Part shown: positions 1 through 33,370 of the stretch, piece after piece
How the letters are laid out: each line of letters opens with the position of its first letter
Numbering within the stretch: the stretch's first letter is position 1
Assembly (NCBI GenBank): GCA_019243195.1
Contig: JAFAUQ010000179.1
Coordinates: 1-33,370 of the forward strand
Reading direction: 5' to 3'
Source: Hyphomicrobiales bacterium
GTDB taxonomy: Bacteria > Pseudomonadota > Alphaproteobacteria > Rhizobiales > Xanthobacteraceae
Length of the DNA: 33,370 nt
Made by a program: the position numbers and the translations under genes
The notes under the pieces: model-generated
Told to the model about the DNA's origin: nothing
What the model saw: the letters and a program-made list of their open reading frames with translations, nothing else
Database searches by the model: none

Positions 1-57
1 ATCGTCGAGGCGGTCAAATACGCTGCCGACCTGCACGCGCGCGGAGCGCCGCCGTGA
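1..57 (+). CDS. hcrC: C-terminal end of the upstream subunit, probably the 4-hydroxybenzoyl-CoA reductase gamma ([2Fe-2S]) subunit (partial)
   Basis: Only the last 18 codons and the stop (TGA at 55-57) are inside the window. The reading frame ends in the residues LHARGAPP. The stop overlaps the GTG start of the next gene in a GTGA arrangement, so the two are translationally coupled. The tail alone carries no diagnostic motif. The identity is inferred from context: in xanthine-oxidase-family 4-hydroxybenzoyl-CoA reductases of Rhodopseudomonas type (hbaB-hbaC-hbaD) the small two-cluster [2Fe-2S] subunit lies directly before the molybdenum subunit. It would pass electrons between the molybdenum site and the FAD subunit. 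Confidence 0.6.
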
Positions 58-2381
58 ACGATGCTGCGAACGATATCGCGCCGGCGCGCAACATCGGAAG
101 CTACGTGCCGCTGGTGGACGGCCCGGAGAAGGTTTCCGGCCGTGCCAAGTACACCGCCGACCTGATCGCGCCCGGAATGCTCGCCGGGCGCATCCTTCGC
201 AGCTCCAATTCGCACGCCGAGATTCTCGACGTCGACGTGTCGGAGGCGCGAAAGCTTCCTGGGGTCAAGGCGATCGTCACCGGCTCCGACTGCGACAAGG
301 CCTTCGGGGTGCTGCCGATCGCGCGCAGCGAGCATCCGCTCGCGCGCGACAAGGTGCGCTACAAGGGCGAGCCGGTGGCAGCGGTGGCAGCGGTCGACGA
401 CGCCACCGCGCGCAAGGCAATCGAACTCATCCGCATGAAAGTGCGCGAACTGCCCGCCTACTACACGGCGGCGGCGGCGCTCGCGCCCGACGCCGTCGCG
501 CTTCACCCGCGCCGTCCCGGCAACATCGAACGCGACGTGCTGTTCGAACTGGGCACCGTCGAGGACGGCTTCGCGCAGGCCGATCTGGTGCGCGAGGCGA
601 GCTACAACTGCGCCGAGGTGTGCCAGAACCAGATGGAGATGCACGCGGCGCTCGCCGAATATGACGCCGAGCGCGAGCGCATCACGGTCCATGCCTCGAC
701 CCAGGTGCCCTACTACGTGCACCTGATGCTGGCGCAAATCCTCGACATGGACATGTCGCGCGTCCGCGTGATCAAGCCGCACGTTGGCGGCGGCTTCGGC
801 TGCCGCACCGAGGCCCTCAACGTCGAGCTGATCACGGCGTTGCTCGCGCGCAAGGCCGGCGGCAGCGTGCGCACCGTGATCACTCGCGAGGAAACCTTCA
901 TCACGCACCGCGGCCGGCCGGAGACCGACATCAGGCTCAAGATCGGCCTGCGGCGGGACGGCCGCATCACTGCGGTCGAATGCGAATGCGACCAGCGCGG
1001 CGGAGCCCACAGCGGCTACGGCGTCGTCACGATTCTCTATTCCGGTTCGATGCTCTACGCGATCTACGATCTGCACAATGTCAAATACATCGGCCGCCGC
1101 GTACTCACCAATACGCCGCCGTGCGGCGCCTTCCGCGGCCACGGCACCGTCGACGTGCGCTTCGCCTTCGAAAGCCTGCTCGACCAGATGGCGCGCGAAC
1201 TTAATCTTGATCCGTTTGCGGTGCGGCGCGCGAATCTGCTTACCGCCCCGACGTTCACCGACAACGACCTGATGGTGAACAGCTACGGCCTGCCGCAATG
1301 CCTCGACTGGGTCGAGACGGCGAGCGGCTGGCGCGCGCGCCAGGGAAAGCTTGCGCGCGGCAAGGGCCTCGGCATGGCGTGCTCGCACTACATCAGCGGC
1401 GCCTCGAAGCCGGTCAACTGGACCGGCGAGCCGCACGCGACGGTCAAGCTCAAGCTCGATTTCGACGGTTCGATCGTGCTGCTCACCGGCGCCGCCGAAA
1501 TCGGCCAGGGCTCCTCGACCGTGCTGGTGCAGACTGTCGCCGAGGTGCTCGGGCTCGACATTTCCCGCATCCGCATCGTCAGCGGCGACAGCGACGTGGT
1601 GCCAAAGGACAACGGCTCCTATTCCTCGCGCGTCACCTTCATGGTCGGCAACGCGGCGATCGAAGCGGCACAGAATTTAAAAGGCATGCTGATCGCGGCA
1701 GCGGCGCGCAAGCTTGACGCGGCGCCGGGCGACATCGAGTGCCTGGGTGAGGTCTATCGGGCCGGCGCGCAGGATAAAGGGCTCTCGTTCCAGGAGGTGG
1801 TCACTGCGGCGCTTGCCGAAGCCGGCACCATCACGGTGACGGGAAATTATTCGACCATCCCGGAGTCGCACGGCGGCAAGAAATATCGCGGCGCCGCGAT
1901 CGGCGGCGCCATGGGCTACAGCTACTCGGCGCAGGTGGTCGAGGTGAGCGTCGACGAAGACACCGGCGTCGTGAGCGTCGACAAGGTGTGGGTCGCGCAC
2001 GACTGCGGCAAGGCGCTCAACCGGCTCACCGTCGAAGGCCAGGTGCAGGGGTCGGTATGGATGGGCATGGGCCAAGCGATGAGCGAGGAGGCCGCCTATC
2101 ACGACGGCCTGCTGGTCACCGCCAACATGCTCGACTATCGCGTGCCGACTATTTTCGACTCGCCGCCGATCGAAGTCGGCATCGTCGAGAGCAACGATCC
2201 GCACGGCCCGTTCGGTGCTAAGGAGGCGGGCGAAGGCTCGCTCGCCGCGTTCCTCCCCGCACTCACCAATGCGATCGCCGACGCGATCGGCGTCCGCTTC
2301 AACGATCTGCCGGTGACGCCGGACCGCGTGTTTGCCGCGCTGGAGAAGCGCCGGCGCGCGCGCGGCAACGGTGGCGAGTGA
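54..2381 (+). CDS. hcrA: 4-hydroxybenzoyl-CoA reductase alpha subunit (molybdopterin-binding)
   Basis: This is a 775-residue member of the xanthine dehydrogenase large-subunit family, close to the roughly 770 residues usual for HcrA. The enzyme reductively removes the ring hydroxyl of 4-hydroxybenzoyl-CoA to give benzoyl-CoA in the cytoplasm. Visible molybdenum-cofactor signatures are GGGFGCRTE near residue 243, CGAFRGHGT near 358 and GAKEAGEGS near 720, whose glutamate matches the catalytic Glu of the family. The GTG start overlaps the preceding stop, and the gene's own stop overlaps the start of hcrB, so the three subunits form one coupled operon in gamma-alpha-beta order. The neighbouring aryl-CoA ligase and the [4Fe-4S]-type beta subunit support 4-hydroxybenzoyl-CoA over xanthine, nicotinate or CO. 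Another hydroxy- or chloro-aroyl-CoA substrate cannot be excluded. Confidence 0.88.
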
Positions 2382-3406
2382 TGGACGCGCTGCCCGAGTT
2401 CCAATTACTGCGGCCGCGCACGCTGGGCGAAGCGCTCGCGGCGCGCACCGCTCACCCGGGAAGCCAGCTCATTGGCGGCGGCACCGACCTGTTGGTGAAC
2501 ATCCGCCGCGGCATCGTCGCACCGCCGGTGCTGCTCGATATGACGGGCGTGAGCGAACTCACGCAAATTTCGGCCGACGAGCAGCGGCTCGAGATCGGCG
2601 CTTCGGCAACGCTCGTCGATGTTGCAGCACATCCCGGCGTCGTCACCAACTATCCTACAGTGGCGCAGGCCGCGCACGGCGTCGCCGGCCCGACCCAGCG
2701 CAACATGGGCACGGTTGGCGGCAATCTCTGCCTCGACACGCGTTGCATCTTCTACAATCAAAGCACGTGGTGGCGTGCCGCCAACAATCATTGCCTAAAG
2801 ACCACCGGGGATGTTTGTTACGTAGCGCCGAAGAGCCACGGCGTGTGCTTCGCGACCTTCAGCGGCGATCTCGCACCGGCCCTGCTGGTGCTCGGCGCGC
2901 AGATCGACCTCGCCGGCCCCGGCGGCCGGCGCACGCTGCCGCTCGCCGACTTCTACATCGGCCACGCACGCCACGACACGGCGAGCGGCGACGGCAAGAA
3001 CTACTTGGCGCTGGCGCCGGACGAGATCGTGATCGCAGTGCGCGCCAAGCACACGCCGCGCCTGCGCTCGGGGTACGACAAAATCCGCATCCGCCGCTCG
3101 ATCGAATATCCGGTCGCCGGTGTCGCGGTGGCGCTCACCCGCGACGACGACGCGCTCGCCGATCTACGCGTCGCCTTCACCGGCACGAACCCGCGCCCGG
3201 TTCTGCTCGAGGGCACGGCGGCCTTATGCGGCAGCCCGTTGGATGAACGCGTGCTCGCCGGCCTCGATGCCCTGGTGCGCGACCAGATCATGGCGATGAA
3301 GACGACCTTCACGCCCGGCCATTACCGGCGTCGCGTCGCCGGCGTGCTCGCACGCCGGCTCGTTGCGCGCCTATGGGCGCAGGGATCAGAAATCCGGGAT
3401 CAGGGA

Positions 3407-3427
<21 letters not shown>
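2381..3427 (+). CDS. hcrB: 4-hydroxybenzoyl-CoA reductase beta subunit (FAD and [4Fe-4S])
   Basis: This is a 348-residue FAD-binding subunit of the molybdenum hydroxylase family. FAD-binding motifs LIGGGTDLLVN (30-40) and NMGTVGGNLC (108-117) are clear. A loop after the second motif carries Cys117, Cys122, Cys138, Cys146 and Cys156. Such a cysteine-rich insert is the hallmark of 4-hydroxybenzoyl-CoA reductase, where it holds an extra [4Fe-4S] cluster absent from xanthine dehydrogenases, and it is the strongest evidence for the substrate class. ATG at 2381 shares one base with the hcrA stop; GTG at 2378 is the alternative start. The last dozen or so codons (SEIRDQGSG and following) are translated from a GGGATCA-type heptamer hairpin, so the native C-terminus has been extended or replaced by repeat sequence. 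The gene overlaps the convergent ligase by 21 bases. Confidence 0.88.
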
Positions 3428-5528
<2,101 letters not shown>

Positions 5529-5547
5529 GATTTTCGGCGCCCGCCTA

Positions 5548-5576
5548 TTGGCATATTATGCCATCGGGAGTATCTT
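5548..5576 (+). promoter_or_regulatory. Predicted sigma-70 promoter of parDE
   Basis: The -35 element TTGGCA (5548-5553) and -10 element TATCTT (5571-5576) are separated by exactly 17 bases. They are followed by GGAGGG (5587-5592), 8 bases before the parD ATG. The spacing and hexamers are good for a GC-rich alphaproteobacterium. Confidence 0.6.
5549..5563. promoter_or_regulatory. Palindromic operator, probable ParD binding site
   Basis: TGGCATA-T-TATGCCA is a perfect 7-bp inverted repeat around a single central base. It overlaps the -35 hexamer of the parDE promoter. Ribbon-helix-helix antitoxins commonly autorepress through such a site, so binding here would block RNA polymerase. Confidence 0.65.
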
Positions 5577-5600
5577 GCCGTAAATCGGAGGGAAACCGCG

Positions 5601-5888
5601 ATGCCTACGCGAAATGTCGTACTGACTGATCAGCAGGAAGAAATCATCGAAAACCTCGTTGGATCGGGCCAGTATCAAAACGCCAGCGAAGTGCTGCGTG
5701 AGGGTCTACGCTTACTTACCCGTCGTGAAGCTCACGAGAAAAGGAAGTTAGAAGCATTGCGGGAAGCGGCTCGCCTCGGTCTTGGCGCGCTTGACCGCGG
5801 CGAGTACAAGGAATTCGACGACTTCGCTGATCTCGAAGATTACATTAACAAAATCTCAGATCCGATTATTGCAAAGGCCGCTAAATAG
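5601..5888 (+). CDS. parD: Antitoxin, ParD family (ribbon-helix-helix)
   Basis: This 95-residue protein has an N-terminal ribbon-helix-helix DNA-binding domain (about residues 1-45). The motif SGQYQNASEVLREGLRLL (about 32-49) is typical of the CC2985/ParD family. The charged C-terminal half (about 50-95) would wrap and neutralise the ParE toxin. A strong Shine-Dalgarno sequence GGAGGG precedes the ATG by 8 bases. The downstream toxin starts 5 bases after the stop, giving the usual antitoxin-toxin operon. The operator at 5549-5563 suggests autoregulation by ParD or the ParD-ParE complex. Codon use is less GC-biased than in the flanking catabolic and sugar genes, which fits a mobile pair. Confidence 0.88.
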   Translation: MPTRNVVLTDQQEEIIENLVGSGQYQNASEVLREGLRLLTRREAHEKRKLEALREAARLGLGALDRGEYKEFDDFADLEDYINKISDPIIAKAAK

Positions 5889-5893
5889 AACGC

Positions 5894-6250
5894 ATGCCCG
5901 CGCAGCGTTGGCGCGTACGACTCGGCGCGCACGCGGAGCGTGATCTCCTCAGCATTCTGCACTGGACAGCCGAAAATTTCGGCGCCCAACAAGCCAAGAA
6001 CTATCGAACAACCCTCGTGCAATCCATGCACGAGCTTGCCGTCGGACCGGATGTGCCAGGCGCCAGAAAACGCGACGAGCTTGGAAAGGGCCTTTATACG
6101 CTCCATGTCGCTCGGCATGGACGACGCGGACGCCACTTGTTGCTCTTTCGGGCGGAAGCCAAGCGCAACATCGAAATAGTACGCATTCTACACGACAGCA
6201 TGGACTTGCGACGGCATTTATCCGACCTGGGGCTGGAAGAGGACACGTAG
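5894..6250 (+). CDS. parE: Toxin, ParE/RelE superfamily
   Basis: This is a 118-residue protein with the ParE-type layout: two N-terminal helices (about 12-50), then a beta-sheet ending in RHLLLFRAE and IEIVRILHDSMDL, a common family ending. ParE toxins inhibit DNA gyrase, while RelE relatives cleave mRNA. The IVRILHDSMD ending and ParD partner favour ParE, but the mechanism cannot be settled from sequence. It lies 5 bases downstream of parD in the same operon, and its stop is only 3 bases from the stop of the convergent dehydratase gene. Confidence 0.87.
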   Translation: MPAQRWRVRLGAHAERDLLSILHWTAENFGAQQAKNYRTTLVQSMHELAVGPDVPGARKRDELGKGLYTLHVARHGRRGRHLLLFRAEAKRNIEIVRILHDSMDLRRHLSDLGLEEDT

Positions 6251-6253
6251 AGA

Positions 6254-7240
6254 TCATTCTCCCACTTGGCGCCGCTTGCGTTCCGCATCGACCAGCAGCG
6301 CTACCACATCGTGCATCTTCTTTGTAGCCTTCCACCCTAGCAGGCGTTCCGCCTTCCCGGGATCGCCGCTCGAATAGGCGATGTCGCTCGGCCGGAGGAA
6401 GGCGTCGTTGCGCACCACGTGCTCGCGCCAGTCGAGCTTGAAACAGGCGAAGGCCGCGGCCACGAACGCCTCGAGCGTGTTGGTTTCGCCGGTCGCCACG
6501 ACGAAATCCTCGGGGGCGCCGTATTCGATGATCCGCACCATGGCGTCGGCAAATTCCGGTGCCCAACCCCAATCGCGCGCGAGATCGAGGCTGCCGAGTT
6601 CGAGCGTGCGCGCTTGGCCTGTCGCCACGTCCATGGCGCCGCGCACGATTTTCTGCGTCACGTAACGGGTCGGGCGGAAAGGGGACTCGTGATTGAACAG
6701 AAGACCCGAGCAGGCGAACAGCTCGTAGGCCTCGCGGTAATTGGCGACGGCCCAGAACGAGGCCGCCTTGCCCACGGCGTAAGGGCTGCGCGGGCGGAAC
6801 GGCGTCGTCTCGTCGGCAGGAGTTTCCGGCGTCGTGTTGCCGAAGCACTCGCTCGAAGCGGCGTTGTAGAACCGCGCCTCGAGCCCAAGGAACCGCATCG
6901 CCTCCATCACGTTGATGGTGCCATGCATGATGCTGTCGATGGTCTCGACCGGTTGCGCGAACGAAAGTCCCACCGAGGATTGGGCGGCGAGATTGAAAAT
7001 ATAGTGCGGCTCGACCGCCTTGAGCACCTCGACGACGCTGCGAAAATCGCTCACCACCGCGGAGTGCAACGTCATCTTATCGTGGATGGCGAGCGCGCGC
7101 AGGTTGGCGAAGCTGGAAATCTCCTTGTCGCGCGAGGTCCCGTGCACCGCGAGGCCGCGCTTGAGCAAGAGGTCGGCCACATAGGCGCCGTCCTGCCCCG
7201 AGGCGCCCAGGATCAGCGCCGTATCCGCACGCGGCTTCAT
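6254..7240 (-). CDS. gmd: GDP-mannose 4,6-dehydratase-like nucleotide-sugar dehydratase
   Basis: This 328-residue extended short-chain dehydrogenase has the NAD(P)-binding N-terminus LILGASGQDGAYVADLLL. The catalytic set is Ser129/Ser130-Glu131 in SSECFG and Tyr154/Lys158 in YAVGK. The segments NYREAY and LFNHESP are shared with bacterial GDP-mannose 4,6-dehydratases, which make GDP-4-keto-6-deoxymannose for fucose, rhamnose or perosamine. After HESP, the usual RRGETFVTRKI block is replaced by FRPTRYVTQKI, so the sugar-binding loop has diverged and the substrate may differ. I chose ATG 7240 because GGGAG lies 5 bases upstream; the longer frame to 7333 crosses a hairpin. The gene is alone on its strand, divergent from the rhamnose operon. 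Confidence 0.78.
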   Translation of the reverse strand: MKPRADTALILGASGQDGAYVADLLLKRGLAVHGTSRDKEISSFANLRALAIHDKMTLHSAVVSDFRSVVEVLKAVEPHYIFNLAAQSSVGLSFAQPVETIDSIMHGTINVMEAMRFLGLEARFYNAASSECFGNTTPETPADETTPFRPRSPYAVGKAASFWAVANYREAYELFACSGLLFNHESPFRPTRYVTQKIVRGAMDVATGQARTLELGSLDLARDWGWAPEFADAMVRIIEYGAPEDFVVATGETNTLEAFVAAAFACFKLDWREHVVRNDAFLRPSDIAYSSGDPGKAERLLGWKATKKMHDVVALLVDAERKRRQVGE

Positions 7241-7252
7241 GAAGTCTCCCGA

Positions 7253-7299
7253 GCGCATGTTCCGGCGAGTGGCACCAGTTCGCCGACAAGAACATGCGC
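7253..7299. promoter_or_regulatory. Long interrupted palindrome upstream of the gmd-like gene
   Basis: GCGCATGTTC (7253-7262) is perfectly complementary to GAACATGCGC (7290-7299). Nested inside, CGGCGA (7263-7268) pairs with TCGCCG (7280-7285), with a 4-base bulge (ACAA) on one side and an 11-base loop. On the minus strand the 16-bp stem lies immediately before the GGGAG ribosome-binding site of the gmd-like gene. It could be a leader RNA structure or a dimeric regulator's operator for this divergent border. Confidence 0.6.
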
Positions 7300-7426
7300 C
7301 AAGCGAAAACTTGTACATAGCCTGGTGCATCAATCGAGGGAAAAGAGGTTAACGGGAACGGAGGGGCCGCGATTGCACAGGCGCGCCGTTTGCGGGTAGG
7401 AAGCGCCTCGCTAAAGGCCCGCCGCG

Positions 7427-7987
7427 ATGAAACTGACCGTTCGTTCCCTGGCGCTCCCCGAAATCAAACTGATCGCCGCGCAGCGCTTTCGCGATCAACG
7501 TGGCTATTTCGCCGAGACCTACGTGCGCGGCGATTTCGCCGCCGCCGGCATTCCGCATGACTTCGTGCAGGATAACGAATCGCTCTCGCACGCGCCCGGG
7601 ACCGTGCGCGGCATGCATTTCCAAATTCCGCCGTTCGCCCAGGCAAAGCTGATCCGCGTGCTTACCGGGCGCATTTTCGACGTTTGCATTGACCTGCGCC
7701 GCTCCTCGCCGCACTACGCCCACCACGCGACCGTGGAACTTGCCGCGGCCACCGGCGACCAGCTGTTTGTGCCGGCGGGCTTTGCCCACGGCTTTTGCAC
7801 CCTGGAGCCGCACACGACGGTGCTTTACAAGGTGGACGCGGTCTATTCGGCCGAGCACGAGCGCGGCATCGCCTGGGCGGATCCGGCCCTCGCAATTCCG
7901 TGGCCGGTCGAGCCGAACGCGGCAATCCTGTCCGCCAAGGACGCCGCACTTCCGCCGTTGCGCGATGCGCCGGCTTATTTCGATTGA
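7427..7987 (+). CDS. rfbC: dTDP-4-dehydrorhamnose 3,5-epimerase
   Basis: This 186-residue cupin-fold epimerase converts dTDP-4-keto-6-deoxyglucose to dTDP-4-keto-L-rhamnose. Diagnostic segments are FAETY near 26, the GTVRGMHFQ block holding the catalytic His, DVCIDLRRSS, and the PAGFAHGF turn. Length is normal for RmlC. ATG 7427 is preceded by AAGG at about 9 bases. It is the first gene of a tight operon in the order rfbC-rfbB-rfbD-rfbA, which supplies dTDP-L-rhamnose in the cytoplasm. A weak TTGCAC-N18-TAGGAA promoter can be read at 7373-7402. Confidence 0.95.
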   Translation: MKLTVRSLALPEIKLIAAQRFRDQRGYFAETYVRGDFAAAGIPHDFVQDNESLSHAPGTVRGMHFQIPPFAQAKLIRVLTGRIFDVCIDLRRSSPHYAHHATVELAAATGDQLFVPAGFAHGFCTLEPHTTVLYKVDAVYSAEHERGIAWADPALAIPWPVEPNAAILSAKDAALPPLRDAPAYFD

Positions 7988-8002
7988 GCAGGAACACGGG
8001 TG

Positions 8003-9058
8003 ATGCGCGTTCTGGTCACCGGAGGAGCAGGTTTCATCGGCTCGGCGGTGTGCCATGCGCTCGTCAAGCGCGGCGCAACCGTCGTCAATGTCGATAAGCT
8101 CACCTACGCGGCCAACCCGCGCTCGCTCGAAACCCTTGCGCATGATCCGCACTACGCTTTTGAACGCGGCGACATTTGCGACCGCGCCGCTATGGACGTA
8201 GTGCTGGCGAAATACCAGCCCTCCGCCGTGCTGCATCTCGCGGCCGAGAGCCATGTCGATCGTTCGATCACCGGCACTGCGCCCTTCATCGATACAAACA
8301 TCAGCGGCACTTATCACCTGTTGGAAGCCGCCCGGCAGTATTGGGCCGGGCTCGCGACACCGGCGCGCGCGGCTTTCCGCTTCGTCCACGTGTCGACCGA
8401 TGAGGTCTACGGCTCGCTCGGCCCCGAAGGCCTTTTCCATGAGGACACACCCTATCGCCCGAGTTCCCCCTATTCCGCGAGCAAGGCGGCCTCCGATCAC
8501 CTCGCCCAGGCGTGGCATCGCACCTACGGGCTTCCGGTCATGCTGTCGAACTGTTCGAATAACTACGGGCCGCGGCAATTTCCCGAAAAGCTGATCCCGC
8601 TCACCATTCTCAAGGCCCTGGCAGCCGAGGCGTTGCCGGTCTACGGCGACGGCTCGAACGTGCGTGACTGGCTTCACGTCGAGGACCATGCGGCAGGCCT
8701 GATCGCGATCGTCGAGCGCGGGCGACCAGGCGAGCGCTACAATTTCGGCGGCGAGAGCGAGCGTACCAACCTGGCCGTGGTCGAGCACATCTGCACGGCG
8801 CTCGACCGCCTCCGGCCGGCGGCGCAGCCGCGCCGGAAACTGATCACCTTCGTGACCGACCGGCCGGGGCACGATCAGCGCTACGCCATCGATGCCACCA
8901 AAGCGCGCCGCGAACTTGGCTGGAAACCCAGCCGGCATTTCGAGGCCGGTCTCGAGCAAACGGTGCAATGGTACCTGGAGAACCGCGCGTGGTGGGAACC
9001 CGTGCAGGCGCGGGTCTACGGCGGCGAGCGCCTCGGCCTGCTCGAACCCGCCCAGTAA
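8003..9058 (+). CDS. rfbB: dTDP-glucose 4,6-dehydratase
   Basis: This 351-residue extended SDR enzyme converts dTDP-D-glucose to dTDP-4-keto-6-deoxy-D-glucose, the second step to dTDP-L-rhamnose. The NAD-binding motif [10 protein letters not shown] opens the protein. STDEVYG carries Asp133-Glu134, and YSASK carries Tyr157 and Lys161. The stretch [18 protein letters not shown] and the late YNFGGESE are RmlB signatures. Both GTG 8000 and ATG 8003 are possible starts. I prefer the ATG, with AGGA about 10 bases upstream. It lies 15 bases after rfbC and 6 bases before rfbD. Confidence 0.95.
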
Positions 9059-9064
9059 GCCGCG

Positions 9065-9973
9065 ATGTCCGGACAACCGATCCTGGTGGCCGGCAAAACG
9101 GGCCAGCTGGCCCGATGCCTCGCCGAAGAGGCGGGGCGGCGCGGCAGTGCGCTCGTCGCCCTGGGACGGCCGGAACTTGACCTTGGCAAGCCGGAATTGG
9201 TCGCGCGGGTCGTCGCCGCCCATGCGCCACGCGCGATCGTCAACGCGGCCGCCTACACGGCGGTCGATAAGGCAGAGTCGGAGCCAGAGCTTGCCATGGC
9301 GGTCAACCGGGACGGCGCTGGCGCCCTGGCGGCTGCCGCGGCCGGCCGGGGGGTGCCGTTCCTCCACATCTCGACCGATTACGTGTTCGACGGCCGCAAG
9401 GACGCGCCCTACCGCGAGGAGGATGCCCCCTGCCCGCTCGGCGCCTACGGACGCTCGAAACTCGAAGGCGAGGCCGCGGTACGCGGTGCCTGCCCCGCCG
9501 GGGTCATCCTGCGCACCTCCTGGGTTTATAGCCCGTTCGGCCAGAACTTCCTGACCACCATGCTGGGACTCGCGGCCACGCGCGATATGGTCCCGGTGGT
9601 CGACGACCAGCACGGCGCGCCGACCGCCGCTCCCGACCTAGCGGCCGCGATCCTCGATCTCGCCGAGCGACTGACCACCCGACGGATGGATGACGCCGGC
9701 GGCGTCTACCATCTGACCGGCGCAGGTGAGACCACGTGGCATGGCTTCGCTGGCGCTATCTTCGCCGGCTGGGGGCGGCGCGGCCATCGCGTGCCCGGGC
9801 TCGCGCCGATCACGACCGCGCAATACCCAACGGCGGCACAGCGCCCGGCGAACTCGCGGCTCGACTGCAGCAAGAGCGCGCGCGTGTTCGGGCTGCGCTT
9901 GCCGCCGTGGCAACATTCCCTGGAGCGCTGTTTGGACGAACTCGCCTCGGCTCCGGTGGAGGCGCAAGCATGA
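9065..9973 (+). CDS. rfbD: dTDP-4-dehydrorhamnose reductase
   Basis: This 302-residue SDR-family reductase carries out the last, NAD(P)H-dependent step to dTDP-L-rhamnose. The N-terminal motif is [17 protein letters not shown] and YGRSK (Tyr128, Lys132) form the catalytic region, and [14 protein letters not shown] is a family signature. The stop overlaps the rfbA start in an ATGA arrangement, so translation of the two is coupled. Confidence 0.95.
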
Positions 9974-10845
9974 AAGGTATCGTGCTCGCCGGGGGCAGCG
10001 GCACGCGGCTTTATCCGATCACCCGCGCGCTGAGCAAACAGTTGCTCCCGGTTTACGACAAGCCGATGGTTTATTACCCGCTGTCGACCCTGATGCTGGC
10101 GGGCATTCGCGACATTCTCGTCATCACCACGCCGGAGGACCGCGAGCAATTCGAGCGCTTGCTCGGCGACGGCACCCAGTGGGGCATTCGCCTCTCCTAC
10201 GCGGTGCAGCCCCGGCCCGAGGGACTCGCCCAGGCATTCCTGATCGGTGCGGATTTCATCGGCGCGGACCGGGTCGCGCTGGTGCTCGGCGATAACGTAT
10301 TTTTCGGCCACGGCCTGCCGGAAATCCTTAAGCGCGCTGCCGCGCGCTCGACTGGCGCCACCATATTCGCCTACCAGGTGCGCGATCCGGAACGCTACGG
10401 CGTCGTCAGCTTCGATTCCGCCGGGCGCGCGCTCACCATCGCCGAGAAGCCGGCGAACCCGGCCTCACGCTGGGCGGTGACCGGGCTTTATTTCTACGAC
10501 ACGGACGTGGTGCGCCACGCGAGCAAAGTGCGGCCATCGGCGCGCGGCGAACTCGAAATCACCGACCTGAACATGCGCTACCTCACGGCGGGAACGCTCC
10601 ACGTCGAATTGATGGGGCGCGGCTTTGCCTGGCTCGACACCGGCACCTTCGACGCGCTGATCGACGCGGGGACTTTCGTGCACACGCTTGAGGAGCGCCA
10701 GGGCATGAAGATCGCCTGCCCCGAGGAAGTCGCCTACCGGATGGGGTTCATCACGCGCGAGGATTTGCTCAAGCTCGCAGCCTCCCTCGACAAGAGCGGC
10801 TACGGCCAGTACCTGCGCGACCTGACGGAGGCTTCCGAGCGTTGA
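9970..10845 (+). CDS. rfbA: Glucose-1-phosphate thymidylyltransferase
   Basis: This 291-residue nucleotidyltransferase makes dTDP-glucose from dTTP and glucose-1-phosphate, the committed first step of the pathway. The signature GGSGTRLYP (about 8-16) is followed by [18 protein letters not shown] and [11 protein letters not shown], all standard for RmlA. The start is ATG 9970, which overlaps the rfbD stop and gives the usual length. The longer upstream frame lies inside rfbD. The stop TGA (10843-10845) overlaps a TTG that may start the prenyl-phosphate phosphoribosyltransferase, extending the rhamnose operon into the arabinose pathway. Confidence 0.95.
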
Positions 10846-11726
10846 TTAAACCGATGACCACGTGGCTGCAGGCACTTCGGCTGCATCACTGGTCGAAGAA
10901 CCTGTTCGTGTTTGTTCCGGTCCTGCTCGGTCATGCTTATGTCGAGCAGGCGAAGGTGCTTGCCGCCGGCGCCGCGTTCTTGATTCTGGGCGTGCTCGTT
11001 TCCGCCGGCTACCTGATCAACGACATCGCCGATCTCGACGCCGATCGGCAGCATGAATCGAAACGGCATCGGCCGCTCGCGAGCGGCCGCATCTCGCGGC
11101 GCACCGGCATCACCGTTGCGATCGCGATGATCATCGTCGCGTTCGCCGCCGCGATCGCGCTGTCGCGCGACTTTGCCGTGCTGCTGCTCGTCTATTTCCT
11201 GCTGACCGTCGGCTATTCGCTCTGGCTCAAGAAACTCGCGCTCATCGACGTTGCGGCGATCGCCACCATGCTGACCCTGCGGATCGCGGCGGGCGGTGCC
11301 GTCACTGGGATCGGCCAGTCGCCCTGGCTGCTGTCGTTTTCCATGGCCTTCTTCCTCTCGCTCGCGCTTGCCAAGCGCCATTGCGAGATCAGGCAGGTGG
11401 CATTTTCCGGCGCGGGGGCCGTCGCCGGACGCGGTTTTCACGGCGACGACTGGCCGTTGACCCTGACGTTCGGCGTCGGCGCCGCTCTGACCTCGGTCCT
11501 CATCATGCTGCTCTACCTCGCCAATGACGCGGCGCCGTCCGGATTCTATCCCCGCCAGGGATGGCTCTATGTCGTTCCCGCGGCCATGCTGATCTGGCTC
11601 ATGCGCGTCTGGGTGCTCAGCCACCGCCGGGAACTGCACGACGACCCCGTTATCTTCGCGCTGAGGGACCCCGCGAGCCTCGTTCTGGGCGCGGCGGTGA
11701 TCGCCGCCTTCATCTTGGCTGTGTGA
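10842..11726 (+). CDS. UbiA-family decaprenyl-phosphate phosphoribosyltransferase (DPPR synthase, Rv3806c/NoeC type)
   Basis: This integral membrane prenyltransferase (294 residues, about 8-9 membrane segments) has the UbiA aspartate motif [11 protein letters not shown] starting at Asn60, followed by KRHRPLASG. The second conserved region is [12 protein letters not shown]. The late segment [10 protein letters not shown] matches the GEPEDIALRD type ending I recall from mycobacterial Rv3806c. That family transfers phosphoribose from PRPP to decaprenyl phosphate, the first committed step to polyprenylphosphoryl-D-arabinose. With DprE1 and DprE2 nearby this is far more likely than a ubiquinone enzyme. 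TTG 10842 overlaps the rfbA stop and has GGAGG 10 bases upstream; ATG 10854 is the alternative. The 3' end overlaps the convergent methyltransferase by 17 bases. Confidence 0.85.
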
Positions 11727-12390
11727 TCACGGTTGCGGGCTTGCGCGACACGACGAGAAATTGCTTGCCCAGGAAACGCCACGCGAACGGAACTGCCAGG
11801 TAGAGCGAAACCAAACGCGGATGCTGCGGCAGACGCGCGCGCGTGGTGTAGGGAAGAAAACGCGGGATGATTCGGTCGATTTCGAAATCGGATTGCACCA
11901 GCCCCTCTTCCAGCGATAAATGCGAAAGCGGCAGGTAATGATCGTAAAAGTCCCAGTATTCCGCCGCGAGATAGCGAATATTTGGCCCCATGATCACGAA
12001 GCGGCCGCCGGGCCGCAGGATGCGCCGCACCTCGACAAATACCCGATCACACTCGTCTTTGGTGCGCAGATGCTCGAGGAAGTTCGACGCGAACACGACG
12101 TCGACCTCGGCGTCGCCAATGGCAGTCACCGCATCCGCCCGCGCCAGGCAGAACTCGACGTCGGTTGCCAGGTGAGCGCGTGCGTCCGGATTGACGTCGA
12201 CCGCGTATTTCTTCCTGCCGCGGATGTTGTTGATGAACTCGCCATAGCCGCAGGCGAGATCGACGATGATTTGATCTTCCCCGATGAGCGGCTGGAAAAA
12301 CCGCGCGCACAGCACTTTCCAGATACGCATTTTGCCGGGCCGGTCGGCTTCACGAAAGCGGAACCGGTAGAGCTTGGAAAGATCGGGCAT
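11710..12390 (-). CDS. Class I SAM-dependent methyltransferase
   Basis: This 226-residue methyltransferase has the SAM motif I IIVDLACGYGEF (about 36-47), the acidic residue in VDVNPDA, VVFASNFLEHL as motif II and ILRPGGRFVIMGPN as the post-II loop. A hydrophobic C-terminal stretch (LYLAVPFAWRFLGKQFLVV) may touch the membrane. It is the last gene of the minus-strand dprE1 operon, 17 bases after the GtrA gene. ATG 12390 is chosen because the longer frame overlaps GtrA without similarity. The acceptor is unknown; a lipid-linked sugar or glycan hydroxyl is likely from context. The stop lies inside the 3' end of the convergent UbiA gene. Confidence 0.8.
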   Translation of the reverse strand: MPDLSKLYRFRFREADRPGKMRIWKVLCARFFQPLIGEDQIIVDLACGYGEFINNIRGRKKYAVDVNPDARAHLATDVEFCLARADAVTAIGDAEVDVVFASNFLEHLRTKDECDRVFVEVRRILRPGGRFVIMGPNIRYLAAEYWDFYDHYLPLSHLSLEEGLVQSDFEIDRIIPRFLPYTTRARLPQHPRLVSLYLAVPFAWRFLGKQFLVVSRKPATVITQPR

Positions 12391-12407
12391 CGGGTGGGAC
12401 GATCGCG

Positions 12408-12830
12408 TCACGCGCCGCGGAAAGTGATCGACTTGTGTAGCACGAAATTTACCAGGGCCGGAACCGCCACCGCGCAGCCGTGACCGAATGCCAACGCGAA
12501 CTGCCGCGGCAAGACGCCGGGCAGAATCCGTTCGCCGAGCAGATAGGCGATCGCCCACACGACCGGGAAGGCCACGAGGTTGAACAACACGAAATAACTC
12601 ATTTCCGCCACAAGCGGACGCCGGCTGTAGGGGAACACGTAGCGCTTGTTGAGCACGAAGGCGACTGCCATCCCGACTGCAAAGGCCGCGGCGATGGCCT
12701 CCCCATAGGTCATGAACAAGTTGAATACGAACCGGCTGAGCCAATTCGCGAGGGCGGCGATTCCGCCGGCGAGCAGAAACCACCCGAACTGGCGCGAGAC
12801 GTAGAGCGAGATGACGCGCCGAAGCGACAT
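12408..12830 (-). CDS. GtrA-family membrane protein (Rv3789-like)
   Basis: This is a 140-residue protein with four predicted membrane helices (about 14-34, 40-61, 76-97 and 108-130). Between helices 2 and 3 lies the GtrA-type FVLNKRYVF segment, and the protein ends in VNFVLHKSITFRG. GtrA proteins are thought to move or handle polyprenyl-phosphate sugars at the membrane. In mycobacteria the GtrA homologue Rv3789 is next to dprE1-dprE2 and has been linked to arabinosyl donor handling or AftA recruitment. The ATG shares one base with the stop of the preceding FAD oxidoreductase gene, so it is translationally coupled to the dprE operon. Confidence 0.85.
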   Translation of the reverse strand: MSLRRVISLYVSRQFGWFLLAGGIAALANWLSRFVFNLFMTYGEAIAAAFAVGMAVAFVLNKRYVFPYSRRPLVAEMSYFVLFNLVAFPVVWAIAYLLGERILPGVLPRQFALAFGHGCAVAVPALVNFVLHKSITFRGA

Positions 12831-14113
12831 CAGGCGGCGATCCGCTCGACCATCGCCTTGCCCAGGCGCACGCTTTCGGCGATGCCGCGGTCCTCGGGAT
12901 AATAAAAGCACGTATCGGCGATTTGCAGGCCGGCAATCGCACTCTCAATCGGCGGCAGCATGGCGGCAAAACCCGGCGGGCACACCGGCTGGGCGTGACG
13001 CAGGCGCCCCACATGGCACGCGATCACATCGCCCTCGCCGAGTGCAGGATTGATCAGCTTGAGATAGCCGAAGGCCTCGGCTCGGAACAACGCGTCGCTG
13101 CGGGCGAATTTCGGATGGCTCACCGGCATGTAGTACGGAACATAGACGACCGTGTCGCCGGTCGGCCGCAGGTTCGAAAACTCGACGATACCCGGGATTT
13201 CAAAGCGCTCGTCGGAAATGTTGATCCAGAAGTTCGGGCTGACCGAACGCTTGAGCCGGAACACGACGCACACCACGCCGATGTTGACGATCGCGCGGTA
13301 GCGCGCGAGATCGGCGGCCGGCAGGTCAGGCACCAGGCGCTCGACGAGTGGCGTCGGTACGGTGCTGATCACCGCGTCGGCCGGAAAGATCTCCTCGCCC
13401 GCGATGACCCCGGTCACCCGACCCCCTTCCACCGCCACCCGGCTCGCGGCGGTACCGAGACGAACCTCTCCGCCGCGTTTGCGGATGGCATCGACCAGCG
13501 CATGGATGAGCGTCTCCGAGCCGCCTTCGATGTAACCAAGCTCCTCCTGGAACATGGAACGTCGCGACGTGCCAATCCGCTTGATGCGGGTCCAGATCCA
13601 GGCGGCCGAGATGTTGTCGGCGTATTGGTAGAACTTGAGCTTGAATAGCGGCGCCCACAGCCGTTCGTAAACGCGCGCACCGCACCAGCGCGTGATCCAA
13701 TCCTTCGCGGAAACCTGCTCAAGGGAGCCGGCGTCGCGGCGACGCACGCCGGCGGCCATCATGGCCCCATAGCGCAGCTTCTCAACGAACGACAGCTTGG
13801 GAAAGCGCAGGAGCGATAACGGATCGCCCCAAGGCTCGAGCCGGCCGTCGATGTAATAGCCCATCGATGTGACGACCCATCGCATGCGCTCGCCGAGCCC
13901 GAGTTCATCGAGCAGTTCGAAGGTCGGCCGGTCCGCTTTGCAGACGAAGTGATAAAAGCGCTCGATCGACAGGCCGCCGAGGTCGAAATGCGCCGCCATG
14001 CCGCCGGCCTCGGGCGCCGCCTCCAGCACGGTGACCCGATGTCCGCGTTTGAGCGCGTAGTAGCCGGCCGCCAGCCCCATGGCGCCCGCCCCGATCACCA
14101 CCACGCTCGCCAT
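12830..14113 (-). CDS. FAD-dependent oxidoreductase (amine oxidase / protoporphyrinogen-oxidase-like)
   Basis: This 427-residue flavoprotein begins with the dinucleotide-binding motif VVVIGAGAMGLAAGYYAL and continues with VTVLEAAPEAGGMA and IERFYHFV. The middle segment IEGGSETLIHALVDAI and the late YYPEDRGIAESVRLGKAM complete the FAD fold. I know homologues as uncharacterised NAD(P)/FAD oxidoreductases in polysaccharide loci next to GtrA proteins. It is not clearly a UDP-galactopyranose mutase. It sits in the dprE operon between an epimerase and GtrA, so an oxidation, reduction or isomerisation on a sugar or lipid-linked sugar is plausible. ATG 14113 (GTG 14116 possible) is preceded by GGAG. 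Confidence 0.75.
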   Translation of the reverse strand: MASVVVIGAGAMGLAAGYYALKRGHRVTVLEAAPEAGGMAAHFDLGGLSIERFYHFVCKADRPTFELLDELGLGERMRWVVTSMGYYIDGRLEPWGDPLSLLRFPKLSFVEKLRYGAMMAAGVRRRDAGSLEQVSAKDWITRWCGARVYERLWAPLFKLKFYQYADNISAAWIWTRIKRIGTSRRSMFQEELGYIEGGSETLIHALVDAIRKRGGEVRLGTAASRVAVEGGRVTGVIAGEEIFPADAVISTVPTPLVERLVPDLPAADLARYRAIVNIGVVCVVFRLKRSVSPNFWINISDERFEIPGIVEFSNLRPTGDTVVYVPYYMPVSHPKFARSDALFRAEAFGYLKLINPALGEGDVIACHVGRLRHAQPVCPPGFAAMLPPIESAIAGLQIADTCFYYPEDRGIAESVRLGKAMVERIAA

Positions 14114-14116
14114 CAC

Positions 14117-15046
14117 CTAGAACTCCAGCGCGATCCGGGAATAGACCGGATCGCGATAGGTTTCGGCCAGCGCGGTCTTCAGCGGCGTCGGCTTGACCCC
14201 GAACAGGGCCGGCCAGTCGATCACTTCGAACACGTCAGGCGTCGCCAGCGCTTCGAGCTGTTTCGTGGTGAACGGCGGGTCGCGCGAAAAAAGGCCGTAG
14301 ACGAACAGCATCGACCAGAACAGCCGATAAGGCACCGGCACGATCCGCGCGGAACCCCCGGAAACCTCTTTCACGGCGCGGATGAGATCGACATAGTCGA
14401 TCGGCTCGAGCCCGGTGATGTTGTATTCGCCGGTCGGCCGGCACTCGATGCACGCCATCACGATATCGCAGAAGTCGCCCACGTAGAGCGGCTGGCGCAA
14501 GTAGCGACCGTGCCCGGGAATGGGAAAGAGCGGGGAGCGCTGCATGAATCGCGATAGCCACCCGAGGTGCTTGCGGTCGAACCACCCGAACATCAGCGTC
14601 GGCCGCAAGACGATGGCCGGAGAGCCCGACTGCAAAACCAGCTTCTCCTGCGCCTCCTTGCTCCAGACGTAGTCGTCCTTGGCCATCGATTTGACGACCG
14701 ACGAGCTGACATGGACCAAATAAACGTCGGGTCGCGCCACGGCCGCGAGCAGCCGTTCGGTCGCTGCGATATTGTTGCGGGCATACGTCGCACGATCGAG
14801 CCCGCCGATCTGCGCGTGACAGATCACGATGACGTCGACAGCGGCAACGGCCTGCTGCCAAGCGCCCGGTTCCGCAAGGTCCGCCTCGACGACCGTGACG
14901 TCCGGATGCAACCGGCGCAGCAGGGCGGTGTTGGCCGGATGCTTGTCGATCGCGACGATGTCGCGATAACCGCGCGCCTCCAGGCGCGGGATCAGATTCT
15001 GGCCGACCAGCCCGGCGGCCCCGGTAATGGCGATTCTCGCGGCCAC
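14117..15046 (-). CDS. NAD-dependent epimerase/dehydratase family protein (extended SDR)
   Basis: This 309-residue extended SDR protein has the nucleotide-binding motif ITGAAGLVGQNLIPRL at residues 6-21. The catalytic segment is HVSSSVVKSMAKDDYVWSKE, with a Tyr-x3-Lys pair. Later segments VLRPTLMFGWFDRKHLGW and YNITGLEPIDYVDLI are typical of sugar epimerases and reductases. The C-terminal region around YRLFWSMLFVYGLF is hydrophobic and may dock at the membrane. The GTG start follows the dprE2 stop by 3 bases. Its operon position suggests action on a nucleotide-linked or polyprenyl-linked sugar. The substrate cannot be read from sequence. Confidence 0.75.
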   Translation of the reverse strand: MAARIAITGAAGLVGQNLIPRLEARGYRDIVAIDKHPANTALLRRLHPDVTVVEADLAEPGAWQQAVAAVDVIVICHAQIGGLDRATYARNNIAATERLLAAVARPDVYLVHVSSSVVKSMAKDDYVWSKEAQEKLVLQSGSPAIVLRPTLMFGWFDRKHLGWLSRFMQRSPLFPIPGHGRYLRQPLYVGDFCDIVMACIECRPTGEYNITGLEPIDYVDLIRAVKEVSGGSARIVPVPYRLFWSMLFVYGLFSRDPPFTTKQLEALATPDVFEVIDWPALFGVKPTPLKTALAETYRDPVYSRIALEF

Positions 15047-15049
15047 GAT

Positions 15050-15796
15050 TCAAATCTTCAGCCGCCGGAACACGAACCACGGCAGGCGGCGGATGACGGC
15101 CATGATCGGCCGCCAGAACCACGGCGTATAGACGACGCGCGCCCCGCGGCGCACGGCGCGCTCGATATCGGTGGCGACGCGGTCGGGCGTACTCCACAAA
15201 GGCCCGCTCTTGACAAAGCCTGCTGTCATCGGCGTGTCGACGAAACCCGGCTTGACCAGGACGAAGCGCGCAGGCGTGCCCGCGTAAGCGTGGGCAAGCC
15301 CCTGGACGAAGATGTCGATCCCGGCCTTGGCGGCGCCGTAAATGAAATTCGTCCGGCGACCGCGGTCGCCGGCGACCGAGCCGATGACAATTGTGGTGAG
15401 CGGCTGGGTGGCCTCGCGGCCCTTGAGAAAGGCCAGCTGCCACAGCGCGGCGCTGGTAAAATTTACGTCCAGCGCCGCTTGGGCGGCGGCAACATCGCGC
15501 TCCAACACCGTTTGCTCGCCCAAGATCCCGTAGGCCAGAACAATCTCCTGCGGAGGGCCGAAGCGCGCGTGGATTGTTTCCACGGCGCTCTCGATCGCGC
15601 CGATGGCAGAAAGGTCCATCAGCAGGGGCTCGGCAGAAGCCGCGCCGCGTGTGACGAGATCCGCCGCAACGACCTTGAGCCGCTCTTCTCGTCGGCCGGC
15701 AAGCACGAAGCGCACGCCTGCGGCGGCACGACGACGCGCATAGGCCTGCGCGATCGCGGAGGTCGCGCCGAGAATGACAACGAGATCCGTGCTCAT
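15050..15796 (-). CDS. dprE2: Decaprenylphosphoryl-2-keto-D-erythro-pentose reductase (DprE2-like)
   Basis: This 248-residue short-chain dehydrogenase has the nucleotide-binding motif VILGATSAIAQAYA and catalytic Tyr153/Lys157 in FIYGAAKAG. Beyond generic SDR features, three segments match mycobacterial DprE2 as I recall it: AYGILGEQ (AFGLLGDA in Rv3791), GDRGRRTNFIYG (GERVRRANFVYG) and the ending RRLPWFVFRRLKI (RHIPRSIFRKLPI). DprE2 reduces the 2-keto intermediate made by DprE1 to decaprenylphosphoryl-D-arabinose with NADH. The start overlaps the dprE1 stop in an ATGA arrangement, so the two subunits of the epimerase are co-translated. Confidence 0.87.
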   Translation of the reverse strand: MSTDLVVILGATSAIAQAYARRRAAAGVRFVLAGRREERLKVVAADLVTRGAASAEPLLMDLSAIGAIESAVETIHARFGPPQEIVLAYGILGEQTVLERDVAAAQAALDVNFTSAALWQLAFLKGREATQPLTTIVIGSVAGDRGRRTNFIYGAAKAGIDIFVQGLAHAYAGTPARFVLVKPGFVDTPMTAGFVKSGPLWSTPDRVATDIERAVRRGARVVYTPWFWRPIMAVIRRLPWFVFRRLKI

Positions 15797-17115
15797 GCGG
15801 CGTCCGCGGCGACCCGGCGCCAGAAGTCGGACATGAGCGCCGGATCGCGCTGCTCTTCGAGCTGGCGCCACTGCGGGTAACCGGCACGGAAGGCTTCGCC
15901 CGACATGGTCGCGTCTTTGGCCGGATAAAGCCGGCCCGCGGCCGCGACCACCACATCGGTCATGCGATCGAGCAACCGCCGGGTGCCGTCACCGCGGTTG
16001 GCAAGATCGAGCGCCAGCGTGACGCCGGATTTGGGAAACGACAGCAGTCCCGGCGATGGACGATCACCCAACACTTTGAGCACCGTGAGGAATGACGGCT
16101 CGCCGCCTTCGGCGCTCAGCTCGAGCAGGCTACGCAGCGTCTCTGGCGCATTCTTCATGGGCACGACCGACTGATGCTGAAAAAATCCGCGGCGGCCGTA
16201 TAGCCGGTTCCAGTCTGAAAGCGAATCGAGCGGATAGAAGAACGGCTCGTAGTGCATCGTCCCGCGGCCCGTGGCCCACGGACGCGTACGGTAGAAATAA
16301 TTGAACAGCGCGATCGTGCCGCGATTGAGAAGATGGCGCGCGACGTGCGGCACCGCGATCTGCTTGCGACCATGGGGCGTAAGCGCGCCCGCGTCGGCAT
16401 GGCGTCCACGCATGAAAAGGCCGCGGCCGAGCGAGGGCCCGCGCGCCAGACTGTCCACCCAGGCGACAGTGTAAGGCCAATCGGCGCTCTCGGCCGAAAG
16501 GCGGAAAAAATCATCGAGCCGCGCCATCGCGAGGGTCTCGACGTCCATCGTTGCGGAGCGGATCGGCAGCAGTTTCAGCTCGACCCAGACGATCACGCCG
16601 GTGAGCCCGAGTCCGCCGACGGTCGCAGCAAATAGCGGCGAGTCAACAGATAGGTCCAGCATCTCGCCGGTCGAGCGCGCGAGCCCGATCCGGCGCACGT
16701 GGCAGCCGATGGTTCCGGCGCTCTCCTGGTTCTTGCCATGCACGTCGTTTGCGACGGCGCCGCCAAGCGTGACAAATTTTGTCCCGGGAGTCACGGGAAG
16801 GAACCAACCGCGCGGCACGCAAACGCGGAGCAAAGCGTCGAATGAGAGGCCCGCTTCCGCGCGCACCACGCCGGTTTCCCAATCGGCGGTAAGAAAATGA
16901 TCCGCCCGCGCAGTATCGAGCAGATAGCCGCCGCCGTTGAGGGCAACATCGCCATACGAACGGCCGAGGCCGCGACACAGCAGCGGCCGTTTGTCGGACG
17001 CCCGGATCGCCGCCACCATCTCATCGGCGAAGGCCGCCGGCACGATCACGTGCGCGCGCGGCTGCAAACGCCCCCACGCGTACACCTGTTGCCGTTCACT
17101 GGTATTTCGGTCCAT
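15793..17115 (-). CDS. dprE1: Decaprenylphosphoryl-beta-D-ribose 2-oxidase (DprE1-like)
   Basis: This 440-residue FAD-linked oxidase opens with RGLGRSYGDVALNGGG and continues with GGAVANDVHGKN (His126), both DprE1 signatures. RLYPAKDAT carries Lys400, the counterpart of the essential Lys418 of mycobacterial DprE1. The position of Cys387, the cysteine attacked by benzothiazinones, reads Ala368 here (FPKSGVTLALDL). The enzyme oxidises the 2-hydroxyl of polyprenylphosphoryl-ribose, and DprE2 then reduces the ketone to give the arabinose epimer. ATG 17115 is used (GTG 17121 possible), and dprE1 leads the minus-strand operon. A generic L-gulonolactone-oxidase relative is less likely given DprE2 directly downstream. 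Confidence 0.9.
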   Translation of the reverse strand: MDRNTSERQQVYAWGRLQPRAHVIVPAAFADEMVAAIRASDKRPLLCRGLGRSYGDVALNGGGYLLDTARADHFLTADWETGVVRAEAGLSFDALLRVCVPRGWFLPVTPGTKFVTLGGAVANDVHGKNQESAGTIGCHVRRIGLARSTGEMLDLSVDSPLFAATVGGLGLTGVIVWVELKLLPIRSATMDVETLAMARLDDFFRLSAESADWPYTVAWVDSLARGPSLGRGLFMRGRHADAGALTPHGRKQIAVPHVARHLLNRGTIALFNYFYRTRPWATGRGTMHYEPFFYPLDSLSDWNRLYGRRGFFQHQSVVPMKNAPETLRSLLELSAEGGEPSFLTVLKVLGDRPSPGLLSFPKSGVTLALDLANRGDGTRRLLDRMTDVVVAAAGRLYPAKDATMSGEAFRAGYPQWRQLEEQRDPALMSDFWRRVAADAA

Positions 17116-17170
17116 CGGCACCCCGTCTTGGTATTTACATGGCCTGGGGCGCGTGAGAAGGGTCGCTTAC
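17116..17170. promoter_or_regulatory. Short divergent region between dprE1 and the GT-C candidate
   Basis: Only 55 bases separate two divergent starts, so at least one promoter must extend into a coding region. No clear -35/-10 pair is visible. The tight spacing suggests shared control of the arabinose-donor operon and the membrane protein. Confidence 0.3.
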
Positions 17171-18661
17171 ATGATTGCGCCGCGACCGATCCTGTCGTTC
17201 CTCTCGTATCTGCTCTATGCGGCCGCTGCACTCATTGCCGTGAAGGAGCATCCTTCCGCCTGGGCCGACGAACACGACTACAGTTTGCCGGCGGCAATTT
17301 CGCATGCGGTCTACGGCACGCGGCTCGGCATCTACCAGAGCAGCGTCCGTGCGGTGTTTTTCGCGCTCGATCGAACCGGGCTGACGCCGCAGTCGTTGCG
17401 CGACGCGGTCGAGGTCGCGAGCCGGGGGGATCTCCCGCCCGGTGGTTACACGCTCGCGAACGATGGGCTCGGCGCCGGGCAGCCCTTGTTCATGGGCGTC
17501 GCGGCAGACCTGTTTGGGCCGCATCTGTCTTCCTTTCCGATTCTGTTCTTGCTGCTGATGGGTATTGCGACGTTCTGCTTCATCGCCCGGTTCGACGACA
17601 GCCGCTTGTTCATGGTGCCGCTGACCTTCACGGCCCTGTGTGTCATGCTGTTGACGCCGCTGCTCTCCGACCAAGAGGTTCTTGATCAAGCGCCGATCGG
17701 CGGAAACCGTTTCTTCGGCATGCTCGGCGTCCTGCCGGCGCTTCATCTTTACTTCGACCTGCGCGAGGAGCCGACGAAAATGTCCTCAAGCAGATCCCGG
17801 CTGAGCGCGGTGCAACTCGTCCTGTTGCTCCTCACCATCCTCACGCGCAGCAGCTCCGCCTATCTGCTCGGGTTATTGGCACTCGGGGGGTTCGAACGAT
17901 GGCGCTCCACCCGAGTGGATCGCGCTCGGCGCTCGATCTTTTGGCGGGAGGTGCGCCGTCTGGCGCTTTTGGCGCTCGTCTCCCAGACCATCATGGTTGC
18001 AATCGTCTACGATTATATGCTGCGCGGCCGGGTATTCGGTGCGGTTTGGCACCGGGCGTTCGTGAGCTTGTCGCTTCACCCCGAGTGGCCATTCGGCAAT
18101 TTGCGCGAGGTTTACGATTGCACCAAAGTCATGCCGGAGGGGCTCACCCGGGCGCAGCATGATGCGAACGGGTACTGCGTGTGGTTTGCCGTGAACCATG
18201 ACCAACCCGCGAGCAAACTCGCCGAGGGCGTGCTCGGTCCCGCATATGAAGCGACGCTGCGGAACGCGCTGTTCAAGGTGATCTGCTCATATCCCCGGCA
18301 AGCTTTCGAGCTTTATTTCTATTATAAGCCGCTGTTTCTCTGGCAGACGCTGCGCCGTGCCGTCGATATCGAATGGCGCGCCTTTTCGCCATCGGTCCTT
18401 GCGCTCGTAACTCTCGAGATAGTGCTGTTTCTCGGCTTCATCATCAACGGCGCGCTTGCCGGAAAACCCGAGGTGACCTGGCGGCTCGGCGTCATTCCGA
18501 TTCTCTTCGTGCTCTCGATTCCATCGCAATTTATTGCCTGGAGCAGTCTTCACACTGGCGTCGAGGTCGTGTTCTATATGTACTGCCTGATCGCCGCCGC
18601 CGTCGCCCTCGCCGTGCAGGCAATGATGAGAACTATCGCGAGACCGGCTGAGCCGGGGTAA
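17171..18661 (+). CDS. Multi-pass membrane protein, candidate GT-C (arabinosyl)transferase
   Basis: This is a 496-residue protein with about nine hydrophobic segments (for example 7-24, about 117-137, 146-166, 215-235, 275-295 and three in the last 100 residues). Directly after the first helix comes WADEHDY, with Asp33, Glu34 and Asp36. An acidic pair in the first periplasmic loop is the usual catalytic feature of GT-C glycosyltransferases that use polyprenyl-phosphate sugars. I do not recognise a specific family. It is divergent from dprE1, as the arabinosyltransferase AftA sits beside dprE1-dprE2 in mycobacteria, so it is a candidate for using polyprenylphosphoryl-D-arabinose. ATG 17171 is chosen because the frame upstream lies inside dprE1 antisense. 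A polymerase (Wzy-like) role is the main alternative. Confidence 0.7.
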   Translation: MIAPRPILSFLSYLLYAAAALIAVKEHPSAWADEHDYSLPAAISHAVYGTRLGIYQSSVRAVFFALDRTGLTPQSLRDAVEVASRGDLPPGGYTLANDGLGAGQPLFMGVAADLFGPHLSSFPILFLLLMGIATFCFIARFDDSRLFMVPLTFTALCVMLLTPLLSDQEVLDQAPIGGNRFFGMLGVLPALHLYFDLREEPTKMSSSRSRLSAVQLVLLLLTILTRSSSAYLLGLLALGGFERWRSTRVDRARRSIFWREVRRLALLALVSQTIMVAIVYDYMLRGRVFGAVWHRAFVSLSLHPEWPFGNLREVYDCTKVMPEGLTRAQHDANGYCVWFAVNHDQPASKLAEGVLGPAYEATLRNALFKVICSYPRQAFELYFYYKPLFLWQTLRRAVDIEWRAFSPSVLALVTLEIVLFLGFIINGALAGKPEVTWRLGVIPILFVLSIPSQFIAWSSLHTGVEVVFYMYCLIAAAVALAVQAMMRTIARPAEPG

Positions 18662-18706
18662 CGCGCGATTGCCCGCCCTGCCGATATTGTCTAGTCGATA
18701 GCGCAC

Positions 18707-19987
18707 ATGAGCATGAGAGCAACCGCGCGGCGCTTGGGCTCGCGCGTCGCCGATGACATTGCGCTGTCGTTCGATGCGCTGACGCGTCCGCTGCGGGGAC
18801 CGCGGCCGGGGCTGCGCACCGGCCATTTCCAAATCTGCCACACGCGGCACGAGCACGATCGCGTCTATGCCGAGAACGTTGGCGAATATTTTCGGCAGAT
18901 CGGCGTCGCCTGCAAAGTATTCGAGTTTGAGGCGCCGGGGCGCTGGCCGGGGCTGCGCCGGTGTCTCACGGCGGACACGATCGGTGTGCTGGGGATCAAC
19001 GCGGAATTGGATCACTGCTGGATCGGCAGCAAGGATTTCCTCACCGGCGCGGCGCTGCGCGGGGTGCCGGTGATCCACTGGATCCTGGACCATCCAAGCG
19101 CGCGCTGGCAGCAATTCACCCATGCTACCGCGGCAAATTCGCGCTTCCTGTTCGTGTCGGACTTCGCGGCGGATTACTTCCGGCGCTACTGCCTGCCGAG
19201 CGCCCGCCTCGCCGCGACCGCCTCGGTCGGAGCCAATTGGCGCTCGCGCATCCCCACGCTTTCGCGCGAGGAATTTCTCACCCGGCAGACCACCTGCCTC
19301 ATTCCGCTCGGTCTCAAGCGCATCGGCGGCACGATCGCGGATGTCCGCGAACGCCTTGCCCGTGTCGATCCCGGTTTGCAGATCGCGTTGCGCGAAGCGA
19401 TCGAACGGGCACGTCACGACCTTGAAGGTCCCCTCGAGGCTCATCTCGTTGCCGCGCTTGCGCGCTCGGGACGCGAGTTGCACGGGAGCGAGTTCCATCG
19501 CTGCTTTCAGATCGTCGACGACACGGTACAGATCGAGCGACGTTCGCAGATTTTCGCCGTCGCGGCGCGCTTCCCCGTCGCAATCCAGACCGACGTGGCT
19601 CCCCCAGTGTCGAACTCAGTCGCGCGCATCAGCACCGACGCGCAGACCATCTCCATGACGGCCACGACCGAGCGGATGAAATCGTGCCGCGCGGTGCTCA
19701 GCGCCAACTACGCCAACGACCTGTTCCATGACCGCACCCAGAACGGTCTCAACGCCGGGTGCGCCGCGATCGTCGAGGACACCCCGGTGCACCGGCGGCT
19801 ATTCACCCACGGCAAGAACGCCCTGCTCTTCCGCTATCACGACGACAGCCTCGCCGAGTGCCTCGACCTCGTGTGCGATCATCCGCAGCGCGCCTACGAG
19901 ATCGCCCAGGCGGGGTTTGCGCTGCGCGACGATCCGGCCGTGCGTTTCGGCGGGTTCGATAACATCCTCAAGCTCGCGCGCGCCTGA
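18707..19987 (+). CDS. Glycosyltransferase, CgeB/GT1-like C-terminal domain
   Basis: This 426-residue, soluble-looking protein has two Rossmann-like halves. The N-terminal half contains GVPVIHWILDHP and FLFVSDFAADYFRRY. The C-terminal segment ANYANDLFHDRTQNGLNAGCAAI followed by EDTPVHRRLFTHGKNALLFRY matches the nucleotide-sugar-binding end of CgeB/YkvP-type glycosyltransferases, which carry a conserved glutamate or aspartate after an AGC motif. The donor and acceptor are unknown. It follows the GT-C candidate by 45 bases on the same strand and may be co-transcribed with it. The ATG at 18707 is followed by a second ATG at 18713. Confidence 0.65.
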   Translation: MSMRATARRLGSRVADDIALSFDALTRPLRGPRPGLRTGHFQICHTRHEHDRVYAENVGEYFRQIGVACKVFEFEAPGRWPGLRRCLTADTIGVLGINAELDHCWIGSKDFLTGAALRGVPVIHWILDHPSARWQQFTHATAANSRFLFVSDFAADYFRRYCLPSARLAATASVGANWRSRIPTLSREEFLTRQTTCLIPLGLKRIGGTIADVRERLARVDPGLQIALREAIERARHDLEGPLEAHLVAALARSGRELHGSEFHRCFQIVDDTVQIERRSQIFAVAARFPVAIQTDVAPPVSNSVARISTDAQTISMTATTERMKSCRAVLSANYANDLFHDRTQNGLNAGCAAIVEDTPVHRRLFTHGKNALLFRYHDDSLAECLDLVCDHPQRAYEIAQAGFALRDDPAVRFGGFDNILKLARA

Positions 19988-20033
19988 CGCCGCGCTTGAC
20001 ATTCCTCCCACTCCCGCCCAGCACATCCCGACC

Positions 20034-20174
20034 AAAGTATGATCCCGAAAAAGCCTGCCCCGCACTTGATGCGGGGTGGGTACCGGTTTCCCGCCTGCGC
20101 GAAGCTCTTGGCACGTTTCCTCGTTTGGCTTGGAGCTTCGGCGGGGCGAAGCCAGGTCGTAAAAGATCATGCTC
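20034..20174. repeat. Composite intergenic palindromic repeat
   Basis: The outer arms ATGATC (20039-20044) and GATCAT (20165-20170) lie in contexts TATGATCCCGAAAA and AAAAGATCATGCT. These are the termini of an intergenic element I know from Bradyrhizobium-type genomes. Between them sit the TGGGTACCGGTTT core, an independent hairpin CCCCGCA-CTTGA-TGCGGGG (20058-20076) and a further palindromic segment with CTTCG-GCGGGG-CGAAG (about 20136-20151). It looks like one repeat with others nested inside. The ribosome-binding site of the next gene begins just after it. Confidence 0.65.
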
Positions 20175-20194
20175 CAGTAAAAGGCTAGGAACCC

Positions 20195-20860
20195 ATGGGC
20201 CGTTTGCTCAACGTCGTCACGCCGCTGCACCAGATGACCAAGCGCGATTACCTCGCGCGCATGGTCGACGACAAAGTCCATTGCATGCTCAAGGCCAAGG
20301 AATACGAGGCCGATTACTGGGACGGCGACCGGCGCTACGGTTACGGCGGCTACCGTTACCTTCCCGGCCGCTGGAAGCCGGTCGCGCAGGCTCTGATCGA
20401 TCTCTATGGCCTCAAACCCGATGCCCGCATCCTCGACGTGGGCTGCGGCAAGGGCTTCCTGCTCTACGAATTTCTCCAGCTGCTGCCGCAGGCGCGCATC
20501 GTCGGCTTCGACGTGTCGCACCACGGCCTCGCCGACGCCAAGCCCGAGCTGCGCGACCGGCTGTTCCGTTACCAGGCGCAGGACCGCTACCCGTTCGGCG
20601 ACGGCGCCTTCGACCTCGTGGTCTCGCTCGGTACCCTGCACAATCTGAAAATCTTCGAGCTGCAGAGCGCCTTGCAGGAAATCGAGCGGGTCGGGCGCAA
20701 CAAATACGTGATGGTCGAGAGCTACCGCAACGAGCGCGAACAATTCAACATGCAGTGCTGGGCGCTCACCGCCGAAGCGTTCTACGACACCGCCTCATGG
20801 ATTTGGCTTTACAACCACTTCGGCTATACCGGCGACTACGAGTTCATCTACTTCGAATAG
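20195..20860 (+). CDS. Class I SAM-dependent methyltransferase
   Basis: This 221-residue protein has SAM motif I RILDVGCGKGFLLYEF (about 72-87), the acidic motif ARIVGFDVS and FDLVVSLGTLHNL. The C-terminal part VMVESYRNEREQFNMQCWAL is distinctive but not diagnostic to me. ATG 20195 follows AGGA at short spacing, immediately downstream of the composite repeat. The dehydrogenase downstream is on the same strand, but a heptamer hairpin separates the two. In this locus it probably methylates a sugar or activated-sugar intermediate; the acceptor is unknown. Confidence 0.78.
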   Translation: MGRLLNVVTPLHQMTKRDYLARMVDDKVHCMLKAKEYEADYWDGDRRYGYGGYRYLPGRWKPVAQALIDLYGLKPDARILDVGCGKGFLLYEFLQLLPQARIVGFDVSHHGLADAKPELRDRLFRYQAQDRYPFGDGAFDLVVSLGTLHNLKIFELQSALQEIERVGRNKYVMVESYRNEREQFNMQCWALTAEAFYDTASWIWLYNHFGYTGDYEFIYFE

Positions 20861-20861
20861 A

Positions 20862-20959
20862 GGCGAGTGGCGAGTTGCGAATGGCGAATGGTGAGTAGTC
20901 AATGGTGAGTAGCTCAGACGCCTCATCACCACTCACTACTCACCACTCCCTATTCACGC
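20862..20959. repeat. Heptamer hairpin, GTGAGTA/GCGAATG units
   Basis: The left arm (about 20863-20913) holds 7-nt units such as GCGAATG, GTGAGTA and GTGAGTA. The right arm (about 20923-20958) holds complementary CTCACTA/CTCACCA-type units ending in TATTCAC. A loop of about 10 bases separates them. It fills almost the whole gap between a methyltransferase and a dehydrogenase gene on the same strand. Confidence 0.75.
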
Positions 20960-20978
20960 AGGCAGAAGAACTAAGGCA

Positions 20979-22025
20979 ATGCAGGTTAAGACAGCTAAGG
21001 CCGCCATCCTTGCCCGCTCGCGCGAGCCCCTCGTGGTCGATGAGATCGCGTTGCCGGAGGCGCTCGATGCCGGGCAAGTGCTGATCAAAGTGCTGCACAC
21101 GACGATTTGCGGCGCGCAGATCAACGAGATCGACGCGGTCAAAGGGCCGGACAAGTTCCTGCCGCACCTGCTCGGGCACGAGGCATCGGCGGAGGTGATC
21201 GAGATCGGTCCGGGCGTGACCCAAGTGAAACCCGGCGACACCGTGGTGCTGCACTGGCGCCCGAGCCGCGGCATTGCCAGCCGCACGCCGTCCTATCGCT
21301 GGCGCGGAGAGCATCTCAACGCCGGTTGGGTCACGACCTTCAATGACTACGCAGTGGTTTCGGAAAACCGGATGACCCCGATCCCGGCCGACTTCGACCT
21401 GAAAATCGCGCCGCTGTTCGGCTGCGCCGTGACCACGGCGGCCGGCGTCGTCAACAATGATGCCAAACTCAAGATCGGCGAATCGGTCGTGATCTTCGGC
21501 GTCGGCGGCGTCGGCCTCAATCTCGTTCAGTTCGCGCAGCTCGCCGGCGCCTATCCGATCATCGCGGTTGATTTGCTCGCCCATAAGCTCGAGATGGCGA
21601 AGGCACGCGGGGCGACCCACTGCATCGATGCATCGAAGACGAGCGACGTCGGCGGCGCGATCCGCGCGATCGTCGGCGCGGCCGGCCCCGACAAGGTGCT
21701 GGAGACCACCGGGGTCAAGTCGGTGATCGAACTCGCCTACGAGCTGACCCACCCGGACGGAACCTGTGTGCTGGTCGGCGTGCCCAACGAGAAGGTCACG
21801 ATCTACACGCTGCCGATTCACTTCAACAAAGTGCTCACCGGCTCGCACGGCGGCGACGCCGCCCCGCACATCGACATTCCCCGCATCATCCGCCTGGTAC
21901 GCGCCGGCCGGCTCTCGTTCGACGACATCATTACCCACGAATTCCCCCTCGCCGAAATCAACGCCGCGCTCGATCTCGTGCGCAGCGGCAAGGCGGGGCG
22001 TGTGCTGGTGAATGTGGGAAGCTAG
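20979..22025 (+). CDS. Zinc-type medium-chain alcohol dehydrogenase
   Basis: This 348-residue MDR-family dehydrogenase retains the catalytic zinc ligands Cys44 (TTICGAQ), His67-Glu68 (LLGHEA) and Cys149 (FGCAVTT). Its nucleotide-binding motif is IFGVGGVGLN. The loop that normally carries four structural-zinc cysteines (around LHWRPSRGIASRTPSYRWRG) has none, so the structural zinc is absent. It would oxidise or reduce an alcohol/ketone with NAD(P). In this locus a sugar or polyol substrate is likely, perhaps linked to the split transketolase further down. ATG 20979 gives normal length. It is bounded on both sides by heptamer hairpins. Confidence 0.82.
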   Translation: MQVKTAKAAILARSREPLVVDEIALPEALDAGQVLIKVLHTTICGAQINEIDAVKGPDKFLPHLLGHEASAEVIEIGPGVTQVKPGDTVVLHWRPSRGIASRTPSYRWRGEHLNAGWVTTFNDYAVVSENRMTPIPADFDLKIAPLFGCAVTTAAGVVNNDAKLKIGESVVIFGVGGVGLNLVQFAQLAGAYPIIAVDLLAHKLEMAKARGATHCIDASKTSDVGGAIRAIVGAAGPDKVLETTGVKSVIELAYELTHPDGTCVLVGVPNEKVTIYTLPIHFNKVLTGSHGGDAAPHIDIPRIIRLVRAGRLSFDDIITHEFPLAEINAALDLVRSGKAGRVLVNVGS

Positions 22026-22096
22026 CGAATAGCGAGTAGCGAATAGTAGTGGGAACCGCGGAGAATCCATTCGCTATTCGCTATTCGCTATTCGCA
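22025..22096. repeat. Heptamer hairpin, GCGAATA units, between convergent genes
   Basis: The left arm is GCGAATA-GCGAGTA-GCGAATA (22025-22045). The right arm has four TATTCGC-type units (about 22068-22095), with about 22 bases between. The minus-strand gene's last codons (RIANSE) are read from the right arm. The position between convergent ends suggests a bidirectional terminator. Confidence 0.8.
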
Positions 22097-23924
22097 CGTC
22101 GATATGTAAGCTCGACGCCGGCTGCCCAGCGCCATCGCCCGCCGCCGCGAACAAATTGGCCAATAACGTCAGCAACGCGAGCGGCACGGCAAACAGCGCC
22201 AGCCCCGGCAGCCCGATCCACGGCCGCTGGTGCGCGTCCGCACCCAGCCGCGCGAAAGTCTGGTAGGACCACGCGCGCAGGCGGCTCGCCGGAACATAAC
22301 GGATCTCCTGCAGTCGCGCTGCGCCGCGCAGCGTCTCGGCGAGCGCCGTTGCGAACGATTCCGCGTTTTCCATCGGTCGCGGCTCCCGCACGACAATCAG
22401 CACCGTTCCGCCACCCTGCATCGCAGGCGCGATCCTGCGGATGAGTTCCCCAGTCTTTTCGACATCGCGTTGGTCGAGTTCGATGAGACACAGGCCGAAG
22501 TGGTCGACAAACCCGTCACGGACAGGCGCGCCCTGAAGGAAAGGAGTTGTTTGAAGGGTGGTGACGCGCTGCCCGTATGCCGCCAGCATCACGGAGAACA
22601 GCGTCGGCGCATCGGCAACGTGCAGCAGGCGCCGCGCCGGATTGGCGAAGAAAGGCGAGAGCCGTCGTAACACCGGCCCATAGTCCGGCCAGCGCGGATG
22701 CCAGGGCCGCACGCCCGGTGGATAGCCGATCAGGAGAGCGCGGAGCCGTTCTATCCAACGGCCGCGCCGGCTCGCCGCGCCGAGAAGCGCGCGCAGCGCC
22801 TCGGGGCTCAGCTGCCCGCGCGCCGCCTCCTGCACCGTGGCAATGGCGCCGCGCCAATAGGGATGCCCGTAATGCGGCTGCGGCGGGCTCCGCAGCCGCC
22901 GCGTCACTTGCACCACGTAATCGTCCGCCGCCGCGACGGCAGCGGGCAACGCGGCCGGCAGCTCGCCGGCGTGATAGACGACCGTATGGGCGACGTTTTG
23001 ACGATGCTGCGCCGTCGTCCATTCCTCGAGGCTGCGCGCAAGGACATCCGGTTGCAGCGGCCCTGGCCGCAGGAACCCCGCCTCGTGCGTTCGCGGCTGC
23101 ATTTCCACGACCAGGTATTCGTCGGAATCGGTAATGACGGAGACGTTCCCGGACGGACACATCTCCGGCACGAAGGAATAATCCCACGATGCGCCGACCC
23201 GGAAGTCGATCACCTCGGGACGAACGGCGATCATGTGCATCAGAAAAAACCGGCCGAGCAGCGTTTGCTCATCGACGCGCCAGAACAGGCGGTTGGTGTG
23301 CGCGTTGTGCGTGGATGAGACGTTCACCGTGTTGGCGACGGTGGCAGGGTGAAGATGATCGAGCGCAAAGCGCATCAGCGCCCGGGCGGAAAAGGCGGCG
23401 CCCGCCGCTGGGTGGGGCCCGATGCGCGCACGCAGCCACGGGGTCGCTTCCTCGGCGGTGACTTGGAAATTGCCGACCAGCACCGCGCTGGCGCCGGCGC
23501 GCACGCGCGCGAGCACGCTCGCCAGTGAACCATCGGCAACGATGTAATCGGAGACAAGAAACATGAAGCACGTGTCGAGCATGGCGGGGCCTGCGGCACG
23601 GATTGCCTCCGCGTACGCCAGGGTGAGCGTGGTGGAATTGTTCCCTGCCGTGATCAGATGATCGATCGGCCGGAGACTCGCCGGGCAGATGTCGGCCAGA
23701 CGAAGAAAAGCCGGATGCTGGCGGATGTAGCTTTCGTCCGCGGCGCTGGTGAGGATTGCAAATTCGCTCGGCAGCGACTGCGCCAACGCCGGCACGTTTC
23801 TCGGCGCCAGCAACGTGGGCAGCCCGATTTCGAGAAATTGCCGGACGTAGCGGTGGCCCCAGACCGGCAGCAGCAATTTGACCGATTTGAGCGGCGGGCG
23901 TCGGTCGCGCTCGATTTGCTGCAA
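22074..23924 (-). CDS. Unrecognised two-domain protein: glycosyltransferase-like N-terminus, methyltransferase-like C-terminus, terminal membrane helix
   Basis: I do not recognise this 616-residue protein. The N-terminal part begins VKLLLPVWGHRYVRQFLEIG and contains FLVSDYIVADGS, which resembles a GT-A fold with an acidic metal-binding motif (about residues 18-300). Residues about 470-560 resemble a degenerate Rossmann methyltransferase domain: RRLLHVADAPTLF, then FGLCLIELDQRDVEKTG and MQGGGTVLIVVRE. A hydrophobic stretch near the end (LFAVPLALLTLLANLF) could anchor it. The open frame continues upstream to 24095 inside the acyltransferase gene. TTG 23924, 4 bases after that gene's stop, is the most economical start, and ATG 24014 is another choice. 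The final RIANSE comes from the adjacent hairpin. Confidence 0.6.
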   Translation of the reverse strand: MQQIERDRRPPLKSVKLLLPVWGHRYVRQFLEIGLPTLLAPRNVPALAQSLPSEFAILTSAADESYIRQHPAFLRLADICPASLRPIDHLITAGNNSTTLTLAYAEAIRAAGPAMLDTCFMFLVSDYIVADGSLASVLARVRAGASAVLVGNFQVTAEEATPWLRARIGPHPAAGAAFSARALMRFALDHLHPATVANTVNVSSTHNAHTNRLFWRVDEQTLLGRFFLMHMIAVRPEVIDFRVGASWDYSFVPEMCPSGNVSVITDSDEYLVVEMQPRTHEAGFLRPGPLQPDVLARSLEEWTTAQHRQNVAHTVVYHAGELPAALPAAVAAADDYVVQVTRRLRSPPQPHYGHPYWRGAIATVQEAARGQLSPEALRALLGAASRRGRWIERLRALLIGYPPGVRPWHPRWPDYGPVLRRLSPFFANPARRLLHVADAPTLFSVMLAAYGQRVTTLQTTPFLQGAPVRDGFVDHFGLCLIELDQRDVEKTGELIRRIAPAMQGGGTVLIVVREPRPMENAESFATALAETLRGAARLQEIRYVPASRLRAWSYQTFARLGADAHQRPWIGLPGLALFAVPLALLTLLANLFAAAGDGAGQPASSLHIDVRIANSE

Positions 23925-23928
23925 AGGA

Positions 23929-25182
23929 TCAGCGTCCGGCTGCAATGCGGGCGGCGTCCTCGACCGAGGCTTCCCGCGCCGGCGACGGAAGTCGCCGCCG
24001 TCCGTATGCGGCATTGAACGCCGCACGCAGCCAAGCCTTACCCGGGCGCTCGATCGAGAAATAGAGCAAGCTCGCCCAGACCGCGACGAGTACAAACCCG
24101 ATTGTCATGGTGTAGGCCGCCGCGCCAAACCCGAGCACGAACATGAACGTGAACACGAACGGGTGCCCGAGATAGATCGAGTAGCTGACCTCGCCGAGAT
24201 AGGTCGGTACCCGGTGGCCGAGCGCGCGGGCAATCGAAGAACCGCCGAGCGCGAGCGCCAGGATCAACAGAGCGCAGCCCGGCGCCATCAGGAAGTTCTT
24301 ATGCAGGAAAACCACGTAATCCAGAAACTGGCCGCGCTCGCCGAAATCCCATTGCGCGACCAGCAGCACGAGGGCCACGAGCATCCACGCGACACCGCTC
24401 CAGGCGAGGAATTCGCCGATCCTCGTCCGCACGGTCGCACCCGAGCGCTGGATGAGCAGGTAGATCTGACAGGTCAGCACGCCGGCGAGGAACTCCGGAA
24501 TATGAAAATAGGGCGAGAGATAGACCAGCCAACGGTAGAACGAATTATCCATATCGACGTCGGTCGAGACATATTCCGGATGACGTGCGAGAACAAATGC
24601 CAGCCACGACGCTTGCGTGGCAAACACGAGATAGAAAACCGCAAACGTCAGAACACATAGTCCGACCAGCAGCACGGTGCAGCGTCGAATGCTGGAAATC
24701 GCAACGATCCGATAGAGCACAAGGGCGTAGACTAGATAAAAGAACATCTCGGTCGAGATCGACCATGAGATGTGATAGCGCTGCCCGGCAAACGACTCGC
24801 CATCGACCACCCAGTACCACCACGTTCCGGTCAGTGACGCGAACGACAGGCCGATGCCGGGGTGAGCGAAGAACACACGGCCGAGCTTGCCGAGCAGATA
24901 AAACAGCAGGATTGCGAAAAACAGCGGGTACAGGCGCGAGAACCGCGCGAAGGCAAAGGCCGGAACGGCGGCGCGCCAGCTCTTCGCGAACGAGCCGGCA
25001 TAGACGTAATGCACGATGAAGCCGCTCAACGTGAAGAACAGCGGCATGCCGATGACGGAGATCGGGCTGTGCAACCCGAACGGCATGAAACTCGAGCCTT
25101 CGGCAAAATGCGCAAACACGATGGTCCCGGCGGCGACGAAGCGCAGTCCCGTCAATGCCGGAATTTCCGGTGCCTTCCCCAT
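23929..25182 (-). CDS. Membrane acyltransferase 3 family (OafA/YrhL type)
   Basis: This 417-residue protein with about ten membrane segments starts with IPALTGLRFVAAGTIVFAHF, the family's opening motif including its conserved arginine and histidine. Other helices are visible through the middle, for example LYPLFFAILLFYLLG and YSIYLGHPFVFTFMFVLGF. Such proteins O-acetylate or otherwise acylate polysaccharides using cytoplasmic acyl-CoA. It would decorate the polymer made by this locus. ATG 25182 starts the domain at the usual place; TTG 25218 is the only longer alternative. The stop lies just before the probable start of the next minus-strand gene. Confidence 0.85.
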   Translation of the reverse strand: MGKAPEIPALTGLRFVAAGTIVFAHFAEGSSFMPFGLHSPISVIGMPLFFTLSGFIVHYVYAGSFAKSWRAAVPAFAFARFSRLYPLFFAILLFYLLGKLGRVFFAHPGIGLSFASLTGTWWYWVVDGESFAGQRYHISWSISTEMFFYLVYALVLYRIVAISSIRRCTVLLVGLCVLTFAVFYLVFATQASWLAFVLARHPEYVSTDVDMDNSFYRWLVYLSPYFHIPEFLAGVLTCQIYLLIQRSGATVRTRIGEFLAWSGVAWMLVALVLLVAQWDFGERGQFLDYVVFLHKNFLMAPGCALLILALALGGSSIARALGHRVPTYLGEVSYSIYLGHPFVFTFMFVLGFGAAAYTMTIGFVLVAVWASLLYFSIERPGKAWLRAAFNAAYGRRRLPSPAREASVEDAARIAAGR

Positions 25183-25239
25183 GGCGCGGATTCTAGGGTT
25201 GCTGCCAATCAGGTGCAACCGAACGGAAACGCCCTTCCC

Positions 25240-26115
25240 TCACGGCGCCTTCCACAGGCGGCGCAGATGCAAAGTCGTGCGCGGAAGGCGCCAGAAAGAT
25301 CGCGTGAGGTGGACGAGGGTCGGCAGCCATTTCTTGTCCGCCGAAAGGCTGGAGGCGAGTTCGAAATCGAAACACGCCTCGAGTCGATTAATGGCTTCGG
25401 GCGCGAGCCGGTAGGGGCCGCGCGGATCCGTGTATTTTGCGCGCAGATGCGTCACCACGTCCTCGACCGCTGAGACGCGCGGCTTCTTGGTGACTTCAAT
25501 GATTGCTGCGACATGGGGCCAGACCTCGAGGCGCCCTCCGGCGAGCGCGAAGCGAACGAACCAGTCGTAATCCTCGAACCGGCGTAGCGCCGGGTCGGTT
25601 TCGCCCACGCGCGCGAAGGCCTCGCGCCGCAGCAGCGCGGTCGAACCGTGCGCGAACCAGCAGCCGCTGAGAAAGTCCTCGATGTCCGCGCTCGGCAGCG
25701 GGATCCTCGTCTCCTGATGCTGCCCGCTCTCCGTTCTTCGATCGAGGACAAACCCCGCCGCATAAGCGACCATGGGATCGCGCGTCGCTGCGAACGCGCG
25801 TTCCGCAAGCTGCAGCCGCGGCGCCAATGTGCCGGGCAGCCAATAATCGTCGGAATCGAGGAAGGCGATCCACTCTCCCCGCGAAGCCGCCACCCCGGTG
25901 TCGCGCGCGCGCCCGGCGCCGCGATTTTCCTCATGACGAACTACGCGGATGCGAGGGTCGGCGGCGATATCGGTAGGAAGCTCAAACGGCGGTTCGGACG
26001 CATCGTCAACGATGACGATTTCCATGCCCTCGACATCCTGGGATTGGGCGCTGCGCAGCGCCCGCTCTCCCAGCGTCTGGCGACCGTACACCGGAATGAC
26101 GATCGAAACCCGCAT
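25240..26115 (-). CDS. Family 2 glycosyltransferase
   Basis: This 291-residue GT-A glycosyltransferase has the N-terminal VSIVIPVYGR, the nucleotide-binding IVIVDDASE, the DxD-type FLDSDDYWLPGTL and the later RFEDYDWFVR with the probable catalytic acid. No membrane segments are seen, so it acts on the cytoplasmic face, probably adding one sugar to the undecaprenyl-linked chain. ATG 26115 is used (GTG 26118 directly before it). It is followed by the acyltransferase on the same strand and is divergent from the exporter genes. Confidence 0.87.
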   Translation of the reverse strand: MRVSIVIPVYGRQTLGERALRSAQSQDVEGMEIVIVDDASEPPFELPTDIAADPRIRVVRHEENRGAGRARDTGVAASRGEWIAFLDSDDYWLPGTLAPRLQLAERAFAATRDPMVAYAAGFVLDRRTESGQHQETRIPLPSADIEDFLSGCWFAHGSTALLRREAFARVGETDPALRRFEDYDWFVRFALAGGRLEVWPHVAAIIEVTKKPRVSAVEDVVTHLRAKYTDPRGPYRLAPEAINRLEACFDFELASSLSADKKWLPTLVHLTRSFWRLPRTTLHLRRLWKAP

Positions 26116-26261
26116 CACCGATCAACGCTCCCGCGGGCTCGTTATTCCGGCTTCGTCGCCCGCGTCCCAATAAGGGGCTTTAGCCGTAAACGTTCCTCTT
26201 GTCTGCGGTAAAGATAGAGCCTAGGGGAACGGCGGGGCCGGAACGGGCAGCGGGAATCTCA
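26116..26261. promoter_or_regulatory. Divergent region between the GT2 gene and wzm
   Basis: These 146 bases must carry promoters for both directions. I could not find a well-spaced -35/-10 pair or a convincing dyad. GGGA lies about 8 bases before the wzm ATG. Confidence 0.3.
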
Positions 26262-27089
26262 ATGTTGCAGGCATTCGACGCCACCACCGGCGCCGCCATG
26301 CCCCATTCGGGCGCGGCGCTTTGGCTTGGCCTGCGCACCGTGCGGAACCTGCGCAAGGGTCTCACCTGGGCGTGGCTCGACACCGTCTGCCAATACCGGC
26401 GTTCCAAGATCGGACCGATCTGGGAGACCATCAATGTCCTGGTGATGACACTCGGCATTGCCGTCGTCTCTTCGGCGGTGATCGGCGGAACGGTGACCAA
26501 CCTCATCGGCTATGTCGGGCTCGGCATCATCGTATGGACGGCGATCACGTCGCTTATCAGCGAAGGTACGACCGCCTTTGTGCGCAACCGGGACGCCATA
26601 CTGTCTTCGAATTTGAGCATCGATTTCTATGTCGCGCGAATGAGTTTTCGCATCTTCATCACGTTCTGCCACCATCTCATACTCTATTTCATCGGCGTCG
26701 CGATCGGACTGATAGGGCTGCACTGGGCGGCGCTGCTGGCCATTCCGGGCATCGTGCTTTTGTTCGTGAACGGCTTTTGGACGATAACCCTGCTCTCGCT
26801 CGTGTGCGCGCGCTATCGCGACGTCGAGCTGATCATCCGTAACCTGCTGCAGCTCGCTTTCTTCGTCACACCGGTCTTCTGGGACTATCGCCACATCGTC
26901 TCGAACCGAAGGTTCATCGTCGATTACAACATTCTGTTCTATTTTCTGGAGATCGTGCGCGCGCCGCTGCTGGGCGAAGTACCGACGGCACAAACTTATA
27001 TCGTCGTCGTCTCGGTGACCGTGGTCGGCTACGCGATGGCTTATCTGGTTTATCGCCGGATGCGGCGCGATCTCGCTTTCTACGTTTAG
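26262..27089 (+). CDS. wzm: ABC-2 type polysaccharide exporter permease
   Basis: This 275-residue membrane protein has the six-helix layout of Wzm/KpsM/TagG permeases. An amphipathic N-terminus (TVRNLRKGLTWAWLDTVCQYRRSKIGPIWE, split here as two adjoining stretches) leads to helices such as INVLVMTLGIAVVSSAVI and the late LLQLAFFVTPVFWDY. With the ATPase 20 bases downstream it would export a complete lipid-linked O-antigen or capsule chain across the inner membrane. ATG 26262 has GGGA about 8 bases upstream; a TTG at 26199 would only add a basic tail. Its presence argues for the ABC-dependent rather than the Wzx/Wzy route. Confidence 0.88.
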   Translation: MLQAFDATTGAAMPHSGAALWLGLRTVRNLRKGLTWAWLDTVCQYRRSKIGPIWETINVLVMTLGIAVVSSAVIGGTVTNLIGYVGLGIIVWTAITSLISEGTTAFVRNRDAILSSNLSIDFYVARMSFRIFITFCHHLILYFIGVAIGLIGLHWAALLAIPGIVLLFVNGFWTITLLSLVCARYRDVELIIRNLLQLAFFVTPVFWDYRHIVSNRRFIVDYNILFYFLEIVRAPLLGEVPTAQTYIVVVSVTVVGYAMAYLVYRRMRRDLAFYV

Positions 27090-27109
27090 ATCGAGGCTTG
27101 GCGACGACC

Positions 27110-27862
27110 ATGTCCCGCGTCAACCTCGAAGGCGTCAGCGTGCACATCCCCGTGTACGATGCGAATACTCTGCGTTTGCTGCGCATGCCCAAATTCGGCC
27201 GCGCCAAGGTCGGAACCGGCAACGTGAGCCACGCGGGCGCGCGCCTCATCATTCACGCGCTCAGCAATCTCGACCTCGCGCTCGAGGAAGGCGACCGGGT
27301 CTGCGTCATCGGCCACAACGGGGCCGGCAAGACGACCCTGCTGCGGCTGATCGCGGGCATTTACCCGCCATCGGGCGGCCGCATGACGATCGACGGCAAG
27401 GTGATGGCGCTGCTCGGCCAGAATCTTAGCCCCAATCCCGACGCCACCGGCTACGAGAATATCGCGCTGATCGCCAACCTGTTCGACTGGCCCAAGGAAC
27501 GCCTGCCCGAATACATCCGCGACATCGAGGAATTCACCGAACTCGGCGAATATCTGGCGCTCCCCACCCGAATCTACTCCGCCGGCATGCACGCGCGGCT
27601 CGCGTTCGCGATGGCGACGATCCAGGTGCCCGACGTGCTGCTGATCGACGAGGCGATGGGCGCGGGCGACGCGCATTTCCAGCTAAGAGCGCGTGCGCGC
27701 ATTCAGCAATTCATCAGCCGCGCCAAGATCATGGTGATGGCTTCGCACTCGATCGATTTCTGCCGCGCCATGTGCAACAAGGCGCTGCTGCTGGCGCACA
27801 GCGAGCGGGTCTTCTTCGGCGATATCGATGAGGGATTTGCCCGCTACGCCGAATTGGGGTGA
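27110..27862 (+). CDS. wzt: ABC polysaccharide exporter ATPase
   Basis: This 250-residue ATPase has Walker A GHNGAGKTT (68-76, Lys74), the signature YSAGMHARL (156-164) and Walker B VLLIDEAMGAGD with Asp180-Glu181, followed by the His switch in MVMASHS. A chain this short has only the nucleotide-binding domain. It lacks the C-terminal carbohydrate-binding domain found in Wzt proteins that recognise a capped non-reducing end. Export is therefore probably coupled to synthesis and not dependent on a terminal modification, as in KpsT- or RfbE-like systems. ATG 27110 is used; a TTG at 27098 is possible. The stop overlaps the convergent methyltransferase by 19 bases. Confidence 0.9.
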   Translation: MSRVNLEGVSVHIPVYDANTLRLLRMPKFGRAKVGTGNVSHAGARLIIHALSNLDLALEEGDRVCVIGHNGAGKTTLLRLIAGIYPPSGGRMTIDGKVMALLGQNLSPNPDATGYENIALIANLFDWPKERLPEYIRDIEEFTELGEYLALPTRIYSAGMHARLAFAMATIQVPDVLLIDEAMGAGDAHFQLRARARIQQFISRAKIMVMASHSIDFCRAMCNKALLLAHSERVFFGDIDEGFARYAELG

Positions 27863-28725
27863 GCCTGGGCCTTGCGGTCGCGCCGGCGACCGGCGACCGA
27901 GCGGAGCCAGCGCCGGGTATAGAGCAGCCTGCGCCACAGATCGAACCCGCCGCGCTGCGGCGCGTCGCCGTTGAAGCGGCGCGCGGCAAAGGCCGTCCAA
28001 TCCGCCGCCAGCCGCGACGCAATCGCACCGGCGTTCGGGGTCATCAGGTGGTCGGCCGGAGGCTGAAAAGCCTGGTCGATCTGCTTGCGGTAGATGATCA
28101 GGCCCCACAGGCTCGGGATATCGCGCGGCTCCGCGAGCTTGAACAATGGGTCCTCCCACGGCCGCGCCGGCTGAAAATCCGCGTGAGCGTCGAGGAGCTC
28201 GTAGCGGTTCTCGTTGAGCATGGCGATGTAAAATCCGCTCGTCGGATGAAACAGCCCGTGCTCGCGCCAGCCGGTGAGCGGCGCGCTGTGGCGGGCGATG
28301 CCGCCGGGCTTGAGCAGCTCGTGCGTCACCTGAAAACCGTTGAGCGGATTGATCAGGTGCTCAATCGTTCCCTCGTTGTTGACCATGTCGAAGGCGCCGA
28401 TCCACTCGGGCGGCGGCGCGAAGGTGTTGAGGTCGAAAAAGGTCGAGCCGTATGCCTCGTCGACGTCGATCGCGACGTAATCGATGCCGAGCGCGCGATA
28501 GACGCCGGCAACCGCCGGCGTTCCGCTGCTGCCGATCGCCGCCTCGGCTTCGGCCGGCGTTTTTCCGCGCGCCAGCAGAAACGCGCGCGTTTGCTCACGC
28601 GCGGCCTGCGGATCGCAATAGAACTCCTGGGCGCCGAACTCGATGAGGCGCGCGCCCGGAAACAGCCAGCCCTCGTCGAGCCAGCGGGCGACATGCGTTG
28701 GAAAATACTCGGCGGTATACCCCAC
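27844..28725 (-). CDS. Methyltransferase-domain protein of the polysaccharide locus
   Basis: This 293-residue protein resembles a class I methyltransferase. RLIEFGAQEFYCD stands for a weakened motif I, YVAIDVDEAYGS for the acidic motif, FDMVNNEGTIEHL for motif II and ELLKPGGIARHSAP for the post-II loop. The glycine pattern of motif I is poor, so activity is not certain. The start is GTG 28725, because AGGAG lies exactly 7 bases upstream; the longer frame to 28881 enters the divergent aminotransferase. Its basic C-terminus (RRRDRKAQAHPNSA) overlaps the end of wzt. The substrate is unknown. Confidence 0.7.
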   Translation of the reverse strand: MGYTAEYFPTHVARWLDEGWLFPGARLIEFGAQEFYCDPQAAREQTRAFLLARGKTPAEAEAAIGSSGTPAVAGVYRALGIDYVAIDVDEAYGSTFFDLNTFAPPPEWIGAFDMVNNEGTIEHLINPLNGFQVTHELLKPGGIARHSAPLTGWREHGLFHPTSGFYIAMLNENRYELLDAHADFQPARPWEDPLFKLAEPRDIPSLWGLIIYRKQIDQAFQPPADHLMTPNAGAIASRLAADWTAFAARRFNGDAPQRGGFDLWRRLLYTRRWLRSVAGRRRDRKAQAHPNSA

Positions 28726-28840
28726 GGATTCACTCCTGTTGGGGGCGGAACATACGTGACCGGCGAAGCTTGCGTCGAGGGCCGTTCCCTGCGATTTACC
28801 TACCGATCCCCGTAACTTAGTCCAACACGGACCTTGGCGG
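28726..28840. promoter_or_regulatory. Divergent region between the methyltransferase and the first aminotransferase
   Basis: This 115-base gap holds the AGGAG ribosome-binding site of the minus-strand gene near 28733-28737. TTGCGT-N17-GATTTA can be read as a weak plus-strand promoter, but the match is poor. Confidence 0.3.
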
Positions 28841-29983
28841 ATGACGCGCATCGACCTGCCGCTGCAGCCGAACGGCACCAAGGTTCAGTGGTCTTACCTC
28901 CCGCGCCAGTTCAACGAGCAGAGCATCGAGCAGATTCTCGACCGGCTGCGCGCGTTCGTTCCATCCGGCGATTTCACATTGGGCAAGCCGGTGCGCGAGT
29001 TCGAGGAGCGCTTTGCCCGCCTGATCGGTGCGCGTCACGCCACCGGCGTGAACTCGGGCACTGACGCGCTCAAACTCTCCCTCAAGGCGCTCGGGGTCGG
29101 CCCGGGCGACGAGGTGATCACCGCCGCGAATACCTTCATCGCCACCATCGGCGCGATCGCCGAGAATTTCGCCCGCCCGGTGCTCGTCGACTGCACCGAT
29201 AATTTCTGCATGGACGTGAGCAAGGTCGAGGCGGCGATCACGCCGCGCACCAAGGCGATCATGCCGGTGCATCTCGCCGGCCAAATGACCGACATGCCGG
29301 CTCTGATGGAAATCGCCGCGCGGCACAAGCTGCCGGTCATCGAAGATTCGTGCCAATGCATTCTCGGAGCTATCGAGGCCCGCAACGCCGGCACCTACGG
29401 GCTTGCCGGCGGCTTCTCGCTGCATCCGCTCAAGAATCTCAATGTCTGGGGCGATGGGGGCGTGATTGTCACCAATGACGATGACTTCGCCGTCAAGCTG
29501 CGGCGGCTGCGCAACCACGGTCTTGCCGACCGCGACAGCGTCGTGATGCTCGGCTGCAACTCGCGCCTCGATTCGCTCCAGGCGGTGATCGGCAATTGGT
29601 TGATCGATCAGGTCGATTTCATCACCACGACGCGCATCAAGAACGCCGCCTATCTCGATGATGCATTGGGCAAGCTGCCGCAAATCCGCCTGCCGCAACG
29701 CTATAACAATCGGCGGCTGGTGTTTCATCTGTATATTGTTTTTGCCGAGCGACGCGACGAATTGCTCGCCCACTGCCGCAAAGCGGGCGTCGAAGCCAAG
29801 GTGCATTATCCGGTTCCGGTCTATCGCCAGGAAGGCCTCCGACAATTCGGCTACCGCCAAGGGGATTTCCCTGTGACCGACCGCCATGCCGACACCATGA
29901 TCTCGCTGCCGGCGCACGAGCATCTGACGGCGGAGCAGCTGGCCTATATGGTGCAGACCGTCGCCGAGTTTTATGAGAGCTAG
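28841..29983 (+). CDS. DegT/DnrJ/EryC1 aminotransferase (first of a tandem pair)
   Basis: This 380-residue PLP-dependent sugar aminotransferase has NSGTDALKLSLKALGVGPGDEV near 70, VIEDSCQCILGA for the cofactor-binding aspartate region, and HPLKNLNVWGDGG with the Schiff-base Lys198. CNSRLDSLQAVIG is also typical. It would aminate a nucleotide-linked keto sugar, with glutamate as the usual donor. The segment EDSCQC replaces the common EDAAQA, a small deviation close to PLP. The 3' end overlaps the second aminotransferase by 11 bases, so the two are co-translated. No dedicated ketosugar-forming dehydratase is directly adjacent; the substrate could come from the gmd-like or rfbB products. Confidence 0.9.
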   Translation: MTRIDLPLQPNGTKVQWSYLPRQFNEQSIEQILDRLRAFVPSGDFTLGKPVREFEERFARLIGARHATGVNSGTDALKLSLKALGVGPGDEVITAANTFIATIGAIAENFARPVLVDCTDNFCMDVSKVEAAITPRTKAIMPVHLAGQMTDMPALMEIAARHKLPVIEDSCQCILGAIEARNAGTYGLAGGFSLHPLKNLNVWGDGGVIVTNDDDFAVKLRRLRNHGLADRDSVVMLGCNSRLDSLQAVIGNWLIDQVDFITTTRIKNAAYLDDALGKLPQIRLPQRYNNRRLVFHLYIVFAERRDELLAHCRKAGVEAKVHYPVPVYRQEGLRQFGYRQGDFPVTDRHADTMISLPAHEHLTAEQLAYMVQTVAEFYES

Positions 29984-31100
29984 GGCCGTGCCGCGCTACG
30001 ACATCCCTTACGTGAACCTGCCGGCGCAGGCGGACGAGCAGATGCCCGAGCTTGCCGCGATCTTCGAGAAGGTCGTGCGCCGCGGCTCGTTCGTCGGCGC
30101 CGGCGCGGAAATCGAAAGGCTCGAGGCGCGGCTTGCCGAATACTGCGGCACGCGCGAGGCGGTCGCGCTCAACTCCGGCACCGACGCGCTGTTTCTTGCG
30201 CTGAAGGTCGCGGGCATCGGCCCCGGCGACGAGGTGATCACCCCGCCCAATTCCTTCGTCGCCTCGACCGCGGTGATCGTGCACCTCGGCGCGCGCCCCG
30301 TATTCGTCGACGTGCTGGCGGATCAGAATATCGATCCGGCGGCGGTCGAGCGCGCCATCACGTCGCGCACGCGCGCGATCATGCCGGTGCATCTCACCGG
30401 CCGCGTTTGCCGGATGGACCGGATTATGGACATCGCCGAGCGTCATGATCTCATCGTCATCGAGGACGCGGCGCAGTCGATCGGATCGATGTTCCAGGGG
30501 CGCAAGAGCGGCTCGTTCGGCCACTTCGGCTGTTTCTCCGCCCATCCGCTCAAGAATCTCAACGCCATGGGCGACGCCGGTTTCGTCACCACCAACGATA
30601 CGGTTGCCGCCGCGCGCATGCGCCGCCTGCGCACCCACGGCATGGCCGACCGCGAAACTGTCGACGAATGGGGCTTCGTCTCGCGCATGGACGTGCTCCA
30701 CGCCGCGATCCTCGATTATCGGCTCGACAAGCTGCCCGACGTGATCGCCAAAAGGCGCGAGAACGCCGCGCTTTATCAGCGCCTGCTCAAGCACGAAAAG
30801 ATATTCGTGCCGCCGTGCCGGCAGGACGAGTTCAACACGTTCCATACCTTCGTGATCCAGGCGGAGCGCCGCGATGACCTGCAGCGTCATCTGCGCTCGA
30901 TCGGTATCAAGACCGCGATCCATTATCCGCTGCCGATCCACCTCCAACCCGCCGCGGCGAGCCTGGGTTACCGCAAAGGCGATTTCCCGGCGACGGAAAG
31001 TCAGGCGGATCGAATTCTGACGTTGCCGGTGAACCAATACATGAGCGCGCAGGACGTGGAGGCGGTAGCCGGCGAGGTGTTGGCGTTTTACGGCGTTTGA
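29973..31100 (+). CDS. DegT/DnrJ/EryC1 aminotransferase (second of a tandem pair)
   Basis: This 375-residue paralogue of the preceding gene shares NSGTDALFLALKVAGIGPGDEV, VIEDAAQSIGSMF and HPLKNLNAMGDAG with Lys194. The clear sequence relationship suggests an old duplication, with divergence in the loops that choose the sugar. ATG 29973 lies inside the end of the first gene; GTG 29988 just after that gene's stop is an alternative. Two aminotransferases in a row would fit a diamino sugar or two different amino sugars in the polymer. A heteromeric enzyme is less likely but cannot be excluded. Confidence 0.9.
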   Translation: MRARAVPRYDIPYVNLPAQADEQMPELAAIFEKVVRRGSFVGAGAEIERLEARLAEYCGTREAVALNSGTDALFLALKVAGIGPGDEVITPPNSFVASTAVIVHLGARPVFVDVLADQNIDPAAVERAITSRTRAIMPVHLTGRVCRMDRIMDIAERHDLIVIEDAAQSIGSMFQGRKSGSFGHFGCFSAHPLKNLNAMGDAGFVTTNDTVAAARMRRLRTHGMADRETVDEWGFVSRMDVLHAAILDYRLDKLPDVIAKRRENAALYQRLLKHEKIFVPPCRQDEFNTFHTFVIQAERRDDLQRHLRSIGIKTAIHYPLPIHLQPAAASLGYRKGDFPATESQADRILTLPVNQYMSAQDVEAVAGEVLAFYGV

Positions 31101-31155
31101 GATGGCGTGAATTGCTCATGTTGGCGTCTAAAATTCACCGCTGGAGTTAAATACC

Positions 31156-32079
31156 GTGGTTGGTTACGGATCACAAATAATGCGCGTCGTGTATAAGATT
31201 CGTCGGTTGAGCCAACCGGCGCGGCGGCGGGCGTGGAAGGCGATTTATCGAGCTCGCTACGGCTGGCCGGCGCCGCCTCATCCCCGGCCTCGCGATGAGC
31301 AGCCCTGGTTGCCGGTGGTCCAAGCCCTGTTGGCGCGCTGGGAGCGATATCACGCCGCGACTGTGGACCTGACGATTTCCGAGCACGACGACATGTTCGA
31401 AAACGGGAATCTTCGGCCTTATTTATCCGCCGGAACGTCGGCACTCGAAATCATTAGCGAAGCGATGTTGCTCGCCCGGAAGACCCATTTTGGCAATTTG
31501 TTGGATATGCCGTGCGGATACGGAAGGGTCACTCGCCATCTTGTAAAGTTTTTCCCTGATTCGGCGATATTCGTCAGCGAGGTTGACAAAGCGAAACAGA
31601 GATTCTGCGCGTCAAAGTTTGCGGCGGAGCAGATCGATCTTCCGGCGGATTTTTCCGGTGAGCCCGTGCGCCATTTCGACTTAATCTTTGTAGGATCGCT
31701 GCTGACCCATTTGAACGAAAATTTGTCGAACGATATGCTTCATTACCTCGTGAGAGCTCTTTCAGAGGGAGGCCTTCTGGTTTTCACCACATGCGGCCGG
31801 CATGGGACGGTCGTGAGCGCGGGTCAAGGTTATGTAGAGCCGAACGCTTTGCACAGGTTCGCGCGTAAGGGTTTCGTCTATGAAGGGGCTCCTACCTACG
31901 GCAGCAGTCGAATGGCGCCATCCTGGGTTCTTCGCACATTGGAATCGATGCCGGATGCCCGTGTGCTGGGGCATAAGGAGCAAGGTTGGGGTACACTTCA
32001 GGACGTATTTGTCATCGAGAAGGATACCGGCTGGACTTGGCCCCGCCCTCTTAAGCCACGATGGCCATGGGTGGCGTGA
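31156..32079 (+). CDS. SAM-dependent methyltransferase, lower GC than its neighbours
   Basis: This is a 307-residue protein with methyltransferase motif I NLLDMPCGYGRVTRHL (about 115-130), the acidic residue in FVSEVDKAK, FDLIFVGSLLTHL and ALSEGGLLVFTT. The first hundred residues are basic and not recognised. The start is GTG 31156, with GGAG 9 bases upstream; ATG 31180 is possible. The codons use A and T at third positions much more than the flanking aminotransferase and transketolase genes, and the 5' gap is AT-rich. This gene therefore looks recently acquired. It would methylate a sugar or glycan in this locus, but the acceptor is unknown. Confidence 0.75.
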   Translation: MVGYGSQIMRVVYKIRRLSQPARRRAWKAIYRARYGWPAPPHPRPRDEQPWLPVVQALLARWERYHAATVDLTISEHDDMFENGNLRPYLSAGTSALEIISEAMLLARKTHFGNLLDMPCGYGRVTRHLVKFFPDSAIFVSEVDKAKQRFCASKFAAEQIDLPADFSGEPVRHFDLIFVGSLLTHLNENLSNDMLHYLVRALSEGGLLVFTTCGRHGTVVSAGQGYVEPNALHRFARKGFVYEGAPTYGSSRMAPSWVLRTLESMPDARVLGHKEQGWGTLQDVFVIEKDTGWTWPRPLKPRWPWVA

Positions 32080-32238
32080 TCGGGATACTTTACGGCCCTT
32101 GATTCTCAAATTTCGAGGGTCTGCATCGACAGCCGGACGGCTCGTAGTTCTCCCTTCGTGGTATCCGAATTAGGCCGCACTTGATCGCCTGCGCCCGATT
32201 GCCTAAGAGGCTTCACGGCCGCGGGCCCGGCGAGGGGC
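32080..32238. other. Intergenic gap before the transketolase genes
   Basis: These 159 bases contain no gene I can support. A small AGCCG-GA-CGGCT palindrome is near the middle, with too short a loop to be a convincing terminator. A possible promoter at 32181-32209 is listed separately. Confidence 0.4.
32181..32209 (+). promoter_or_regulatory. Possible sigma-70 promoter of the split transketolase
   Basis: TTGATC (32181-32186) and TAAGAG (32204-32209) are 17 bases apart, about 30 bases before the transketolase ATG. The -35 matches four and the -10 three consensus positions, so this is a weak prediction. Confidence 0.3.
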
Positions 32239-33096
32239 ATGAACGACGCGATCAAATCGTCCTACGCCACCGATCTCGGACGGGTGCAGGACCAGCCGCT
32301 CGACGAGCGCAGCCTGCATCTGCGCCGGCTGATCATCCGCGCCATCGACAAGGGCAAGCGTGGCCATATCGGGCCGGCGCTCTCGCTCGTCGAGATAATC
32401 CGCGTGCTCTATGACGATGTCTTGCGGCACCGGCCGGCGGAGCCGAAATGGCCGGAGCGCGACCGGTTCATTCTCAGCAAGGGCCACGGGTGCCTCGCGC
32501 TTTATGCGGTGCTCGCCGACAAAGGCTACTTCCCGGTCGCGGAACTTGACCGCTTCTGCCATTTCGATTCGATTCTCGGTGGCCATCCCGAGGTGGTCAC
32601 GCCCGGCGTCGAGGCGTGCACCGGCGCGCTTGGCCACGGGCTTCCGATCGGGATCGGCATGGCGCTTGCCGCGCGCATTCAGAACCGTGACAGCCGCATC
32701 ATCGTTCTCATGGGCGACGGCGAGATCAACGAAGGCTCGGTGTGGGAGGCGGCCGCCTGCGCCGACAAACACCGGCTCGGCAATCTGACGGCAATCATCG
32801 ATTACAACAAATTGCAGTCGGCCGGCAGCGTGTTTGAAATCCAGAACATGGAGCCACTCGCCGACAAATGGGCAAGCTTCGGCTTCCAGGTGCTCGAGTC
32901 GAACGGGCACGACGTTGCCGACCTGCGCCGCACGTTCACACGCGCCATGGCACTGCCGCCCAACCAGCCCCGCCTCGTCATTTGTCACACCGTCAAGGGC
33001 AAGGGCGTTCCGGCCGCCGAGAACAACGCGTCCTGGCACCACAAGGCCGAGCTTTCCGACGACGTGCGCCAGGCGATCGGTCTCGAGAGGGACTGA
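32239..33096 (+). CDS. Transketolase, N-terminal (thiamine diphosphate-binding) subunit
   Basis: This 285-residue protein is the N-terminal half of a split transketolase. The thiamine-diphosphate/metal motif runs from MGDGEINEG (Gly-Asp-Gly at 159-161) to IIDYNKLQ (Asn190), the classic GDG-x28-N. FILSKGHGCLALYAVL and GALGHGLPIGIGMALA are family signatures. The reaction moves a two-carbon ketol unit between sugars or to an aldehyde. Split transketolases inside polysaccharide or antibiotic loci usually serve a dedicated sugar pathway, not central metabolism. The C-terminal subunit starts 2 bases after this stop, so the pair forms one enzyme. Confidence 0.92.
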   Translation: MNDAIKSSYATDLGRVQDQPLDERSLHLRRLIIRAIDKGKRGHIGPALSLVEIIRVLYDDVLRHRPAEPKWPERDRFILSKGHGCLALYAVLADKGYFPVAELDRFCHFDSILGGHPEVVTPGVEACTGALGHGLPIGIGMALAARIQNRDSRIIVLMGDGEINEGSVWEAAACADKHRLGNLTAIIDYNKLQSAGSVFEIQNMEPLADKWASFGFQVLESNGHDVADLRRTFTRAMALPPNQPRLVICHTVKGKGVPAAENNASWHHKAELSDDVRQAIGLERD

Positions 33097-33098
33097 TC

Positions 33099-33370
33099 AT
33101 GCGCAAGCGCTGCCTCGACATGGTCTACACCCTGGCGCAGCGCGACCAGCGCGTGGTGTTCATCGGCTCCGATCTTTCCCCCGGGCTGCTGGGCGAAATG
33201 AAGAAGGCCTATCCCGAGCGCTACTACATGGAGGGCGTGGCCGAAGCGAACATCATCGGCATGGCCGCAGGCATGGCGATGGAAGGGCTGGTGCCCTACG
33301 TCAACACGATCGCGACCTTCATCACCCGCCGCTGCTACGAGCAGGTCGCGCTCGATCTATGTTTGCACGA
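33099..33370 (+). CDS. Transketolase, C-terminal (pyrimidine-binding) subunit, cut by the window end
   Basis: The first 90 residues are present. VVFIGSDLSPGLLGEM starts the pyrimidine domain. MEGVAEANIIGMAAGMAMEG carries Glu49, the counterpart of the glutamate that activates the thiamine ring. The ATG follows the N-terminal subunit's stop by 2 bases. The rest of the gene lies outside the window, so the length and C-terminal domain cannot be checked. Confidence 0.9.
   Translation, partial: MRKRCLDMVYTLAQRDQRVVFIGSDLSPGLLGEMKKAYPERYYMEGVAEANIIGMAAGMAMEGLVPYVNTIATFITRRCYEQVALDLCLH

Follow-up and report, generated by a model that had tools for sequence, protein, structure and literature searches.

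A candidate polytopic glycosyltransferase of a sparse, unnamed family beside dprE1 and dprE2 in a Hyphomicrobiales bacterium

A gene that diverges from a dprE1 homologue in a Hyphomicrobiales bacterium probably encodes a periplasmic transferase that is GT-C-like and belongs to a new sequence family; in this locus it would use polyprenyl-phosphate D-arabinofuranose as its donor. We give this reading a probability of roughly 0.55. The gene lies in contig JAFAUQ010000179.1, of which positions 1 to 33,370 are called the window here. A sequence-only reading had pointed to this gene as an unrecognized membrane protein in an AftA-like position, serving the donor made by the flanking operon. What it observed was confirmed, and what it made of the observation is partly supported by the evidence below.

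The candidate gene and the dprE locus

The genes and motif on which the argument depends are the following.

10842..11726, + strand: UbiA-family polyprenyl-phosphate phosphoribosyltransferase homologue (PF01040; PDB 8j8j, decaprenyl-phosphate phosphoribosyltransferase, E 9.9e-24)
11710..12390, - strand: SAM methyltransferase, last gene of the dprE operon (PF08241, E 9.5e-13)
12408..12911, - strand: GtrA/DPMS transmembrane protein, candidate lipid-sugar flippase (PF04138, E 1e-12)
12830..14116, - strand: FAD-dependent amine-oxidase-like protein of the dprE operon (PF01593, E 1.1e-27)
14117..15046, - strand: NAD-dependent epimerase/dehydratase of the dprE operon (PF01370, E 7.5e-22)
15050..15871, - strand: dprE2, SDR 2-reductase homologue (PF00106; NCBIfam DprE2, E 7.5e-46, below cut-off)
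15793..17121, - strand: dprE1, decaprenylphosphoryl-ribose 2-oxidase homologue (PDB DprE1, E 1.3e-68; PF01565)
17171..18661, + strand: candidate polytopic glycosyltransferase of an unnamed family (496 aa, ATG start; ORF and topology analysis)
17261-17281: acidic WADEHDY motif, residues 31-37 of the 496-aa candidate
18707..19987, + strand: cytoplasmic glycosyltransferase that follows the candidate on the same strand after 45 bp (PF13524, E 5.3e-8)
26199..27089, + strand: ABC-2 polysaccharide exporter membrane subunit, Wzm-like (PF01061, E 2.4e-8)
27098..27862, + strand: ABC exporter ATPase, Wzt-like (PF00005, E 5.4e-20)

The candidate open reading frame is a real gene. It is intact on the plus strand at the coordinates first reported, its GC content by codon position (0.62/0.45/0.76) is coding-like, and the AGAAGGG upstream of its ATG at 17171 is a plausible ribosome-binding site. 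The gap to dprE1, on the opposite strand, is 49 bp if dprE1 starts with the GTG at 17121 and 55 bp if it starts with the ATG at 17115; the 55 bases given earlier correspond to the second of these. The AftA-like position, adjoining dprE1-dprE2, was correctly recognized, and the unrecognized membrane protein does lie with a UbiA-DprE1-DprE2 set and with a GtrA gene, which the earlier reading had not mentioned.

The protein has eight separate 19-residue windows with a mean hydropathy above 1.6, compared with a mean of 3.5 and a maximum of 8 in shuffled sequences (n = 1000). Once weaker hydrophobic segments are included, hydropathy gives about 9-10 spans, in agreement with the nine or so counted before. 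In a ten-span model with both termini inside, the long outside loops are residues 25-120 and 282-406, and the density of Lys and Arg is 0.25 inside versus 0.09 outside, which fits the positive-inside rule. Helix 1 ends near residue 24, so that D33, E34, and D36 of the WADEHDY motif fall within the following loop, just where they had been placed, and the C-terminus lies just past the last helix. The candidate is thus predicted to fit the GT-C trait of an extracytoplasmic loop that follows helix 1 in a protein of 7-13 transmembrane helices, a plan that is common in membrane proteins.

The minus-strand operon runs in the order dprE1, dprE2, epimerase, amine-oxidase-like protein, GtrA/DPMS protein, and methyltransferase, with the UbiA homologue on the plus strand. 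The dprE1 product scores 357 bits with the NCBIfam DprE1 model, under its 500-bit cut-off, and the dprE2 product scores better on the generic PRK07102 SDR model, likewise below that model's cut-off. The UbiA homologue aligns only to residues 192-480 of PRK08238 and is devoid of the N-terminal HAD phosphatase domain. No 5'-phosphate phosphatase was recognized among the window genes examined, in a source genome that is 66% complete, and no GtrB-like synthase gene occurs within the window. Judged by these homologies, the window carries the greater part of a three-component pentofuranose system together with a Wzm/Wzt-like ABC exporter.

Other features of the window were also recorded. The presence of a GtrA/DPMS gene in the dprE operon mirrors that of Rv3789 beside mycobacterial dprE1, and the epimerase and amine-oxidase-like protein (12830-15046, minus strand) may further modify the lipid-linked pentose. 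A 672-aa ORF of the polysaccharide locus (22074-24095, minus strand) has no Pfam match. By eye, positions 54-5161 read like the large and FAD subunits of a molybdenum hydroxylase followed by an aryl-CoA ligase, perhaps for 4-hydroxybenzoyl-CoA metabolism, and a 118-aa ORF at 5894-6250 (plus strand) resembles a ParE/RelE-type toxin.

A remote family and the search for known relatives

Three distant alphaproteobacterial genomes (G538, G508, and G724) yielded six relatives of the candidate, some full-length and some partial. The first was obtained in a class-level search (E 4e-9), a profile search retrieved three copies in G538 (MAG.417) and two in G508, and a later profile match was an N-terminal fragment at a contig end in G724. 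Identity between the candidate and its relatives is 20-25%. The copies of G538 reach pairwise BLAST values between 1e-9 and 1e-5 with the candidate, whereas those of G508 are not significant and join the family through the G538 members. Two of the paralogues in G538 (L014:8858-12734) lie side by side, are divergently transcribed, and are 44% identical.

The family is rare, being found in 3/289 class genomes and 1/299 phylum-level genomes, where each count includes the source genome. Single-sequence searches (101 relatives, 398 order-level genomes, GTDB contigs, plasmids, and viral contigs) returned nothing or chance matches, and no relative was seen in the genus or family of the source organism. 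A contig scan with alignment A4 recovered the source genome and no other, and the diversity of alignments A2 and A3 was too great for such a scan. The weak matches L002, L003, L005, and L006 were discarded as unrelated or interrupted frames.

Searches of Pfam, NCBIfam, and PDB with the candidate and with the six-member profile gave chance matches only, and membership of AftA or of any known GT-C family thus found no support in these databases. In Pfam, the AftA_N, AftA_C, and Arabinose_trans models did not match the candidate even at E <=10, barring chance matches, and no Wzy_C domain was matched. The candidate also lacks the traits of EmbA/B/C (GT53), with no Arabinose_trans domain according to Pfam and no C-terminal CBM given its length. 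By sequence, then, the candidate is not AftA, EmbC, PMT, or Wzy. The missing Pfam match is in itself weak evidence of novelty, because other GT-C-like proteins near alphaproteobacterial dprE1 are also unmatched.

Comparison of profiles by hhalign placed the family not clearly above reversed controls when set against PMT_2 (26 proteins), Wzy_C (28 proteins), and UbiA. A weak alignment of the candidate with PMT_2 (78-168 to 63-147, E 0.08) falls in the expected place but within noise. The GT-C-like fold that we infer was also approached by AlphaFold, where the pLDDT values of 42.7 for the candidate and 40.0 for one relative each come from a three-row alignment, too shallow to test the fold; Foldseek with the low-confidence candidate model (pLDDT 42.7) was uninformative.

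The D33-E34-x-x-Y37 of the candidate resembles the D-E-x-x-Y of PMT_2 proteins, a motif found in 0.9% of shuffles of the candidate's loop, in 7/26 PMT_2 GT-C proteins, and in 0/28 Wzy_C proteins; it is absent from the other members of the family. The five full-length relatives all conserve an Asp that follows helix 1, and its counterpart in the candidate is D33 or E26, depending on the alignment. Any catalytic residue named for the candidate is putative, and Glu34, one of the acidic residues singled out at first, is not conserved among the relatives. The invariant positions of the family include acidic residues and Arg (D98, E/D360, R226, and R364), which is what may be expected of an enzyme.

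Donor synthases and alternative roles

All four contigs that carry relatives encode a synthase of polyprenyl-phosphate sugars of the GtrB/ArnC type (PDB GtrB 5ekp, E 1.7e-68). The distance from the family gene to the nearest synthase is ~0.1 kb in G724, 1.0 and 4.6 kb in G508, and 1.2 kb (G538:C244) and 5.8 kb (G538:C256) in G538, and only 3-4 GtrB/ArnC-type genes were found per relative genome. In a genome of 5 Mb, a site picked at random would lie within ~6 kb of a synthase with a chance near 1%, which is an unfair null, given that polysaccharide genes cluster; the association covers only four contigs. It is mainly because the relatives accompany these synthases that a role as a lipid-phosphate-sugar transferase is accepted for the candidate, for which the donor module in the window is UbiA-DprE1-DprE2. 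The consistent pattern suggests that the family follows polyprenyl-monophosphate-sugar donors, and the donor available in this window would be polyprenyl-phosphate D-arabinofuranose.

The homologues had been expected to co-occur with dprE1 and dprE2, which was partly contradicted. No relative lies beside dprE1; the best dprE1 match in G508 is unconvincing (E 2e-6 over 155 residues); G538 has UbiA-dprE1-dprE2 on a contig other than that of its family genes; and the dprE1 loci of 18 other alphaproteobacterial genomes contain no family member. By these data the family in general has no tie to arabinose, and D-arabinose specificity is suggested by the context of this window only. The association with lipid-sugar synthases supports the function first proposed and makes a family of arabinosyltransferases less likely.

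As regards dprE1 itself, UbiA-dprE1-dprE2 modules are common in Alphaproteobacteria, with dprE1 at E <=1e-60 in 20/190 genomes. Such loci (L024:9954-12943, L044, L046, L049, L053-L057, L060, and L061) are often devoid of a recognizable GT-C neighbor, and in two alphaproteobacterial modules an LPG_synthase_TM gene (PF03706) lies between UbiA and dprE1. A search of the literature for DprE1 together with alphaproteobacterial LPS found nothing.

These observations bear on whether the candidate could be a GT-C-like transferase for some other polyprenyl-phosphate sugar, for example a hexose from a GtrB-like synthase encoded elsewhere, with the dprE1 neighborhood incidental. The relatives all neighbor GtrB/ArnC-type synthases and not dprE1, other contigs of the source genome (G000) carry two genes for such synthases, and UbiA-dprE1-dprE2 modules serve unrelated loci in other Alphaproteobacteria. 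However, the window itself is without a GtrB-like synthase and yet has a nearly complete DPA-type donor set with GtrA, and the candidate diverges from dprE1 at a distance of only ~50 bp, which makes this alternative unlikely.

A Wzy-type polymerase or a WaaL-type O-antigen ligase (GT-C-B fold), acting on a diphospho-lipid-linked glycan, would also be polytopic, with a large late outer loop (as at 282-406), and at home in a polysaccharide locus. We regard this as improbable, given that the candidate has no Wzy_C match and no significant hhalign score with the 28-protein Wzy_C profile, that the exporter of the locus is of the ABC type and needs no Wzy, and that the family associates with monophosphate-sugar synthases. 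It is very improbable that the protein has another role in the polysaccharide locus, such as that of a non-GT acyl- or phosphotransferase, or is a degraded, nonfunctional GT-C relative: it is a single, very divergent copy with no close relative in the same genus or family, in a family of only 20-25% identity, but the frame is intact and the acidic and Arg positions are invariant family-wide. The least probable role is in flipping or transporting the lipid-linked sugar, which would suit the roughly ten membrane spans and the MATE flippase used in the three-component systems of Citrobacter (PMC11127046), but the window already has a GtrA-type candidate flippase, a flippase would be unusual in having outer loops as long as 96 and 125 residues, and no MATE, MOP, or MFS Pfam match was obtained.

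The route that we infer for the donor, acceptor, and linkage of the candidate transferase is as follows. The UbiA homologue and a phosphatase would produce polyprenyl-phosphate ribose, which DprE1/DprE2 would epimerize to polyprenyl-phosphate D-arabinofuranose. GtrA would flip this lipid across the membrane, and the candidate would move the pentofuranose from the lipid onto a glycan on the outside, probably the polysaccharide for which the ABC transporter at 26-28 kb serves as the exporter. With somewhat less than even odds, we tentatively propose a new CAZy-level GT-C family, sparse in Alphaproteobacteria, that is paired with interchangeable donor modules, mostly GtrB-type hexose-phospholipid synthases and here UbiA-DprE1-DprE2.

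The transfer of D-arabinofuranose outside mycobacteria is little characterized, and the transferases are too divergent for detection by sequence. A family recognized through its pairing with lipid-sugar synthases would offer a new search handle for periplasmic enzymes that decorate glycans, and would supply a Gram-negative consumer of the DprE1/DprE2 product that is open to testing.

Comparison with known systems

In mycobacteria, the arabinan cluster has the order Rv3789 (GtrA)-dprE1-dprE2-aftA (GT85). The window shares with it dprE1, dprE2, and GtrA next to a polytopic candidate transferase, as well as a UbiA protein homologous to the phosphoribosyltransferase. It differs in gene order and in its additional oxidoreductase, epimerase, and methyltransferase genes, and the candidate, at 496 aa, is without the C-terminal soluble domain of AftA.

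The loci of the relatives, where the family is paired with GtrB/ArnC-type synthases, resemble the GtrA-GtrB-Gtr* systems of O-antigen glucosylation. The window has GtrA in common with these systems but not GtrB, and the candidate has no detectable match to a Gtr* transferase in Pfam or NCBIfam. With PMT_2/ArnT-like GT-C-A proteins the candidate shares a D-E-x-x-Y motif that follows helix 1 and a comparable arrangement of helices and loops, whereas hhalign to the 26-protein profile gave no significant score.

Three-component pentofuranose systems have been experimentally described in Citrobacter; in the same study the examples that contain Araf carry DprE1/E2, and the last step falls to a polytopic transferase that has acidic residues close to helix 1 (PMC11127046). 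Of their parts, the window has the UbiA type, the DprE1/E2 epimerase, and GtrA as a flippase candidate, and no flippase of the MATE type was seen. As in Citrobacter youngae O1/O2 (GT136 ORF12, PMC11127046), a UbiA-type phosphoribosyl transferase making polyprenyl-phosphate pentofuranose would be combined with a flippase and a polytopic transferase, and the addition to an already polymerized polysaccharide, known from that system, is proposed for the window. The window differs in having DprE1/E2 in place of the Xylf epimerase, GtrA in place of MATE, and a UbiA protein without the fused phosphatase domain. Near helix 1, GT136 ORF12 has D31, E34, and Y35 (PMC11127046) and the candidate has D33, D36, and Y37; the candidate, compared with GT136 by description only, is without the C-terminal CBM of ORF12. 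The kind of system is thus already known, and the family of its transferase appears to be new.

Follow-up and report, generated by a model that had tools for sequence, protein, structure and literature searches.

How does a genome come to carry hairpins that share a design, two arms of repeated 7-nt units in inverted order around a short loop, while the units themselves differ? The question was raised by the window, a stretch of 33,370 nucleotides (contig C61 of draft genome G000; 4.47 Mb, 285 contigs, 66% complete), in which a sequence-only reading had claimed three such hairpins at 3381, 20862 and 22025, each with its own heptamer, and had proposed that slippage and strand switching during copying produced them. 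All three hairpins exist. Inverted-repeat arms were found at 3380-3447 (extending to 3459), 20879-20955 and 22023-22095, and TRF gave period 7 in every arm (3380-3411, 3423-3459, 20862-20896, 20926-20948, 22023-22046 and 22069-22095). Folding agreed, with RNA z-scores of -4.9 (20862-20959), -7.6 (22021-22098) and -8.6 (3378-3460), each equalled by 0 of 200 shuffles, and DNA z-scores of -3.0, -6.0 and -6.3 for the three hairpins. Rfam returned no match to the window at gathering thresholds. The claim of three different heptamers held only in part: the hairpin at 3381 is distinct (CAGGGAT), whereas those at 20862 and 22023 share GCGAATR/GTGARTR units.

Hairpin 1 occupies a convergent junction. 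Its 5′ purine-rich arm (3382..3411, + strand), made of CAGGGAT units plus CAGAAAT and CCGGGAT (class B of the four vocabularies described below), codes for the 11-residue C-terminal tail of a FAD-binding protein (2378-3427). Beyond the loop (3412..3429, no strand), the 3′ pyrimidine-rich arm (3430..3459), with class B units on the - strand, codes for a 13-residue tail of an AMP-binding enzyme (3407-5161). Hairpin 2 fills the gap between a methyltransferase stop (20860) and a dehydrogenase ATG (20979). Its 5′ purine-rich array (20862..20908, + strand, class A) consists of GCGAGTG, GCGAGTT, GCGAATG, GCGAATG, GTGAGTA and GTCAATG; across a loop at 20909..20925 (no strand), its innermost 30 nt (20879-20908) form base pairs with the 3′ pyrimidine-rich array (20926..20957, - strand). 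Hairpin 3 begins with a 5′ purine-rich array of class A units (22023..22046, + strand), whose first TAG terminates the reading frame of the zinc-type dehydrogenase (20979-22025), and continues through its loop (22047..22068, no strand) into a 3′ pyrimidine-rich array (22069..22095, - strand) with a 100% match at period 7.

The design is widespread in the genome from which the window comes, where one element used as query gave 72 matches. A hairpin census covered 101 contig stretches, amounting to 1.36 Mb including the window, or 30% of the genome. The search, which was blind to orientation, returned 44 hairpins with period-7 arms, and removal of one GC palindrome (L096:6273) left 43, most of them at gene 3′ ends. 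Scaled up from this sample, the genome would hold roughly 140. The 43 hairpins use four separate vocabularies: class A (G[CT]GA[AG]T[AG], 25 hairpins, including those at 20862 and 22023), class D (GACRGAN, 12), class B (CAGGGAT, 3, including that at 3381) and class C (CAGTRAT, 3). The classes are kept apart save for a slight overlap of B and C, for which mixed arrays occur. The 7-nt period also withstood a formal, motif-free lag scan of 813 kb of this genome. With a locus defined as at least 20 of 24 matches at lag p, we counted 22 loci at p = 7, 15 at 14 and 7 at 21; shuffled sequence gave 1-2, and the remaining lags examined gave 1-4 apart from lag 18. That lag was also in excess (7 loci in the same scan), which heptamers do not explain.

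Among the 86 arms, in a count from which detection drops short arms, four units was the commonest number (36 arms; three units in 15 and five in 21). Class A arms co-varied modestly in this genome, with Spearman coefficients of 0.41 and 0.47 at two unit positions and 0.24, not significant, at a third. Class D arms did not co-vary (Spearman -0.02, n = 12), and adjacent class D units were as alike as units from different elements (0.778 versus 0.777), a pattern that simple slippage does not predict. At two elements the arms are unlike in composition and appear homogenised separately: L053:5076-5190 (GTGAGTA left, GTGAGTG right) and L014:10300-10391 (GTGAATG versus GTGAGTA). Two convergent class A arrays about 400 nt apart (L023:8091-8131 and 8526-8563) resemble a hairpin with a huge loop, and a long class C array, one-sided and some ten CAGTRAT units in length, lies at G000:C109:10947-11016.

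To follow one site through many relatives, we used the junction at which a transport permease gene (PF00528) meets an aldehyde dehydrogenase gene (PF00171), present in 116 of 119 Mesorhizobium-centre genomes. Ninety of the 116 were examined; 29 were empty and 61 filled, a ratio that is no unbiased frequency because the 90 comprise the 30 best matches plus 60 picked by hand. Three duplicate genomes (L163, L188 and L193) were excluded from the site statistics. The arm tests took only elements with two or more units in each arm, which retained 62 and 61 of 64. Copies in Aminobacter, Shinella and Rhizobium occupy the same site. Different Mesorhizobium species carry GCGAATA-, GTGAGTA- and GGCAGTA-type hairpins here, and the copies differ in unit number as well as type, ranging from short C-type hairpins to long T-type hairpins with arms of up to about ten units. 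The expectations that the design is kept while its sequence varies, and that unit number changes between relatives, were thus both borne out at a single orthologous site. The element of L323 consists wholly of GGCARTN units, unlike those of L319, L340 and L341, the genomes closest to it (clade support 99%); in L342 we recognised no array at the junction.

The two arms of an element resemble each other at this site. Arm type was equal left and right in all 61 scorable elements (46 C, 15 T; Spearman 0.94), and opposite arms of one element were 0.763 identical, compared with 0.721 (s.d. 0.005, maximum 0.742 of 2,000) when right arms were permuted among the 62 elements. This co-variation is phylogenetically weak: each arm changes 14 times on the tree, yet supported branches give no more than 2 independent pairs. 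In L318 a left arm of about seven near-identical units stands opposite a mixed right arm, indicating that growth is possible in one arm alone. Six elements are inverted between unchanged flanks (reversed alignment scores of 52-59 versus 40-46), and the loops of L319 and L323 match in opposite orientation. In L333 and L334, T-type arms enclose a loop of the C-type family (score 16 versus a shuffled 99th percentile of 9), an in-place switch of unit type around a shared loop. Most T-type loops are unrelated to C-type loops, however, so for them replacement of the whole element fits as well as in-place switching.

A tree of the junction genes (574 columns, 13 of 91 inner branches starred) gave 16 changes between empty and filled, 14 of arm type and 3 of orientation. 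Given the weak support and likely recombination, these state changes are not event counts, and the tree does not separate gain from loss. The six inverted copies may go back to one event (3 tree changes; a single clade was not rejected, p-AU 0.236), and recombination among Mesorhizobium could spread junction states. The site offers a natural series, from empty through filled and longer to inverted and re-typed, in which origin, growth and decay can be measured.

Comparison of relatives thus shows gain or loss of elements at fixed junctions, change of unit number, joint arm type and flipping of whole elements. We consider it probable, though far from certain, that these are dispersed heptamer-array hairpins at gene 3′ ends, shaped by slippage and by template switching between their arms. 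Inverted arrays of about four 7-nt units would settle at gene 3′ ends; unit number would then change by replication slippage inside an arm, and DNA polymerase switching template between the hairpin arms would keep the arms complementary and sometimes flip the element. Template switching at inverted repeats is known to homogenise arms and invert spacers (PMC8604942), and is described as creating and maintaining hairpins (PMC8794818). Of these marks of a template-switch hot spot, spacer inversion between fixed flanks was found, as was arm homogenisation, which is weak once phylogeny is considered and missing from class D in the window's own genome. Joint arm type, inversion and unit-number change together form a slippage and template-switch signature, and the copying process put forward by the sequence-only reading is supported to that extent, by one-arm growth in L318, the 61 of 61 joint arm types and the inverted elements. 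It does not account for class D, nor can it yield the same few heptamers at unlinked sites around unrelated loops; as a guess, arrays could reach such sites by copying from an existing array through short microhomology.

Position, on this slippage and template-switching account, would mainly reflect what is tolerated, after stop codons and away from promoters, with the element often providing a stop or a short protein tail. Fifteen of the 43 hairpins lie between convergent genes, 24 between co-directional genes, 1 between divergent genes and 3 inside a predicted gene, although divergent arrangements account for 19% of gene pairs and their spacers for 26% of intergenic bases. Where a gene 3′ end faces a hairpin no more than 150 nt away (48 cases), it falls inside the hairpin in 14 and within 10 nt of it in 18 (32/48 together). 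The stop beside class A is TAG in 16 of 31 cases compared with 27% of all genes (P = 0.003), an excess expected where a heptamer unit supplies the stop. With gene calls from our own dicodon script rather than a standard caller, 18 gene ends in 15 of the 43 hairpins carry element-encoded tails such as RDQGSG, RIANGE, TRANSE and RRRTEDGRGQRG, confirming for this genome the earlier suspicion that tails such as RDQGSG derive from these elements. Short nonsense tails are thereby added to many predicted proteins, and annotation is affected.

The same placement could instead mean that the elements are selected as bidirectional 3′-end RNA hairpins (transcription terminators or protectors of mRNA), with fold and position constrained and the sequence free. 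The strong folding, the convergent bias with a single divergent case and the strand-symmetric composition suit such a role; on both strands a purine 5′ arm goes with a pyrimidine 3′ arm, and the 5′ arm was more than half purine in 42 of 43 heptamer hairpins, compared with 64 of 98 among hairpins of this genome that lack heptamers. However, a T-run after the hairpin is lacking, and a terminator scan of 20700-22300, which covered hairpins 2 and 3, flagged neither of them. The elements also sit between closely spaced genes whose orthologues in relatives are separated by just 8-13 nt: the orthologous methyltransferase/dehydrogenase gap, with no element, measures 13 nt in G085 and, for two copies in G075, 8 and 10 nt. 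The 29 empty Mesorhizobium junctions point the same way, and the placement is equally expected if promoters and start regions merely do not tolerate insertion. We regard selection for an RNA hairpin as an unlikely main cause; a putative bidirectional 3′-end role, if any, would be secondary.

The convergent junction of hairpin 1 likewise varies among relatives. Heptamers were not found at the orthologous site in G114 or G020; the FAD-binding protein of G114 stops at ...RLFEGG, where the window version continues into RDQGSG, and G075 has a different sequence at this junction. As a separate observation, the window carries at 20034-20090 a repeat GTATGATCCCGAAAAAGCC...GGTACCGGTTT that belongs to another intergenic family, with about 30 listed copies in G075, one similar copy lying at the hairpin-1 junction of that genome.

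Across the family (119 genomes, 47 genera), to which the window's own genome probably belongs as a Xanthobacteraceae-like member, three consecutive class A units occurred in 44 of the 119 genomes, with 352 hits in the window's own genome and 0 in G030 of the same genus; a reversed-pattern control gave 6 hits in the own genome and 0-2 elsewhere. Class D was found in 12 of the 119, and classes B and C in 5. The D-rich G075, G049 and G096 are almost without class A, and the A-rich G009 lacks D, which indicates turnover of vocabulary between close relatives. Among named genomes the class A hairpin pattern matched 66 stretches, mostly in Hyphomicrobiales, with matches outside that order including Arcicella (Bacteroidota) and an Ignavibacteria MAG. 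Loss of SbcD as a permissive factor was considered and dropped, as the 2 of 119 genomes over the SbcD cut-off, one of them the array-rich G009, showed no link. Carriage by phage was rejected when a search with one Mesorhizobium copy found no match in the phage set; the same copy matched 2 plasmid records, both rhizobial.

Such a patchy, high-copy distribution at gene ends recalls REP elements, short intergenic hairpins that are likewise abundant near gene ends (PMC2817692), and the elements might be non-autonomous and moved as complete hairpins by a REP-associated tyrosine transposase (RAYT) or another enzyme. Class A arrays are commoner in genomes with a Y1_Tnp gene (20 of 32 versus 24 of 87; Fisher P = 0.001), and one arm, GCGAATA GGGAGTA GCGAATA GCGAATA, keeps its unit order in many rhizobial copies, several of them unlinked. 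Yet only 6 of the 14 genomes with at least 10 hits have Y1_Tnp, and the two richest, G000 and G009 (99% complete), have neither Y1_Tnp nor RAYT by protein search, an absence that is weak evidence in the incomplete G000. We found no heptamer arrays beside 12 RAYT loci (about eight distinct genes), although a RAYT is said always to have its REPs at its flanks (PMC2817692). There is no fixed palindrome, copies differing in unit number, type and loop. Loops were not shared in the own genome (40 loops, 780 pairs, best score 10 versus shuffled maxima of 9-13) and target duplications were absent (flank repeats averaging 2.93 versus 3.08 under the null). A consistent RAYT link was accordingly rejected, the association being modest and missing where arrays are richest, and so was transposition of whole hairpins within this genome; a MITE or other transposon lacks both the shared internal sequence and the target site duplications. 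Movement of complete hairpins by an enzyme thus seems to us doubtful. Apart from the heptamer hairpins, the genome does hold a REP-like family of the classical sort: an inverted repeat of fixed sequence, GAGCCCGGAACCCATGAACAC...GTGTTCATGGGTTCCGGGCTC, that occurs with variants in several copies (L010:1397-1463, L012:17006-17073, L030:3954-4019, L030:5514-5580 and L037:1546-1604).

A more speculative idea, which we think improbable, is a dedicated trans-acting writer, for instance an enzyme that reads a short repeating template of RNA or DNA. Such a writer would surround local sequence at gene 3′ ends with heptamers specific to the lineage and leave local template switching to make the second arm. 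If true, it would explain a genome-wide vocabulary with site-private loops and four unmixed classes, why the vocabulary changes from one species to another within a genus, and why class D units seem to come from a common pool and not from the adjacent unit. Accidental slippage at local chance heptamers, with no spread between sites, is very unlikely: among long repeat units, one of 7 nt is reported to be the most frequent in many bacteria and is ascribed to polymerase slippage (PMC4692102, PMC4679880), but the same few heptamers recur at unlinked sites, the four classes do not mix, and class D units are as alike between elements as within an arm.

These dispersed heptamer hairpins have partial counterparts among known systems. 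Template switching at quasipalindromes (PMC8604942, PMC8794818) yields the same arm homogenisation and spacer inversion, but is a general mutational process rather than an element family, and dispersed heptamer hairpins do not figure in the accounts cited. In the literature searched, which covered few subscription titles, no paper dealt with GCGAATA hairpins and none held the literal 15-mer; novelty is not thereby proven. Records of heptamer repeats as such go back at least to surveys cited by the authors of PMC4692102, who regard the role of these repeats as not yet elucidated. Dispersed 7-nt arrays, patchy across phyla as here, are described in Geobacter metallireducens, where GGACCGG x4 (49 copies) and MTYCTGA x5 were interpreted as RNA elements or regulator sites (PMC2700814), and in Beggiatoaceae, where TAACTGA sets lie mostly upstream of start codons, are direct repeats in all cases but one indirect set, and likewise place stops in all three frames (PMC4679880).

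The closest known kind is the GGGNATC or GGGGA(C/T)T heptameric repeat of Xanthomonas and Nostoc (Rehm et al. 2015, PMC4692102). According to that report, the Xanthomonas repeats consist of 7-nt units at about 180 sites per genome, with 70-75 cases of convergent inverted pairs; GGGAATC repeats lie right after stops and seldom between divergent genes, their length varies between relatives, four units is the commonest number, and function is left open. Our elements share the tandem 7-nt units, the many sites per genome, the convergent inverted pairs near stops, the rarity between divergent genes, four as the commonest unit number and differences in length from one relative to another. Unlike those repeats, units here are mostly without G-tracts (GCGAATA, GTGAGTA, GACGGAC); judged from their letters, GGG occurs only in class B and is missing from classes A, C and D. 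Quadruplexes therefore cannot explain the preference for four units here, and a preference for about four units without G-tracts argues against a quadruplex explanation of that number. Also unlike the Xanthomonas repeats, these elements use four vocabularies in one genome and display inversion and switching of type at the same site. Hairpins that appear, grow, flip and change their words yet stay hairpins offer a means of studying how repeats of this sort come to be written.
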